64,000 nt of DNA from Roseomonas sp. (lineage in GTDB: Bacteria; Pseudomonadota; Alphaproteobacteria; Acetobacterales; Acetobacteraceae). Within the stretch, counting starts at the first letter, position 1. Every line of letters starts with the position of its first letter. This document shows positions 1-64,000 of this stretch, in pieces. The notes below the pieces were generated by a model, which searched no databases, had not been told where the DNA came from, and saw nothing but the letters and a program-made list of their open reading frames with translations. The position numbers were made by a program, and so were the translations under genes. The DNA lies in contig JADCGA010000001.1 of NCBI GenBank assembly GCA_020249265.1, positions 434,001 to 498,000 of the forward strand. The letters are read 5' to 3'.

Positions 1-767
1 GCACGGCCTTCCGCCAGCAAGGTTTCGAATGAATCAGTCATATACTGTTCCCAACCATCGGGCGCAGAAAAACCCGGCGGCACGGCATATTTCATGTCAT
101 TATTGTCGAGCGTGTAAGGGATGATCAACATCGGCTTGCCTGCTGCAGTCACGTAAAAAGGCAAATCATCCGCATAGGAATCCGAATCGTAAAGGAAGCC
201 ACCATATTCCGAGACCAGGCGGCGCGTATTCGGGCTGATGCGCCCAGTATACCAGCCAATGGGGCGCGTGCCCGTCAGGCGTTCGATAACTTCAACGCAA
301 CGCGCAATCTCCGCACGCTCCGTCGCTTCATCCACATTGTGATAATCAATCCAACGCCAGGCATGGGATGCAACCTCATGCCCCGCATCGGCGAAGGCGC
401 GCGTAACCGTTGGGTTCAATTCCAAAGCGCGGCCCACACCATAGACGGTCAATGGCAGCTTACGCGCGGCGAAGGCGCGCAGAATGCGCCATACGCCGGC
501 ACGCGCGCCGTAATCGAATTGGCTTTCCACGGTGCGGTTGCGTTCACCCAAATTCGGCGAACCGCCCGGCACTTCATGCAAATATAATTCGCTGCCGGCA
601 TCGCCATTCAGCACTGTATTCTCGCCACCTTCTTCGTAATTCAGCACGAAGGAAAGCGCGAGCTTCGCACCATGCGGCCATTTCGGGTCAGGCGGATTGG
701 CGCCATAGCCCAGGAAATCGCGCGGATAATCAGTTTCCGCCGCCATCATATGGGAAGTGTCCGTCAT
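1..767 (-). CDS. puuE: Allantoinase-like polysaccharide deacetylase (PuuE family), 3' end missing
   Basis: The gene runs off the left edge; 255 codons are visible. PuuE proteins are NodB-type deacetylases that hydrolyse allantoin to allantoate in purine breakdown. The N-terminus shows the family's opening block (YPRDFLGYGANPPDPKWP) followed by SFVLNYEEGGEN, and later SHAWRWIDYH and GWYTGRISPNTR, which are typical of this family rather than of chitin deacetylases. ATG at 767 is preceded by a strong GAGAGGGGG ribosome site. It lies 13 nt downstream of the SMR exporter gene in the same direction, so the two are probably cotranscribed. Substrate is inferred from family; a related cyclic amide is possible. 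Confidence 0.8.
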   Translation of the reverse strand, partial: MTDTSHMMAAETDYPRDFLGYGANPPDPKWPHGAKLALSFVLNYEEGGENTVLNGDAGSELYLHEVPGGSPNLGERNRTVESQFDYGARAGVWRILRAFAARKLPLTVYGVGRALELNPTVTRAFADAGHEVASHAWRWIDYHNVDEATERAEIARCVEVIERLTGTRPIGWYTGRISPNTRRLVSEYGGFLYDSDSYADDLPFYVTAAGKPMLIIPYTLDNNDMKYAVPPGFSAPDGWEQYMTDSFETLLAEGR

Positions 768-780
768 ATCGCCCCCTCTC

Positions 781-1098
781 CTAAGCCAATTTCAGCCCAA
801 TAATGCCCGCGGTGATCAAGGCCACGGAAGCCCAGCGTAGCGCGGTGTTCGCATCACCGAATAGCGTAATGCCCACCAGAAAGGCGCCGACCGCGCCGAT
901 GCCGGTCCAAACGGCATAGGCGGTGCCAACAGGGATTTCGCGCAGTGCCAGCAGCAATAACCCGCCACTCGTGATGATGCAGGCAATGGCGAAGGCCAGC
1001 CAGCCATAACGCAACCCGCCCGCAGCCCAACCAAGCTTGAGGCCAATCGGCCAGCCGATTTCACAAAGCCCCGCGAGCAGCAAATAGATCCACGCCAT
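781..1098 (-). CDS. gdx: SMR-family exporter, guanidinium exporter type (Gdx/SugE)
   Basis: A 105-residue protein with four predicted membrane helices, the usual size for small multidrug resistance transporters. The conserved membrane glutamate is present at residue 13 (GLCEIGWPIGLK), and the loop WTGIGAVGAFLVGI matches the Gdx/SugE branch rather than EmrE. Members of that branch export guanidinium in exchange for protons. It sits directly upstream of the allantoinase-like gene, which puts two nitrogen-waste functions together. Substrate is inferred from subfamily features. I found no convincing guanidine riboswitch in the upstream 140 nt. Confidence 0.8.
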   Translation of the reverse strand: MAWIYLLLAGLCEIGWPIGLKLGWAAGGLRYGWLAFAIACIITSGGLLLLALREIPVGTAYAVWTGIGAVGAFLVGITLFGDANTALRWASVALITAGIIGLKLA

Positions 1099-1244
1099 AA
1101 CCCGATCCTCAACCCCATTGCGAGAAGCCTGACAAATGCCTCAGATCAATAGATCAGACCCCATCGGCCTATTGCGGTACGATTGCGTTTCCCAATCAAG
1201 GGCGAACCAACCGACACGTCATTCAGCTTCGGCGGCCAGTATCG

Positions 1245-1730
1245 TCACGGCGGGTCAAGTTCCTGCACCAGCTCCAGCGCATAGCTCCGAAAGCCGGCCT
1301 TGCGATAGATGCGTTCGGCGCGATCATTACCGGTGAGCACACCAATATGAAGCCGCCTGCAGCCCGCTGCCCGGGCATGCGCCGTAGCAATTTCAAGCAT
1401 GGCACGGAAGGCGCCCATGCCCCGCGATGCTTCTTCGACGAAGGCATCGCAGATTGAGCATTCACGACGGTATTCGGGCGCGAGGAACGGCGCCGCTTCC
1501 TCCACGGCCAGGAAAAGGTGGCCAATGACCCGTCCTTCGGCCTCGGCCACCAGCATCAACCCACCATTGGCTGTACGGCGCTTGAAGTAGGCGAGTACTG
1601 ATTCAGCGCTGGATGCGTCCGTTACGCGGTCCCCGGTAATCTCATTCTCGAACCGGTTCAGCGCAACGGTATTCGCCAAAAGTGCCTCATGGTCGGCCTC
1701 TCTCGCAACTCTGACAAGAAAGGCCGCCAT
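1245..1730 (-). CDS. GNAT family N-acetyltransferase
   Basis: A 161-residue single-domain GNAT protein. The acetyl-CoA binding core is visible around residues 104-140 (RGMGAFRAMLEIATAHARA, then GVLTGNDRAERIYRKAGF), which is the motif A to motif B pattern of the family. These enzymes transfer acetyl from acetyl-CoA to an amine; the substrate cannot be read from the sequence. The ATG at 1730 is 4 nt downstream of the ilvC stop codon, so the gene is probably cotranscribed as the last gene after ilvC. Confidence 0.8.
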   Translation of the reverse strand: MAAFLVRVAREADHEALLANTVALNRFENEITGDRVTDASSAESVLAYFKRRTANGGLMLVAEAEGRVIGHLFLAVEEAAPFLAPEYRRECSICDAFVEEASRGMGAFRAMLEIATAHARAAGCRRLHIGVLTGNDRAERIYRKAGFRSYALELVQELDPP

Positions 1731-1734
1731 GCCG

Positions 1735-2862
<1,128 letters not shown>

Positions 2863-2931
2863 TTATTTTACGCTTGCCGGCAAGATGCTGAATGCACCAA
2901 GCCGCGTTTTATGCGCGGAACAAGCCAGGCT

Positions 2932-3792
2932 TTACGCCGCCCGCTTCAAGGGCACCGCGCTTTCCTCGGCGTATTTCGCCAGCGCCGTGCGATACTTGTC
3001 CCGCCGCCATTGCAGCAGCCGCCAGGAAGCCTTGGCCGCCATGTCAGAAATCCGCCCGCGTGGATCAAGCCCAATGGTCTTGAAGATCATCCCCATTCCG
3101 CGTTCGATATGGTTAAAGCGATAAAACCCAATCGCGCGGCCCATATAGGCGGTGGTGCAGCGTTCATGGTCGTAGGGCGTGCCCTCAGGCTCATTGGCGC
3201 TGTGGAAGGCGAAGGCGAGTTCATCATCCTCCGTCTCCCCAATGCGGCCCAAGGCGACGCGCAGGCGCTTGGAGAAGGAGAGATTCTCGCGCGCCAGATA
3301 GCGCTTCATATGATCATAAAACAGCTTAAAGTGGCGGTATTCATCGGCAGCGATCAGCCGGCTGACCTGCTTCAGCGCGGGCTCATCGGTGGCTTCGCCA
3401 AGCGCGGTGTAATAGCTACTGGTGCCGGTTTCCACCATGCAGCGCGCGATTAATTCCCCGGTGCGGCTACCACGAATGGAAGCTTCCGCATCCAACTGAA
3501 TCTGATACCCAGCGCGATAGCGTTCAAATGCCGAGGCGAAATCCCAGCCCGGATCAGCCAGCATGCCCCAACGGCCCAGCGCATCGCCATGCTGGGTTTC
3601 TTCCACGCCCCAATTTTCGACAGCCGCGATGAAATCCGGATCATCGGCAAAAACGCGCGTCAGGTAGGTCACGTAATCCGCCGCATTGCGCTCCACCATG
3701 GCGGCGGCCTTGATCAGCGGCACGATTTCAGGATCAACCTTGGAAGGATCGAAGCGATCCCAACCAAGCTCATCAATATGCCAATGCTTCAT
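2932..3792 (-). CDS. Ferritin-like diiron-carboxylate protein
   Basis: A 286-residue helical protein with no signal peptide. Two diiron ligand motifs are visible: EETQH at about residues 65-69 and DEYRH at about 151-155, with further helices carrying Glu (VERNAADYVTYL; VETGTSSYYTALGEA). This is the four-helix-bundle pattern of ferritin-like and acyl-ACP-desaturase-like proteins. A role in oxidation or desaturation of an acyl chain, or in iron handling, is possible; the sequence does not decide. It stands alone upstream of ilvC, about 180 nt away, and downstream of the atp operon terminator. Confidence 0.7.
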   Translation of the reverse strand: MKHWHIDELGWDRFDPSKVDPEIVPLIKAAAMVERNAADYVTYLTRVFADDPDFIAAVENWGVEETQHGDALGRWGMLADPGWDFASAFERYRAGYQIQLDAEASIRGSRTGELIARCMVETGTSSYYTALGEATDEPALKQVSRLIAADEYRHFKLFYDHMKRYLARENLSFSKRLRVALGRIGETEDDELAFAFHSANEPEGTPYDHERCTTAYMGRAIGFYRFNHIERGMGMIFKTIGLDPRGRISDMAAKASWRLLQWRRDKYRTALAKYAEESAVPLKRAA

Positions 3793-3898
3793 GAACCTAC
3801 CCCGAGCGCCCTGCCATGAAGGGCCTTAACGACCCATTCAGACTATGTTTTTGTGCCAAGATGCGGCAGTTTCAAGGCAGGGTTGCACGAAACCCATC

Positions 3899-3932
3899 CC
3901 AAAAAGAAACGGGCGGATCCAAGACCCGCCCG
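3899..3932 (-). terminator. Rho-independent terminator of the atp operon
   Basis: On the minus strand, 25 nt after the atpC stop, a 7-bp GC stem (CGGGCGG / CCGCCCG, positions 3910-3916 and 3926-3932) with a 9-nt loop is followed by TTTCTTTTT. It is the clearest intrinsic terminator in the window. Confidence 0.85.
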
Positions 3933-3957
3933 CTCAAACTTGTGCCATGTTAAGGTG

Positions 3958-4368
3958 TCAGGCTGCTGCCGCTGCTTCAACCATCGCGCGCGCGGCCAGC
4001 ATACGGGCCATCATGGGTTCGCGCTTTTCCGGCGCTTCATTCGCCGCGGCGGCAAAGGCAGCCTCAGCCTCGGCCAAACGGCTCTGCGCTTCAGACTTGG
4101 AAAGAGAGGCCAAAGGTGTCGCTTCATCCGCCAAGATTGTCACGCGATCCGCAGCCACTTCCGCAAACCCGCCGGCGACGAAAAGCTGTTCCGTCACTTG
4201 GCCGCCTTCATGCACGGCAATCACGCCACCACGCAGGGAAACGATCATGGGTGCATGGCCAGCCAGCACGCCCATTTCACCTTCAGCCGCCGGAAACACC
4301 ACCATATCAACCTTGCGGGAGAGCAGCAGCTTTTCCGGAGAGACGAGTTCGAGTTGGAAACTCGCCAT
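3958..4368 (-). CDS. atpC: F1 ATP synthase subunit epsilon
   Basis: The 136-residue epsilon subunit of the central stalk of F1, which couples rotation and inhibits ATPase activity. The N-terminal beta-sandwich is well conserved (FQLELVSPEKLLLSRKVDMV, PAAEGEMGVLAGHAPM), and an alanine-rich helical C-terminus follows. It is the last gene of atpHAGDC, starting 5 nt after the atpD stop, and is followed by a strong terminator. Confidence 0.95.
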   Translation of the reverse strand: MASFQLELVSPEKLLLSRKVDMVVFPAAEGEMGVLAGHAPMIVSLRGGVIAVHEGGQVTEQLFVAGGFAEVAADRVTILADEATPLASLSKSEAQSRLAEAEAAFAAAANEAPEKREPMMARMLAARAMVEAAAAA

Positions 4369-4373
4369 GGTGA

Positions 4374-5816
<1,443 letters not shown>

Positions 5817-6689
5817 TTAAAGCGCTTCAGCGCCCGAGATGATTTCAATCAGCTCTCGGGTGATGTTGGCTTGACGTGTCCGGTTGTAGTTCAGCGTAAG
5901 CTTATTGATCATCTCGCCTGCATTGCGCGTGGCGTTATCCATGGCGGTCATCTGGCTGCCGTAGAAGCCGGCGGCATTATCCAGCAGCGCACGATAAATC
6001 TGGATACCCAGATTTTGCGGCAATAACCGCGCCAGAATTTCTTCTTCCGTCGGTTCAAACTCGTAAAGCGCGCCACCATCAGCCGCTACTTCCGGCAGCG
6101 GTGCCGGAATAAGCTGCTGGCCGACCGGCGTTTGGCTGATGACATTCTTGAAGCGGTTATAGATCAGCGTGCAAACGTCAAATTCGCCGGCATCCAGCAT
6201 GTCGCTGATCTTGGCGCTGACTTCAGAGGCATCTTCGAAGCCAATGCGCTTCTTATTGGCGAAGCTGATTTCTGCCACGATGCGGTTGGCGAATTCGCGC
6301 TTCAGATAAACGGCACCCTTGCGGCCAACGGTGATGATCTTCACCGTCTTGCCTTCCGCTTCCAGCGCGCGCACCTGGGCGCGGGCAAAGCGCCCGACAT
6401 TGGTATTGAAACCACCGCAAAGACCGCGCTCGGCCGTCACCACCACCAGCAGATGCACCTTATCGGCGCCCGTGCCGACCAGTAGCTTCGGCGCATCTGG
6501 CGAGCCGGCGATGGAGGCACCCAGCGAGGCCAGCATCCGCTCCATCCGCTCAGCGTAAGGGCGCGCCGCTTCAGCCTGGGTCTGCGCACGGCGCAGCTTG
6601 GCAGCGGCCACCATCTTCATTGCCTGCGTGATCTTGCGCGTGGATTTCACGCTATTGATGCGCAGACGTAGGCTTTTCAGGCTGGGCAT
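5817..6689 (-). CDS. atpG: F1 ATP synthase subunit gamma
   Basis: A 290-residue rotor shaft subunit of F1. The N-terminal helix ([22 protein letters not shown]), the ERGLCGGFN motif near residue 90 and the C-terminal helix ([20 protein letters not shown]) are the standard gamma landmarks. It lies between atpA and atpD with short spacers. Confidence 0.97.
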
Positions 6690-6714
6690 TGGCTACTCTC
6701 CCGCAAGCCCAATC

Positions 6715-8247
6715 TCAGGCGAAGCTTTTGGCAAAGCCATCAAGGAAGGCAATCAGCTTCGCTTCCGTATCCTTCTTGATCTCACGATCATTGCGGATGC
6801 TGGTCACGATATCCGGCGCGGTCGCCTTCATGTCGCTCAGCAGGCGGCTTTCAAACTCACCCACCTTATTCAGCGGCAGGCGGTCCAGATAACCACGCGT
6901 ACCGGCAAAAATCGCGATCACCTGTTCTTCAACCGCAACCGGCTTGAACTGCGGCTGCTTCAGCAGCTCGGTCAAACGCGCACCACGCGCCAGCAGCGCC
7001 TGGGTCGACGCATCGAGATCCGAGGAGAACTGCGCAAAGGCCGCCATTTCGCGGTACTGAGCCAGTTCCAGCTTGATCTTGCCGGCCACCTGCTTCATCG
7101 CCTTGATCTGCGCCGCAGAACCAACGCGCGAGACCGAAAGACCGACATTCACGGCAGGGCGGATGCCTTTGAAGAACAATTCGGTTTCAAGGAAGATCTG
7201 ACCATCGGTGATCGAAATCACGTTCGTCGGAATATAGGCCGAAACGTCACCCGCCTGGGTTTCAATGACTGGCAGCGCCGTCAGAGACCCATTGCCGGCA
7301 TCATCGCCCATCTTCGCCGCACGCTCCAACAGGCGCGAATGCAGGTAGAAGACGTCACCCGGATAGGCTTCGCGGCCTGGCGGACGGCGCAGCAGCAGCG
7401 ACATCTGACGATAGGCAACGGCCTGCTTAGAAAGGTCATCATAGAAAATGACGGCATGCATGCCATTGTCGCGGAAATATTCACCCATAGCGCAGCCCGT
7501 GTAGGGGGCCAGGAACTGCATCGGCGCCGGATCGGAAGCCGTCGCGGCAACAATGATGGAATATTGCAGCGCGCCCTGTTCTTCCAGCGTCTTCACCAAC
7601 TGCGCGACAGTCGAACGCTTCTGACCAATGGCGACATAGATACAATAGAGCTTCTTCGATTCATCATCACCAGCATTGATGGTCTTCTGGTTGATGATGG
7701 TGTCCACGATCACGGCGGTCTTGCCGGTCTGGCGGTCACCGATGATCAGCTCACGCTGGCCACGGCCAATCGGGATCAGGGCATCAATCGCCTTGATGCC
7801 GGTCTGCATCGGCTCATGCACCGATTTGCGCGGGATGATGCCAGGCGCCTTCACCTCGGCGCGCATGCGCACCACGTCGGTCAGCGGGCCTTTGCCATCA
7901 ATCGGGTTGCCGAGGCCATCCACAACGCGACCCAGCAGGCCCTTGCCCACGGGCACGTCCACAATGTCACCGGTACGGCTGACCGTGTCGCCTTCCTTCA
8001 CCGAAAGGTCGGAGCCGAAAATCACGACGCCGACATTGTCGGTTTCAAGGTTCAGCGCCATGCCCTTCACGCCGGAAGCGGGGAAATCCACCAGCTCACC
8101 AGCCATGACATTCTGCAGGCCATAAACGCGGGCGATGCCATCGCCCACCGTCAGCACGGTGCCAACTTCAGCGACATTCGCTTCGGCATCAAAGCCAGCG
8201 ATCTGCTGCTTGAGGATTTCCGAAATTTCGGCCGGACGGATTTCCAT
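6715..8247 (-). CDS. atpA: F1 ATP synthase subunit alpha
   Basis: A 510-residue non-catalytic nucleotide-binding subunit of the F1 head. It starts [16 protein letters not shown] and has the P-loop [15 protein letters not shown] near residue 170, [20 protein letters not shown] and the signature [17 protein letters not shown]. It is full length. The start is 2 nt after the atpH stop, implying translational coupling. Confidence 0.98.
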
Positions 8248-8249
8248 GG

Positions 8250-8855
8250 TCAGGCAGCCCCCTTCATCGCGTATTGCAGGCGTTGCAGCTTGGATTTGAT
8301 TGAATTGTCATACAGGCGAGACCCGATCCGCACGATCAGGCCGCCCAGGATGGATTTGTCGATCGTCTCAGAAAGACGAACATTCGAATAACCGGCTTCC
8401 GTCAGACGCGCCGCAATCTGGGCGCGCTGCGTATCGGTCAAAGCATGGGCCGTGGTGACTTCCGCCATCTGCTGGCCGCGGCGGGCGGCGATCAGCGCGC
8501 CAAAGGCACGCGCCACCGCAGGCAGCGCCGCCAAACGACGATTGGCGATCAGGACGCCCACCAGGTTGCGCACCTCACCACCAATACCGACGCTATCCAG
8601 GATTTTGAACATCCGGTCCCGTTGGATGGCGGCATTGAAGCGCGGATCAGCGATAAAGCCATGCACGTCTGCATTGTCGCGGCAAAGGCCGAAAAGCGCT
8701 TCCAATTCCGCACCAATCCGGTCTGCGGCACCGGGTTCGGTACCACGCCGGTCATCGGCAAGGTCAAGAAGCGCCTTGGCGTAACGCCCGGCTGCGCCCA
8801 CGGCGCTGTGCGCCGATGGTGAAGCCTTTTCAATGGTCTGGTCTGTGGCAGCCAC
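8250..8855 (-). CDS. atpH: F1 ATP synthase subunit delta
   Basis: The delta (OSCP) subunit that ties F1 to the peripheral stalk, first gene of the atpHAGDC operon. The core is visible ([53 protein letters not shown]). I chose GTG at 8855 (201 residues), because the family usually starts about 15-20 residues before the RYAxALL helix. An ATG at 8930 or a start at 8984 would add 25 to 43 poorly conserved residues. The ribosome site is weak (AGGA, about 12 nt away), so the start is less certain than the gene. Confidence 0.9.
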
Positions 8856-9094
8856 GGGTTTTCCCGGTCCTGTTTCTTGCGCGAAAACGATATGTCGGGC
8901 GATCTCCCGACGCGGAGCGGGCGTTACCATAGGGTTTACCGCACCGCAACCGAGCCCGCGGCATTTTTGCGGGCGCTTTCGCATGAATTGCGCAAATTCT
9001 GCCGGCCCCGCCCTGCTTGACAGCGCTTCGCCGCCAATCGCAGGCTTTGCCCATAAGCGGCGCCATGCCCGAAAAAGAAGGAAACGCCTTAGTC

Positions 9095-10072
9095 ATGACA
9101 CCCGAATTCAGCCGGCGCGCCGGTCTTTTGGCCGGGGCGGCCGCCGCCCTGATGCCGCTCCGCCCCGCGCATGCTGCCTTTCCGGAACGCGCCATCACGC
9201 TGGTGGTGAGTTTCCCGCCCGGTGGTGCCACCGATATCCTGGCCCGCATTCTGGCCCCGCCGCTGAGCGAGGCTTTGGGCCGCCCAGTCGTGATCGAGAA
9301 TCGCGGCGGCGCCGGGGCCAATATCGGCATTGGCTATGTCGCCCGCGCGGCGGGGGATGGCTATACGCTGCTGGTCACGTCCAGCGCCTTCGTGGTGAAC
9401 CCCAGTCTTTACAGCAACCCGCCCTATGATCCCTTCCGGGATTTCGCGCCCATCAGCACGCTTGGCGCTTCCCCCAATGTGCTTGCGGTCAGGCCCAATC
9501 GCGGCATTGCCTCACTTCAGGATCTGATCACCCAGGCCAAGGCCAGCCCGGATAAGTTCAACTATGCAAGCCCCGGGATAGGCACCACGCCGCATTTGGC
9601 TGGCGAATTGCTGAAGCTCCGCGCCGGGTTTGAAATGCAGCACGTGCCCTTCAGCGGCGCTGGCCCTGCGACCCAAGCCGCCCTGGCCGGCACCACCCAG
9701 GTGATCAGCGCGGCGCAAGGTTCGGTCATGGCGCAGCTGCGTTCAGGCGAATTGCGCGCCATTGTGCAAACTGGCGCGACGCGCGCGGCTGATCTGCCCG
9801 ATGTGCCCACCCAGGAAGAACTCGGCATCAAGGATGCGAATTCCGAAACCTTCCTGGCGCTTTTCGCCCCGGCTGCGACTCCGGCGCCCATCGTGGAATT
9901 TCTGGCGCGGGAGGTGGTGAAGGTGCTGCAACGCCCGGATGTGCAGGAACGCTACCGCCAGGCCGGCGCCCCGGTGGTCGGCGGCGGGCCTGAGGAACTC
10001 CGCGCCCGTGTGGCGCGGGAAGTGCCGATCTGGCGGGAAGTGATCCAGGTATCGAAGATAAGCGTGCAGTAA
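9095..10072 (+). CDS. Bug-type solute-binding protein (tripartite tricarboxylate transporter receptor family)
   Basis: A periplasmic binding protein of 325 residues. A Tat-like signal peptide (FSRRAGLLAGAAAALMPL, cut near AHAA) leads into the family landmarks TLVVSFPPGGATDILAR, ENRGGAGANIG, YTLLVTSSAFVVNPSLY and NYASPGIGTTPHLAGELL. Such proteins bind carboxylates or amides for TctAB-type transporters, but no membrane components lie nearby, so it is an orphan receptor, as is common in these bacteria. ATG at 9095 follows a GAAGGA ribosome site; ATG at 9065 is an alternative. Confidence 0.9.
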   Translation: MTPEFSRRAGLLAGAAAALMPLRPAHAAFPERAITLVVSFPPGGATDILARILAPPLSEALGRPVVIENRGGAGANIGIGYVARAAGDGYTLLVTSSAFVVNPSLYSNPPYDPFRDFAPISTLGASPNVLAVRPNRGIASLQDLITQAKASPDKFNYASPGIGTTPHLAGELLKLRAGFEMQHVPFSGAGPATQAALAGTTQVISAAQGSVMAQLRSGELRAIVQTGATRAADLPDVPTQEELGIKDANSETFLALFAPAATPAPIVEFLAREVVKVLQRPDVQERYRQAGAPVVGGGPEELRARVAREVPIWREVIQVSKISVQ

Positions 10073-10081
10073 AATCAAGAT

Positions 10082-10984
10082 TTATGCACCGCGCCGGGAG
10101 ACGGTAAGGCGCAGAACATCGGCATCAAGCACGGCGGGCGCACCGACGAAAACGCACTCTGGGTTGCTGCCGTGCCCGAGCGGGAGCCCCCCAAGAATGG
10201 GAACATTGAGCGCCCCGATATGTTCGCCAACCATGTTCACGGTGTCTTCGCTCACATCGGTGAATTGGCCGACTGCAACGCCCGCCAAGCCGTTGAGGTG
10301 GCCTGCCTTTCGGAGCATCGAGAGTTGGCGGTCGATAGCACCAATCGCTTGATTCACAGCCTCGATGAGAAGGATGGCCCCGTGGAGCTTGGGCAAGCAC
10401 CAGCCTGACGCCGTCGCCACCATATCAAGGTTGCCGCCAATGAGCGGCCCAGAGACTTTTCCCTGTGTGGTCAGCTTGGCTGTCAGCTCGGTGGCACGGC
10501 TGGTCAGCTCGATGGGCGCATCGGTCATCAGTGTTCGCCTCAGGGACGCACCGTCATCAGCATCAAACGGCGCTCCGTGTATGCCCACCAACCCGCATTT
10601 GTCCCAGAGGCTGAGGTGGAGCGCCGAGATGTCGCTGAAGCCAACGAGAAACTTGGGGTCGGCCCTCGCAGCCGCGAAATCAATTTGATCAGCTATCCGA
10701 TAAGACCCTTTCCCGCCCCGCGTGGCGATCACCGCTCTCACCGAGGTGTCGCGCAAGGCATCATTCAAGTCCGTTAGGCGGTCGGTATCGGGGCCAGCAA
10801 GATACCCCTGCCTTGCGAACACATGCCTACCAAGCTCTACCTCAAGCCCCCAGCCTCTCAGCCGATCGCGAACGCGAAAGACGCTGGCTTCATCAGGCGT
10901 GCTGGCAGGAGAGATAAGCCGCACCTTGTCGCCAACTCTCAGCTTCTCTGGAAACAGGACGGAAGAGACTGACGAAAGCTGCAT
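10082..10984 (-). CDS. S66 family LD-carboxypeptidase (LdcA/MccF-like)
   Basis: A 300-residue cytoplasmic serine peptidase family member. The N-terminal domain has GDKVRLISPAS and the nucleophile elbow GFSDISALHL; the C-terminal domain has LLIEAVNQ (catalytic Glu) and LPLGHGSNPE (catalytic His). Relatives either trim murein tetrapeptides or cleave microcin C-type compounds (MccF). No microcin genes are near, so murein recycling or general detoxification is more likely. Base composition looks less GC-rich than its neighbours, which may mean transfer. It is convergent with the Bug receptor gene, 9 nt apart. Confidence 0.85.
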   Translation of the reverse strand: MQLSSVSSVLFPEKLRVGDKVRLISPASTPDEASVFRVRDRLRGWGLEVELGRHVFARQGYLAGPDTDRLTDLNDALRDTSVRAVIATRGGKGSYRIADQIDFAAARADPKFLVGFSDISALHLSLWDKCGLVGIHGAPFDADDGASLRRTLMTDAPIELTSRATELTAKLTTQGKVSGPLIGGNLDMVATASGWCLPKLHGAILLIEAVNQAIGAIDRQLSMLRKAGHLNGLAGVAVGQFTDVSEDTVNMVGEHIGALNVPILGGLPLGHGSNPECVFVGAPAVLDADVLRLTVSRRGA

Positions 10985-11068
10985 AGGTGAATTTTCTCAC
11001 ATGCCGACCGCTTTGCCAACCTGTCGAGCATAACGAGACATCAGTCATGTCGTGTCCATGTGCATAAA

Positions 11069-11755
11069 TCAGGGTTTTCGCGGAATAGGTGGGGCAGGTT
11101 CAGCCGGCGCCGGGGCAGAAAGCCCGGCGCAGAGAAAGGGCAGGATCTGTTCCACCGCCATGTCAAAATCGCCCGAATCGCACACGCCGCCTGACATCAT
11201 TTCAAGCCGCCCAGACCGCAGTAGCGTGTAGCGATAGGCCCCCATCATGAAATAGAGCCGCCAATAAAGGGCTTCCGGCGGCAGATGGGGCAGCACTTGC
11301 CGGAAGGCTTCAACGTAAGCGAGCGTCGTGTCGTCATAGACCGTGCTTAGAACTTCCCGGGAAATATCATCGGGTTCGGTATTCAACCTGGCATGCATGC
11401 GCATGGTGGCACGGCCTTCGGGGGTTTTGCCGTTCAACATGAAGGGTGTCACGAAGGCGCGCACCAGGACTTCAAGCGGGACGCGGCCATCGGGCCAGGT
11501 GGCCTTGGCCCCTTCCAAAGCCCGGCGCCGCGCCGCCGTGACCTGCTCCGCCCCACGCATATAGGCGGCGCGAAACAAATCCCGCTTGGACCCGAAGTAA
11601 TAATGGAGCTGCGCCAGATTGACCCCGGCGGCGAGCGCAATGGCGCGGGTAGAGGCGCCGGCATAGCCATGATCGGCAAAAAGCATCTGCGCCACATCCA
11701 AGATGCGGTTGCGGACACTGGCCGAAGGGTCAATCGGGGCAAGCAGGCTGGTCAT
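11069..11755 (-). CDS. TetR family transcriptional regulator
   Basis: A 228-residue regulator. The N-terminal helix-turn-helix is clear (RILDVAQMLFADHGYAGAS then AIALAAGVNLAQLHYYFGSK, residues about 17-57). The C-terminal ligand domain contains YWRLYFMMGAYRYTLLRSGR, as in the CerR/AcrR-type C-terminal family. It is divergent from the flavin-enzyme gene. Two near-identical partly palindromic sites lie between them, so it probably represses both genes and is released by an aromatic or acyl compound. The inducer is unknown. Confidence 0.85.
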   Translation of the reverse strand: MTSLLAPIDPSASVRNRILDVAQMLFADHGYAGASTRAIALAAGVNLAQLHYYFGSKRDLFRAAYMRGAEQVTAARRRALEGAKATWPDGRVPLEVLVRAFVTPFMLNGKTPEGRATMRMHARLNTEPDDISREVLSTVYDDTTLAYVEAFRQVLPHLPPEALYWRLYFMMGAYRYTLLRSGRLEMMSGGVCDSGDFDMAVEQILPFLCAGLSAPAPAEPAPPIPRKP

Positions 11756-11768
11756 GGACTCCGGGCTT

Positions 11769-11787
11769 TTGGTCAGGCGACCGATTT
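11769..11787. promoter_or_regulatory. Putative TetR operator 1
   Basis: TTGGTCAGGCGACCGATTT. The core TTGGTC-N4-GACCGA is an imperfect inverted repeat just upstream of the TetR gene start (11755). A second copy at 11861-11879 matches at 16 of 19 positions. Confidence 0.5.
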
Positions 11788-11860
11788 AGTCAATCTAGGC
11801 CGATTCGCGGCAGGGGCAACAAGCAAGCCGAAAATTGACGAAGATCAGCCCGCGCGGTAT

Positions 11861-11879
11861 TTGGTCAAACGACTGATTT
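11861..11879. promoter_or_regulatory. Putative TetR operator 2
   Basis: TTGGTCAAACGACTGATTT, the second copy of the 11769-11787 site, 92 bp away in the same orientation. It lies about 70 bp upstream of the flavin-enzyme start, so one site serves each divergent gene. Confidence 0.5.
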
Positions 11880-11948
11880 GCAAAGGGACGGCCCCGCGCA
11901 TCGTTCAGATGAGTGGCGACGGCCCCATAAACGGGAGGAAGCCGTGGC

Positions 11949-13151
11949 ATGAGCGCAGCGCTGGAAATCACCCAATCCCACTATTTCGGCGGCGAAGCCC
12001 CGGTAGAGCGTGCCCGGCGCATCGCGCCAATCATCGCGGCCTCCGCCAATCAAATCGAACGCGACCGCGCTTTGCCGAAGGAATTGCTGGATGCGCTGCA
12101 TGGCGCCGCGCTGTTCCGCACGCTGCTGCCGCAGGCCTTCCGCGGTGAGGAAGTGCCTTTGCATGATTTCGTACAGATGCAGATCGTGATCGCCGCCGCT
12201 GATGCCAGCACCGCCTGGTGCGTCGGGCAGGCTTCCGGTTGTTCCATGGCGGCGGCCTATCTGAAGCCTGAAATTGCCTATGAAATCTGGGGCGCTGATC
12301 CGCGCGCCGTGCTCGCCTGGGGCATGGGGCCGCAATCCCGCGCCGTGGTGGTGGATGGTGGCTATATGGTGACCGGCAAATGGCATTTCGCCAGCGGCAG
12401 CCGGCACTGCACCTGGCTTGGCGGGCATTGCAAGGTGGTCGAACGCGATGGATCGCTGCGCGCCGATGCGGAAGGCAACCCGATTGACCGCACCATGCTG
12501 TTCAAGCGCGAAGTGCCGAAGATCACTGATAATTGGCGCGTGATGGGCCTGCGCGGCACCGGCAGCGACACTTATGAAGTCACGGATCTTTTCGTGCCGG
12601 ATGATTACACCGTGCAGCGTGATTTGCCGGTGAATCGCCAAACCGCCGGGACGCTGTATCACTTCACCAGCACCCATGCTTATGCGGCCGGCTTTGCCGG
12701 TGTGGCGCTTGGCATTTGCCGCGGCACGCTTGATGCCTTCATCAAGCTGGCGTCAGACAAAACCCCGGCTGCCTCCACACGCCCGATGCGCGATAGCCAT
12801 GTCATTCAAAGCCTGGTGGCGCGTTCTGAAGCGCGCTGGCGTTCCGCGCGCAGCCTGTTGTTGGAAACGCTGCGGGATTGCTGGCCGCGCGCCGAAGCCG
12901 GGCTTGAAATGACGAATGATGAGCGGGTTTCCATTCGCCTTGCTTCCACCTTCGCGATCCAGACGTCTCGTGAAGTGGTGGAGACTGTCTATCAGGAAGC
13001 CGGCTCCACGGCGATTTTCGAAGACAATCCTTTTGAACGGCGCTTCCGCGATATTCATGCGGTCAGCCAACAGGTGCAAGGCCGCAGCGCGCATTTCGAA
13101 GCGGTGGGCCAGCATCTGCTTGGGCAGACGCCGCATGCGCGCTTCCTGTAA
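11949..13151 (+). CDS. Acyl-CoA dehydrogenase-fold flavin monooxygenase (HsaA/HpaB-like)
   Basis: A 400-residue protein with the acyl-CoA dehydrogenase fold. Visible blocks include DASTAWCVGQASG, GYMVTGKWHFASGSRHCTW, GLRGTGSDTYEVTDLFVP and the C-terminal DIHAVSQQVQGRSAHFEAVG. The last block, with its His-Ala-Gln segment, is typical of group D flavin-dependent hydroxylases rather than of true dehydrogenases, which end in a YEGT-type motif absent here. It probably hydroxylates an aromatic or similar compound with reduced flavin from a separate reductase, not found here. ATG at 11949 has a GGGAGGAA ribosome site. It is controlled by the divergent TetR gene and followed by a VOC gene. Confidence 0.75.
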   Translation: MSAALEITQSHYFGGEAPVERARRIAPIIAASANQIERDRALPKELLDALHGAALFRTLLPQAFRGEEVPLHDFVQMQIVIAAADASTAWCVGQASGCSMAAAYLKPEIAYEIWGADPRAVLAWGMGPQSRAVVVDGGYMVTGKWHFASGSRHCTWLGGHCKVVERDGSLRADAEGNPIDRTMLFKREVPKITDNWRVMGLRGTGSDTYEVTDLFVPDDYTVQRDLPVNRQTAGTLYHFTSTHAYAAGFAGVALGICRGTLDAFIKLASDKTPAASTRPMRDSHVIQSLVARSEARWRSARSLLLETLRDCWPRAEAGLEMTNDERVSIRLASTFAIQTSREVVETVYQEAGSTAIFEDNPFERRFRDIHAVSQQVQGRSAHFEAVGQHLLGQTPHARFL

Positions 13152-13189
13152 GGCGCCGAAGTCGAATGAGGTCATGTCAGAAAGGCTAA

Positions 13190-13298
13190 CGCCCGCCCTA
13201 GGCGGGCGCGAGCCCGAATGGGCGACGCCGCTTATGCGGCGAAGCCAAGCGCGCGGAGGCGCGCGCCGGCGTATGAGGGCGGATCGGTCACGATCCGC
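13190..13298 (+). repeat. Five consecutive GC-rich stem-loops in one intergenic gap
   Basis: Between the flavin enzyme and the VOC gene lie five perfect hairpins head to tail: 13190-13208 (8-bp stem, 3-nt loop), 13212-13223 (4 bp, loop GAAT), 13226-13241 (6 bp, loop TTAT), 13249-13264 (6 bp, loop GGAG) and 13279-13298 (8 bp, loop GTCA). Each stem is different, so this is not a simple tandem repeat. It resembles a REP-like or RNA-stabilising element. A ribosome site GGAGGAAAC follows directly, before the VOC start. Confidence 0.75.
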
Positions 13299-13324
13299 GG
13301 TATTATAAAACGGAGGAAACGAAA

Positions 13325-13729
13325 ATGGGCCTACAGGGTCTTAACCACTACACGCTTCGTCCGGTGGATCTGGAAGCCACCAAGGATTTTTATGAGAAGG
13401 TGCTGGGGCTTGAACTGGGCTATCGCCCGCCGCTGACCTTCCCCGGCTATTGGCTCTACTGCGGCGATAACCCCACCGTTCATCTGATTGGCGACCGTCA
13501 GGGCGAGGAAGGGCTACCGGAACGCAAGGTTGGGCACACGGGCCTTGTGGATCACATCGCCTTTTCCTGCACCGGGCTTGCCGCGATGCGCGCGCATCTC
13601 GATCAGCACAAGGTGACCTATACGGCGCGCGTCATTCCGCGCGATCGGCAGACACAAATCTTCCTGCATGACCCGAATGGGGTCGCGGTGGAATTGAACT
13701 ATCCGCCCGAGGAAACTCCGCCGGACTGA
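13325..13729 (+). CDS. VOC family protein (glyoxalase/extradiol dioxygenase fold)
   Basis: A 134-residue vicinal-oxygen-chelate protein. Candidate metal ligands are His8 (GLNHYTL), the His of NPTVHLI, the His of VDHIAF and the Glu of VAVELNYP, arranged as in two-repeat VOC domains. These enzymes include ring-cleaving dioxygenases, glyoxalases and epimerases. The position after a flavin hydroxylase suggests a role in the same breakdown pathway, but the reaction is not determined. The ribosome site is GGAGGAAAC. The 3' end overlaps the convergent ArsR gene by 31 bp. Confidence 0.85.
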   Translation: MGLQGLNHYTLRPVDLEATKDFYEKVLGLELGYRPPLTFPGYWLYCGDNPTVHLIGDRQGEEGLPERKVGHTGLVDHIAFSCTGLAAMRAHLDQHKVTYTARVIPRDRQTQIFLHDPNGVAVELNYPPEETPPD

Positions 13730-14064
13730 GCGGAGGTTTCACAAAAAAGGCGGTGCAGCGTGTGCAGCACCGCCTCGGCCTTCGGGTCCGCCAGACGATA
13801 ATAGATAACGGTTCCCGCGCGGCGCGTGGCCACCAGCCCTTCATCGCGCATCAGCGCCAAATGCTGCGACAGCGCGGATTGCGAAAGCCCGACATTGGCG
13901 GCGAGGTCATTGACTGATTTCTCGCCCGCCGCGACCAGGTCACACAGCACCAAAAGCCGCCTTTCATTGGCAAGCGCGCGCAAAAGCCGCGCCGCCAGCG
14001 CGGCATTTTCCGCAAGCTGCGTGGCGCTATCCGCTTCGCGGGTGGGGCTCAAGACCTCATTCAT
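13699..14064 (-). CDS. ArsR/SmtB family transcriptional regulator
   Basis: A 121-residue winged-helix regulator. The DNA-binding core is visible (RLLRALANERRLLVLCDL, then KSVNDLAANVGLSQSALSQH and GTVIYYRLADPKAEAVLHTL). There is one Cys in the alpha-3 region (LVLCDL) but no ELCVCDL-type metal box, so the sensed signal is unclear. ATG at 14064 has an AAGG ribosome site; a GTG at 14070 is the alternative. It is divergent from the zinc-receptor operon and may share its control region, though the palindrome there looks like a Zur rather than an ArsR site. Confidence 0.85.
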   Translation of the reverse strand: MNEVLSPTREADSATQLAENAALAARLLRALANERRLLVLCDLVAAGEKSVNDLAANVGLSQSALSQHLALMRDEGLVATRRAGTVIYYRLADPKAEAVLHTLHRLFCETSAQSGGVSSGG

Positions 14065-14106
14065 GACCACCTTCTAACCCCTTGCGCGGGGGCGGGCCAA
14101 GGCAGC

Positions 14107-14136
14107 TTGACAAAGGAGAGAAATGTAACATTATAA
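14107..14136 (+). promoter_or_regulatory. Sigma-70 type promoter of the zinc operon
   Basis: A consensus -35 TTGACA (14107-14112) is followed after 18 nt by TTATAA (14131-14136). The -10 lies inside the Zur-like palindrome, so a bound repressor would block RNA polymerase. Confidence 0.6.
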
Positions 14137-14142
14137 CATTCT
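14120..14142. promoter_or_regulatory. Zur-box-like palindrome
   Basis: The 23-bp site starts GAAATGT and ends ATAACATTCT, with half sites AATGT-N9-ACATT. It closely matches the alphaproteobacterial Zur consensus as I recall it (GAAATGTTATA-N-TATAACATTTC). It covers the -10 of the operon promoter and lies 26 bp before the ZnuA-like start codon. The call rests on the motif plus the zinc-type genes downstream. Confidence 0.7.
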
Positions 14143-14167
14143 ATATCTAGCCCGAAGGCCCTACCCC

Positions 14168-15118
14168 ATGCTTCGTCGCGCCTTGCTTTGCTCCCCCGCT
14201 CTGCTGCTGGTCAGGCCCGCCCTGGCCCAGCAAAGGCTTTCGGTGGTGGCTTCCTTCTCCATCCTGGCGGATATGACGCGCCAGATCGGCGGGGATCGCA
14301 TCGCGCTTCGTGCCATTGCTGGGGCGGATGTTGATGCGCATGGCTTTCAGCCCAAGCCTTCCGATGCTGCGGCGCTGACCAATGCGGCGATTGTCATTCG
14401 CAACGGGCTTGGTTTTGAAGGCTGGCTGGACCGCATGATCCGGTCTTCCGGCTTCAAGGGCGCCTTGGTGACCACAACGGATGGCATCACGCCCCGCATG
14501 ATGCAGGCGCATCACCACCACCACGGCCATGACCATGGCGGGGCAGGGCGGCGGCACAATCATAGTGTCGGGCCGCGCCAGGTGCCGGACCCGCATGCCT
14601 GGCAGGATTTGGGTCTGGCGCAGCATTATATCCGCAACATCACGGCTGGGCTGGTCGCCGCCGATCCGGGCGGTGAAGCGCTGTATCGCCGCAATGCGGA
14701 AGCCTATGCCGCAAGGCTTGCCGCGCTTGACCAATGGGTGCGCGCAGAAATCGCCAAGGTGCCGGCAGCGCGGCGGAAGATTGTCACCAGCCATGATGCT
14801 TTCGGCTATTTCGGCGATGCTTATGGCGTACGCTTCCTGGCGCCACAGGGTGTTTCCACAGAAGCCGAACCCTCAGCGGCGGAGGTTGGGCGGCTGATCC
14901 GCCAGATCAGGGCAGAAAACATCACCGCGCTTTTCATGGAAAACATGGCCAATCCGGCAACGCTGCAACGCATCGCGCAGGAAACTGGCTTGCGTGTGCG
15001 CGGGCGGCTTTATGCTGATGCGCTTTCCACCGAAACCGGCCCGGCGCCCACCTATGAAGCCATGTTCCGGCACAATGTTTCCCTGATGGTGCCGGCGATG
15101 CGGGGGGACGCCGCATGA
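14168..15118 (+). CDS. Zinc/manganese ABC transporter substrate-binding protein (ZnuA-like)
   Basis: A 316-residue cluster A-I metal receptor with a signal peptide (MLRRALLCSPALLLVRPALA). Metal-ligand candidates are the His of DAHGFQPKPSD, the His of PDPHAWQD, the His of VTSHDAFGYF and the Asp of YADALSTE. A histidine-rich loop at about residues 116-137 (HHHHHGHDHGG then HNH) is typical of zinc receptors. It is the first gene of a four-gene operon behind a Zur-like box. No ZnuB or ZnuC gene is in the window, so it must use a transporter encoded elsewhere. Confidence 0.88.
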   Translation: MLRRALLCSPALLLVRPALAQQRLSVVASFSILADMTRQIGGDRIALRAIAGADVDAHGFQPKPSDAAALTNAAIVIRNGLGFEGWLDRMIRSSGFKGALVTTTDGITPRMMQAHHHHHGHDHGGAGRRHNHSVGPRQVPDPHAWQDLGLAQHYIRNITAGLVAADPGGEALYRRNAEAYAARLAALDQWVRAEIAKVPAARRKIVTSHDAFGYFGDAYGVRFLAPQGVSTEAEPSAAEVGRLIRQIRAENITALFMENMANPATLQRIAQETGLRVRGRLYADALSTETGPAPTYEAMFRHNVSLMVPAMRGDAA

Positions 15119-16311
15119 TCATGACCAGCCTTCGCAACCTGGCCTTCGGCGCAATTGCGACCCTTGGCGCCCTGACCACCGCCCAGGCCCAGGGCTTCAC
15201 CCCGCATGTTTCGGGTGAAGCTGATCTCGGTCTCTATAGCGTTTCTACCTTCAACGCCAAGGATTCCGCCCGGCGCGGCACAAGCCTTTATCTTTTCGGC
15301 GAAGTCGCCACCGGCTTTCACATCGCGCCCGGGCTTTCGCTGCAAACCGTAGTGGCGTTTGAACCAATCGGGGAAGGCGATGCTTTGGGCGGCTTCCCCA
15401 TGGATGGCGTGATCGGCTTTCGTCGCCAATCCGCCTTCCTGGAAGCGTTTTTCGCGGAATGGAAACCGGATGATGCCCTCACGCTTTATGGTGGGCGCTT
15501 TGTCGCCCCCTTCGGTCGCGGCCATCATGATTTCCCCGGCATCCTGACCCGCATCCGCGCCCATGAAGTGCAGATGATTGGCGATGCCATGGGTGTGGGT
15601 GGCACCTGGAATTTCCTCGCTGATCCGCGCTTTGGCGAACATGACATTTCCGCCGCCGCCTTCACGCTTGATCGCACCTTTCTGTCTTCAACTTGGCTCA
15701 CGCGCCGGCGCTGCTGTGATGAACGTTATGAGCGCTATAATCGCAATACCGAACAGCAGGGCGGGCCTTCCAATAACGGGCAGATGGATAATTTCGCCCT
15801 GTCCTTGGATGGCGATAAATTCGATTTCGCACCAGGGCTTTCCTATCAGCTTTCGCTGGTTTCCCGCGCCGCGGGCAAGGAAGATGGCACGGCGCGCGAA
15901 TGGGGCTATTCCGCCGCGCTGCGTTATGAACAGCGCTGGTCAGCGGCGCATCGCACGCTGTTCTTCGCCGAGGCTGTGCAATTCCGCAATGCCGATGGCC
16001 GCCCGCGTTTTGAGACCGATGATGGCGATGAAACCACCATCGCTGAGCGGCGCAATTTCACGACACTCGGCGCGCAGCATCGCATGGATGATTGGCGCGG
16101 CACGCTCGCCTGGCAGCGTGACCAGCGCAAGCGCAGCCTGGATACGCTGCCCACGGAAAACTACCTGGAAGCTTCCATCGGGCGCGATATCGGCCATGGC
16201 TTCGGGCTTGATGTTGGCTACCAATATGGTCGGCAGTTGATCGAGGATTCCGGCCAGCTCGGCACAACCCATGCGGTGCTGGCGCGGCTTTCCTGGCGCG
16301 GCGGGTTTTAA
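15115..16311 (+). CDS. Outer-membrane beta-barrel protein of the zinc operon
   Basis: A 398-residue protein with a signal peptide ending TTAQA and alternating amphipathic strands through to a C-terminal aromatic (LARLSWRGGF), the standard outer-membrane barrel signature. The N-terminal strands read VSGEADLGLYSVSTF and TSLYLFGEVATGFHI. No TonB box or plug domain is visible, so it looks like a porin-like channel rather than a ZnuD-type receptor. A CCDERYERYNRN segment around residue 200 could bind metal. The ATG overlaps the ZnuA-like stop (ATGA), indicating coupling. Zinc transport is inferred only from context. Confidence 0.7.
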   Translation: MIMTSLRNLAFGAIATLGALTTAQAQGFTPHVSGEADLGLYSVSTFNAKDSARRGTSLYLFGEVATGFHIAPGLSLQTVVAFEPIGEGDALGGFPMDGVIGFRRQSAFLEAFFAEWKPDDALTLYGGRFVAPFGRGHHDFPGILTRIRAHEVQMIGDAMGVGGTWNFLADPRFGEHDISAAAFTLDRTFLSSTWLTRRRCCDERYERYNRNTEQQGGPSNNGQMDNFALSLDGDKFDFAPGLSYQLSLVSRAAGKEDGTAREWGYSAALRYEQRWSAAHRTLFFAEAVQFRNADGRPRFETDDGDETTIAERRNFTTLGAQHRMDDWRGTLAWQRDQRKRSLDTLPTENYLEASIGRDIGHGFGLDVGYQYGRQLIEDSGQLGTTHAVLARLSWRGGF

Positions 16312-16324
16312 CGAGAGCCGCAGC

Positions 16325-16957
16325 ATGAGCTTCGTTTGTGAGGTCTTCCCGCCAGAAGCCGATGCGCTGAGCCCGATTTGCCCAAGCGCCATCAGCAGTC
16401 GCGATGAAAATGTCCTGTTCGAGATTTTCCGCCCCGATGTGGCGCTGGCGATTTGGCTGAGGCCAATGCCTTCCAATTGGAAGGCTGAAATCGGTACCTT
16501 GTTGCAGCACCTGCCCTTTGGCGCCATTGGCCGCGGCAGCCCTGAAGATGTGGTGGATCAGATGGTGCAGGAATTGCCAGCCCCGGCTTCCGCCGCTTTG
16601 CTGTCGGATATGCTGCTGCTTGGGCGGTTTTTCGCAACCCTCACGCAGCAATCGGAAATCCGTGCGAGCCTTGCGGGTGTGAATGATGACTCCTGCCGGC
16701 GCTTTCATTGCGATGCAGTCAGGCTGCGCCTGCTTTGCACTTATCATGGCCCGGGCACGCAGTTTACAATGTGTGGGCCGCAATGCCGCGCGCCGCACCA
16801 AATCCCAAGCTGCGCCGTGGCGCTGGTAAAAGGCCGCGCCCATCCGGCAGCGCTTGGCGATGCTTGCCTACACCGCTCCCCGCCCGTTTCCCATTTGTCG
16901 GAAAGCCGCCGGCGCCGATTGCTGTTTTGTATTGATGAACCGGGGTTCCTGCCATGA
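16325..16957 (+). CDS. DUF1826 family protein
   Basis: A 210-residue soluble protein that I recognise as DUF1826. Conserved features are [20 protein letters not shown] (residues about 124-143), [11 protein letters not shown] and the terminal [18 protein letters not shown]. The His/Cys-rich segment could hold a metal. DUF1826 genes often sit beside COG0523 GTPases in zinc-responsive clusters, as here; the stop codon overlaps the GTPase start. ATG at 16325 is chosen because the upstream extension overlaps the barrel gene. Molecular function is unknown. Confidence 0.75.
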
Positions 16958-18156
16958 ATGCGATGGACAAAAGACTGCCTGTGACGGTGCTTTCCGGCTT
17001 CCTTGGTGCAGGCAAGACCACGCTGCTCAATCACGTGCTGGCCAATCGTGAAGGCAAGCGCGTGGCGGTGATTGTGAATGACATGAGTGAGGTGAATATA
17101 GACGCAGCCTTGGTCGGCAATGCTGGCACGCTTTCCCGCACCGAAGAAAAGCTGGTTGAAATGTCCAATGGCTGCATCTGCTGCACCTTGCGAGAGGATT
17201 TGATGCAGGAAGTGACCAAGCTTGCTGCCGAAGGCCGGTTTGATGCCCTGCTGATCGAAAGCACCGGCATCAGCGAACCCATGCCCGTGGCGGCAACCTT
17301 TGATTTCCGTACCGAGGATGGCTTCAGTCTTGGCGATGTTGCGCGGCTTGATACCATGGTGACAGTGGTTGATGCGCAAAGCTTCCTGCGCGATTACGGC
17401 AGCGCGGACCGCCTCGCCGCGCGGGGCGAAAGCGCGGGTCCGGAAGATACCCGCCTGCTGGTGGATTTGCTGATTGAACAGATTGAATTTGCCGATGTCA
17501 TCATCGTCAATAAGCAGGATTTGGTGAGCGAGGCGGAATTGGGTCGCCTGGCCGCGCTGCTCGCCACATTCAACCCCAATGCGGAAATCCTTGGCTGCAC
17601 CAAGGGGGCGGTGCCGCTTGGCCACATCCTGCATACCGGGCGCTTTGATTTTGATGCGGCGCGCCGTTCCGCAGGCTGGATCAAGGCGCTTTCAGGGGAA
17701 CACCTGCCTGAAAGCGTTGAATTCGGCATCACCAATTTTGTGTGGCGTGCGCGCCGCCCGGTGCATCCGGAACGCTTCAAGCGTTTCATTGAAGGCGACC
17801 TTCCGGGCGTAGTGCGCGCCAAGGGGTTTTTCTGGCTGGCCACGCGCATGCCCTGGGCGGGAGAATGGCAATTGGCGGGTTCCGTTGGCCGCCATGAAGC
17901 CGCTGGATTTTGGTGGGCCGCGCAGCCGGCTTCTCGTTGGCCGGATGATCCCGCCTGGCGCGCCACGATCGAAGCGAATTGGCAAGAACCGCATGGCGAC
18001 CGCCGTCAGGAAATCGTCTTCATCGGCATTGGCATGAATGAGGCGGGACTGCGCGTGGCATTGCAGAAAACGCTTTTGACTGATGAGGAATGGCGCGCGG
18101 GCCCTCGCGCCTGGGCACGCCTGCCTGATCCATTCCCTGTCTGGCGCGAAGCCTGA
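16954..18156 (+). CDS. COG0523 (CobW/ZigA-type) GTPase metallochaperone
   Basis: A 400-residue G3E-family GTPase. The P-loop GFLGAGKTT is at residues 15-23, the metal-binding CICC is at 74-77, [12 protein letters not shown] is the switch region, and NKQD is the base-specificity motif. A CobW C-terminal domain follows ([20 protein letters not shown]). Members of this family deliver zinc to client enzymes under starvation, while the cobalamin branch serves CobN. The operon context here (Zur-like box, ZnuA-like receptor, DUF1826) favours zinc. The coding start overlaps the DUF1826 stop. Confidence 0.88.
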
Positions 18157-18190
18157 CCGCTCCGGCGACTTATTCAGGATGCGTTGGGCC

Positions 18191-19339
18191 TTACCTGCCC
18201 AACCCGTCCCAAAACTCCTTCACCTTGGCGAAGAAGCCTTCACTTTCCGGACTGGTGCGGCCACCCTTTTCAGCCTCGGCTTCGAATTGCTCCAGCAATT
18301 CGCGCTGCTTGGGCGAGAGATTCTGCGGCGTTTCCACCATGACCTGCACATACATATCGCCGCGCGCGGCTGACCGCAGCACGGAAAAACCCTTGCCGCG
18401 CAGGCGGAATTGATCACCGGTCTGCGTGCCGGCGGGGATCGTCACTTTTGAACGCCCCCCATCAATGCTGGGCACTTCCACATGCCCACCAAGCGCGGCC
18501 TGCGTCATGCGCAGCGGCACGCGCACCAGAATATTCCCGCCATCGCGCTGGAAAATCGGATGCGGCCGGACCGCGATATCCACATACAAATCACCCGCCG
18601 GCGCGCCGCGCTGCCCGGCCTCACCCTCACCGGTCAGGCGAATACGCGTGCCATCATCAACGCCGGCAGGGACCGAGACATTCAGGCTACGCTCACGCTG
18701 CACGCGCCCCGCACCTCGGCAAATCTTGCACGGGTTCTTGATGGTTCGTCCCGCACCGCTGCAAGTGGGGCAGGTGCGCTCCACCAGGAAAAATCCCTGC
18801 TGCGCCCTGACCTTGCCGCTGCCCTGGCAGGTGCCGCAATTCTGCACGCCGGATGCCGCGCCGCCTTCAGCACCAACGCCCTTACAAGCCTCACAGGAAA
18901 CGCTGGTGGCGAAACGGATCGTTTTCTTGGCCCCAGCGAAGGCTTCTTCCAGAGAAACCTCCACCTGCGTGCGCAAATCAGCACCCCGGCCCGCCGCCGC
19001 GCGCTGCCCACGCCCACCGCCGCCGAAGCGGCCGAACATTTCCTCAAAGATATCCTCAAAGCCGCCGCCGCCAAAGGGACCGCCGCCACCACCACCACCA
19101 CCAGGCCCGCCCTGTTCAAAGGCAGCATGGCCAAAGCGGTCATAGGCCGCGCGCTTTTCGGCATCCTTCAGCACATCATAAGCCTCATTCAATTCCTTGA
19201 ATTTGGCTTCCGCTTCGGCATTGCCCTGATTGCGGTCAGGGTGCCATTGCATCGCGAGCTTGCGGTAGGTTTTCTTGAGGTCATCCTCGCCCGCATCGCG
19301 CGCGACGCCGAGAACCTCGTAATAATCGCGTTTTGCCAT
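18191..19339 (-). CDS. dnaJ: Chaperone DnaJ
   Basis: A 382-residue type I J-protein, co-chaperone of DnaK. The J-domain HPD is at residues 33-35, followed by a Gly/Phe-rich linker and four zinc-binding repeats ([32 protein letters not shown]), then the substrate-binding C-terminal domains. ATG at 19339 ([12 protein letters not shown]) fits the family; the in-frame extension to 19402 is not conserved. It lies 92 bp downstream of dnaK in the same direction, the usual operon order. Confidence 0.97.
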
Positions 19340-19431
19340 GATCGGGCTACCGTTTCGGACACAAGACCCTCCCTGGCGCCGACGGGCACCAGGGGAACGC
19401 ATTGGTCAAAGGAGCTGCCACCCCGAAGGGA

Positions 19432-21354
19432 TCAGGAAGGCTTCTTCTTATTCGGGTCCACTTCCTCGAACTCGGCGTCAACCACCTTGTCCTTGGAAGC
19501 ACCAGCCGCACCCGCGCCCGGCGCGCCTTCTTCTGGCTTCGGCGCGGCCTGTTCGGCCTTGTACAGCGCCTCACCCATTTTCATCGCGGCTTGGGAGAGT
19601 TTCTCAGAAGCCTCGCGGATCAGATCGGCATCCTGGCCTTCCATGGCGGTGCGGGCAGCGGCCAAAGCCGATTCCACTTCCACCTTTTCAGCCGGCGGTA
19701 CCTTGTCCCCGCTTTCCTTCAGAGTCTTGTCGGTGGAATGCACCAGCGCATCAAGTTGGTTGCGCGCTTCCACAGCCTCACGCCGCTTGCGATCCGCTTC
19801 CGAATTGGCCTCGGCATCCTTCACCATGCGTTCGATATCGGCATCCGAAAGGCCCGACTTCGCCTGAATGCGAATCTGCTGTTCCTTGCCGGTCGCCTTA
19901 TCCTTCGCGCTGACGCTCACAATGCCGTTCGCGTCAATGTCAAAGGTCACTTCCACCTGAGGCACGCCACGCGGCGCGGGGGGAATGCCCGTCAGATCAA
20001 ACGTGCCAAGCTGCTTGTTATCAGCAGCCATTTCACGTTCGCCCTGATAGACCTTGATGGTGACCGCGGTTTGATTGTCATCGGCGGTGGAGAAGGTCTG
20101 GCTTTTCTTCGTCGGGATCGTCGTGTTGCGATCAATCAGCCGCGTGAAGACACCGCCCAAGGTTTCAATGCCAAGGCTGAGCGGCGTCACATCCAGCAGC
20201 AGCACATCCTTGACATCGCCCTTCAGCACGCCGCCCTGAATAGCCGCGCCAATGGCGACGACTTCATCAGGGTTGACGTTGCGCGCGGGTTCCTTGCCGA
20301 AGAATTGGCGCACCGCTTCCACCACTTTCGGCATGCGGGTCATGCCGCCGACAAGGATCACCTCATCCACCTCATTGGCGGCAAGGCCGGCATCCTTCAG
20401 CGCCTGGCGGCAAGGTTCCATGGTACGGCTGATCAGATCATCCACCAAAGCTTCCAGCTTTGAGCGGGTGACCTTCATGACCAAATGCTTGGGGCCAGAG
20501 GCATCCGCCGTGATGAAGGGCAGGTTGACTTCGGTTTCCTTGGAAGACGAAAGCTCGATCTTTGCCTTTTCTGCCGCTTCCTTCAGGCGTTGCAGCGCAA
20601 GCTTGTCGCCGCGCAGGTCAATGCCCTGTTCCTTGCGGAATTCATCGGCCAGATAATCAATGATGCGCTGGTCGAAATCCTCACCACCCAGGAAGGTATC
20701 GCCATTGGTGGATTTCACTTCAAACACGCCATCGCCGATTTCCAGCACGGAAACGTCGAAGGTGCCGCCACCAAGGTCATAAACCGCGATGGTGCCGCCC
20801 TTCTTCTGTTCCATACCGTAGGCCAGCGCGGCAGCCGTCGGTTCATTGATGATGCGCAGCACGTCAAGCCCGGCAACGGTGCCGGCTTCCTTGGTGGCTT
20901 GGCGTTGGGCGTCATTGAAATAGGCCGGAACGGTAATCACGGCCTGGGAAACCTTCTCACCCAAATGGGCTTCGGCGGTTTCCTTCATTTTGGTCAGCAC
21001 CATGGCGCTGATTTGCTGCGGCGCGTAGGTCTTGCCGTCCACCTCAACCCAGGCATCGCCATTGGGGGCCTTGGTGATCTTGAAGGGGGCAAGCCCGATA
21101 TCCTTTTGCACCATCGGGTCATCAAAGCGGCGGCCAATCAGGCGCTTCACCGCATAAAGCGTGCCCATGGGGTTGGTGACGGCCTGGCGCTTCGCCGATT
21201 GCCCGACCAGCCTTTCGCCATTCTTCGCAAACGCGATCATGGAAGGCGTGGTGCGCGCACCTTCGGCGTTTTCAATCACGCGCACATCCTTGCCTTCAAG
21301 AATGGCGACGCAGGAATTGGTGGTGCCGAGGTCGATACCGATAACCTTACTCAT
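19432..21354 (-). CDS. dnaK: Chaperone DnaK (Hsp70)
   Basis: A 640-residue Hsp70. The ATPase domain starts [15 protein letters not shown], with [19 protein letters not shown] and [13 protein letters not shown]. The substrate-binding domain contains [17 protein letters not shown], and the tail is Ala/Gly-rich with terminal acidic and basic residues. It is full length and precedes dnaJ. A possible heat-shock sigma promoter lies about 150 bp upstream. Confidence 0.98.
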
Positions 21355-21496
21355 CCGAGTTCTCCTCTACGGCGGATCGCGGCGGCCCAGAATGGCACCA
21401 CGGCGACCCCCTAATGCTAAAACGATGGCCGAGCGCCACCGCGGATGGGGTTGCAGGAAGCCGCACCCGAAGGGGCGCGGTGTTCACGAAGTGGAT

Positions 21497-21523
21497 GTAT
21501 GTAACAGCGCGGGGTGAGACAAG
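21497..21523 (-). promoter_or_regulatory. Possible RpoH-type promoter of dnaK-dnaJ
   Basis: On the minus strand CTTG is followed after 17 nt by ACATAC, similar to the alphaproteobacterial heat-shock pattern of CTTG and a CATA-like -10. It lies about 145 bp before the dnaK start. The match is partial. Confidence 0.35.
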
Positions 21524-21525
21524 AT

Positions 21526-21544
21526 GCCCCGATAGCTTCGGGGC
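21526..21544. terminator. Hairpin between the lipoprotein gene and dnaK
   Basis: A 7-bp stem GCCCCGA / TCGGGGC with a 5-nt loop, just after the lipoprotein stop on the minus strand. The following T content is low, so it is a weak or bidirectional terminator. Confidence 0.5.
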
Positions 21545-21549
21545 AAAAT

Positions 21550-22077
21550 TTAGCGCGGCCCGCGCCGGCGGTTGCGGTCAAGCTCCTCCGCGGTCAGGGA
21601 GAAGGAAATCCGCACTCGGTATTCCGCCGGGTTGCGCCCGGCTGGGAAAATGATGCTTTCCGGCACGGTCGTGACGCGGGCGCGGGTTTGATTGCCCTCA
21701 AAATTCACCGTAAGCAGCGCATCCTTGCGCTGGACCAATTGACTGTCATCCCCGCTGGTGACGGCCAGGAACCACGGGAACTCCGCCCGATTCCCCCGTG
21801 CAGCGGGGCCACGTTCCACATCCATGATGGCGGCGACCCTGACATCCACCCCGCCGCCCCGAATATTGGCGCAGGTGACGCTGAGCCCCGCCATGCGCCC
21901 ATCCCCCACCATCGCGGCCAGATCAGGCGGCGCGCCGGGGCGAAAGCGGGTGATATCCGACCCATCGGCCAGGATGGTTACTCTGGGGCAAGGTGCCAGC
22001 GCCGGCTCCCGCGATGAGGAACCAGACCCGCACGCCGCAACCAGCCCCGCCAGAATCAGAACCCCAAAGCGCCCCAT
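21550..22077 (-). CDS. Small lipoprotein of unknown function
   Basis: A 175-residue exported protein. The lipoprotein signal is [22 protein letters not shown], with the lipobox LVAAC. The mature part has a single domain with [37 protein letters not shown] and [20 protein letters not shown] do not recognise a named domain; proteins like this occur across Rhodospirillales. ATG at 22077 has a GGGGG ribosome site, and the longer in-frame extension overlaps the divergent ispH start. It is divergent from ispH with about 100 bp between. Confidence 0.75.
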
Positions 22078-22180
22078 GCTGAAACCCCCTTTGAGCCGAA
22101 CGGCCCTCCGGTCTACTCTCACCATTCTTCGCGCCGTGCCGCAACCCGTGGTCGGCCCCACCAAATGGACCCTTGCGCCC

Positions 22181-23137
22181 ATGGCCTCTGCCAAGCCGAC
22201 CCTTCAGCTACTGCTCGCCGGCCCGCGCGGCTTTTGCGCCGGCGTGGACCGCGCCATCAAGATTGTCGAGGAAGCGCTGAAGCGCCATGGCGCGCCGGTT
22301 TATGTGCGGCATGAAATTGTCCATAACCGCTTTGTCGTGGAAAGCCTGGAAAAACAGGGCGCGATTTTCGTCGAAGAACTGAACGAAATCCCCGATGATG
22401 GCCAGCCGGTGGTGTTTTCCGCCCATGGCGTGCCGAAATCCGTCCCAGCCGAAGCGTCCAAGCGCATGATGTTTGCCCTGGATGCCACCTGCCCGCTGGT
22501 GAGCAAGGTGCATCGGGAAGCCGAACGCCATCATGAACTTGGCCGCCATCTTTTTCTGATTGGCCATGCCGGCCATCCGGAGGTGATCGGCACCATGGGT
22601 CAATTGCCGGAAGGTGTGGTGACTTTGGTGCAGGATGCGGCGGATGCGGAAAGCGTTGTCTCGCCCGAAGGCGCCACCCTTGCCTATACAACCCAGACAA
22701 CACTTTCCGTGGATGATACGGCTGAAATCATCAGCATCCTGCAAAGGCGCTTTCCGGATATTCGTGGCCCCGCCAAGGAAGATATTTGCTACGCCACCAC
22801 CAATCGCCAGGCGGCGGTGAAGGCCATTGCCGCGCGGTCCGATCTGGTGGTGGTGGTGGGCGCGCCCAATTCATCGAATAGCCAGCGCCTGCGCGAAGTG
22901 GCGGAACGCAGTGGCGCGCGCCGCGCCGTGATGGTGCAACGCGGGGCTGATCTTGATCTTTCCCTTGTGCAGGGCTGCAAGACCGTGGGCGTCACTGCCG
23001 GCGCCAGCGCGCCCGAAGTGCTGGTGGAAGAAGTGATCACGCGCCTCAGCGAAGCCTATGAGCTTGAGATCGAGGAAGTGGTGGTGGCGGTGGAACAAAT
23101 CACCTTCCGCCTGCCGCGCGGGCTTGCCGCTGAATAA
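22181..23137 (+). CDS. ispH: 4-hydroxy-3-methylbut-2-enyl diphosphate reductase
   Basis: A 318-residue iron-sulfur enzyme that makes IPP and DMAPP in the last MEP-pathway step. The three cluster cysteines are visible in [23 protein letters not shown] and [17 protein letters not shown]. The catalytic region includes [10 protein letters not shown] and [13 protein letters not shown] at 22181 ([13 protein letters not shown]) fits the family length. The next gene, thrB, overlaps its stop by one base, forming the ispH-thrB-rnhA cluster common in alphaproteobacteria. Confidence 0.97.
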
Positions 23138-24117
23138 TGGCTGTCTATACCGAAGTTTCAGATGAGGCCTTGCGCGCCTTCCTGGCCGATTATGCGCTTG
23201 GTGAATTGCTGGCCTTTCGCGGCATTGCGGAAGGCGTGGAAAATTCCAATTACGCGCTGAAGACGGAAGCGGGCGATTTCATTCTGACGCTGTATGAAAA
23301 GCGCGTGGACCCGGCTGAATTGCCCTATTTTCTGGGCCTGATGGAACATTTGGCGGCGCGCGGCATGGCCTGCCCCACGCCGGTGCATGGGCGGGATGGT
23401 GCGGCTTTGCGCGAATTGGCGGGGCGGCCGGCGGCGATTGTCACCTTCCTGCCTGGCGTTTGGCCGCGCCGGGTGCGGCCAGAACACTGCGCGCCACTCG
23501 GCAAGGCCTTGGCGGAAATGCATTTGGCCGGGGCAGGGTTTGCGCTCAGCCGGCCCAATGCACTCGGCCCCAAGGGCTGGGCGCCCTTGCTGGATGGCTG
23601 CCGCGCCCGCGGTGATGAGGTGCAGCCCGGCCTGATTGCGGAACTTGATGCGGCGCTGGCTGGCATTCTGGCCGCCTGGCCGGCGGAAGGCGCGCTGCCT
23701 GCCGGGCAAATCCATGCCGATCTGTTCCCTGATAACGCCTTCTTCCTGCCGGACCCCGATGGCCAGCCGCGCATGTCCGGCGTGATTGATTTCTATTTCG
23801 CCTGCACGGATCTTTTCGCCTATGACATCGCCGTCTGCCTGAATGCCTGGTGCTTTGAGCCGGATTTTTCCTTCAACGTGACGCGCGCGCGCGCCATGCT
23901 CGGCGCCTATCGCGCCATTCGCCCATTATCCGAGGCTGAATTGGCCGCCCTTCCGGTGCTGTGCCGCGGTGCGGCGCTGCGCTTTCTGCTGACCCGGCTT
24001 TATGACTGGACCCATACGCCCGAAGGCGCCTTGGTGACGCGGAAGGACCCGGTGGAATATCTGCGCAAGCTGCGCTTTTTCAGTGGCGCCGAAACGCTTT
24101 CGGCCTTCGGCCTGTGA
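23137..24117 (+). CDS. thrB: Homoserine kinase, ThrB2/APH-fold type
   Basis: A 326-residue kinase of the aminoglycoside-phosphotransferase fold, which phosphorylates homoserine for threonine synthesis. The family start [19 protein letters not shown] is present, as are [15 protein letters not shown], the catalytic loop [14 protein letters not shown] and the magnesium site [18 protein letters not shown]. It overlaps ispH by one base and rnhA by four bases. Confidence 0.95.
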
Positions 24118-24581
24118 CGGGCAGCGCCGACCCGCGCCCCTTGGTCGAGATTTGGACCGATGGCGGCTGCAAGCCCAACCCCGGCCCCGGCGGCTGGGCC
24201 GCCATTCTGCGCTTTGGCGAGCATGAGCGGGAGCTTTCGGGCAATGAGGCCGAGACCACCAATAACCGCATGGAATTGACCGCCGCGCTGAAGGCCCTGG
24301 AGGCGCTGAAAAAACCCTGCCGCGTGGCGCTGCATACGGATAGCGAATATCTGAGGAATGGCATCAGCCGCTGGATCCATGGCTGGGTGCGCGCCAATTG
24401 GCGCAATGCGGCGAAGGAGCCGGTGAAGAATCTGGATTTGTGGCAAGGCATTCTGGCCGCCGCCAAACCACATGAGATTGAATGGCGCTGGGTGCGCGGC
24501 CATGCCGGGGACCCCATGAATGAACGCGCCGATGCGCTGGCGACGGCGGCGCGGGATGCGGTGGCTAGGGGCGAGGTTTAG
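24114..24581 (+). CDS. rnhA: Ribonuclease HI
   Basis: A 155-residue RNase HI that removes RNA from RNA-DNA hybrids. The catalytic acids sit in [19 protein letters not shown] (Asp), [14 protein letters not shown] (Glu), [11 protein letters not shown] (Asp) and NERADALA (Asp). The start is GTG at 24114, overlapping the thrB stop as GTGA. Confidence 0.96.
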
Positions 24582-24599
24582 AGTTGCATTTTTCGAGCC

Positions 24600-24619
24600 G
24601 CCAAGCGATATCGCTTGGC
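24600..24619. repeat. Perfect 20-bp palindrome after rnhA
   Basis: GCCAAGCGATATCGCTTGGC is perfectly self-complementary. It sits 19 nt after the rnhA stop. No T-run follows on the plus strand, but a short T-run precedes it, so it could be a terminator for minus-strand transcripts or a protein-binding site. Confidence 0.6.
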
Positions 24620-24643
24620 TTCAGAATGCTCCGGCTTGTCCAA

Positions 24644-24661
24644 ACCCGTACCCTAACGGGT
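24644..24661. repeat. Small hairpin before the tRNA fragment
   Basis: Stem ACCCGT / ACGGGT with a 6-nt loop. Function unknown; it lies 20 bp upstream of the tRNA-Gly fragment. Confidence 0.4.
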
Positions 24662-24680
24662 ATATCGTGCGGCCGATACA

Positions 24681-24715
24681 GGCGTATCTCAGAGGTAGAA
24701 CGTCAGCTTTCCACC
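24681..24715 (+). pseudogene. 5' fragment of tRNA-Gly
   Basis: Starts GGCGTA and contains AGAGGTAGAACGTCAGCTT, 19 bases identical to the intact tRNA-Gly(CCC) at 25600, then diverges within the anticodon loop. It covers roughly tRNA positions 4-37, without a full 5' acceptor strand or 3' half. It looks like the half-gene left behind by an insertion in the anticodon region. Confidence 0.65.
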
Positions 24716-24818
24716 TTTTATGATTTGTCTTGATAAGGTAATCACCTTACATAGGCCACCGTCGGAACCGGGCAGTCATTTCCCGGGTGACGAGGCGGCC
24801 ACGGAGCTGCTACACATT

Positions 24819-24911
24819 ACCTCCAATCGAGCGATCCAAAAATGGAAACGACCGCCGCGCGAGTGGTGCGAGGCCAAGACCCAATTCGCCATCCTATTCG
24901 GCGATAGGTTC
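24819..24911 (+). pseudogene. C-terminal remnant of an IS256-family transposase
   Basis: The plus-strand frame reads TSNRAIQKWKRPPREWCEAK followed by TQFAILFGDRF, the conserved end of mutator-type (IS256) transposases. The rest of the transposase is absent. The surrounding open frame (24720-25085) is otherwise without recognisable content, so it is not called as a gene. Confidence 0.7.
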
Positions 24912-25094
24912 GTGGTCTGGTGTACGAAACCGGCCTCGCGCACAGCATTGCTTATAGGCTCGGCGCGGAACGCAAGGGTCGGTGCGCCTGTTTCGCGGTG
25001 GCCTATGTCAGGTGATTACCGTAGCAGGACAGAGCGGACGGGCTCGAAGTCATCGGCAGCATATACCAAAATCGCAGGCTTCTAGGAGATTCCG

Positions 25095-25463
25095 GTGGCG
25101 CAGGAGCCAAGTGACGAACTAAGAAGCCTCGCGGCGAGCATCGCTGACTGGGCGCACGAGGACGCAACGGTTTACCTATTTGGAAGCCGTGTACGCGGCG
25201 ATCATAAACCCGACAGTGATGTTGACGTTGTCATCGTCTTCAGTCGTCCAACCGACGAACTGGTACGGTGGTGGACGGCGGTGAATGAGGGTTCGTTTGC
25301 GTCGATCAATGCCTCGCTCCCTGGACCACTCGCCATCCTCGAACTTGACGATCCATTCACCCAACAGGTCATCGCAGCGGCGACCAACGCCTTCCACCGA
25401 GATCGAAACGTCAACTGCGTCTGGCTGCCTCCCAAGCCAGGAACATGCGCCACTCCGCGTTAG
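25095..25463 (+). CDS. MNT-type nucleotidyltransferase domain protein
   Basis: A 122-residue protein with the minimal nucleotidyltransferase motif: YLFGSRVRGDHKPDSDVDVV has the GS and DxD residues expected for binding the nucleotide and metal. Proteins of this type often pair with a HEPN protein in toxin-antitoxin modules, but no HEPN partner is visible on either side, so it may be a remnant or a solitary enzyme. GTG at 25095 has an AGGAG ribosome site 6 nt away. It lies in the disturbed zone between a tRNA fragment and the intact tRNA. Confidence 0.7.
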   Translation: MAQEPSDELRSLAASIADWAHEDATVYLFGSRVRGDHKPDSDVDVVIVFSRPTDELVRWWTAVNEGSFASINASLPGPLAILELDDPFTQQVIAAATNAFHRDRNVNCVWLPPKPGTCATPR

Positions 25464-25562
25464 CTTACGGCGCCTGATCCGCTTGCTTCACCCCCGAACG
25501 TCAGCTAATTTTCGTCAGAAAGTGGATATCGTACGCTCGAGCTGAAAGCGTGATCAGTGTCA

Positions 25563-25591
25563 TTGCCTTTCGTGGCTAAATCATTGTTATG
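25563..25591 (+). promoter_or_regulatory. Possible promoter of tRNA-Gly
   Basis: TTGCCT (25563-25568) and GTTATG (25586-25591) with a 17-nt spacer, 8 bp before the tRNA 5' end. Confidence 0.4.
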
Positions 25592-25599
25592 GTTAGATT

Positions 25600-25674
25600 G
25601 CGGGCGTAGTTCAGAGGTAGAACGTCAGCTTCCCAAGCTGAATGTCGGGGGTTCGATTCCCCCCGCCCGCTCCA
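25600..25674 (+). tRNA. tRNA-Gly (anticodon CCC)
   Basis: A complete 75-nt cloverleaf. Acceptor stem GCGGGCG / CGCCCGC, D-stem GTTC / GAAC, anticodon stem TCAGC / GCTGA with loop TTCCCAA (anticodon CCC), T-stem GGGGG / CCCCC with loop TTCGATT, discriminator T and an encoded CCA. It reads GGG codons. Confidence 0.95.
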
Positions 25675-25675
25675 C

Positions 25676-25746
25676 GCGGTTTTCCAAATATGAGATGTCT
25701 CGCGAAACCCTTGTTTGGGAGGCGCATTTGGTGTTTTGAAAACCGC
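25676..25746. repeat. Long-range inverted repeat after tRNA-Gly
   Basis: GCGGTTTTC (25676-25684) pairs with GAAAACCGC (25738-25746), and inside it CCAAAT (25684-25689) pairs with ATTTGG (25726-25731). It lies between the tRNA and the RTX gene and could fold in the RTX 5' leader. No poly-T follows. Confidence 0.45.
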
Positions 25747-25840
25747 AAATACCCAGACTCAGCTCTTGTTATTTGTTCATTTTCCATTAACTCCCGCTTG
25801 AATGCTTCGGCCAAGTGCCGCTCGGTTGCGGGAGAGAGAA

Positions 25841-27655
25841 ATGTCTGGAACTTCAGGTGATGATTCAATTCTGGGTTCTGGTTCGCATAATTATCTGTCC
25901 GGATACTATGGCAATGACACGATCCTGGGCCTTAATGGCCATGATAGTCTTTACGGCGAAAATGGTGCCGATAGCCTGCTTGGCGGCAACGGTAATGATT
26001 TCCTGAGAGGTGACGAGGGTCCGGACACTTATCATGGGGATGCAGGCGCTGACACTTTCGACGCTGCCGATCAGAGGTCCTACGCTACAGATCCGTGGGC
26101 CTACGAGATTACTTCACCTGCCTCCTTGCCAGACCGCATCCTGGATTTTAACCGCGGGCAAGCGGATAAGATATCGCTCTTTGATGGGGTTTACGTAGAC
26201 GAGGACGAAATATACTGGACCTTACGCTGGGTGGGGCCAAGCAGCACGGCAGTCTCGGATTTGGTCCTCGGAATGGCCTTGCCCGGCGGCATTTCAGAAA
26301 CACAAGTTCCGGGCTACTGGGTTTCGAAGATCGGTGGCGATGGCTGGATTGTTCTTGATCTGGATCGGGATGGTGTGCTGGATGCAAATGATGCTGCTGT
26401 ATTTGTTAATACCGCAGATGATGCCGGGCTTTTGGAAAGTGATTTTGTTGTCGGCACCTTCACGGACCCCGTGACAGGCGGACACGAAAGCCTGCCAGGC
26501 ACGAATGCGGCGGACACCATCAACGGTCTTACAGGAAACGACACCATCAATGGCTTCGGCGGAAATGACAGCCTTTTTGGCGGCTTCGGCAATGACCTGA
26601 TCCTTGGCGGTGAAGGCAATGATACAATAGAATCTTATGATAACAATGACACTATGCTCGGCGGCAACGGCGATGACTACATCATTGGCTATGCATCTGA
26701 CTCCATAGACGGGGGTGCGGGCAATGATACCCTATATGGCTGGTGGAGCGACGAGACTATTGCGGCTGGCCCAGGCGATGACTGGATTTATTTCGCTGGC
26801 GGCAATGACAACTTCACTTATATCGCCGGCACTGGCAATGACACGCTTAATGGCGATTATGGTTCCGATACTCTAAATCTTTCTGCTGGAACCTGGATTC
26901 AAGGCGTTGATGGCTTTTGGACCACCTATTCCCAGGGCGGAACACGGCTTTATGTCCAGGGCTGGGAAAGTGTCATCGGGACCGTAACGATTGGCGCTGA
27001 TCAAAGCCTCATGGGTGATGGCGGTAGTAACTCGCTATTCGGCGGCACGGGCAATGACACGCTGTCTGGCTTGGGCGGCGCAGATACGCTGAATGGCGGT
27101 GCTGGTCGGGATTCCCTTTTGGGTGGTGAGGGTAATGATTCGCTGCTTGGTGGCGCCGGCAATGATATTCTGGACGGCGGCACCGGAACCAATACACTGG
27201 ATGGTGGGGCGGGTGACGACACCTATAATGTGAATGGTTGGAATAGCATTTTTGAAGCTAACGATGGGGGCAACGACCTCCTTGTTTCTTCAGTCAATAT
27301 CGTAAATCTATCAAGTAATGTCGAAAACATTCTGTTGACCGGCAGCGCTTCGCTGACAGGCACCGGAAATGCGCTGAATAATAGCATTACGGGCAATTCA
27401 GGGAGTAACTCTCTCTATGGTGCAGACGGTGACGACAGTCTTTTTGGTCTGACTGGCAACGATTATCTCGATGGTGGCAATGGCAATGACCGCCTTCACG
27501 GCGGAGAAGGCGATGACGCATTCCTCGGCGGCGGTGGTAATGATACCCTATTGGGAGGCGGTGGCGCCGATAGCCTCTCGGGTGGCGCAGGGGATGATGT
27601 CATCCTCATCGGCACCACGACGCTCGCGGATATCTACGCCCTGTTCAACCTGTAG
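25841..27655 (+). CDS. RTX calcium-binding repeat protein, likely type I secreted
   Basis: A 604-residue protein built mostly of glycine-aspartate nonapeptide repeats (for example GGNGNDFLRGDEG, GGTGNDTLSGLGGADTLNGG, GGNGNDRLHGGEGDDAF) in three blocks: residues about 5-65, 215-335 and 385-590. There is no N-terminal signal peptide, and the C-terminus ends in hydrophobic LADIYALFNL, as expected for type I secretion. Between the blocks is TDNA-like sequence without a recognised catalytic motif, so an enzymatic role is not evident. ATG at 25841 follows GGGAGAGAG. It is less GC-rich than its neighbours. The only visible type I exporter is 26 kb away. Confidence 0.85.
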   Translation: MSGTSGDDSILGSGSHNYLSGYYGNDTILGLNGHDSLYGENGADSLLGGNGNDFLRGDEGPDTYHGDAGADTFDAADQRSYATDPWAYEITSPASLPDRILDFNRGQADKISLFDGVYVDEDEIYWTLRWVGPSSTAVSDLVLGMALPGGISETQVPGYWVSKIGGDGWIVLDLDRDGVLDANDAAVFVNTADDAGLLESDFVVGTFTDPVTGGHESLPGTNAADTINGLTGNDTINGFGGNDSLFGGFGNDLILGGEGNDTIESYDNNDTMLGGNGDDYIIGYASDSIDGGAGNDTLYGWWSDETIAAGPGDDWIYFAGGNDNFTYIAGTGNDTLNGDYGSDTLNLSAGTWIQGVDGFWTTYSQGGTRLYVQGWESVIGTVTIGADQSLMGDGGSNSLFGGTGNDTLSGLGGADTLNGGAGRDSLLGGEGNDSLLGGAGNDILDGGTGTNTLDGGAGDDTYNVNGWNSIFEANDGGNDLLVSSVNIVNLSSNVENILLTGSASLTGTGNALNNSITGNSGSNSLYGADGDDSLFGLTGNDYLDGGNGNDRLHGGEGDDAFLGGGGNDTLLGGGGADSLSGGAGDDVILIGTTTLADIYALFNL

Positions 27656-27981
27656 TGCGGCATTGCCCTCCCCCACCCTGCCCCGCCACATTCTCCGCCA
27701 GACAACCAATAAAGGCAGCGCCCTTTTACCACACGCTTCGCCGCCGTACCCTGACCGTAGCCCCCCATTCCGCGCCTTTCGGCCCGCGCGCATCATATGC
27801 GCAGGCTGCACGGCCCATCTGGGCAATCCGCATCATCATCGCCTCCGGCAGCGGATAGGGCGACAGTATTCTCAAGCCGGTTCAAATCAATTGGTATGAA
27901 AATGCTTGTCTTCCGCCGAAATCTGCCAGATGCTGCCTGATGTACCCAAGGCTACGAGACCAAAAAAAGGAGAGGACGTTC
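27656..27981. other. Intergenic stretch without recognised feature
   Basis: About 326 bp between the RTX gene and the DapA-family gene. I see no conserved gene, tRNA or clear terminator. A strong ribosome site (AAAAAGGAGAGG, about 27965-27976) lies at its right end. Confidence 0.6.
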
Positions 27982-28881
27982 ATGCTCAGTGACCTTCGCG
28001 GCGTCATTCCGCCGATTTCGACCCCCTTCGACGCCCAGGGCAATGTCGTGCACGCCGCCTTGGCGGAGATTGTCGAATTCCAGATCGCTGCTGGCGTCCA
28101 TGGGCTGATCCCCGGCGGCAGCACAGGTGAAGGCCATACCTTCGAACGTGACGATTTCGCCCGCATGTTCGAAACCGTGGCCAAGACCAATCGCGGCAGG
28201 CTGCCCCTGCTGGCGGGCCTGATTGTGAATTCAACGCAGGAAGCCATTATGCGCGGGCGGATCGCGCGTGATCTTGGCGCACAGGGGCTGCAGGTGACAC
28301 CCGTGCATTACCTGTTCAAGCCGGATGAGGAAGCAACGCTTGCGCATTTCCGCGCAGTCGCCGAAGGCACGGGGCTGCCCATTTTGATCTACAACGTCAT
28401 TCCGTGGAATTATCTTTCACCCGCCCTGCTGCTGCGCATCATGCGCGAAGTGCCGGGCGTGGTCGGCGTGAAGCAAAGTTCGGGCGATCTCAAGTTACTG
28501 GCGGATCTGGTTTTGCAGGCGCGGCCGCAGGATCTGATCTTCACAGCGATAGATGCGCTGCTGTACCCAAGCTATGCGCTTGGCGCGCGCGGGACGATTT
28601 CAGCGCTACCGGCAGCTTCGCCACATGCCAATGTAGCGCTTTGGGATGCGGTGCAGCGCGGCGATCACGCCACAGCCAAGGCGCTGCATGAACGGCTGCT
28701 GGTACTGTGGAATGCATTATCGGCAGAAAACCTGCCGGCCAATGTGAAATACGCGCTGGCCTGCCAGGGGGTAGCTTCCGGCCTTTCCCGAGCACCCATG
28801 CCCATGCCGGATGCGCCGCGCCAAGCGGCAATCCGTGCTGGGCTTGAAGGGCTTGGGGTAACGCTTCGGAAGGCAGCGTAA
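27982..28881 (+). CDS. Dihydrodipicolinate synthase family aldolase
   Basis: A 299-residue DapA/NAL-superfamily TIM barrel. Landmarks are GVIPPISTPFDAQGNV, the GGSTGEGHTFERDDF phosphate/carboxylate loop, LPILIYNVIPWNYL (catalytic Tyr) and VVGVKQSSGD (Schiff-base Lys). Such enzymes cleave or join pyruvate with aldehydes. The isolated position, away from lysine genes, suggests a catabolic 2-keto-3-deoxy-acid-type reaction rather than lysine synthesis. ATG at 27982 follows an excellent GGAGAGG ribosome site. A 9-bp hairpin follows the stop. Confidence 0.88.
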   Translation: MLSDLRGVIPPISTPFDAQGNVVHAALAEIVEFQIAAGVHGLIPGGSTGEGHTFERDDFARMFETVAKTNRGRLPLLAGLIVNSTQEAIMRGRIARDLGAQGLQVTPVHYLFKPDEEATLAHFRAVAEGTGLPILIYNVIPWNYLSPALLLRIMREVPGVVGVKQSSGDLKLLADLVLQARPQDLIFTAIDALLYPSYALGARGTISALPAASPHANVALWDAVQRGDHATAKALHERLLVLWNALSAENLPANVKYALACQGVASGLSRAPMPMPDAPRQAAIRAGLEGLGVTLRKAA

Positions 28882-28895
28882 TCACCACTTCATAA

Positions 28896-28919
28896 CTCCC
28901 CCGGTTTTATCCGGGGGAG
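28896..28919. terminator. Hairpin between convergent genes
   Basis: A perfect 9-bp stem CTCCCCCGG / CCGGGGGAG with loop TTTTAT, 15 nt after the DapA-family stop and before the convergent Usp gene. There is no T-run, but its place suggests a shared terminator. Confidence 0.6.
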
Positions 28920-28961
28920 CATCAGCTGATTGCGAAGTGTTTCCGCCCCTAGCATTAGGCT

Positions 28962-29801
28962 TTAATGTGAGAGCAGTACCGGTATTGTCATTTCCCGCAA
29001 CAGGCTGCGCGTCACGCCACCCAGGATGAATTCACGCAGGCGCGAATGTCCATAGGCACCCATCACCAGCAAATCCGCGCCCATGTCACTCGCGTGATTG
29101 AGCAGCAGCGCTGAATCCGCCACGTCATCCGCCACTGCCTTGGCGACTTCCACCTTCAGCCCATGGCGCGCCAAATGTCGCGCGATATCAGCGCCCGGTT
29201 CTTGGCCATGCGCGCCAAGCCCGCGCTTTGGATTGGCCAGGAAGACAGTCGCGGTTTCGGCCTTGGCGATCAAAGGCAAGGCATCATGCAGCGCACGGGT
29301 TGCTTCGCGGCTGGCATTCCAGCCAACCAGAACGCGCTTGCCGATGGTCTTGAAACTGCCGGCGAAGGGAATGGCCAAAACTGGCCGACCGGAATCGAAA
29401 AGTACCGTTTCCAAAAGGTCGGCATTGTCGCTTTCCGGATCATCCTGGCCCATCACCAATAAATCCGCGTAACGGCCCTGCAGTGCCAGAATTTCGGGCG
29501 TAGTGCCTTCCACCTGGCGCCATTCGCCCATAATGCCTTCACGTGCCAACGCCGTTTCAAAAGCTGCCTTCAGCTTCACGCCGGCCACCAAGGCCGATTG
29601 GCGCATTTGTTCCATTAACTCGGCAATCACCGCGCCACCGCCGCCACCGTCACCCATCGCCATGACAGGTACGGCGACATCAATCACTTGTAGCGCTGTC
29701 AGATGCGCACCATGCTGGCGTGCCAAGGCGGCCGCGATGTCAAGCCGCATCTGGGCACGCGGCGATGCGTCAACATGTACGAGAATATCGCAGAGTTTCA
29801 T
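28962..29801 (-). CDS. Universal stress protein with two Usp domains
   Basis: A 279-residue tandem Usp protein. The first half begins CDILVHVDASPRAQMRLD and the second begins KRVLVGWNASREATRALHD. The C-terminal half keeps the ATP-binding signature GAYGHSRLREFILGGVTRSL, while the first half has a degenerate version, so only one nucleotide site looks intact. Usp proteins support survival in stress and stationary phase. The gene lies beside a PPK2 kinase gene, which is a fitting stress or energy context. Confidence 0.88.
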   Translation of the reverse strand: MKLCDILVHVDASPRAQMRLDIAAALARQHGAHLTALQVIDVAVPVMAMGDGGGGGAVIAELMEQMRQSALVAGVKLKAAFETALAREGIMGEWRQVEGTTPEILALQGRYADLLVMGQDDPESDNADLLETVLFDSGRPVLAIPFAGSFKTIGKRVLVGWNASREATRALHDALPLIAKAETATVFLANPKRGLGAHGQEPGADIARHLARHGLKVEVAKAVADDVADSALLLNHASDMGADLLVMGAYGHSRLREFILGGVTRSLLREMTIPVLLSH

Positions 29802-29874
29802 CGAAGCCTCCTATCCATCTAATGAAGGCAAGGATACGCCTGACTAGCGCGCTACCACTTGATCAATATCAACT

Positions 29875-30783
29875 TCATCGCAGTAACTGCTTGGCGGTCG
29901 GTACTGCCCCCGTCCCCAGCATGTCCGGGATAATTTTGAAGGCATAATCAGGCTCCCGATAATCGCCCGCATTTTGCCGCTTCGGCAGCTTGATCTTTTC
30001 GCGCTTTGGCGCCTCATAGGGAATATGGCTCAGCATATGCCTGATGATGTTCAGCCGCGCGCGTTTCTTATCATCGGACATGGCCACATACCAAGGCGCC
30101 CAGGACGTATCCGTTGCATGAAACATGGCATCGCGTGCGCGTGAATAATCATACCAACGGCTATAGGATTTCAAATCCATGGGCGAGAGTTTCCAAAGCT
30201 TTCGCCCATCCTGAATGCGGCTTTCGAGCCGCCTAGTCTGCTCTTCCGGGCTGACTTCAAGCCAATATTTTAGCAGAATGATACCGGATTCGATGAAGAC
30301 GCGCTCCACCGCGGGCGCCATTTCCAGAAAGCGCTTCACCGCTTCATCCGAGCAGAAGCCCATCACTTTCTCGACACCAGCGCGATTATACCAGGACCGA
30401 TCAAAGATCACTATTTCACCAGCAGCCGGCAAATGCTGGATATAACGCTGAATATATAGCTGTGATTTTTCACGCTCTGTCGGTGCGGGTAGTGCAACGA
30501 CGCGAAAGACGCGCGGGCTGACCCGTTCCGTGATGGCTTTGATTGTGCCACCCTTGCCCGCGCCATCTCGCCCTTCGAACAGGATACAAACTTTCGCGCC
30601 TGTTTTCCTGACCCATTCCTGAAGCTTCACCAATTCTACGTGTAGATCACACAGCGCTTTTTCATAAGCCTTGCGCTTCAGCTTGCCATCCGGCTTGAAG
30701 TGCGTATCTGCGGCGCGCTTTCGCTCTGATGCGTGGTGGTTAGGTGCTGCGCGGCCAGCTAGTGTGGGGTTCTTTTTCGTCAC
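29875..30783 (-). CDS. ppk2: Polyphosphate kinase 2 family protein
   Basis: A 302-residue PPK2. The Walker A is FEGRDGAGKGGTIKAITE and the lid and Walker B region is IVIFDRSWYNRAGVEKVMGF; EVSPEEQTRRLESRIQDGRK and FHATDTSWAPWYVAMSDDKK are also diagnostic. PPK2 makes GTP or ATP from polyphosphate and NDP (or NMP in some classes). GTG at 30783 (VTKKNPTLAG) has an AAGGA ribosome site. An upstream in-frame start at 30882 would overlap the preceding gene. It follows a small conserved gene by 32 nt. Confidence 0.92.
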   Translation of the reverse strand: MTKKNPTLAGRAAPNHHASERKRAADTHFKPDGKLKRKAYEKALCDLHVELVKLQEWVRKTGAKVCILFEGRDGAGKGGTIKAITERVSPRVFRVVALPAPTEREKSQLYIQRYIQHLPAAGEIVIFDRSWYNRAGVEKVMGFCSDEAVKRFLEMAPAVERVFIESGIILLKYWLEVSPEEQTRRLESRIQDGRKLWKLSPMDLKSYSRWYDYSRARDAMFHATDTSWAPWYVAMSDDKKRARLNIIRHMLSHIPYEAPKREKIKLPKRQNAGDYREPDYAFKIIPDMLGTGAVPTAKQLLR

Positions 30784-30815
30784 GGTAGGGCTTCCTTCCA
30801 ACCTGCGATCAGCGC

Positions 30816-31271
30816 CTATTCCTCCTCCGGGTGCTTCCAACTCAGGGACCAACCAACATCGCCTGGCATTCCGCCTGGCCAATCAATGATTTGGACTTTC
30901 AGCTGAAAGCCGCGCGGCGCCAATTCGCGTTCATAAAATTCATAGGCGCGCTTGGGAAAGCCGCTGAGCCTTTCGCGCCAGGCAGGATCATGGCTGGTGA
31001 TGGACCGCCCCTGATCGGGCAGCCATTCGGACGGAAAGCGCATCACCAGCGCTTCCTTTTCGCCTGCATCTACGGCGCGGCGCACCAGGGTCGCGATGCG
31101 TTCCAGCGCATCAGGCGCGACTTCGCGCCCCTCAAAAGCTTCGCGCAGCTTGGCCTGTTCTGCGCGCTTCGCTGCGGCTTCGGCTTGTTCGGCAGCCTCC
31201 TCCGCGCGCTTCTTGCCATTCACATAGTCCCAGATGGCCTGAGCGCTGAAGTTCTGGGGCGTCAATGTCAT
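30816..31271 (-). CDS. Conserved hypothetical protein next to PPK2
   Basis: A 151-residue soluble protein of unknown function. Residues about 18-50 form an alanine/glutamate-rich helix likely to be coiled coil (KRAEEAAEQAEAAAKRAEQA). The C-terminal half is a compact domain (WLPDQGRSITSHDPAWRERL, VQIIDWPGGMPGDVGWSLSW). I do not recognise the family. It is the first gene before ppk2 in the same direction, so cotranscription is likely. Confidence 0.65.
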   Translation of the reverse strand: MTLTPQNFSAQAIWDYVNGKKRAEEAAEQAEAAAKRAEQAKLREAFEGREVAPDALERIATLVRRAVDAGEKEALVMRFPSEWLPDQGRSITSHDPAWRERLSGFPKRAYEFYERELAPRGFQLKVQIIDWPGGMPGDVGWSLSWKHPEEE

Positions 31272-31351
31272 GATCGCAGCCTTCCCTGGAATAGGTCCGG
31301 ATGCGCTTTTGCAATACTGCCGCCCAGTAACCCTTGACTTACATCAAGCCA

Positions 31352-32155
31352 TCAACGTCCTTCGAAATGTGGTGCGCGCTTTTCCAGCATGGCATCCACG
31401 GCTTCACGGTGATCCCGCGTGCCATGCGCCAAAGCCTGATAAGCCGCCGACATTTCCAACAACGTCGAAAGCCGCGTGTGCTGGCTTTCACGCAGCAGGC
31501 GCTTGGTCAGCCGCACCGCTTGCGGCGGATTGGCGGCGATTTTCGTCGCGATGGCGCGCGCCGCATCCAAAAGCGCTTCCGGCGCAACAACCTTGGAAAC
31601 CATGCCGCAGGCGAGGGCTTCCGCCGGGCCGATGGTTTCCCCGGTCAGAGACAATTCCAAAGCCTTCGACATGCCAACCACTTTCGGCAGCAAGTAGGCA
31701 CCGCCATCACCAGGCACGATGCCAACTTTCACAAAGCTTTCCGCAAAAAGCGCCTTTTCGCTGGCCACGCGAATATCGCACATCAACGCCAGATCAAGCC
31801 CCGCGCCAATGGCCGGCCCGTTCACCGCTGCGATGGTGGGGATATCCAATTCATACAGCGCGAGCGGAATCATCTGAATGCCACGACGATAGGATTCGCG
31901 AATCTCCGCCCCCGTACCGCCACCAGTAATGCCGGTTTTATCACGCATGCCCTTAAGGTCACCACCCGCACAAAACGCTGAACCGGCACCGGTCACGATC
32001 ACGCAGCGCACGCTATCATCACGCGACAAGCTGCGGCAGGCGGCTTCCACTTCCTCGCACTCCGCACGCGTTGAAATGGCATTGCGTTTTTCAGGACGAT
32101 TGAGCGTGAGGGTAACGATACCGCCATCACGTTCAGTATTCAGAAATGGGGTCAT
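31352..32155 (-). CDS. Enoyl-CoA hydratase/isomerase family protein
   Basis: A 267-residue crotonase-fold protein. The oxyanion-hole segments are visible (GAGSAFCAGGDLKGM and AAVNGPAIGAGLDLALMCDI), and a Glu/Gly block FVKVGIVPGDGGAYLLP marks the active site. It hydrates or isomerises an enoyl-CoA. It is the last gene of a nine-gene operon and overlaps the stop of the preceding dehydrogenase gene by four bases (ATGA). Confidence 0.92.
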   Translation of the reverse strand: MTPFLNTERDGGIVTLTLNRPEKRNAISTRAECEEVEAACRSLSRDDSVRCVIVTGAGSAFCAGGDLKGMRDKTGITGGGTGAEIRESYRRGIQMIPLALYELDIPTIAAVNGPAIGAGLDLALMCDIRVASEKALFAESFVKVGIVPGDGGAYLLPKVVGMSKALELSLTGETIGPAEALACGMVSKVVAPEALLDAARAIATKIAANPPQAVRLTKRLLRESQHTRLSTLLEMSAAYQALAHGTRDHREAVDAMLEKRAPHFEGR

Positions 32156-33162
32156 GGGGTGATTTCCTCCTCACGTGCGGTGATGAAGGGCCAGAGCGCG
32201 CCAGGCAGTGCTTGCGCTTCCTGCCCGATACGCTTGGCCCAAAAAGCTTCGCTGCCGCCTTCTTCGCGCCAGGACCAAAGCCGGCGCGTGAAATGATGCA
32301 GCTGATGTTCTTCCGTAATGCCCATGGCGGCGAAGACCTGGTGCGCTATGGCGGCACCGCGCGTGGCGGCTTCACCCACCGTGATCTTGGCGCAGCCAAT
32401 CTCAAACACCGCAGCAGCAAGCCCGCGCCGATCCACCGCACGGGCGGCGGCGGCAGCGGCAACCGAAGCGGCGGAAGTTTCCGCGGCGAAAACCGCCAAT
32501 TGCTGCTGCACGGCCTGGAAGCGCCCAATGGGGCGGCCAAATTGCTTGCGCGTATTGGCGTGATCCACCGCCAGCGCCAGCGCCGCCTGCATGGCACCCG
32601 CAATCTGGCCGGCACGCATCAGCGCGGTGCAAAGAAGCGCGGCTTCCGCGCCCCAGCCATTGGGCAGCACCGCCTCGGCCACCGGCGCGCCGATGATGCG
32701 CGCGCGGTCTCGCGCTTCATGTGCGATATTGTCGCCGACTTCCCAAGCAAGCGCAGCCGTCGGGTACAGCGCAATGCGCGCGCCATCCAGCAGTGCGACA
32801 TGGCCGGCATGGCGCCCCCAGGCAATGGCGCCCTTGCCTGCGCCAAAGCTGATCACGCCTTCCGGTGGCGTAATGCCAGCAGCCGAAAGCAGCGCATTGG
32901 CGAAAATGCCTTCGGCCAAGGGCACCGACGCGGCGTGGCGGCCAAGCACTTCCATCAGCGGCGCCACATCACTGAAGCCAAGGCCAACGCCGCCCGCTGC
33001 TTCCGGCACCAGCGCGCCATTCAAGCCAAGCGTCGCCAACGCATCCCAAGTGGCTGCCGGCCAGTTGCCCGCTTCCAGGCTGCGCAAGGTGGAGACATCC
33101 GCCGCATCCGCCAGCGCGCGATCAACCTGTTCGGCGAGTTCCGTTGCGATTTCGCTTGCCAT
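32152..33162 (-). CDS. Acyl-CoA dehydrogenase, short subunit
   Basis: A 336-residue, divergent acyl-CoA dehydrogenase. The FAD-site segment HANTRKQFGRPIGRFQAVQQ near residue 215 and the C-terminal IAHQVFAAMGITEEHQLHHF are recognisable, but the middle beta-domain is short and the usual C-terminal YEGT motif is missing. This fits the smaller chain of an alpha2-beta2 dehydrogenase partnered with the 379-residue protein encoded 1 nt upstream, as known from steroid side-chain enzymes. Substrate is unknown. Confidence 0.85.
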   Translation of the reverse strand: MASEIATELAEQVDRALADAADVSTLRSLEAGNWPAATWDALATLGLNGALVPEAAGGVGLGFSDVAPLMEVLGRHAASVPLAEGIFANALLSAAGITPPEGVISFGAGKGAIAWGRHAGHVALLDGARIALYPTAALAWEVGDNIAHEARDRARIIGAPVAEAVLPNGWGAEAALLCTALMRAGQIAGAMQAALALAVDHANTRKQFGRPIGRFQAVQQQLAVFAAETSAASVAAAAAARAVDRRGLAAAVFEIGCAKITVGEAATRGAAIAHQVFAAMGITEEHQLHHFTRRLWSWREEGGSEAFWAKRIGQEAQALPGALWPFITAREEEITP

Positions 33163-33163
33163 A

Positions 33164-34303
33164 TCAGCGCAGCCCCAATTCGCGTGCGATAATGCCGCGC
33201 ATAATCTCCCGCGTACCGCCGCGCAGAGAGAATGTCGGTACGATCTGCGTCAGATAGGCATGCATGCGGCGCATATCTTCCGGCATGTCTTCGGTGGTGA
33301 TCAGATCACGCACCACATTGGGCAGCGCCTGTTCAAAATCATTGCCCAAATCCTTGACCAATGCCGCTTGCCGTACCGGGTCCTGCCCATCTTCCAACAT
33401 GCCAGCGACCGCCACCGACATATTGCGCAAAGCCCAAAGCCGCGCGACCTGCCGGCCAAGCGCAGGCGCCGCAGCGCTATCCCGCTTCAGCGTTGTCATC
33501 GCTGCTTCCAGCAAAGGATGCGAGGAAAGATACCGATCCGGCCCGCTGCGTTCAAACGCCAATTCGCTCGTGGCCTGCGCCCAGCCAGCGCCTTCCTGCC
33601 CCACCAGCGCATCTTCCGGCAGCATCACATCATCGAAGGTGATTTCGTTAAAACCCTTTTCGCCCACTAGGTCACGAATTGGGCGAATATGCACGCCAGG
33701 CGCGCGCAAATCCACCAGCACTTGCGAAAGCCCGATATGCCGCGCGCCACCTTCTGGCGCGGGCGAGGTACGCACCAGCGCAATCATCCAATCACAAAGA
33801 TGCCCGAAGGTGGTCCAAATCTTGCGCCCATTCAGCTTCCAGCCGCCATCCACCTTTTCAGCTTTGGTACGGAGCGATGCCAGATCACTCCCCGAATCAG
33901 GTTCCGACAAGCCGATGCAAAACGCATATTCGCCGCTGGCGATGCGCGGTAGGAAATGGCGCTTCTGGTCTTCCGTGCCGAGCCTGAGGATCAACGGACC
34001 GGATTGCCGATCCCCGATCCAATGCGCGCCCACCGGCGCCCCGGCGGCGAGCATTTCTTCCAGCACGATATTGCGTTCCAGAAAGCTACGTTCCGCGCCG
34101 CCATATTCACGCGGCCAGCACATGCCAATCCAACCCTTGGCGCCAACCGCGCGGGTGAAATCGCGATCAAACCCCATCCAGGATCGGGCGCGGATTTCCG
34201 GCGTAAAATTTTCCGCGTGTTCCGCGAGAAACGCACGTACTTCAGCACGCAGCGCCGCCGCGCCATCGGGCGCATCACGCAAATCGAAACGAAGACCAGC
34301 CAT
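33164..34303 (-). CDS. Acyl-CoA dehydrogenase, long subunit
   Basis: A 379-residue dehydrogenase. The FAD/substrate block FCIGLSEPDSGSDLASLRTK is present, and NGRKIWTTFGHLCDW follows. The C-terminus reads FSLRGGTREIMRGIIAREL; the MCAD-type catalytic Glu position holds Gly (RGGT). A Glu in LAFERSGPDRYL could act as base, as in isovaleryl-CoA dehydrogenase. It is followed after 1 nt by the short dehydrogenase gene, so the two probably form one enzyme. Confidence 0.9.
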   Translation of the reverse strand: MAGLRFDLRDAPDGAAALRAEVRAFLAEHAENFTPEIRARSWMGFDRDFTRAVGAKGWIGMCWPREYGGAERSFLERNIVLEEMLAAGAPVGAHWIGDRQSGPLILRLGTEDQKRHFLPRIASGEYAFCIGLSEPDSGSDLASLRTKAEKVDGGWKLNGRKIWTTFGHLCDWMIALVRTSPAPEGGARHIGLSQVLVDLRAPGVHIRPIRDLVGEKGFNEITFDDVMLPEDALVGQEGAGWAQATSELAFERSGPDRYLSSHPLLEAAMTTLKRDSAAAPALGRQVARLWALRNMSVAVAGMLEDGQDPVRQAALVKDLGNDFEQALPNVVRDLITTEDMPEDMRRMHAYLTQIVPTFSLRGGTREIMRGIIARELGLR

Positions 34304-34315
34304 GGTGTAGCCTCC

Positions 34316-35539
34316 TCACAAAACGCCGGCGGCGCGCGCCGCGGCGATTTCTTCTGCTGTCATATCCGCAAACTCGCGCAGTACCGCATCCGTATGCTCA
34401 CCAGGTGCGGGGATGCCGTAGCGATAAGTCACAGGCGTCGCGGTAAGATGTAGGGGTGATGCCGGCACTCGTACGTGCCCGCCCGCGTGATGCGGCACTT
34501 CCACAATCAGGCCGCGTGCCTTGGTATGCGGATCGACTTCCACATCAGCCGCGGTATTGATGGGGCCAGAGGTAATCTTGGCATCCTCCAGCACCGCCAA
34601 CCATTCGGCCCGTGGCCTGTGGCGCAGCACATCATGCATCATGCCCAGCAGCAAATCGCGATTGGCGGCGCGGTCTCGTGCGCGGCGGAAGCGCTCATCT
34701 TCCGCCCATTCAGGACGGCCCAGCGCGGCGGCAAGCCTGATAAATTCTCGATCATTCAAAACGCCAATGACGAATTTCGCATCCGAGCCCTGAAACACGC
34801 CATAAGGCACTGCCACCACCGCATCATTGCCGGTGCGCTGCATCAACTTGCCGGCATTCAACCATGAAGTCATCGGCGCCTGCATCAGTGACACCATGGT
34901 CTCATAGAGTGAGACCTCGCAATACTGGCCTTCACCAGTCTGATCGCGATGCCTGAGTGCGGCCAGGATTGAAACCGTTGCGGCAAAGCCCGTGAACATA
35001 TCCGCCACCGGCACACCAACACGCTGCGGGCCGCCGCCTGGCTTGCCATCGGCCTCGCCAGTCACTTCCATCAGCCCGGCCATCGCTTGCGCGACAAAAT
35101 CATAGCCTGAGCGATGCGCGTAAGGGCCATCCTGCCCGAAACCTGTTACCGAACAATAAACCAAGCGCGGATTGATGGCGCGCAAATCCTCATAACCCAA
35201 ACCATAACGCGCCAGCGTGCCGGTGCGGAAATTCTCGATCAGCACATCCGCCTTCGCCACGATGCGCTTCAGGATCGCTGCACCTTCCGCTTGCGTGAAA
35301 TCCAAGCTGAGCGAGCGCTTGTTGCGATTGAGCGAGGTGAAATAGGTACTGTCATCACTCCCCGGCACAAAGGGTGGACCCAAAGCGCGCAAATCATCGC
35401 CATTGCCTTGGCGTTCCAGCTTGACGATCTCCGCCCCCAAATCACCCAGCATTTGCGCGCAAAGCGGGCCGGCTACCACGCGGGTCAGGTCAATCACGCG
35501 AAGCCCGGTCAGCGCGCCGGGTTTTGGGAGTTCTGTCAT
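34316..35539 (-). CDS. Family III CoA-transferase (CaiB/Frc-like)
   Basis: A 407-residue family III CoA-transferase. Landmarks are LRVIDLTRVVAGPLCAQMLG, DLGAEIVKLER, NRNKRSLSLDF, the catalytic-Asp region RSGYDFVAQAMAGLM and GPINTAADVEVDPHTKARG. It moves CoA between carboxylic acids. Together with the CoA ligase just upstream it gives the operon two ways to activate or exchange an acid. Acceptor and donor are not deducible. Confidence 0.9.
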   Translation of the reverse strand: MTELPKPGALTGLRVIDLTRVVAGPLCAQMLGDLGAEIVKLERQGNGDDLRALGPPFVPGSDDSTYFTSLNRNKRSLSLDFTQAEGAAILKRIVAKADVLIENFRTGTLARYGLGYEDLRAINPRLVYCSVTGFGQDGPYAHRSGYDFVAQAMAGLMEVTGEADGKPGGGPQRVGVPVADMFTGFAATVSILAALRHRDQTGEGQYCEVSLYETMVSLMQAPMTSWLNAGKLMQRTGNDAVVAVPYGVFQGSDAKFVIGVLNDREFIRLAAALGRPEWAEDERFRRARDRAANRDLLLGMMHDVLRHRPRAEWLAVLEDAKITSGPINTAADVEVDPHTKARGLIVEVPHHAGGHVRVPASPLHLTATPVTYRYGIPAPGEHTDAVLREFADMTAEEIAAARAAGVL

Positions 35540-35545
35540 GCTGCC

Positions 35546-37156
35546 TCAGCCACCGCGCACCCGGGCGCGCAGTTCGAATTTCTGGATTTTGCCGGTCGCG
35601 GTTTTCGGTAGCGGGCCGAAGGTGATGTGGCGCGGCACCTTGAAGCCGGCCAGATTGGCGCGACAGAAAGCGAGGATGGCATCACGGTTCCCTGCTGCAC
35701 CTGGCTTCAGGGTGATGAAGGCATGCGGCACTTCGCCCCATTTTTCATCCGGATGCGCCACCACTGCCGCTTCCATCACATCCGGGTGGCGATAGAGCGT
35801 TTCTTCCACTTCCAGGCTGCTGATGTTTTCACCGCCGGAGATCACAATATCCTTGGCGCGGTCCTTGACTTCGATATAGCCATCGGGGTGCAGCACGCCC
35901 AAATCGCCGGTGCGGAACCAGCCATCCACGAACACCGCTTCATTGGCCCTGGGGTTGCGTAGATAACCCTTCATTACCGTATTGCCGCGAATGGCAATCT
36001 CACCAATTGTCGCGCCATCGGCGGGCACAGCCGCACCCGTTTCGGTATTGATCACCGTCGCTTCTTCCATCGTCGGCAAAGCCACACCTTGCCGCGCCAT
36101 GAAGGCGGCTTTCTCTGGCAGAGGTAGATCATGCAAGCCCGGCTGCCAGGCGCAAAGCAGTGATGGGCCATAGCATTCCGTCAGGCCATAAAGATGCGTG
36201 ACGTCGAAGCCCAGATTTTCCATCGCCGCGATCACCGGTGAAGGCGGCGCCGCGCCGCCCGTGGCAATCCCCACGTGATGCGCAAAGCGCCGGCGCTGGT
36301 CTTCCGGTGCATGGATCAGCATGGTCAACACCACGGGCGCGGCGCAAAGATGCGTCACACCATGTTCATCAATCAGCGCGAAAATCCGCGCCGGTTCCAC
36401 GCGCCTGAGGCACACATGCGTTCCGCCTTGCAGCGTAACGGCCCAGGTATAAGTCCAGCCATTGCAATGAAACATCGGTAGCGTCCAAAGATAGACGCTT
36501 TGCGCAATCAAGCCGAAGGACAGTGCATTGCCGCAGGCATTGAGGTAAGCCCCGCGATGATGCGCCACCACACCCTTGGGATCGCCTGTGGTACCCGATG
36601 TATAGGAAAGCGAAATCGCAGCCCATTCATCAGCGGGGGGCGCGACCGGAAAGCCAGGATCACCGCCAGCGATGAAATCCTCATAACCCGTCGCGTCAAT
36701 GGCGGCACCGCCAGGGCCTTCGGGATCGTCAATGATAATCACACGCGGCGGGTTCTCCGCGCCTTCCAGCGCGGCATTCACCAACGCGGCAAATTCGCGG
36801 TCCAGCAACAGGATCTTCGCGCCTGAATGGCCCAGAATGAAACGCACCGTCGCCGCATCCAGCCGCGTATTGATCGGGCAAAGCACGGCATGCGCCATGG
36901 GTACGGCGTTATGCGCTTCCAGCATTTCAGGAATATTCGGCAATAGCGCCGCCACCACATCACCTGGCGCTATGCCGGCCTGACGCAACGCCGAGGCCAA
37001 GCGCCGGCTGCGTTCCAGAAACTGCGCATAGGTGATGCGCCGCGCACCATGAATAATCGCGATGCGCTTGCCCCAGACATGCGCCGCGCGCGGCAGAAAG
37101 GAAACCGGCGATAGGGCCACATGATTGGCGGCTGTTTTCGGCAAATCATCCTGCAT
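35546..37156 (-). CDS. Acyl-CoA synthetase (AMP-forming), LvaE-like by context
   Basis: A 536-residue adenylate-forming ligase. The P-loop LSYTSGTTGDPKGVVAHHRG, the YGLTECYGP motif, GWFRTGDLGVLHPDGYIEVK, the hinge DIVISGGENISSLEVE and the lysine motif KTATGKIQKFELR are all intact. It activates a carboxylic acid to its CoA thioester. It follows the DUF6285 gene by 3 nt, the same neighbour set as lvaE in the Pseudomonas levulinate operon; chain length of the substrate is unknown. Confidence 0.9.
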   Translation of the reverse strand: MQDDLPKTAANHVALSPVSFLPRAAHVWGKRIAIIHGARRITYAQFLERSRRLASALRQAGIAPGDVVAALLPNIPEMLEAHNAVPMAHAVLCPINTRLDAATVRFILGHSGAKILLLDREFAALVNAALEGAENPPRVIIIDDPEGPGGAAIDATGYEDFIAGGDPGFPVAPPADEWAAISLSYTSGTTGDPKGVVAHHRGAYLNACGNALSFGLIAQSVYLWTLPMFHCNGWTYTWAVTLQGGTHVCLRRVEPARIFALIDEHGVTHLCAAPVVLTMLIHAPEDQRRRFAHHVGIATGGAAPPSPVIAAMENLGFDVTHLYGLTECYGPSLLCAWQPGLHDLPLPEKAAFMARQGVALPTMEEATVINTETGAAVPADGATIGEIAIRGNTVMKGYLRNPRANEAVFVDGWFRTGDLGVLHPDGYIEVKDRAKDIVISGGENISSLEVEETLYRHPDVMEAAVVAHPDEKWGEVPHAFITLKPGAAGNRDAILAFCRANLAGFKVPRHITFGPLPKTATGKIQKFELRARVRGG

Positions 37157-37159
37157 ATG

Positions 37160-37519
37160 TCAGCCCTTTCCCAAAACCCGAGGCGCGCTAATGGCACAAC
37201 GCAGCCGCGCGGCTTGGCGGAGCACCGCCGCCGCTTCCGCATGATGCGCACTGCCGGGATCAAAAACGCCAGCACGAATCGCGGCAGCGAAGGCAGGGTC
37301 CGGCGCGGCGGCATCGCCCGTCAGGCGCTGCATCGTGGCGCGCATTTCTGCCACCCAGGCATCATTCTGTGCGGCTTCGCGCGCGGCAATCGCCATGGCA
37401 TTGGCGATCATGCGCAGGGTGAAGGCATCCGTGCCGGAAAGCTTGGGCAGAATTTCGGTCAGCAGCGCATCACGCGCGGTTGCCAAAAGGTTCGGGCCTT
37501 CCGGAGCTTCACGCTGCAT
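37160..37519 (-). CDS. DUF6285 small protein, LvaB-like by context
   Basis: A 119-residue helical protein recognised as DUF6285 (LLATARDALLTEILPKLSG, FTLRMIANAMAIAAREAAQN). Members are found beside APH-type kinases. In the Pseudomonas lva operon the small LvaB is needed for LvaA kinase activity, and I infer the same role here. The gene overlaps the kinase stop by 11 bases and precedes the ligase by 3 nt. Confidence 0.75.
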   Translation of the reverse strand: MQREAPEGPNLLATARDALLTEILPKLSGTDAFTLRMIANAMAIAAREAAQNDAWVAEMRATMQRLTGDAAAPDPAFAAAIRAGVFDPGSAHHAEAAAVLRQAARLRCAISAPRVLGKG

Positions 37520-38516
37520 GGGGCACGCCTGTCATATTCAGGACTTCCCATTCAAGCTCCGGCACAATATGGCCCGTCAGCGCTAATTCCAGGCTTGGCT
37601 CCTTGCCGGAAAGGTGGCGTTCTGCCTGATCAATCGCAATCACAGCCCAGCGGATATGCGCGGCCAATTCCCACCAAATGACGCGCACCGCATCCACCGC
37701 GCGCCCCGCTTCCGCCGCATAGCCGGCATAGAAGGCATCCCGCGTGCCAATACCGCCCGCTTCATGCGCGCTGCCAAAGCGCCAGCATTTGGCGCAGAAC
37801 CAGCCAAGGTCAGCATGTGGGTCTCCCCAGGCCGCGAATTCCCAATCCAGTACCGCCGCCACGCCATCATCCGCCAACATCAGATTGCCGGTGCGAAAAT
37901 CATTATGGTTCAGCACGGGCGGCAAAGGCGGCGGGGCTGAGCGTTCCAAATGGCGCAAGCCCCATTCCAAAACCGGGCGCGGCAGCGCTTGGCGGTCCAG
38001 CGCGGCACGCTGCTCCGTAACAAAGGCAAGGCAGGCATCGGTGGGCGGCGTGCCGAGAAAGGCCAAGTCCGCACGCGGCGGCGTGATGCGATGAATACGC
38101 GCCAATTCGCGCCCCAAAGCGGCCACCGCAGCATCACGCCCACCGCAGAGCGTATCGCTTTTCACCACGCGATGCCCGGCGGCAATGCCCTGCACGCGCC
38201 GCATGATGAAGAACGGCGCGCCAAGCACAGCGGTATCCTCGCACACGTGAAGCGGTTCGGGCACCGTCACGCCCTCAGCAAAGGCAGCCCTCAAAAGCGC
38301 GAATTCGGCGGAACGGGGCAGAGAAACCGCCAAGGTCGCCGCATTATCTGTGCGCAGCACCCAGGCTTCATCTCGTCCCGCCAGCACAACATCCAAAGCC
38401 CAATTCTGCTGAATGGCGCCGCCGGAAAGCAAAGACAACGCGCCAAGCGTCAGATCAGCCGCGCCGGTTGCCCCGCGCAGCCAATCGGTCAGTTTTGCGC
38501 GCCGCGCCTCATCCAT
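37509..38516 (-). CDS. APH-fold phosphotransferase, LvaA-like (acyl-CoA hydroxyl kinase)
   Basis: A 335-residue APH-fold kinase of the ACAD10/11 N-domain type. Visible are the nucleotide loop LSGGAIQQNWALDV, the catalytic loop LNHNDFRTGNLML and the Mg site LDWEFAAWGDPHADLGWF. Proteins of this kind phosphorylate the 4-hydroxyl of 4-hydroxyacyl-CoA, after which an ACAD11-like partner removes the phosphate. ATG at 38516 (MDEARRAKL) is chosen; longer frames overlap the upstream dehydrogenase gene extensively. Function is inferred from the gene neighbourhood. Confidence 0.82.
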   Translation of the reverse strand: MDEARRAKLTDWLRGATGAADLTLGALSLLSGGAIQQNWALDVVLAGRDEAWVLRTDNAATLAVSLPRSAEFALLRAAFAEGVTVPEPLHVCEDTAVLGAPFFIMRRVQGIAAGHRVVKSDTLCGGRDAAVAALGRELARIHRITPPRADLAFLGTPPTDACLAFVTEQRAALDRQALPRPVLEWGLRHLERSAPPPLPPVLNHNDFRTGNLMLADDGVAAVLDWEFAAWGDPHADLGWFCAKCWRFGSAHEAGGIGTRDAFYAGYAAEAGRAVDAVRVIWWELAAHIRWAVIAIDQAERHLSGKEPSLELALTGHIVPELEWEVLNMTGVPHAA

Positions 38517-39720
38517 GCTTGGGCGGACCCCAGGCGAAGAAGCCAGAACCCTCAGCCCGCAGCACATTGGCCAGCACCATGCGATGGACTTCGGATGCGC
38601 CATCCACCAGCCGTGCCTGACGGGCGTAGCGATACATCCATTCAATCACCGTATCCTTGGAATAGCCGCGCGCGCCCAGCAATTGCAGCGCCGTATCCAC
38701 GGATTTTTGCAAAGCATCCGCGACCACAATCTTCGCCATGGAAACTTCCTTCCGCGCGAAGCCGCCCTGGTCCAGAATCCAGGCCGCCTTCATGGTCAGC
38801 AGCCGGCCGATTTCAATTTCCATCGCCGCCTGGCCCACCAGGCCTTGCACGCTTTCGCGGTCAATCAGCTTCATGCCGAAGGAATCGCGCTGCGCAATGC
38901 GTTCCATGGCGATTTCCAAGGCACGCCGAGACAATCCCAGCCAGCGCATGCAATGGGTCAGCCGCGCCACGCCCAGGCGCATTTGCGTCAGCTTCAGCCC
39001 ATCGCCCTCATTCATTAAAAGGTGCTCATTCGGAACTTCCAGCCCATCGAATTCCAATTCGCAATGCCCGCCATGTTCTTCCGGCCCCATGATCGGAATG
39101 CGGCGCACAATCTTCCACCCCGGTTGATCGGCGCTGAACAGAAAGGCGGAAAGCCCCTTGCGCGGATCATCCGATGTGCGCGCGATGATGATGAAGATCT
39201 TCGCATTGCCCGCGCCGGTAATGAACCATTTGCGCCCGGTGATACGCCAGCGATCATTGCCGATGCGTTCCGCCTTGGTATAGGTCAGGTTCGGGTCAGA
39301 ACCGCAGCCATCCGGTTCGGTCATGGCGAAGGCGGATTGCACATCGCCATCCACAATCGGCTGCAACCAACGCGGCTTCATCGCTTCCGGCAAAATGCGA
39401 TCCAGGATCATCATATTGCCATCATCCGGTGCGGCGCTATTGAACACCACGGGACCGAAGATGGAGCGGTTCATTTCCTCATAACAGGCGGCCATGCCAA
39501 TGCGTGGCAATTCCTGCCCGCCCAAGCGCTTTGGCATTTGTAGCGCCCAAAGCCCTTCTGCCTTCGCGGCCTTGCGCATTTCCGACAGCACATGGGGCGC
39601 GATGTTTTCATGCTCATCAAAATTTGCGCGGTCGGATTCCAGAGGAATCAGCTTTTCATCCACAAAGCGCCGAATGCGCCGGCGCATATCATCAATTTCG
39701 GGGGGCAGGGTGAATTCCAT
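38509..39720 (-). CDS. ACAD11-like acyl-CoA dehydrogenase, LvaC-like
   Basis: A 403-residue acyl-CoA dehydrogenase. The ACAD10/11 type segment FNSAAPDDGNMMILDRI is present, followed by the flavin block SAFAMTEPDGCGSDPN. The C-terminus reads RQARLVDGASEVHRM, so the usual catalytic Glu position (YEGT) is Asp, a change I recall for the ACAD10/11 branch. It partners the kinase encoded next in the operon (8-bp overlap). In the lva pathway LvaC converts the phosphorylated acyl-CoA to enoyl/3-hydroxyacyl-CoA. Confidence 0.88.
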   Translation of the reverse strand: MEFTLPPEIDDMRRRIRRFVDEKLIPLESDRANFDEHENIAPHVLSEMRKAAKAEGLWALQMPKRLGGQELPRIGMAACYEEMNRSIFGPVVFNSAAPDDGNMMILDRILPEAMKPRWLQPIVDGDVQSAFAMTEPDGCGSDPNLTYTKAERIGNDRWRITGRKWFITGAGNAKIFIIIARTSDDPRKGLSAFLFSADQPGWKIVRRIPIMGPEEHGGHCELEFDGLEVPNEHLLMNEGDGLKLTQMRLGVARLTHCMRWLGLSRRALEIAMERIAQRDSFGMKLIDRESVQGLVGQAAMEIEIGRLLTMKAAWILDQGGFARKEVSMAKIVVADALQKSVDTALQLLGARGYSKDTVIEWMYRYARQARLVDGASEVHRMVLANVLRAEGSGFFAWGPPKHG

Positions 39721-39731
39721 GGCGGCAAAAC

Positions 39732-40499
39732 CTAAAGCGGGTTGATTGAATGGCCACCATCCACTGTCACCACCGCGCCGGTCATATGCGCCCCGGCGGC
39801 GGAAGCGAGCAGCAATAGCGGCCCGGTAAGGTCCTCGGCAGCGCCCAGCCGGCGCTGCGGGATGCGCTTGATCATCGCCTGCCCGGAATCGGAGGCGAAG
39901 TAATCGCGGTTGATATCAGTGGCGATATAGCCAGGCGCAATCGCATTCACGCGAATGCCATGGCGCGCCCATTCCACCGCCAAATGCCGCGTCATGTGCA
40001 AAAGCCCTGCCTTGGCGGCGGTATAGCCGACCACGCCCGGAATGATACGCTCCCCAAGGACCGAGGCGATATTCACCACCACACCGGGGGTTCTCGCCGC
40101 CACCAGGCGCTTGGCGGCTTCCTGCGCCACCAGAAAACAGCCGCGCAGATTCACATCCAGCACCGAATCCCAATCCTCAGCGCTTTGTTGCAAAGCGGGC
40201 TTGGTCACGGCAATGCCGGCATTGTTGAGCAGAATATCGCAGGGCGCGCCGAAGGCCGCTTCCGCGGCGGCAAAGGCAAGGGGGATGGTCTCAGGCGCGG
40301 TCACATCCAAAGGCACGGAAACCGCCCGGGCGCCCAATTCCGTCGCCAGAGCAGCAGTTGCTGCTTCCCGCCGCGCGGCCAGGGCCACTGAGGCACCCGC
40401 GCCATGCAGCACGCGGGCGAAATGCGAGCCCAAAACGCCGGACGCACCAGTCACCAGCGCGACGCGCCCCTGCAACGAGAACATTCCAGCAATATCCAC
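39732..40499 (-). CDS. Short-chain dehydrogenase/reductase (first gene of acyl-CoA operon), LvaD-like by context
   Basis: A 255-residue classical SDR with the NAD(P) loop VALVTGASGVLGSHFARVL, the NNAGIAV motif, and the catalytic Tyr-Lys pair in YTAAKAGLLHM. GTG at 40499 has a GGGAGG ribosome site 7-8 nt away; an internal ATG at 40484 is the alternative. As first gene of the operon, with the kinase/DUF6285/ACAD set downstream, it may interconvert a 4-oxo and 4-hydroxy acyl group. It is divergent from another SDR gene. Confidence 0.88.
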   Translation of the reverse strand: MDIAGMFSLQGRVALVTGASGVLGSHFARVLHGAGASVALAARREAATAALATELGARAVSVPLDVTAPETIPLAFAAAEAAFGAPCDILLNNAGIAVTKPALQQSAEDWDSVLDVNLRGCFLVAQEAAKRLVAARTPGVVVNIASVLGERIIPGVVGYTAAKAGLLHMTRHLAVEWARHGIRVNAIAPGYIATDINRDYFASDSGQAMIKRIPQRRLGAAEDLTGPLLLLASAAGAHMTGAVVTVDGGHSINPL

Positions 40500-40614
40500 T
40501 GCGCCACCTCCCTCTTACGCCAAGGGGTGCCACCGGGCGGGCGCCGGGGCAAGCCCTCAAGACAGAGCCCCCGTTTCATTCTAGCCTGCCCTTCTGGATA
40601 TAGGGGGTTGAACC

Positions 40615-41364
40615 ATGTCAGGCGAAGCAAAGGTGGCGCTGGTGACGGGCGCGCAGCAGGGCATCGGCGCCGCCGCCGCGCGGGCTTTGGCGGCTTCGGG
40701 CCATGATGTCGCGATCAATTGGCTGGATGATCAGGCCCAGGCGGAGGCCGTGGCGGCCGAAATCCGCGCAACCGGACGGCGCGCGGCGCTGATCCAAGGC
40801 GATGTCGGCACCGCCGCTGGCGCTGCTGCCCTGGTAGAACAGACCATCGCCGCGCTTGGGCGCATTGATGTGCTGGTGAATAATGCCGGCATCTTCCCGC
40901 GCGTTGAATTCCTGGACATGACGGAAGCGGAATGGGACCGCGTTATTGCCGTGAACCTGAAGGGCAGCGCCTTTTGCGCCCAGGCTGCGGCGCGCGCCAT
41001 GGTGGCGGCTGGGATCAAGGGGGTGATCATCAACCTCTCCTCCTCCTCGGTCCGGGGGGCGCCGCTTGGGGTGCATTACACGGCCACCAAGGCCGGCATT
41101 ATCGGCATGACACGGTCCATGGCGCTGTCGCTCGCCCCATATGATATTCGCGTGAACGCCATCGCGCCCGGCCTGACGGATACCGCGCAGCCGCGCTACG
41201 GCAATAGCGAAGCGGAGCTTGCCGTGATGGCCCAGCAAATCCCGCTGGGGCGGATGGGGCGGCCCGAGGAAATCGCCGGGTTGATGGCCTATCTTGCGTC
41301 TGATCAAGCCGCTTGGATCACGGGTCAGGTTTATCACATCAATGGGGGCAATTACCTCGCCTGA
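40615..41364 (+). CDS. Short-chain dehydrogenase/reductase (3-oxoacyl-reductase-like)
   Basis: A 249-residue SDR. The glycine-rich loop is VALVTGAQQGIGAAAARALA; VLVNNAGIFPRVEF and YTATKAGIIGMTRSMALSLA (Tyr, Lys) form the active site, and APGLTDTAQPRYG follows. It is closest in style to FabG-like reductases. ATG at 40615 has an AGGGGG ribosome site. It is divergent from the lva-like operon (115 bp apart), so shared regulation is possible, and is followed closely by a cytochrome gene. Confidence 0.88.
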   Translation: MSGEAKVALVTGAQQGIGAAAARALAASGHDVAINWLDDQAQAEAVAAEIRATGRRAALIQGDVGTAAGAAALVEQTIAALGRIDVLVNNAGIFPRVEFLDMTEAEWDRVIAVNLKGSAFCAQAAARAMVAAGIKGVIINLSSSSVRGAPLGVHYTATKAGIIGMTRSMALSLAPYDIRVNAIAPGLTDTAQPRYGNSEAELAVMAQQIPLGRMGRPEEIAGLMAYLASDQAAWITGQVYHINGGNYLA

Positions 41365-41395
41365 GGCAAAGCCACCCAGAAGCAGGAGGATCAAC

Positions 41396-41713
41396 ATGCG
41401 CAATTGGCTGATCGCATGCGTATTGGTGGCGCTGCCGGGGGCGGCCCTGGCGCAGATGGAACCCGGGGACCCGATTGCCGGCCAGCGCTTGGCCACGACC
41501 TGGTGCGCCAATTGCCACCGCATCGCGCCTGGCGGCCCTGGGCCGGCCACGGATATTGCGCCAAGCTTCGCCGCCATTGCCGCGCTGCCTTCCACAACTT
41601 CCATGTCGCTGCGTGCCTATTTGCGCACGCCGCATGCCAATATGCCGGATTACCGCCTGAGCCGGGAGGAACTGGATGATATTGTGGCTTATCTGTTGAC
41701 GGTTAGGCGCTAA
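41396..41713 (+). CDS. Small cytochrome c
   Basis: A 105-residue periplasmic c-type cytochrome with a signal peptide (MRNWLIACVLVALPGAALA). The haem-attachment motif is CANCH, and the distal Met is probably in ANMPDYRLS. It likely passes electrons between periplasmic enzymes and the terminal oxidase. ATG at 41396 has a GCAGGAGGA ribosome site, 31 nt after the SDR stop. Its last codons and stop lie in an 18-bp direct repeat found again 1,020 bp downstream. Confidence 0.88.
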   Translation: MRNWLIACVLVALPGAALAQMEPGDPIAGQRLATTWCANCHRIAPGGPGPATDIAPSFAAIAALPSTTSMSLRAYLRTPHANMPDYRLSREELDDIVAYLLTVRR

Positions 41714-41718
41714 ACCCG
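41701..41718 (+). repeat. Direct repeat, left copy (end of cytochrome gene)
   Basis: GGTTAGGCGCTAAACCCG, which includes the last cytochrome codons and the TAA stop. The identical sequence is at 42721-42738. Upstream similarity (23 of 26 bases over 41693-41718 versus 42713-42738) suggests duplication of the cytochrome 3' end during insertion. Confidence 0.85.
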
Positions 41719-41783
41719 TAGCGAATCGGTCCGTTCAGTTTCGAGCATCCGCTGCGCAACTGGCAGCACAACGTTTGGCATAC

Positions 41784-42659
41784 ATGGCAAGACCGATGAC
41801 CTTTCAGAAATACTACGTTGCCTGTGCCTTTGCGATCTGGGGTTCCATGTCTCTCTATTGGAGCCTGCTGCCCGGAGTGGCGGAAATCACCGTCGTGGCG
41901 TTTCGCATTGTTACCACGCTCTTTGTCTATGCAGCCGTGGCACTCAACGGCCAAGGCAGCCTGCGTCTCGCCCGCAAAGATTACGCGCTGGCCGCTCTGG
42001 CAGGCGCCGTGATCGGCCTGAACTGGCTGTGTTTTGTCTATGCGGTGACCCTGGAAAAAGTCACAGAATTCAGTTTGGGCACCTTCTCGGCCCCGGCTTT
42101 GTCGATGATGCTGGGCTATTGGTTCTTCTCGGAAAAGGCCTCGAAACTGGATTTCCTATCCTTTGCCTTTGTCCTGCTCGGCATTGCGGTCTATGCGTTA
42201 TCCATGTCTGATATGCCGATCCTTGGCATTCTGGTGATGCTGACGACATCGGTTTACTTTGCCCTAAAGAAGGTGATTAACGGACCCGCTTCAACCGTCT
42301 TGCTTGTAGAAACGTTCACCTTATTGCCGGTTGCCCTCGTGGTGCTGTACCTGAACCGGAGCGAAATTGCGGGTTTCGATCTGCGTACTTTGGTGCTTCT
42401 CCTTCTGATCGGGCCGGTCAGCTTCGTGCCGCTGTACCTCTTTGGCGTCGGTGTCAAAATCACCCGAATGATCGAAGTCGGCTATCTGCAATACATTTCG
42501 CCCTTCCTCAGCCTTACCTTGGCGCTGCTGTACTTTGGCGAAAAGATTACCGAAGTGCGCATGGTGGCCTTTGCCTTGATCGGTCTGGCGGTGGCATTGC
42601 GGCTGCAAGCGCTGCGGCGCAAGGCCAATCCCGCCCCCGCTGTCACGGCCAAGACCTGA
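41784..42659 (+). CDS. RarD-like EamA/DMT family permease
   Basis: A 291-residue protein with ten predicted membrane helices. The RarD-style start is CAFAIWGSMSLYWSLLPGV, and the second half contains GVGVKITRMIEVGYLQYISP. It exports or imports an unknown small molecule. The start is uncertain: ATG at 41784 or 41796, or TTG at 41775; no strong ribosome site is seen. The gene lies wholly between two copies of an 18-bp direct repeat, and its codon use looks different from its neighbours, so it may be a recently inserted cassette. Confidence 0.85.
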   Translation: MARPMTFQKYYVACAFAIWGSMSLYWSLLPGVAEITVVAFRIVTTLFVYAAVALNGQGSLRLARKDYALAALAGAVIGLNWLCFVYAVTLEKVTEFSLGTFSAPALSMMLGYWFFSEKASKLDFLSFAFVLLGIAVYALSMSDMPILGILVMLTTSVYFALKKVINGPASTVLLVETFTLLPVALVVLYLNRSEIAGFDLRTLVLLLLIGPVSFVPLYLFGVGVKITRMIEVGYLQYISPFLSLTLALLYFGEKITEVRMVAFALIGLAVALRLQALRRKANPAPAVTAKT

Positions 42660-42720
42660 TGAGCCCCGCCATGGACCGCACTTGACCGGCGCGGCCTGTA
42701 CACGCGACCCGTCTATTGGA

Positions 42721-42738
42721 GGTTAGGCGCTAAACCCG
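42721..42738 (+). repeat. Direct repeat, right copy
   Basis: GGTTAGGCGCTAAACCCG, identical to 41701-41718 and exactly 1,020 bp downstream, after the RarD-like gene. Confidence 0.85.
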
Positions 42739-42799
42739 GTCTGGCGCCCCGGCAAAACCAAGTCTAGCATCCCCGGCCTTGAGCAAGGGGGAAATAATC

Positions 42800-43858
42800 T
42801 TGTCCACAGTCAATAAGCCATTCCGCGTCGCCTATCTGGAACGCGTGCCGCATCCAAGCTTTCTGGAAACCGCCACCGCCGATCCCGCTTTGGAAGTGGT
42901 GCGGCTTTCTTTGGAAAATGGGGAGGAAGCCGCGATCGCCGAACTCGCCACCTGTGATGGCTATTATGTGCGCGCTTCGCGCGATGAATTGCCCAAGGCG
43001 CTTCACGTGCATGATGCGCTGTTGCAGCGCCTGCCCAATCTGCTGATGGTGGCATCCCAAGGCGCCGGCTATGACACGATTGACCCAAATTCCTGCACCA
43101 AGGCGGGCGTGTTGCTGGTGAACCAGGCCGGCGGCAATGCCGAAGCCGTGGCGGAACACGCCGTTGGCATGATGCTGGCGTTGATCAAGAAAATGCCGCA
43201 GACCCATGCCGCCATGCGCGCCGGGGAAGCCAAGCGTCGCGAAGTGTTTATGGGTAATAATCTGCTCGGCAAGACCGTTGGCGTGATTGGCATTGGCAAT
43301 GTGGGGTCGCGCACCACCGCCATTGTGAAGGCCGCCTTCAATTGTCGCGTGCTGGCTTATGACCCTTATGTGGATGCCGAAGCCGTCGCCAAGCGTGGTG
43401 CGGAAAAGGTGGAATTGGCCGAATTGCTGGCGCAATCTGATATTGTCAGCGTGCATTGCCCGCTGACCCCCGAAAGCCGCGCTATTGTGGATGCCAAGGC
43501 GCTGGCCGGCATGAAGAAGGGCGCCATTCTGGTCACGACGGCGCGCGGTTCCATTCATGATGAATCCGATGTGCTGGCCGCGCTGGAATCCGGGCAATTG
43601 GCCTCCGCCGGTTTGGATGTTTGGGAACAGGAACCGCCGCCCAAGGAGCACCCGCTTTTGTGGCATCCGGCAGTGATCTGCACGCAGCACACGGCGGGGG
43701 TCACCCATGAAAGCCGTTCCATGATCACGCGCATCGCAGCGGAAGCCTTTTCCGCCTGCGCCGCGGGGAAGATGCCGCCGCGCATCATCAATCCGGAAGT
43801 GAAGGGCCGTTTCGCGGAGCGCTACGCCGCAGCGCGTGGCCGCGCCATTACGGATTGA
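42800..43858 (+). CDS. D-isomer-specific 2-hydroxyacid dehydrogenase
   Basis: A 352-residue NAD-dependent dehydrogenase of the phosphoglycerate dehydrogenase family. NAD loop VGVIGIGNVGSRTTAIVK near residue 155; catalytic Arg in VTTARGSIH, Glu in LDVWEQEPP and His in CTQHTAGVTHES. It interconverts a 2-hydroxy and a 2-keto acid; serine biosynthesis is not implied. TTG at 42800 follows the strong site AAGGGGGA by 7 nt and is preferred over the TTG at 42779. It starts a plus-strand run of six genes. Confidence 0.88.
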   Translation: MSTVNKPFRVAYLERVPHPSFLETATADPALEVVRLSLENGEEAAIAELATCDGYYVRASRDELPKALHVHDALLQRLPNLLMVASQGAGYDTIDPNSCTKAGVLLVNQAGGNAEAVAEHAVGMMLALIKKMPQTHAAMRAGEAKRREVFMGNNLLGKTVGVIGIGNVGSRTTAIVKAAFNCRVLAYDPYVDAEAVAKRGAEKVELAELLAQSDIVSVHCPLTPESRAIVDAKALAGMKKGAILVTTARGSIHDESDVLAALESGQLASAGLDVWEQEPPPKEHPLLWHPAVICTQHTAGVTHESRSMITRIAAEAFSACAAGKMPPRIINPEVKGRFAERYAAARGRAITD

Positions 43859-43879
43859 AGCCGCGTTTGGGCTTTTTCC

Positions 43880-45043
43880 GTGAGTAGCTCGGCTTCCAAG
43901 GCCAGGGTGGTAACGGTGCTTGGCACCACCCAAACCCTGGCCTGGGGGTCTTCCTATTATCTGCCGGCGATTCTGGCCGCACCAATCGCCGAGGATCTGG
44001 GCCTGTCGCGTGTCCTGGTCTTTGGTGTGTTTTCGGGTTCGCTGCTGCTGACCGCGCTGCTGGGGCCGGCGGCGGGCCGCGCGATTGATCAGCGCGGTGG
44101 GCGCGATGTGCTGGCCATTTCGAACGTGATTTTCATACTGGGCCTGCTGATCATGGCCTTTGCCAATGGCCTGCCGATGCTGATTCTAAGCTGGTTCATC
44201 ATTGGCATTGCCATGGCGATGGGGCTTTATGATGCGGCCTTTGCGACGCTGGCTGGGCTTTACGGCAAGGATGCGCGCAACAGCATCACCGGCATTACGC
44301 TGTTTGCGGGCTTTGCCAGCACGGTCGGCTGGCCGCTTTCCGCGCTGATGGAAGCGGAATGGGGCTGGCGCGGCGCCTGCCTTGGCTGGGTTGCTTTGCA
44401 TCTATTCATCTGCCTGCCGCTCAATCGTTTTCTGATTCCGAAGGCACCGCCACCACCACCCAAGGAAGCCGCGCGGCCGCTATCCGCCGAGGAAACGCGC
44501 GATCGCAAGCGGGATATGATCCTGCTCGCTTTCGTGCTGGCAACAGCGAGTTTCAGTTCCACCGCGCTTGCCGCGCATTTGCCGGGCTTGCTGCAATCCG
44601 CAGGAACAACGCTTACCGCCGCCATTGCGGCTGGCGCTTTGATGGGGCCAGCGCAGGTCGCTGCGCGCGTGGTGGAATTCACCATGATGCGCAAGATGAA
44701 CCCGCTTTTCTCCGCACGCATCGCTGCCGGTGCGCATCCTGTGGCCGTGGTGGTGCTGATGGCGCTTGGCGCGCCCTTCGCTGCGCTTTTTGTGATTATC
44801 CATGGCGCGGGGAATGGCTTGCTCACCATCACGCGCGGCACGCTGCCGCTCGCGCTATTCGGGCCGGTTGGCTATGGGCAGCGCCAGGGCTTCATCACCG
44901 CGCCGGCGCGCGCTTCGCAGGCTTTTGCGCCTTTGCTTTTCGGGCTGCTGCTGGATGATTTCGGCGCGGCTTCACTATGGCTAACCGCGCTGCTTGGCGT
45001 TGCAGCCGTCGCGGCGCTTTTCATGATGCGTGTTCGGCAATGA
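43880..45043 (+). CDS. MFS transporter
   Basis: A 387-residue major facilitator with about twelve membrane helices. The loop after helix 2 reads GRAIDQRGGRDVL, a typical MFS motif A variant. It may take up the substrate of the operon. The start is GTG at 43880, 21 nt after the dehydrogenase stop. The substrate cannot be deduced. Confidence 0.85.
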   Translation: MSSSASKARVVTVLGTTQTLAWGSSYYLPAILAAPIAEDLGLSRVLVFGVFSGSLLLTALLGPAAGRAIDQRGGRDVLAISNVIFILGLLIMAFANGLPMLILSWFIIGIAMAMGLYDAAFATLAGLYGKDARNSITGITLFAGFASTVGWPLSALMEAEWGWRGACLGWVALHLFICLPLNRFLIPKAPPPPPKEAARPLSAEETRDRKRDMILLAFVLATASFSSTALAAHLPGLLQSAGTTLTAAIAAGALMGPAQVAARVVEFTMMRKMNPLFSARIAAGAHPVAVVVLMALGAPFAALFVIIHGAGNGLLTITRGTLPLALFGPVGYGQRQGFITAPARASQAFAPLLFGLLLDDFGAASLWLTALLGVAAVAALFMMRVRQ

Positions 45044-45054
45044 AGGGAACACTT

Positions 45055-46743
45055 ATGCAAGATAATTGGCGATCACGCACCAGCACCAGCTTTGATTGCG
45101 AAAAGCGCCCAGCCCTTGGCACACGCGGCATGGTGGTGACGAACCATCCGCTCGCCTCCGCCGCTGGGGCGGAAATGCTGGCCGCCGGCGGCAATGCGGT
45201 GGATGGCGCCATCGCCGCGCTGTTCACGCTGACGGTGGTTGAGCCCATGATGGTGGGCATTCTGGGCGGCGGCATAGCGCATCTGCGTCTGCCTGACGGG
45301 CGCCACACGGTGATTGACGGGCTTTCCACCGCCCCCGCCGCCGCGCGCGCTGATATGTTCTCACCTGCCGAGTCCGGCAATGCGATGAATTTCGAAGCAA
45401 CGGGCCGCGCCAATGTGGTTGGGCCACTTTCAGTTGCGGTGCCGGGCAATTTGCGTGCCTGGTGCGAAACGCTTGAAGGTTTCGGCAGCCTGCCGCTGGC
45501 GGATGTGATGGCGCCGGCCATTCGCCATGCGGCGCGCGGGTTTAATGTGACGCCCTATTTGGCGGAATGTATCGGCGAAGCCGCACATGATCTGGCGCGC
45601 GATCCCGCCATTGCCGCGTTGCTGCTGCCGGGCGGCGCGCCGATCAAGCCAGGCGCGCGGCTGATCCAGGCGGAATACGCTGAGACGTTGGCGCTGATCG
45701 CACGCGAAGGGCCTGGCGTATTGAATGGCGCCCTGGGCAAGGCAGTGGCGGAGGGCATTGCCAAGGCCGGCGGCATTGTCTCCGCCGCCGATATTGCTGA
45801 TTTCACGACGATAGAACGCGCGCCTTTGCGCGGCCCTTATCGTGGCTATGAGGTGTTGTTGCCGCCCCCACCCGCTTCTTCCGGCGTGCATGTGCTGCAA
45901 ATGCTGAACATATTGGAAGGCTTCGATCTGCGCGGCATGGGCTTTGGCAGCGCCGATACGCTGCATCTGCTGGCCGAGGCGTTGAAGATTGCCTTCGCCG
46001 ATCGCGCCGCCGCCACTGCCGACCCTGCCTTTGTGGATGTGCCCGTCGCACGGCTAATTTCGCGCGCCTATGGCGATGAACGCCGCGCCGCGATTGATAT
46101 GGCCCGCGCGCAAGCCTGGGGGCCGGGTGTTGGCCCAGGCGAGAGCGCCAATACCACCCATGTCACGGTGGCGGATGATCAGGGGAATATCGTTTGTTCC
46201 ACCCAGACCATCAATTCGCTGTTTGGCGCGCGCTTCCTGGTGCCGGGCACAGGCTTGATCCCGAACAACTACATGGCGCTGTTTGACCCGCGCCCGGGCA
46301 AGGCGCTGTCTGTCGCGCCGGGCAAGCGCATCACGACTTCGCAGGCGCCGCTGATTGCCTTGCGTGATGGCAAGCCGGCCTATGCGCTGGGGATGCCGGG
46401 TGGTTTGCGGATTTTTGGTTCTGTCATGCAGGGCTTTCTTAATCTGGTGGATCACGGCATGTCGCTGCAGGAAGCGGTGGAAGCGCCGCGGCTTTGGACG
46501 CAAGGTGCGGCGGTGGAAGTGGAACCCGACTTTGATGCGGCAGTACTTGAAGCCCTAAAGGCTCGCGGGCATCAGGTGGCGCCCACGCCGCATGTTGGCG
46601 GCGGCATGAATGCCATTGCCTTCCAGTCCGATGGCAGCATGGAAGGGGCGGCCTGCTGGCGCGCGGATGGCACTGCAATTGGCTTAGGCGGCGGCTTGGC
46701 GCGGCAAGGTGTACGCTTCTGGCCGGACCGCGTCCGCGCATGA
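45055..46743 (+). CDS. Gamma-glutamyltransferase family protein
   Basis: A 562-residue Ntn-hydrolase of the GGT family. The autoprocessing and catalytic Thr is at GESANTTHVTVADDQGNI; NSLFGARFLVPGTGLIPNNY and the family start GMVVTNHPLASAAGAEMLAAG are conserved. It has no clear signal peptide, unlike typical periplasmic GGT, so a cytoplasmic role on gamma-glutamyl or similar amides is likely. ATG at 45055 has an AAGGGA ribosome site. Its stop overlaps the start of the TPP enzyme (ATGA). Confidence 0.88.
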   Translation: MQDNWRSRTSTSFDCEKRPALGTRGMVVTNHPLASAAGAEMLAAGGNAVDGAIAALFTLTVVEPMMVGILGGGIAHLRLPDGRHTVIDGLSTAPAAARADMFSPAESGNAMNFEATGRANVVGPLSVAVPGNLRAWCETLEGFGSLPLADVMAPAIRHAARGFNVTPYLAECIGEAAHDLARDPAIAALLLPGGAPIKPGARLIQAEYAETLALIAREGPGVLNGALGKAVAEGIAKAGGIVSAADIADFTTIERAPLRGPYRGYEVLLPPPPASSGVHVLQMLNILEGFDLRGMGFGSADTLHLLAEALKIAFADRAAATADPAFVDVPVARLISRAYGDERRAAIDMARAQAWGPGVGPGESANTTHVTVADDQGNIVCSTQTINSLFGARFLVPGTGLIPNNYMALFDPRPGKALSVAPGKRITTSQAPLIALRDGKPAYALGMPGGLRIFGSVMQGFLNLVDHGMSLQEAVEAPRLWTQGAAVEVEPDFDAAVLEALKARGHQVAPTPHVGGGMNAIAFQSDGSMEGAACWRADGTAIGLGGGLARQGVRFWPDRVRA

Positions 46744-48338
46744 ATACGGCGGAATATCTGCTGGCGGCGCTCGCGCGGCGTGGCACGAAGCGCATTTATG
46801 GCGTGCCGGGCGGTGGTTCTTCGCTGGATATCATCGCAGCAGCCGAGCGTTTCGGCATTCGCTTCATTCTGGCGCGGCATGAAGGCAATGCCGCAATGAT
46901 GGCGGTGGCGGATGCGGAGGTAACCGGCGCACCAAGTGTAGTGCTGACTACAAAAGGCCCAGGGCTGATGAATGCGCTGAACGGCATTGCCTGCGCTGCC
47001 TTGGAACGCGCGCCGGTGTTGCTGCTGACCGATGGCTTCACCGAAAAGCAACTCAGCTACATCACGCATCAAGTATTTGATCAGCGTGCCGCCAGCGCTG
47101 AATTGGTGAAAGGCTATACGCAAGCGCGTAGCGATAATCCGGCTGCGGAGATTGAGGCCCTACTTGATCTTGCCGGCACGGCACCCATCGGCCCGGTGCA
47201 TCTGGATTTGACCAGCGAAGCAGCGCGCCGCCTGGCGGGTGAATTGCTGCCCTTGCCGGTAAGCATAACCACGCCACTTGATAACGCAGCCCTGGCGCAT
47301 GCGCGCGCAATGCTGGCGGCTGCGCGTAAGCCGGTGATCCTGGCAGGCGTGGAAGCCGTGGCAGCGGCGGAACCGCTACGCGCTTTGGTCGCAGCCCTCG
47401 GCTGCCCAGCGCTAGTAACTTACAAAGCTAAGGGCGTGATCGCGGATACTGATCCGCATTTCGTCGGCATTTTTACCGGCGGATCTTTGGAAGCGCCCTG
47501 CGTGCAAGACGCGGATTTGATCATCCTCGCAGGCCTCGATCCGGTGGAACTGATTCTGCAACCCTGGCGCTATAGCGCGCTGGTCTTGGACATCGGCTTG
47601 CGCGCGCATCCGGCGCATTACGTCACCCCCACCGCATCACTGCATGGCGCGCTGGAGCCTGCCTTCACCGCGCTGACACAAAGCGCGCAGCGCAGCGCCT
47701 GGAATGACGCGGTGATTGCCGGGCATCGGGACGCGATGCGCGCCGCGCTTACCTGGCAAGGCTCGGGCGGTGTGGCGCCGCCGCGCATCGTGACACTGGC
47801 GCAGGAAGCCGCGCGTCGCGCCGGGCGCACCCCTCGTATCAGCGTGGATGCGGGGGCGCATATGTTCTCGGCCACCGCCTTCTGGGAATGCGCGGCACCG
47901 CGCGATGTGTTGATTTCTAACGGGCTTGCCTCCATGGGTTTTGCGCTGCCCGCCGCGTTGGCGGCTGCGCTGGAAAGCCCTGCCGATGGTGCCATTGCCT
48001 TTACCGGCGATGGCGGGTTGATGATGTGCGTCGCGGAACTCGCCACCGCTGCCGAGGCCGGCGCGCCCTGCATCACCATTGTCTTCAATGATGGCGCACT
48101 ATCGCTGATTGATATCAAACAACAACAACGGCAATTGCCGCCCGAAGGCGTGCGCTGGGCGCGACCGGATTTCGCCGCCATTGCGGAAGGCTTCGGCGCC
48201 ACGGGCTTCCGCGCCGCGACCGAAGCCGAATACATCACTGCGCTTGATGCGGCTTTTGCCCATAAAGGCCCAAGCCTGATTGACGTGATGGTGAACCCAG
48301 CCGGCTATGCTGCGCAGCTGCAAGCCATGCGCGGCTGA
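46740..48338 (+). CDS. Thiamine-diphosphate-dependent enzyme (acetolactate synthase-like)
   Basis: A 532-residue TPP enzyme of the acetolactate synthase/benzoylformate decarboxylase group. N-terminal PYR domain: YGVPGGGSSLDIIAAAERF and ARHEGNAAMMAVADAE (catalytic Glu). C-terminal PP domain: FTGDGGLMMCVAELATAAEA with the GDG metal motif, and VFNDGALSLIDIKQQQRQL. A decarboxylase or ligase acting on a 2-keto acid is implied; combined with the 2-hydroxyacid dehydrogenase in the operon, a 2-oxo acid is a likely intermediate. It is probably not a biosynthetic acetolactate synthase. Confidence 0.85.
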   Translation: MNTAEYLLAALARRGTKRIYGVPGGGSSLDIIAAAERFGIRFILARHEGNAAMMAVADAEVTGAPSVVLTTKGPGLMNALNGIACAALERAPVLLLTDGFTEKQLSYITHQVFDQRAASAELVKGYTQARSDNPAAEIEALLDLAGTAPIGPVHLDLTSEAARRLAGELLPLPVSITTPLDNAALAHARAMLAAARKPVILAGVEAVAAAEPLRALVAALGCPALVTYKAKGVIADTDPHFVGIFTGGSLEAPCVQDADLIILAGLDPVELILQPWRYSALVLDIGLRAHPAHYVTPTASLHGALEPAFTALTQSAQRSAWNDAVIAGHRDAMRAALTWQGSGGVAPPRIVTLAQEAARRAGRTPRISVDAGAHMFSATAFWECAAPRDVLISNGLASMGFALPAALAAALESPADGAIAFTGDGGLMMCVAELATAAEAGAPCITIVFNDGALSLIDIKQQQRQLPPEGVRWARPDFAAIAEGFGATGFRAATEAEYITALDAAFAHKGPSLIDVMVNPAGYAAQLQAMRG

Positions 48339-48350
48339 AGGAGAATGGCC

Positions 48351-49949
48351 ATGTCCAGCTTTTCCGCCCTTCGGCTTGGCACCGCCTGGCAGCGCATTGC
48401 CGGGCTTATGGATGAAACAGCGCAGAGTTTTGTCCGCACCTCCTTCTCCTCCGTCGTGCGTGATAATTGGGATATGGCGATTGGCCTGATGGACAGCAGC
48501 GGGCGGCAATTCGCGCAATCCTCGCGTTCCGTCCCTTCCTTCGTCGGCACCATGCCGCGCACACTCGCGGTCATGCTGCAACGCTACCCGGTGGAACGGC
48601 TTTCGCCCGGCGATGTACTGATTTCAAATGATGGCTATTACGGCACCGGCCATTTGAATGACATCACCATGATCAAGCCCATCTTCGCCAAGGGCCGCGT
48701 GATTTCCTGGCTGGGCAGCACCTTTCATTCCACCGATATCGGCGGCGCGCCTTCCGTTGATGCGCGCGATTCCTGGGAAGAGGGCCTGACCATCCCCATC
48801 ACCCGCATTCTGAAAGGCGGCGTGGAGAATGAGGATGTGATTGCCTTCATGGAAGCCAATCTGCGCCAACCGGATGAAACGCTTGGTGATATCCGCGCGC
48901 AATTTGCGGCCTATGAACAGGCAGAAAAGCGCCTGGCGCGCATCATGGCCGAAGAAGGCATCGATGATGTGGATGCGCTGGCCGGCGAAATCTTCACCCG
49001 TTCCGAACGTGCGATGCGTGATGCGATTGCCGCCGCACCGGATGGTGTGGTGGAAGATGAAGTCACCGCCGATGGCTTCGAACACCCCGTCACCATTCGC
49101 CTGAAACTGACCATCAAGGGCAGTGATCTGATCCTGGATTTTACCGGCACGGATGGGCAGATTGCGCGCCCGGTGAATGCGCCGCTCAATTTCACGCGCG
49201 CCTATTCCAATTACGCGGTGAAATGCGCTTTTGATCCCGCCACCCCGAATAATGACGGATCCTTCCGCCCCATTACCTTCATCGCGCCGGAAGGTTCCAT
49301 TGTGAATCCGCGCCGCCCGGCGCCGGTTTGGGGGCGGCACCTGACGGGCCATTATCTGCCCATGCTGGTGTTGGCGGCACTCGCGAAACTCATCCCCGAT
49401 CGCGTGATTGCGGAAAGCGGCAGCCCGCTTTGGAATGTGTATTTCACTGGGGAGAATGCCGAAGGCCGCCGTTATGTGCGCCTGTTTTTCATGAATGGCG
49501 GCCATGGCGCCGCACCGCAACATGATGGCCCGGCCTGCCTTTCCTTTCCATCCAATGTCGCGACTCAAGCGGTGGAGCAATTCGAAAACGATGTCCCCAT
49601 GCTGATGGCGGAAAAGGAACTCATCCCCAATTCCGGCGGTGCGGGGCGCACACGCGGTGGGCTGTCTCAGCGTTTATCCTTTGAAGTGGTCGGCGAAAAA
49701 CCGGTGACGGCCACATATCGCCATGAACGCGTGCAGCACCCGCCGCGTGGTGTGCTGGGCGGCGAAGCCGGGCGCGGCGGGCGGGATTTGGTGAATGGCA
49801 AGCCTGTCGCCGCCAAGGCGCGCATCGTGCTGCAACCAGGCGATGTCATTACCTATGAAACGCCAGGTGGCGGCGGCATGGGGCCAGTGGCGGAACGCGA
49901 TCCCGCCGCCATCGCCCGCGATATCAAGGAAGGCTATGTCACGCCATGA
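48351..49949 (+). CDS. Hydantoinase B/oxoprolinase family protein
   Basis: A 532-residue HyuB subunit. Landmarks are PSFVGTMPRTLAVMLQRYP, FHSTDIGGAPSVDARDSWEE, FTGTDGQIARPVNAPLNFTR and NGGHGAAPQHDGPACLSFPS. With HyuA it forms an ATP-dependent hydrolase that opens 5-oxoproline, hydantoins or similar lactams. ATG at 48351 is preferred over 48345, because the GGAGA ribosome site lies 6 nt upstream of it. The 3' end overlaps the HyuA start. Confidence 0.92.
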   Translation: MSSFSALRLGTAWQRIAGLMDETAQSFVRTSFSSVVRDNWDMAIGLMDSSGRQFAQSSRSVPSFVGTMPRTLAVMLQRYPVERLSPGDVLISNDGYYGTGHLNDITMIKPIFAKGRVISWLGSTFHSTDIGGAPSVDARDSWEEGLTIPITRILKGGVENEDVIAFMEANLRQPDETLGDIRAQFAAYEQAEKRLARIMAEEGIDDVDALAGEIFTRSERAMRDAIAAAPDGVVEDEVTADGFEHPVTIRLKLTIKGSDLILDFTGTDGQIARPVNAPLNFTRAYSNYAVKCAFDPATPNNDGSFRPITFIAPEGSIVNPRRPAPVWGRHLTGHYLPMLVLAALAKLIPDRVIAESGSPLWNVYFTGENAEGRRYVRLFFMNGGHGAAPQHDGPACLSFPSNVATQAVEQFENDVPMLMAEKELIPNSGGAGRTRGGLSQRLSFEVVGEKPVTATYRHERVQHPPRGVLGGEAGRGGRDLVNGKPVAAKARIVLQPGDVITYETPGGGGMGPVAERDPAAIARDIKEGYVTP

Positions 49950-52027
49950 AGTCGGCCCCCTGGCGCATTGGTGTTGATATCGGCGGCACCTTCACGGATT
50001 TGGTAATGCTCGATTCCCGTGATGGGCGCATCTTCAATGGCAAGATCCTCACCACGCCCCATGCGCCGGAAGAAGCGGTGCTGGAAGGCGTGCGCGATTT
50101 GCTGGCGCGCACCGGCGCGCAAGCGGAAGAAGTGCGCCATGTGATCCATGGCACCACGTTGGTCGCCAATGCGCTGATCGAACGGCGCGGCGTATCCACG
50201 GGCCTTATCACCACCAAGGGTTTCCGAGATATTTTGGAAATCGGCACGGAACTTCGCCACGATACCTATGATTTATTCATGCGCGTGCCGGAACCGCTGG
50301 TGCCGCGCCATCGTCGGCTTGGGGTTGCCGAACGGCTTCTGCCTGATGGTACGGTGCGCGAAGCGCTTGATGAAGCCAGCGCGCGCGAAGCGGCGCGCGC
50401 CTTGCGCGCGGCCGGCGCTAAGGCGGTCGCGGTGTGTTTCCTGCATGCCTTCCGCAATCCCGCGCATGAAGCGCGGATGCGGGAAATTCTGGCGGAAGAA
50501 GTGCCCGAGCTCACGGTTTGTCTTTCATCGGAAGTCGTGCCGGAAATCGGCGAATATGAACGCGCCTCCACCACCGTCTGCAACGCCTATGTGCAGCCGG
50601 TGTTCGAACGCTATCTGCGCCGGCTGAGTGATGGCTTGCGCGACTTCGGCCTGACCGGCCCGCTTTTCCTGATGCTGTCTGATGGCGGCACAGTCGCGGA
50701 AGAAACCGCTGCGCGTCACCCGATCCGCCTGGTGCAATCCGGCCCGGCGGGCGGTGTGGAAGCCACCGGCATTTATGGCGCAGCGGCGGGGGCACGCGAC
50801 ATACTGTGCTTCGACATGGGCGGCACTACCGCCAAGGCTGCGTTGATTGACAATGGCGAAGCACAGCGCAGCCTTGATTTCGAAGTCGCGCGCGTGGATC
50901 GCTTCCGCAAGGGCAGCGGCCTGCCGCTGAAGGTGCCGGTCATTGATATGATCGAAATCGGTGCCGGTGGAGGTTCCATCGCGCGGGTTGATCAACTCGG
51001 CCTGGTGCGTGTGGGGCCGGAAAGCGCGAGTTCTGATCCCGGCCCCGCCTGCTACGGGCTTGGCGGCGCGCGCCCCACGGTCACGGATGCGGATTTGGTG
51101 CTGGGCTATCTTGGCGCCGAAAGCTTCCTGGGTGGCGCGATGAAGCTGGATGTTGCGGCGGCGGAAGCGGCGCTGGCCGAACATATCGGCAAGCCGCTCG
51201 GTCTATCGGTGCCCGAAGCCGCTTGGGCCATTCATGAAACCGTCAATGGCAATATGGCGCAGGCGGCGGCAATCCATGCTTTGGAAAAGGCCAAGCGCAT
51301 TGACGCCTATGCGATGGTGCCAATCGGCGGCGCAGGGCCGGTGCATGCCTGCCATATCGGCATGAAACTTGGCCTTCGCCGTATCATCGTGCCTTTGGGG
51401 GCGGGGGTTGCCTCGGCCTTTGGTTTCCTCGCCGCACCGATTTCCTTCGCCTTTGTGCAAGGCTGGGTGGCGCCCTTGGCCGGCCTGGATTTCACAAGAC
51501 TGCGGGAGATGATCGGCGCCATGACAGCGCAAGGCAAGGCCATGGCGGCAGCAGCGGGTGTTGCGCCTGAAGTCGCGCGCGCGCGTATTCTGGGCGCCAT
51601 GCGCTATGCCGGGCAGGGTTTTCAGGTGGAAGCAGAAATCCCTGCCGAGGCCATCACGCAGGGCGATACCGCAACGCTACGCGCCAAATTCGAAGCCGCC
51701 TATCTGGCGCTTTACGGCCGCACCGAACCCGCGCTGCCGGTGGAATGCGTATCCTGGCAGGTGATTGTGGCGGGCCCGCGCCCGGTGGTGGACCTCACGC
51801 AGCAAAGCGCTTCAGCGGAAGGCGCCTTGAATCGCGGCACACGCCGCGCCTGGTTCAGCGGCGCCTATGTTGAAACCCCGGTGCTCAATCGCCTCGCGCT
51901 TCGCCCGGGTGAAAGCGTGGCCGGCCCAGCGCTGATTGAAGAACGCGAATGCACGCTGGTGTTGCCACCGGGCGCCACCGCGCTTTGCGATGCCGCCCTT
52001 AACCTGGATGTGAGCCTGCCCAGCTAG
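49946..52027 (+). CDS. Hydantoinase A/oxoprolinase family protein
   Basis: A 693-residue HyuA subunit with an actin-like ATPase fold. The nucleotide loops are IGVDIGGTFTDLVMLD and FDMGGTTAKAALIDNG, and IHGTTLVANALIERRG and IGAGGGSIARVDQLG are typical. It is the partner of the HyuB protein. The start ATG overlaps the HyuB stop by four bases (ATGA). In this operon with a GGT-family enzyme, 5-oxoproline or a related gamma-glutamyl lactam is a reasonable but unproved substrate. Confidence 0.93.
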   Translation: MKSAPWRIGVDIGGTFTDLVMLDSRDGRIFNGKILTTPHAPEEAVLEGVRDLLARTGAQAEEVRHVIHGTTLVANALIERRGVSTGLITTKGFRDILEIGTELRHDTYDLFMRVPEPLVPRHRRLGVAERLLPDGTVREALDEASAREAARALRAAGAKAVAVCFLHAFRNPAHEARMREILAEEVPELTVCLSSEVVPEIGEYERASTTVCNAYVQPVFERYLRRLSDGLRDFGLTGPLFLMLSDGGTVAEETAARHPIRLVQSGPAGGVEATGIYGAAAGARDILCFDMGGTTAKAALIDNGEAQRSLDFEVARVDRFRKGSGLPLKVPVIDMIEIGAGGGSIARVDQLGLVRVGPESASSDPGPACYGLGGARPTVTDADLVLGYLGAESFLGGAMKLDVAAAEAALAEHIGKPLGLSVPEAAWAIHETVNGNMAQAAAIHALEKAKRIDAYAMVPIGGAGPVHACHIGMKLGLRRIIVPLGAGVASAFGFLAAPISFAFVQGWVAPLAGLDFTRLREMIGAMTAQGKAMAAAAGVAPEVARARILGAMRYAGQGFQVEAEIPAEAITQGDTATLRAKFEAAYLALYGRTEPALPVECVSWQVIVAGPRPVVDLTQQSASAEGALNRGTRRAWFSGAYVETPVLNRLALRPGESVAGPALIEERECTLVLPPGATALCDAALNLDVSLPS

Positions 52028-52038
52028 GCAGGCCAGTT

Positions 52039-52704
52039 TTACTGGCGCTGCAAGGGCAGGACCAGATTAGTGACGTCGCAAAGGTTCACACCGCGGCGTT
52101 CATCCGACTGACCGTTTTCATAGACAAAGCGCACATCATGCAGGCAGGGGCCTTCCGGCAGGCGAATGGCGAAATTGCGCCCGGCCGGCACCGTATCATT
52201 CCCCAGCCGATCCGGCCCCCATTCCTGCTCGGTCGAAAGCGACACATAGGCTTCCATCACCGTCACGCGGGATTGATTGACCAAGTTGAAGGAAGGATTG
52301 CCAGTGGCTGTGCTGCGCTGCGGCGGTGTTGGCTGCGGGCGGGGCTGCGGTGTCTGCGCCATTTGCCGTCCGTCGAACACCACCTCTGTCACGGTGCAGA
52401 GATTGATGCTGCGCTTTTCTTCAGCGGGGCCATTGGCGCGTTCATAAACCACGCGCAGATCCCACATGCAGGGGCCCTGCGGCAGCCGTAGCGCGAAGCT
52501 TCGCCCATTGGGCAGCGCATTGTCGCCAAGCCGATCCGGCCCCCAATCCTGATCGATGGCGAGCGAGGCATAAGCCTCAAATATCAGCCGCCCGGACCGA
52601 TTGACCAGGTTGAAGGAAGGATCACCCTGCTGCGCCAGTGCCGGTGCGGCGGAAAGACCGAAAAGGCAGAGCGCCAAGGCACCCAGAAAACGACGGAACA
52701 GCAA
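52039..52704 (-). CDS. Exported protein with two tandem copies of one domain
   Basis: A 221-residue protein with a signal peptide (LFRRFLGALALCLFGLSAAP). The mature protein has two similar halves joined by a Pro-rich linker: GDPSFNLVNRSGRLIFEAY and later GNPSFNLVNQSRVTVMEAYV, each followed by a WGPDRLG segment and an LPxGPC cysteine block. I do not recognise a named family. TTG at 52704 follows GAGGAGA by 5 nt; no ATG fits. It is the last gene after the HlyD gene of a type I secretion set, 46 nt away, so it may be functionally linked. Confidence 0.78.
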   Translation of the reverse strand: MLFRRFLGALALCLFGLSAAPALAQQGDPSFNLVNRSGRLIFEAYASLAIDQDWGPDRLGDNALPNGRSFALRLPQGPCMWDLRVVYERANGPAEEKRSINLCTVTEVVFDGRQMAQTPQPRPQPTPPQRSTATGNPSFNLVNQSRVTVMEAYVSLSTEQEWGPDRLGNDTVPAGRNFAIRLPEGPCLHDVRFVYENGQSDERRGVNLCDVTNLVLPLQRQ

Positions 52705-52750
52705 AGGCTTTCTCCTCAAGCGACACTGCAATGCCGCGCTGCTTGTCAGT

Positions 52751-54079
52751 CTAGAATTCCCGGATGGATTTGGCGAAGCGATCAGCCAAGGGCCGCGCGA
52801 GGTAGGAAGCAAAGGAACGCTCCCCACGCCGGATCAGGACTTCGGCATGCATGCCGGGCTGAAGGCGCAACTGCTCATGCCGGATCAATTCTTCCGGGGC
52901 GAAGCCGACCCGCGCGACAAAGTAAGGCATGCCCGTGCGCTGATCTGTCATGCGGTCCGGTGCAATGCGTTCGACCGATCCTTCAAGGATGGGCGTTGTG
53001 CGCGCCGCAGCGTGGGAAAGCCGGATGGAAGCGGGCATGCCAATCCGCACCGTGTCCACATCCACGGGCGTGATCTGCACTTCCACCACCAGCCTTTCTT
53101 CCTGCGGCACGATGGAGGCAACCTGCGAACCGGGCGCAATCACCCCGCCACGGGTCGAATAGCGCAAATCCATGACCATGCCGGCTTCGGGCGCATCTAT
53201 GGTCAGGCGCATCAATTGGTCATTGGCGCTGATTTCACGTTCGCGCAGTTCCAGAAGCCGGCCCTGCAATTCGCGCAATTCCTTGGCGATTTCCTCCTGC
53301 CGGGACCGCACCAATTGCGCGCGCTGCATCTCAGCCTCGCCGACTGCCTGCTGGGTGCGCGCGACATTCTCGATCGCCTCCCCACGTTCACCGATCAGCC
53401 GGGCTTCCTCGCGTTGCAGGGAAAGCAGGCGTGGCAGGCGTTCGAGGCCCATGCGCACCAGCCCTTCTACGCCCATGATTTCCTGGCGCACCAGGGCAAG
53501 CTGACGGTCATTGGAATCAATGCGGACATTCAGCCCGTCAATCTGCTTTTGCAATTGCAACGCGCGTTGGGTCAGGATTTCGATTTGCCCCTGCAGAGAA
53601 GCGCGACGCGCGATGAATTCATCGCTTTGAACGGATAGGATCTCGGCAACCTTGGGTTCGGTGCGGCGCGCGACAAGTTCGGGCGGGAACAAGGGCGCGG
53701 GCGCTTCCTCTCGTTCTGCGGTCAATACCGCGATGCGCGCGCGCACGCGGTCCGATTCGTCCAGCACCACATTCAGCCCGGCGCGCACCCGCGTGTCATC
53801 AAGGCGAATGAGCGGCTGGCCGACGGTGACAATGGCGCCATCACGCACCAGCACCTCGCCAACAATCCCGCCTTCCAGATGCTGCACATTGCGGCGATTG
53901 CCTTCCACCATCAGCGTGCCGGGGGCCACCACGGCGCTATCAATCATGGCAAAGGCGCCCCAGCCGAAAACGCCGCCCACACAAAACAGGATGGTGAAAA
54001 GCGCAAAACGCAAGGGCCGCCAGATCGGCACCTTTGACGCTTCGGCACCCAAACCAGGCTTGGCGTTGTTCCGGTCCAT
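52751..54079 (-). CDS. HlyD-family type I secretion adaptor
   Basis: A 442-residue membrane fusion protein. One membrane helix (FALFTILFCVGGVFGWGAF), a lipoyl-type strand (VQHLEGGIVGEVLVRDGAIV), a long coiled-coil region (residues about 150-270) and the RLSHAAARTTPILEGSVE C-terminal domain define it. It links the ABC transporter to an outer-membrane TolC channel, which is not in this window. It follows the ABC gene by 11 nt. Confidence 0.93.
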   Translation of the reverse strand: MDRNNAKPGLGAEASKVPIWRPLRFALFTILFCVGGVFGWGAFAMIDSAVVAPGTLMVEGNRRNVQHLEGGIVGEVLVRDGAIVTVGQPLIRLDDTRVRAGLNVVLDESDRVRARIAVLTAEREEAPAPLFPPELVARRTEPKVAEILSVQSDEFIARRASLQGQIEILTQRALQLQKQIDGLNVRIDSNDRQLALVRQEIMGVEGLVRMGLERLPRLLSLQREEARLIGERGEAIENVARTQQAVGEAEMQRAQLVRSRQEEIAKELRELQGRLLELREREISANDQLMRLTIDAPEAGMVMDLRYSTRGGVIAPGSQVASIVPQEERLVVEVQITPVDVDTVRIGMPASIRLSHAAARTTPILEGSVERIAPDRMTDQRTGMPYFVARVGFAPEELIRHEQLRLQPGMHAEVLIRRGERSFASYLARPLADRFAKSIREF

Positions 54080-54090
54080 GGCCCTTCCCC

Positions 54091-55827
54091 TCAGTTCTTG
54101 GCGATGGCTGTGACAGGGCGCGGCGGCTGGGCCGGGCGGGTCAGGCGGGGCAGAATCTCATCGCGCCGGCCAAAGGCTTCCACCGCACCAGCACGCATCA
54201 ACAATATCTTGTCAACGGCGGCCAGGATATTCGCGCGATGGGTGATGATGACGGTCGTGACACCCATCTCACGCAAGCGCACCAACGCGGATGCCAAGGC
54301 GGCTTCGCCATCGCTATCCAGGTTTGAATTGGGTTCATCCAGGACAACCAGTTTCGGCACGCCATAAAGCGCACGCGCCAAGCCAATGCGCTGGCGCTGC
54401 CCAGGCGAAAGCCCCCGCCCGCCAGGGCCAAGGGGCGTATCATAGCCTTCCGGCAGATGCAGGATCAGGTCATGCAGCCCGGCATCCTTTGCGGCGGCGA
54501 CGACTTTCTCAGAATCAACCGAACCCAGGCGCGCGATGTTTTCCGCAACCGTCCCTTCAAACAACTCCACATCCTGCGGCAGATAGCCAAGATGCTGGCC
54601 TATCTGGTCCCGCGGCATGCGCGACACATCCGCGCCATCCAGGCGTACCGCCCCGCCCCGCGACGGCCAGATCCCCAAAAGCGCGCGCGCCAGGCTGCTT
54701 TTCCCCGCAGCACTTGGCCCGATCACGGCAAGGGATTCGCCCGGTTGCAGGGCAAAGCTGACACCGCGCAAAACAATCGTCTCGGTCCCTGGGACGGCGA
54801 GCACCAGGTTCTCCACCGCCACGGCGCCCTGCGGTGCCGGCAGCTGCATTCCGTGTTTTTCCACGGGCGCGGTTGCCAAAAACTCACATAGCCGCTTATG
54901 CGCCGCGCGCGCATTCATCGCCTGCTGCCAAAGCGCCACCACCTGCATGCTGGGCGCCAGGGCGCGCGCCAGGATAAAGGTCGCAACAATCATCGCGCCG
55001 GGGGTGATGGATTGTTCAAGCACCAAAAGAGCGCCCAGGCCAAGCGTCAAAACCCCCGTCAGCGCCAATTGCAAAAACTTGATGACGGCAGCGAAACCAC
55101 CGGCAATCTGGCTGGCGGTTTGCTGCTGATTCAACATGCCCAGATGCCGGTCCTGCCAGCGCCGCCAAACCCCTTGCCGCATGCCCATCGCCTCGGCGGT
55201 TTCGGCATTGCGAATGCTGGTTTCGACAAAAGCATAGGCTTGCACGTTATTGTTGGAAGCTTCCGCCAGTCTCTTCGTGGAAAGAAAGGCCTGGATCAGG
55301 GCGCTGCCGATCACCACAAACACCGCCGCCGTGCCAAAAAAGGCGAAAAAGGGATGAACGATGTAGAGAATGACCAGAAACACCGGAATCCACGGTGCAT
55401 CGAGCGTGGTGGTCAGCCCCGTTGTGGAAATGAAAGACCTGACCTGTTCAAGATCACGCAGCGGCTGGACCCCTACCCGATCGCTGCCCCGCAGACTGCC
55501 CTGGACAAACAAGGCGTCGAACACGCGTGACGACAGGCGCCGGTCAATCAACCTGCCAAGCCCGATCAGGGCAAAGCTGCGGCAGCCTTCCAACACGCCA
55601 TAAATCAGGATCAGAAACAGCGAAATCAGCGTCAGCGCCAAAAGGGTTGCTTCGCTTTGGCTTGCCAGGACGCGGTCATAGACTTGCATCATATAGACCG
55701 ACCCGGTCAGTTGCAGCAGATTGACCACGAAGCCGACCGCGAAAAGCAACGCCAGCGCGCCCTTCATTTCGCCCATAATGGCAAAGACGGGCGAAGCGAG
55801 GCCCTTGCGCGCCAAATTCGGTTTCAT
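54091..55827 (-). CDS. Type I secretion ABC transporter (PrtD/HasD-like permease and ATPase)
   Basis: A 578-residue half-transporter. About six helices precede the ATPase, which has Walker A GPSAAGKSSLARALLG, signature LSPGQRQRIGLARALYG and Walker B LVVLDEPNSNLD. It lacks an N-terminal C39 peptidase domain, fitting export of RTX proteins. ATG at 55827 is chosen; a 6-codon ORF with its own ribosome site overlaps this start. The likely cargo is the subtilisin-RTX protease encoded just upstream. Confidence 0.9.
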   Translation of the reverse strand: MKPNLARKGLASPVFAIMGEMKGALALLFAVGFVVNLLQLTGSVYMMQVYDRVLASQSEATLLALTLISLFLILIYGVLEGCRSFALIGLGRLIDRRLSSRVFDALFVQGSLRGSDRVGVQPLRDLEQVRSFISTTGLTTTLDAPWIPVFLVILYIVHPFFAFFGTAAVFVVIGSALIQAFLSTKRLAEASNNNVQAYAFVETSIRNAETAEAMGMRQGVWRRWQDRHLGMLNQQQTASQIAGGFAAVIKFLQLALTGVLTLGLGALLVLEQSITPGAMIVATFILARALAPSMQVVALWQQAMNARAAHKRLCEFLATAPVEKHGMQLPAPQGAVAVENLVLAVPGTETIVLRGVSFALQPGESLAVIGPSAAGKSSLARALLGIWPSRGGAVRLDGADVSRMPRDQIGQHLGYLPQDVELFEGTVAENIARLGSVDSEKVVAAAKDAGLHDLILHLPEGYDTPLGPGGRGLSPGQRQRIGLARALYGVPKLVVLDEPNSNLDSDGEAALASALVRLREMGVTTVIITHRANILAAVDKILLMRAGAVEAFGRRDEILPRLTRPAQPPRPVTAIAKN

Positions 55828-55844
55828 TGCTGGCCGGCGCGCAT
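55824..55844 (-). promoter_or_regulatory. Possible six-codon leader ORF coupled to the ABC gene
   Basis: ATG CGC GCC GGC CAG CAA TGA, encoding MRAGQQ. It follows an AAAAAGGAG site by 6 nt. Its TGA overlaps the ABC start codon as ATGA, so ribosomes could re-initiate there. The annotated ABC start has no good ribosome site of its own. Confidence 0.35.
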
Positions 55845-55908
55845 GTGACGCTCCTTTTTCACCAAATGCAACGCGCAACTCATCGCTACGACTGTCACCA
55901 CCGGATAA

Positions 55909-55929
55909 CCCTCAGCCCTCAGCCCTCAG
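55909..55929. repeat. Short tandem repeat, CCCTCAG x3
   Basis: Three perfect copies of the 7-bp unit, in the gap between the ABC gene and the protease gene. Confidence 0.6.
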
Positions 55930-56072
55930 CCCCCCAAAGCGGGGAAATGCCGATAAAACCCGATTATGTACCATAATGGCTTTCAGACGACATGTCGAGG
56001 AAATGTGACTTCCAAAGGGCATAGCCAGGGCCGGGCGCGACGGGTGGCGCGAAGACCACGGATGTTTGCCTG

Positions 56073-56089
56073 CGGGAGGGAGCCTCCCG
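56073..56089 (-). terminator. Hairpin after the subtilisin-RTX gene
   Basis: A 7-bp stem CGGGAGG / CCTCCCG with a 3-nt loop, 33 nt after the protease stop on the minus strand. No T-run follows, so it may be attenuating rather than fully terminating. Confidence 0.4.
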
Positions 56090-56121
56090 GCCCGAAGTGA
56101 AAACCCTACCCGCCTTGGCTG

Positions 56122-58440
56122 CTAAAGGATGAAATCAACCGCCAACAGCGCCGAAACACCCTGAATCGCAATCTCCATATCGGCGCGCGCATCGCCATTC
56201 ACATCGGCCTGCAACACACCGCCCGCAAAGCGTAGCTGACCGGCAATGCGGCCAAAGCCCGCATCACCAATGAAAGCAAACGCCTGATTGCCTGAAAGCC
56301 GCGTATTTGCATCAATCGTGGCCAGATCAACCCGATCCCCCTCTGCCCGGCTAAAGGCCGTGATCAGGTCTCGACTGGTCCCAACCACGCTATCGGCCAG
56401 CGCCGTGAAGCGGAATGAATCCGCCCCGGTGCCGCCGGTCATTACGTCCCGCCCGGCGCCGCTGATCAGAAAGTCATTCCCCGCGCCGCCATCAAGCGTG
56501 TCATTGCCGGTCAGGCCCGATAGCGTGTCGTTACCGCCGAAGCCCAGGAGTAGGTCATTGCCCGCAAGCCCGCTCAGGCTGTCATTGCCGCCTGCGCCGT
56601 TCAAAGTATCGTTACGTGATGTGCCATTCAGCACCCGGTCCGCCTCAACAGCCGTCATCGTCAGGTTATAGCTGCCGGTCGAAGCTTCAAAGCCTTGCGC
56701 GCTCAAGTAATAAGTGCCGCTGGTTGTCGCCGTAAAGGAAAGCCGAGAATTCGCGCCCACCGCGTCATCATTGAAGGCCAATTGCTGGCCGGTTGCGCTT
56801 AGCAGGCGCAGGTAGGAATCAAGTGACGAACCCGCCGTGGCATCCATGGCGAAGCTGTACCGCCAACCGGCGCTCAGGGTCATGCGGAACCAATCTTGAT
56901 CCCCGCCAAAATCAATGCTGGAGGCTTGTGACGCGCTTGCTGAAAGCGACGCTGCGGTTGCGGCATTCCCCGCGATGATGTCCATCGGCGTAGGCAGAGT
57001 GGGTGAGGTATCCATCAAAGCGCCGATATCAAGGCGCCCCCCGGTAGCCACAATGCCACCAAGGGAAGGCGTTGCCGCTGCGCTGCCCAGCAAGGCGGCG
57101 CGAATTTCCGCCGCGCTGGCATTCGGGTGTTCAGCCGCATAAAGCGCCACCGCGCCGGTCACATGCGGTGTCGCCATGGAGGTGCCGCTATAGGTCCCAT
57201 AGCGCCCACCAGGCAGGGTGGAGTAAATGGATGATCCTGGCGCGGCGATATCCACCGTCGTCGCCCCGTAATTGGAAAAAGATGACAGGCCGCCCGTATT
57301 GGTGAGCGACGCAACGGATACCACCGCGTCATACCCGGCAATCGCGGTTGTCGAGTAATTCGCGGGATAAGTCGCCTGCACATCATTGTTAAGGGCTGAA
57401 TTGCCCGCCGCGGCGATGAACAGAATATCCTTTTGCGCCGCACGCCCGATCGCGTCATTCATTTGTGCGGAATATCCGCCGCCGCCCCAGGAATTATTCG
57501 TGGCGATGAAATCTTCAACGCCAGTCGCGCGAATGGCGGCATCGGTGAAGTAATTCACCGCATTGATCGCCCCGGTAGTTGCGCCGGAACCTGTGGCGGA
57601 TAGAAACTTCAGCCCCACCATCTGGATATTCCAATTCACCCCGGCAACGCCGATACCATTTCCGCCCATGGCGCCAATGGTGCCGGCCACATGCGTGCCA
57701 TGGCCATTATCGTCAAAGGGATCATTGTCATTATTGACAAAATCCCAGCCGATCAGATCATCGCGATAGCCATTGCCATCCTCATCGGTGCCATTTTCCC
57801 AACGCCGGTCATTCAACAAGTCGCCAGCATCAATGCGGCCGTTGCGGTTGTAATCCATCACATAGGAAGCATTGGCCGAGCCGTTCAGATCGCGGAAAGT
57901 GATCAGGCCGTCCGTGTCAATATCGTTCAGCCGGGCACGGAACGTGGTCGGGATTTCGCGCTGATTGAGCCATATATTCAGGTAAAGATCGGGGTGGGTG
58001 TAATCAATGCCCGTATCAATCACGCCCACCACACTTGTCATGGAACCTGAGTCGCCATCCGCCCAGGCCTCATTGGCCTGGCTGCCATAGGCATTCTTCA
58101 TCGGGCCAGTATCGCCCAGCATTCCCCAAAGTGTACCGCCGGTATAGCCAGGATCATTGCTCGCCACTGCAATGTGGATCTCGGCTTCTGCCAGCGTCGG
58201 GGCGGCATCCGGGACCACCACAAAATTTACTTCGGCAATAACCGCCCCCATCCCAACAGCATTGCCTGAAGCCGCGGCGATGGACGCCTGCGCGGAGATA
58301 TCGACAATGGCGATGGGCGCCAGCCACATGCCATCGCGCGCATCGCCATCATCGGCTTGAGTGAGCCACTGCTCCTGCCAGCTTGCGGGGAAACGGCGAT
58401 GCATCATGGCAGCGGAAAAGCTCATTAACCCAAACTCCAT
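56122..58440 (-). CDS. Secreted subtilisin-like serine protease with RTX repeats
   Basis: A 772-residue S8 protease. Catalytic triad: Asp142 (VIDTGIDYTHPDL), His247 (NGHGTHVAGT) and Ser421 (YSGTSMATPHVTG); the oxyanion Asn is in AAAGNSA. A PPC domain (about 490-605, DWFRMTLSAGWRYSF) follows, then calcium-binding repeats (about 605-670, for example LAGNDLLLGFGGNDTLSG) and a serralysin-type C-terminal domain ending VDFIL. There is no N-terminal signal, which fits type I secretion by the ABC/HlyD pair encoded just downstream. ATG at 58440 or 58425 is possible; neither has a good ribosome site. Confidence 0.92.
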   Translation of the reverse strand: MEFGLMSFSAAMMHRRFPASWQEQWLTQADDGDARDGMWLAPIAIVDISAQASIAAASGNAVGMGAVIAEVNFVVVPDAAPTLAEAEIHIAVASNDPGYTGGTLWGMLGDTGPMKNAYGSQANEAWADGDSGSMTSVVGVIDTGIDYTHPDLYLNIWLNQREIPTTFRARLNDIDTDGLITFRDLNGSANASYVMDYNRNGRIDAGDLLNDRRWENGTDEDGNGYRDDLIGWDFVNNDNDPFDDNGHGTHVAGTIGAMGGNGIGVAGVNWNIQMVGLKFLSATGSGATTGAINAVNYFTDAAIRATGVEDFIATNNSWGGGGYSAQMNDAIGRAAQKDILFIAAAGNSALNNDVQATYPANYSTTAIAGYDAVVSVASLTNTGGLSSFSNYGATTVDIAAPGSSIYSTLPGGRYGTYSGTSMATPHVTGAVALYAAEHPNASAAEIRAALLGSAAATPSLGGIVATGGRLDIGALMDTSPTLPTPMDIIAGNAATAASLSASASQASSIDFGGDQDWFRMTLSAGWRYSFAMDATAGSSLDSYLRLLSATGQQLAFNDDAVGANSRLSFTATTSGTYYLSAQGFEASTGSYNLTMTAVEADRVLNGTSRNDTLNGAGGNDSLSGLAGNDLLLGFGGNDTLSGLTGNDTLDGGAGNDFLISGAGRDVMTGGTGADSFRFTALADSVVGTSRDLITAFSRAEGDRVDLATIDANTRLSGNQAFAFIGDAGFGRIAGQLRFAGGVLQADVNGDARADMEIAIQGVSALLAVDFIL

Positions 58441-58600
58441 CGAAGGAGTTTTGAAACTATGGCCGAACCGTTAAAGGAAACATTAAGCGCAGCAGCTGAA
58501 AAAGCCCGTCGCGCTGTTTGTTACTGGCCTTCCATCGCCTTACCTGACGGCGAAGCGCCTTTGTCCGGTTTTTGTCGTAATCGCGCCATATAGGACTTAT

Positions 58601-59176
58601 ATGAAGCTCCAACGTTTCGCAGTTACGAACCCGATGAGCAACTTCATCCGCCAAATTCCTGAAGGTGACGACCGAGAGCGCCTAATGTGCCCTGATTGCG
58701 GGCATGTCGCCTATGAAAACCCAAAAGTGGTGGTGGGCAGCGTGATCGCGGAGGGGGACCATATCCTGCTCTGCCGCCGCGCCATTGAACCGCGTGCCGG
58801 TTTCTGGACGATCCCCGCCGGCTATATGGAATTGGGTGAGACGGTCGAAGAAGGTGCCGCGCGCGAAGCCTGGGAAGAAGCCCGGGTGCGCATCACGCTG
58901 GATGGGGTGCTCGCGGTCTATTCCATTGCCCGGATCGGCCAGGTGCAGGTGATTTTCCGCGCCCGCTTCGCCGAACCCGGCTTTGCTGCCGGGCCGGAAA
59001 GCCTGGAAGTGGCTTCCTTCCATTGGTCCGAGATTCCCTGGGATGAGCTTGCCTTCCCGTCCGTCCATTGGGCGCTGAAGGCTTGGCGGGAAACCGCCCA
59101 TGGTGCGCTGCCCGCTGCCGTCCTGAACCCCGCGGAAGACCGTCGCGGCGTGCATCGCCTGCCGGTGGCTGGCTGA
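58601..59176 (+). CDS. NUDIX hydrolase with N-terminal zinc ribbon
   Basis: A 191-residue Nudix protein. The N-terminal half-ribbon [13 protein letters not shown] is followed by [19 protein letters not shown] and the Nudix box [20 protein letters not shown]. It hydrolyses a nucleotide diphosphate derivative (for example ADP-ribose or NADH-type), not determined. ATG at 58601 has AGGA 6 nt upstream; ATG at 58634 lacks a ribosome site. The stop overlaps the start of the next gene. Confidence 0.9.
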
Positions 59177-59559
59177 TGTTTGGCCGGCGTTCATTCCTGA
59201 CGGGCCTGATGCTCGGCCTTGGGGCAGGGGGGGCTTTGGCACAGAACGCCGCGCCAGCCCCGCCCCGCCCCGCAGCGCCCCCGCGCCGCCCTTCTCCCGA
59301 GCAGCGCCGCCAGCGTCGTGTTGCAGAGAAAACCGTCACCGCACCCGAACCAGCCGGTCAGCCCGCACCTATCCCCAATCGCGATATCGAAGCCCCGCGC
59401 AACGGCAATGACACGCCGCGCGCCCGGCTCAGCCCAACCGTGATAGACCCCGCGCCTGCCCAGCCGCATTTTGGCGGTTCAGGTTTCGCAATGCAGGCGC
59501 AGGAAGACCGGCTGCTGCAAAAACCAATGCCAGGTGCGCGGTTGAGCGTGCCCTTCTAA
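59176..59559 (+). CDS. Small exported proline-rich protein
   Basis: A 127-residue protein with a Tat-like signal (FGRRSFLTGLMLGLGAGGALA) and a proline/arginine-rich, low-complexity mature part (APPRPAAPPRRPSPEQRRQR). No domain is recognised. The ATG overlaps the Nudix stop by one base (TGATG), so translation is coupled. It is probably periplasmic. Confidence 0.6.
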   Translation: MFGRRSFLTGLMLGLGAGGALAQNAAPAPPRPAAPPRRPSPEQRRQRRVAEKTVTAPEPAGQPAPIPNRDIEAPRNGNDTPRARLSPTVIDPAPAQPHFGGSGFAMQAQEDRLLQKPMPGARLSVPF

Positions 59560-59562
59560 AGT

Positions 59563-59838
59563 TTAGCCGACCTCCTCAGGGCTTTGCAGCCTCAGCGCCA
59601 GCGCATGCAGCCCAGACGCAAATTCCCCCGCCAAAGCCTCATGCACTGCGCGGGAACGCGCCACACGCGACATCCCGGCGAAACCCGCCGAGACCACATG
59701 CACTGAATAATGCGTCTCCCCCCCCGGGCTGGCGCCGGCATGGCCGGCATGGCTGGCACTGTCATCGGTGATTTCAAGCAAGGCTGGCTGGAAGCGCGCT
59801 TCCAGGCTTAGCCGAATACGGTCTGCGCGTTGGGTCAT
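59563..59838 (-). CDS. bolA: BolA family protein
   Basis: A 91-residue BolA-like protein. The core is ETHYSVHVVSAGFAGMSRVA, then RSRAVHEALAGEFASGLHAL, which fits the BolA helix-turn-helix-like fold with the conserved His. BolA proteins pair with monothiol glutaredoxins in iron-sulfur handling. ATG at 59838. It is divergent from the J-domain gene with an 83-bp gap. Confidence 0.9.
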   Translation of the reverse strand: MTQRADRIRLSLEARFQPALLEITDDSASHAGHAGASPGGETHYSVHVVSAGFAGMSRVARSRAVHEALAGEFASGLHALALRLQSPEEVG

Positions 59839-59921
59839 GATGTGTTTTTCCGCGCTTGTGACTTTTTTGCCAAGCCCTGTTCTGCCTTGCGGCTTCGCGC
59901 CACCACCCCCATAACCGCCTG

Positions 59922-60506
59922 ATGTTCGCGCGCAAACGACGCAAGGCCTATGCCCCGGATGACGCAGCGCCCCCTGGGCGGCTTTGCGATGCGCCGGATT
60001 GCGCCGAAGCCGGGCAATATCGCGCGCCCCGGGACCGTTCCTTGCGCGAATTCCATTGGTTCTGCCTGGATCATGTCCGCGCCTACAATGCCAGTTGGGA
60101 TTTCTATAAGGGCATGGGCCCGGATGAGATCGAAGCCTGTCTGCGCGCCGATACGTCCTGGCAGCGCCCCACTTGGCCACTTGGGCGGGTTGGCGGTTCA
60201 GGCCGCTTTGACCCCGAAATCCTGCGCGACCCGCTGGGCGTGCTGGGCGCCGAAGCCCCTACCCCCCGCCGCCAGCCGCCGGAAAGCGCTGTCCCCCCGG
60301 AACTCCGCGCCGCTTTGGACCTTTTGGGCCTGAAATGGCCGCTGGATTCAGTGGCATTGCGCGCCCGCTACAAGGATTTGGCGAAGCAGCACCACCCGGA
60401 TGCCACCGGCGGCGACAAGCAGGCAGAGGAGCGTTTGAAGGATATCAACCGCGCCTATAGCCTGCTGCGCCACCGCCTGGCCAAACAACCTGCCACGGCT
60501 GGGTAG
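59922..60506 (+). CDS. J-domain protein with an N-terminal Cys-rich segment
   Basis: A 194-residue protein with a C-terminal J-domain: LKWPLDSVALRARYKDLAKQ then HHPDATGGDKQAEERLKDIN, with HPD near residue 155. The N-terminal half has a Cys/His set (RLCDAPDCAEAGQY then FHWFCLDHVRAYN) that could bind zinc. It is probably a specialised DnaK co-chaperone; its client is unknown. It lies between bolA and cobS, a neighbourhood common in alphaproteobacteria. Confidence 0.82.
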   Translation: MFARKRRKAYAPDDAAPPGRLCDAPDCAEAGQYRAPRDRSLREFHWFCLDHVRAYNASWDFYKGMGPDEIEACLRADTSWQRPTWPLGRVGGSGRFDPEILRDPLGVLGAEAPTPRRQPPESAVPPELRAALDLLGLKWPLDSVALRARYKDLAKQHHPDATGGDKQAEERLKDINRAYSLLRHRLAKQPATAG

Positions 60507-60565
60507 CCGGATTTGCATTACGCGCCTAAGCTATCCCTTTCTCTATGCACGGAACCTGATCTGCG

Positions 60566-61573
60566 ATGAATAAAATCGCCCCCATTGCCGATATCAAACC
60601 GACTTCGGCGATTTCTGCCCCGGATACCACCGTCAAGGCGCGCGAAGCCTTTGGCGTCGATATAGACATGGATGTGCCCGCCTTTTCGGTACGCACAGAA
60701 CATGTGCCGGAAATTGACACCAGCTACCGCTTCGACAAGGAAACGACGCTGGCCATTATTGCGGGCTTTGCCTTCAATCGCCGCGTGATGATCCAGGGCT
60801 ATCACGGCACCGGGAAATCCACCCATATCGAACAGGTGGCGGCGCGGCTGAACTGGCCTTGCATTCGCGTCAATCTGGATAGCCACATCAGCCGTATTGA
60901 CCTGATCGGCAAGGACGCGATTGTGCTGAAGGATGGCCAGCAGGTCACGGAATTCCGCGAGGGCATTCTGCCCTGGGCTTTGCAGCACCCCTGCGCTTTG
61001 GTGTTCGACGAATATGATGCCGGCCGCCCGGATGTGATGTTCGTCATCCAGCGCGTGCTGGAAGTGGAAGGCAAACTCACGCTGCTCGATCAAAGCCGCG
61101 TCATTCGCCCCAACCCGTATTTCCGGCTTTTCGCGACGGCGAATACCGTCGGGCTTGGCGATACCACCGGGCTTTATCACGGCACGCAGCAGATCAATCA
61201 GGGCCAGATGGACCGCTGGAACATCGTCGCTACCCTGAACTACCTGCCGCATAAGCAGGAAACGGAAATCGTGCTGGCCAAGCTTGGCGTCGAAGGCGAT
61301 GCCAAGATGAAGAAGCAGGTGGAAGCCATGGTGGCCTTGGCCGACCTGACGCGCGCGGGCTTTATCGCTGGCGATATCAGCACTGTCATGTCGCCGCGGA
61401 CTGTCATCACCTGGGCCGATAACGCCAAGATTTTCGGTGATGTCGGCTTCGCCTTCCGCCTTTCCTTCCTGAACAAGTGCGATGAGGCAGAACGCAGCAC
61501 GGTGGCTGAATACTATCAGCGCTGCTTCAATGAGGAATTGCCCTCGGGCTCCATGCTCCGCAAGGCGGGCTGA
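60566..61573 (+). CDS. cobS: Cobaltochelatase subunit CobS
   Basis: A 335-residue AAA+ subunit of aerobic cobaltochelatase, which inserts cobalt into hydrogenobyrinic acid diamide in B12 synthesis. The P-loop is [14 protein letters not shown]; Walker B is [15 protein letters not shown], and the sensor region [20 protein letters not shown] follows. It is followed by cobT after 58 bp; CobN is not in this window. Confidence 0.96.
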
Positions 61574-61631
61574 ACCGCGTAACGGCGGTGCCTGATCCGG
61601 GCGCCGCCATGCCATGCCAGAGAGAGTGATC

Positions 61632-63506
61632 ATGAGCGGCAAGCAGGATCTGACCCGGCAGGAAGAATTCAAGCGCGCCACGGCGGGCGTGCTGCGCGCC
61701 ATGGCGCATGCCGATGCGGAAGTGCAGGTGGCCTTCCAGCCGGGGCCTTCCGGCGTGGCCGGCAAGCGCGTGCGCCTGCCGCTGCCAACCCGCGCCTTGC
61801 CCGCCAATGAAATGGCCAAGCTGCGCGGTGCGGCGGATGCCGCGGCACTCAAGCTGCGCCATCATGATGAAGCGCTTCATGCCAGCCGCATCCCATCGCG
61901 GCGCGAAGCCAAGGAAGTATTCGACGCGCTGGAACAAGTGCGCGTGGAAGCCGTGGGGTCCCAACACATGGCCGGCGTTGCGGCGAATTTGCGCGCCAAG
62001 CTGATCGAAGAATGCGAAGCCGAAGGCTATGATCGCATGACGCGGAAGGACCAGATGCCGCTGCCGGCAGCCTTGGGCCTGATCGCGCGCGAACGCCTGA
62101 CCGGTGAAGCCGCTCCGGAAGCTGCGCATCGCGTGCTTGACCTATGGCGCGACACGATTGGTGAGGATGCCGAACAGGCGCTTGCCGAAATGGCGACCAC
62201 CGCCGAAGACCAAGGCGCCTTCGCCCGCGCTGCGCGCAAACTGCTGACCGCGCTTGACCTTGCTGAGGCCGAGATGGAAGCGGAAAGCGAACAGCAGGAC
62301 GAAGAAGGCGAAGAAGGCGGCGAAAGCACGCCCCAGCAGGATCAATCCGGCGAAGGGCAAAGCCAATCCGACCAGGAAGATGAAATGCTCGGCGCCCAGC
62401 CCGAGCAGATGCAAGGCGAAGCTTCGGACGAAGAAGCCGAGGAATCCGAAGAAGAAGGCGCGGCAGCCGATGGCGATGACAAGCCAGGCGGCCCGCAGCA
62501 GCGCCGCGAAGTGCCGCAGGTGGATGACACTACGCGCTACCACGCCTTCACCACGCAATTCGATGAAGTGGTGGCCGCGGATGATCTCTGCGACCCGGAA
62601 GAACTCACCAGGCTACGCCAACAGCTAGACCAGCAGCTTTCCCATTTGCAGGGCGTGGTTTCCAAACTCGCCAATCGCCTGCAACGCCGGCTGCTGGCGC
62701 AGCAACAGCGTGCCTGGGATTTCGATCTGGAAGAAGGCATTCTGGATGTCGCGCGGCTGGCGCGAATTGTCGCCAACCCGACCCATTCGCTGTCCTATAA
62801 GCGCGAACGAGAGACGGATTTCCGCGACACGGTAGTCACACTGCTGATTGACAATTCAGGCTCCATGCGCGGGCGCCCGATTACGGTTGCCGCCATGTGC
62901 AGCGATATTCTGGCGCGCACTTTGGAACGCTGCGCGGTAAAAACGGAAATCCTTGGTTTTACGACGCGCGCCTGGAAGGGCGGGCAAAGCCGCGAACGCT
63001 GGGTGGCGGAAGGCAAGGCGCGCAATCCGGGCCGGCTGAATGATCTGCGCCACGTGATCTACAAGCCCGCCGATGCGCCCTGGCGGCGCGCGCGCAAGAA
63101 TCTCGGCCTGATGCTGCGCGAAGGCTTGTTGAAGGAAAACATTGATGGCGAGGCTTTGGAATGGGCCTATAAGCGCCTGCTCGCGCGGCCCGAACATCGC
63201 CGCATTCTGATGGTGATTTCCGATGGCGCGCCGGTGGATGACAGCACGCTTTCGGTCAATCCGGGCAATTATCTGGAACGCCATTTGCGGAAAGTGATTG
63301 GCGAAATTGAAAACCGCAACGCGGTCGAGCTTGTTGCCATCGGCATCGGCCATGATGTCACGCGCTATTACCGCCGCGCCGTGACCATTGTGGATGCCGA
63401 AGAACTGGGCGGCACCATGATGAAGAAGCTCGCCGAATTGTTTGATGAGGATGCGGCGGAAGCCTGGCAACGGAGCGCCGCCGAACGCTCTGCCATGGTG
63501 GCCTGA
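61632..63506 (+). CDS. cobT: Cobaltochelatase subunit CobT
   Basis: A 624-residue CobT. The middle (residues about 215-290) is a long acidic Glu/Asp-rich stretch, followed by a C-terminal vWA domain with the MIDAS motif [16 protein letters not shown]. With CobS it forms the ATP-driven chaperone-like complex that works with CobN. ATG at 61632 ([10 protein letters not shown]) is preferred over 61614. It ends 16 nt before the next gene. Confidence 0.95.
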
Positions 63507-63522
63507 CGCGCTGAACCAACAG

Positions 63523-64000
63523 ATGGCGCGGGCGCTTGTGTTTTCCCGCCGCGCCTTTCTTGCCGCGTGTCTGGCTGCAAGCGCCCCGCCAGCCTTGGCG
63601 CAGAATGCCGCGCAGCCTTTTGCGCTGCCGGAAATCCCAGGGCCGCTCCGCCCCTTGGGCGGCTTGGTGATAGATGCGAAGTCCTTGGGCGGTGGCGGTT
63701 TTTCCGGCGTGCACCTTGCGCCTGATCTTACCCTGACGCTGATCAGTGATCGCGGCCATTGGGCCGAAGCACGGCTGCTGCTTGATGGCCTGACGCCGAT
63801 TGGCCTGCACCCGCTGCGCCATGCTGCTTTGCGCGATGAGGCCGGGCGGCCCTTGCCGCGCGGTTTCGCTGCCGATGCGGAAGCCCTGGCACGGCTGCCT
63901 GATGGCACTTGGCTGGTGGCCTTTGAACGCCGCCATCGCATCCGCGCCTATCGCCGGCTGGATGGGCCGGGCGCCTATGTTGCCGCCCCACCGGGGCTTG
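63523..64000 (+). CDS. Esterase-like phytase-family protein, 3' end missing
   Basis: The gene runs off the right edge; 159 codons are visible. A signal peptide with a twin-arginine-like start (SRRAFLAACLAASAPPALA) is followed by a beta-propeller-like domain of the type called esterase-like activity of phytase: GGLVIDAKSLGGGGFSGVHL, LTLISDRGHWAEARLL and DAEALARLPDGTWLVAFERR. The last pattern is typical of that family. Substrate is unknown. ATG at 63523 lies 16 nt after the cobT stop. Confidence 0.8.
   Translation, partial: MARALVFSRRAFLAACLAASAPPALAQNAAQPFALPEIPGPLRPLGGLVIDAKSLGGGGFSGVHLAPDLTLTLISDRGHWAEARLLLDGLTPIGLHPLRHAALRDEAGRPLPRGFAADAEALARLPDGTWLVAFERRHRIRAYRRLDGPGAYVAAPPGL

Follow-up and report, generated by a model that had tools for sequence, protein, structure and literature searches.

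A putative 4-oxo/4-hydroxy acid operon of lva type joined to acid activation and beta-oxidation genes in a Neoroseomonas-like alphaproteobacterium

Introduction

Among the known systems closest to the locus analyzed here are the lvaABCDEFG operon of Pseudomonas and mammalian ACAD10/ACAD11. According to PMC6692424, growth of P. putida on levulinate requires LvaA, LvaB and LvaC, and LvaB interacts with LvaA. Mammalian ACAD10 and ACAD11 unite kinase and dehydrogenase chemistry in one polypeptide, and PMC12440821, in which mouse ACAD11 was purified, describes the roles of ACAD11 residues in 4-phosphoacyl-CoA turnover. Alphaproteobacterial homologues are already known from previous reports. Here we describe an operon in a 64,000-nucleotide stretch of DNA (the window) that very probably serves the catabolism of 4-oxo or 4-hydroxy acids, by a route in which a phosphate is first attached and then removed.

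Results

Operon layout

The operon comprises nine densely packed minus-strand genes, read from position 40499 to 31352 (Table 1), and each of the nine proteins matches at least one Pfam family over its curated cut-off. The families, clades, active-site residues and conservation set out below were established from sequence. The first-pass annotation had described nine genes with overlaps or gaps under 15 nt, which the coordinates and all eight spacings bear out: SDR/ACAD +11, ACAD/kinase -8 (with the kinase start set to 38516), kinase/DUF6285 -11, DUF6285/ligase +3, ligase/CoA-transferase +6, CoA-transferase/ACAD +12, ACAD/ACAD +1 and ACAD/hydratase -4 nt.

Table 1. Positions of the operon genes and the presumed promoter region in the window.
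Feature	Protein	Coordinates	Strand	Evidence
SDR, LvaD-like 4-oxoacyl-CoA reductase, GTG start	P0004	39732..40499	-	adh_short_C2 3.4e-55
LvaC/ACAD10-11-type acyl-CoA dehydrogenase, predicted 4-phosphoacyl-CoA lyase	P0003	38509..39720	-	human/mouse ACAD11 are best PDB matches
APH-fold kinase, LvaA-type	P0001	37509..38516	-	APH 8.2e-36
DUF6285 protein, LvaB-type kinase subunit	P0002	37160..37519	-	PF19802 1.1e-16
AMP-forming acyl-CoA ligase, LvaE-like	P0005	35546..37156	-	NF006020 828 bits, over cut-off
Class III CoA-transferase	P0006	34316..35539	-	PF02515 6.6e-128
Acyl-CoA dehydrogenase chain, presumed alpha	P0007	33164..34303	-	presumed glutamate base; best PDB match 4x28_A
Shorter acyl-CoA dehydrogenase chain, presumed beta	P0008	32152..33162	-	Pfam: without middle domain; matches 6wy8_A
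Enoyl-CoA hydratase/isomerase	P0009	31352..32155	-	NF006699 417 bits, over cut-off
Presumed promoter region, between operon and divergent SDR gene		40500..40614	.	intergenic; flanking genes

Within the same genus, DNA matches extend across the whole of the presumed promoter region. No sigma-70-like site was found in 31000-40700, and no regulator gene directly adjoins the operon. The intergenic gaps hold no terminator-like minus-strand sites; the two sites on that strand lie inside genes. As the scan gave fewer hits than shuffled sequence, it carries little weight.

The first five genes are of lva type

The first five genes had been proposed to be the lva set LvaD, LvaC, LvaA, LvaB and LvaE, and the clades of the kinase and DUF6285 protein, together with the ACAD10/11/LvaC motif set of the dehydrogenase, uphold this assignment. 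All five types, LvaD-type SDR and LvaE-type ligase included, are 37.7-60.1% identical to their counterparts in the Pseudomonas operon L035 on plasmid p12939-PER (kinase 45.9%, DUF6285 protein 37.7%, dehydrogenase 41.4%, SDR 50.4%, ligase 60.1%), and the P. putida KT2440 operon, as described in PMC6692424, shares the same five. The order is D-C-A-B-E in the window, as opposed to A-B-C-D-E in Pseudomonas. The window operon further differs in the clade of its dehydrogenase and in its four added genes, and neither LvaR (a sigma-54 activator), the LvaF/LvaG transport genes, nor DUF485 or ActP types were found among its nine proteins and the ten neighbours scanned.

The kinase retains the HNDFRTGN and LDWE motifs and groups with Pseudomonas lva kinases among 35 lva-labelled rows (92/96), one of which, L070, lacks a recognised HCMR dehydrogenase in its vicinity; ACAD11-type kinases are set apart (100/100). 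Neither CoA-binding arginine of the ACAD10/ACAD11 kinase family is present: the window kinase has Ala in place of R86 and Leu in place of R176, the latter column being less certain. Since NCBIfam resistance models scored far under their cut-offs and the protein lies in the lva clade, we rejected an aminoglycoside-resistance enzyme; the APH resemblance is one of fold only.

The annotated LvaB of L035 also belongs to PF19802, and in the DUF6285 tree 24 of the 25 lva rows, including the window protein and annotated LvaB, fall on the same side of a 95/86 branch. Kinase and DUF6285 protein thus both group with the annotated Pseudomonas lva operon, contrary to the placement that the first-pass annotation had named as refuting its assignment. 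A mixed alignment of lone DUF6285 proteins and kinase-DUF6285 fusions was left out, as the lone proteins partly fell in the kinase region. Searched against PDB sequences, the DUF6285 protein had no match better than E 0.29, and a literature search on DUF6285 found no paper.

The dehydrogenase keeps equivalents of ACAD11 R626, R631, H634, R637, D753 and H597, among them the phosphate-site residues R626, H634 and R637 and the catalytic D753. The first five of these equivalents recur in all 132 HCMR-bearing homologues, the window protein included; for H634 and R637 this results from selection by HCMR, which does not apply to R626 and D753. With its HCMR region and catalytic Asp, P0003 is of LvaC type but lies outside the LvaC clade proper: it falls in a 30-row clade (96/99), apart from the 5-row clade (98/96) that contains Pseudomonas LvaC. 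It is very unlikely that the dehydrogenase and kinase have shifted to another reaction, for instance on the 4-hydroxy group of a polyketide-like or amino-acid-derived acyl-CoA: the separate clade and the 41% identity to LvaC would fit this, but the ACAD11 residues tied to 4-phosphoacyl-CoA turnover are kept and the ligase shares 60% identity with one from an lva operon.

The operons of Azospirillum and Paroceanicella (L034, L032) have SDR, dehydrogenase, kinase and DUF6285 genes in the same order as the window, with dehydrogenases 67.6-68.3% identical to P0003. Unlike the window, neither has a CoA-transferase or an ACAD pair annotated within its 19-kb stretch, and the Azospirillum operon has an extra histidine phosphatase and a TetR regulator.

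The added genes form a module with its own distribution

The CoA-transferase scored 372 bits with the succinate--glutarate CoA-transferase model, under its cut-off of 750. By sequence features, the two acyl-CoA dehydrogenase chains are predicted to form an alpha2-beta2 enzyme: the presumed base is on one chain (Glu251 of P0007, matched in the alignment by chain position 247 in 4x28_A and 254 in 1ivh), the flavin-site motif is on the other, where P0008 holds an RKQFG..IG.FQ stretch, and the chains are complementary. A literature search for a two-chain dehydrogenase linked to an lva-type kinase found nothing relevant among the papers listed.

We mapped the sub-clade nearest the window, comprising loci whose kinase is at least 89% identical and counted if the contig extends beyond the ligase gene. 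The ligase gene is followed directly by the CoA-transferase and first ACAD chain at 12 of 12 loci (the window, L078, L104, L105, L107, L108, L109, L231, L232, L234, L235 and L236), and all nine genes are whole at nine of them, L109, L231 and L236 ending at a contig edge. Maps of the window's genus and near relatives were made by tblastn; those of other loci omit a gene where a longer overlapping frame outscores it.

Elsewhere in the genus, several genomes carry the module away from lva (G004, G010, G028 and G032, at L199, L201, L202 and L198, CoA-transferase included), and in G020 the CoA-transferase alone adjoins lva (L088, L200). Another genus has the module with a ligase and without recognised lva genes; a ligase-to-hydratase run of this kind is seen at L204 and L205. 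There the second ACAD chain and the hydratase are separate overlapping frames, so a fusion of the two was ruled out. Looser adjacency of lva and module is seen in G003 (L080), G011 (L203), L119 (no ligase between) and Plastoroseomonas L124 (other genes between).

These maps bear on a somewhat doubtful alternative, in which two unrelated operons have come to stand side by side in one sub-clade and are co-transcribed without a common substrate, the lva genes serving 4-oxo acids and the remainder ordinary acid activation and beta-oxidation. The separate modules, the solitary CoA-transferase of G020 and the runs in L204 and L205 speak for it. The unbroken linkage in the sub-clade speaks against it, as does the looser adjacency, which shows linkage kept or regained outside the sub-clade.

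Unlikely, in our judgment, is a dedicated pathway for one specific larger or branched acid of terpenoid or steroid origin, with the two-chain dehydrogenase acting on a bulky acyl-CoA before the lva-type steps. Its chains match 4x28_A and 6wy8/6wy9, which we take to be heterotetrameric steroid-type dehydrogenases; the tight packing is retained in the sub-clade, and the Massilia plasmid locus L037 has lva genes amid several further paired ACAD genes. Against this, a scan of ten neighbours, covering part of the window, recognised no gene of a terpenoid or steroid pathway; several other members of the genus carry the module apart from lva, and another genus has it in the absence of recognised lva genes. 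On these last grounds we do not sustain the first-pass view that the added genes imply a larger or branched substrate: because they form a separate module elsewhere in the genus, they argue only weakly for it, and the idea that they alone define a bulky substrate was ruled out.

A possible division of the kinases into two kinds

DUF6285/LvaB was accompanied by an LvaA-type kinase, adjacent or fused, at all 134 DUF6285 loci surveyed; Roseococcus (L139) offers an example of a natural kinase-DUF6285 fusion. The D-C-kinase-E operons of Achromobacter, Bordetella and Pigmentiphaga (L161, L162, L167, L173) have an SDR and an HCMR dehydrogenase in common with the window, the latter in the window's clade for L161, L162 and L173; unlike the window, they carry an ACAD11-type kinase and no DUF6285 at the locus (0/4), and none was found in the genomes of L161, L162 and L173. 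Scored by alignment, R86 of ACAD11 is present in 0 of 105 LvaA-type kinases and in 16 of 16 bacterial ACAD11-type kinases examined. The restriction of DUF6285 to LvaA-type kinases and the lack of R86 there suggest that LvaB may supply substrate recognition that ACAD10/11 kinases carry themselves.

Tentatively, and at somewhat below even chances, bacterial 4-hydroxyacyl-CoA kinases may be of two interchangeable kinds, one self-sufficient (ACAD10/11-type) and the other LvaB-dependent (LvaA-type). The former would grip CoA by its own arginines; in the latter, which has no R86, CoA would instead be recognised by the conserved R47, R82 and R107 of LvaB. An operon with a window-type dehydrogenase would then have either kind of kinase or none, and one that has none may rely on a kinase encoded at another site in the genome.

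Discussion

We consider it highly probable that the locus is a two-part catabolic operon, combining an lva-type 4-oxoacyl-CoA route with acid activation and beta-oxidation; the predicted 4-phosphoacyl-CoA chemistry is well supported by the conserved residues and clades. By analogy with the Pseudomonas and mammalian work, the SDR of part one (LvaD, LvaC, LvaA and LvaB types) would reduce 4-oxoacyl-CoA to 4-hydroxyacyl-CoA, the LvaA-LvaB kinase would phosphorylate the 4-hydroxyl, and the LvaC-type dehydrogenase would eliminate the phosphate to give 2-enoyl-CoA. Judged by family membership, part two, which consists of the ligase, the class III CoA-transferase, the two-chain dehydrogenase and the hydratase, would convert acids to CoA thioesters and perform ordinary beta-oxidation steps that either precede or follow part one; the hydratase would convert 2-enoyl-CoA to 3-hydroxyacyl-CoA. 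The substrate may, as a guess, be levulinate, longer 4-oxo or 4-hydroxy acids, gamma-lactones, or 6-oxo acids after shortening to the 4-oxo form.

Mammalian ACAD10/ACAD11 shares the HCMR region and the catalytic aspartate with the window operon, along with its predicted chemistry of kinase and dehydrogenase, but the ACAD11 kinase belongs to another clade and has both R86 and R176. The proposed division of kinases offers a possible, testable answer to why the 12-kDa LvaB is required by LvaA of P. putida and not by purified mammalian ACAD10/11 kinases. More broadly, the phosphate-based 4-hydroxy acid route of Pseudomonas lva and mammalian ACAD10/11 would gain a conserved version in Alphaproteobacteria, distinguished by its own dehydrogenase clade and joined here to extra genes of fatty-acid breakdown.

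Organization of the operon and its assignment to lva

The nine close-packed minus-strand genes described in the first-pass annotation were confirmed by ORF coordinates and Pfam matches, with overlaps or gaps of less than 15 nt. They form a real operon of an already known type, of which it is a variant, since lvaABCD homologues have been reported in Alpha-, Beta- and Gammaproteobacteria (PMC6692424). The MFS transporter upstream is a possible transport partner. Among the matches listed for the dehydrogenase, the closest named relatives were Roseomonas/Neoroseomonas genomes and metagenome-assembled genomes, some of lake origin judging from isolate names.

Features of the window, with operon genes in Pfam order
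Feature	Position	Strand	Content
Operon	40499 to 31352	minus	Nine ORFs
Genes 1-5			SDR; acyl-CoA dehydrogenase; APH kinase; DUF6285; AMP-binding ligase
Genes 6-7			CoA-transferase family III; acyl-CoA dehydrogenase
Genes 8-9			Acyl-CoA dehydrogenase without middle domain; enoyl-CoA hydratase
Upstream genes	42779-45043		2-hydroxyacid dehydrogenase; MFS transporter
Other ORFs (by eye)	25802-27655 and 52751-55878		RTX-like repeat protein; elsewhere two type I secretion-like ORFs, resembling adaptor and ABC transporter in sequence

By eye, similar-looking 2-hydroxyacid dehydrogenase and MFS genes lie near lva in loci L080 and L124 of other genomes, as does an MFS-like gene in L088 and L119.

The best reference we found was an operon on Pseudomonas plasmid p12939-PER (L035), which encodes a PrpR-type regulator, kinase, annotated LvaB, dehydrogenase, SDR, ligase, DUF485 protein and cation acetate symporter. 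Its assignment to lva is based on annotation and on its match to the P. putida gene content as described (PMC6692424); the P. putida operon was compared by this description alone, and sequences were compared with L035. Identities between window and L035 proteins were 45.9% for the kinase, 37.7% for DUF6285, 41.4% for the dehydrogenase, 50.4% for the SDR and 60.1% for the ligase, and the L035 LvaB shares Pfam family PF19802 with the window DUF6285 protein.

In the kinase tree (67 rows), the window fell within 35 lva-labelled rows that include Pseudomonas (support 92/96), with ACAD11-type kinases on a separate side (100/100) and a third set (95/92) of DUF6285-linked kinases, mostly without an HCMR-motif dehydrogenase (ACAD10/11/LvaC type). 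The Thermus lva kinase lies outside the 35 rows, L070 lies inside them yet has no recognized HCMR dehydrogenase, and L039, of the third set, has one of the ACAD11 clade within 4 kb. In the DUF6285 tree (37 rows), a branch with 95/86 support has 24 of 25 lva rows together on one side and leaves out Thermus. Both window proteins therefore fall inside the LvaA and LvaB clades, shared with Pseudomonas lva, whereas the first-pass annotation had named placement outside them as evidence against its reading; its core lva assignment is right. In the dehydrogenase tree (47 rows), a clade of 30 rows holds the window (96/99), a second clade holds Pseudomonas, Azoarcus, Massilia and Thermus (98/96), and human ACAD11 groups with three bacterial rows in a separate clade (100/100). 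The window dehydrogenase is thus LvaC-like by sequence but lies outside the LvaC clade.

In ACAD11, the 4-phospho group has been linked to R626, H634 and R637, catalysis to D753, and the kinase to R86, R176 and D220 (PMC12440821). Equivalents of R626, R631, H634, R637, D753 and H597 were kept in 132/132 HCMR-bearing homologues, including the window; conservation of H634 and R637 follows from HCMR selection, and that of R626 and D753 does not. Of the LvaA-type kinases, all 104 with letters at the positions of the kinase Asp, Asn and DWE Asp keep these residues (2 more were gapped).

DUF6285 occurs with the LvaA-type kinase

Among 80 named loci collected through the dehydrogenase alone, 56 carried an LvaA-type kinase with DUF6285, 3 this kinase without DUF6285 (L121, L147 and L166, each locus ending at about that point), and 4 had an ACAD11-type kinase and no DUF6285. 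In the remaining 17, of which at least 3 are truncated at a contig end, neither kinase nor DUF6285 lay nearby. For 132 HCMR-dehydrogenase loci, which include duplicates of some genomes, the same classes held 103, 3, 4 and 18, with 4 more of weak match set aside. DUF6285 was paired with an LvaA-type kinase in 134/134 DUF6285 loci (115 within 500 nt, 19 in one frame); these loci cannot be counted as independent events, because many were found via DUF6285 and some are duplicated. Against strict exclusion, an ACAD11-type kinase lies 3.1 kb (L042) and 1.9 kb (L048) from DUF6285, but in both loci DUF6285 also adjoins an LvaA-type kinase of its own.

Of the genomes with the dehydrogenase but no LvaA/LvaB, 13 were searched for DUF6285 and 13/13 lacked it; all 13 carry an ACAD11-type kinase. 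Ten lack an operon kinase, and in 8 of these the ACAD11-type kinase lies about 4 kb or less from another HCMR dehydrogenase. Such kinases gave matches (E up to 1e-30) in 158 of 397 sampled genomes, and their presence alone is therefore not telling.

Several variants were also seen. No kinase or DUF6285 was recognized near the HCMR-dehydrogenase operons L128, L130, L135, L136, L138, L144, L177 and L178 (Belnapia, Paeniroseomonas, Craurococcus, Paracraurococcus, Crenalkalicoccus, Salinisphaera). Natural kinase-DUF6285 fusions occur in several lineages of HCMR-dehydrogenase operons (L139, L140, L156, L159, L185, L066, L069, L076). At L038, L042, L049, L056, L065, L068 and L071, an LvaA-like kinase and DUF6285, in one frame in the last four, lie near a dehydrogenase of the canonical glutamate-base kind (ITEG.EEIQ), and no LvaC-type enzyme was recognized beside them; these seven loci perhaps represent a second kinase-DUF6285 system.

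The added genes form a module of their own

The first acyl-CoA dehydrogenase (ACAD) chain of the added half has N and M domains above the Pfam cut-off and a C-terminal domain slightly below it, and its Glu251 lines up with the catalytic bases of 4x28_A (position 247) and of the isovaleryl-CoA dehydrogenase 1ivh (position 254). The second chain carries the RKQFGRPIGRFQ stretch; the sensible reading is that the two chains would make a single two-chain enzyme.

The ligase is followed by CoA-transferase and ACAD at window-like spacing in 12/12 mapped loci with enough contig among those whose kinase is at least 89% identical to the window's, a count outside which L230, L233, L237 and L106 stand, their contigs stopping before the CoA-transferase point. 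Linkage is looser in L080 (genome G003; about 1.9 kb past the ligase), L203 (G011; about 0.9 kb), L119 (with no ligase intervening) and L124 of Plastoroseomonas (about 2.5 kb past the kinase, with other genes intervening). CoA-transferase, ACAD pair and hydratase lie away from lva in genomes G010 (about 139 kb) and G004, G028 and G032 (different contig), and G020 has only the CoA-transferase by lva. L204/L205 hold ligase, CoA-transferase, ACAD pair and hydratase together without recognized lva genes, and their genomes have no match in the DUF6285 match list. This comparison leaves out G006, G015, G016, G021 and G031, where the second ACAD chain was also matched. The CoA-transferase, ACAD pair and hydratase are thus a module of their own, adjoining lva in some lineages. 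The earlier suggestion that these genes indicate a larger or branched substrate is weak, as the module is often apart from lva or present without recognized lva genes.

A candidate role for LvaB

The R86 position is Arg in 4/4 ACAD11-type operon kinases, in 3/3 PDB kinases and in 0/105 LvaA-type kinases; the R176 position, where alignment is less certain, is Arg in 20/105 of the latter. Among the ACAD11-type kinases of the 13 genomes, 16/16 have Arg at both positions; the 16 include three operon kinases that the 4/4 count also covers. DUF6285 has conserved arginines at R47 (98%), R107 (89%) and R82 (86%; 104 rows). Because R86 is missing from LvaA-type kinases and DUF6285 arginines are conserved, we hypothesize that LvaB would provide CoA recognition in place of the kinase. 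LvaB has been reported to interact with LvaA, with both needed (PMC6692424). To the contrary, the P. citronellolis LA18T cluster is described in that source as lacking lvaB, with a histidine phosphatase gene beside the lvaA homologue. A missed LA18T ORF is possible, because Azospirillum and Thermus loci carry both DUF6285 and histidine phosphatase genes. In L033, L034 and L036 (Azoarcus, Azospirillum, Thermus), a histidine phosphatase gene directly follows DUF6285.

In the literature searched, we found no proposal tying LvaB to kinase type, and the kinase/LvaB pairing is the part that a specialist might find new.
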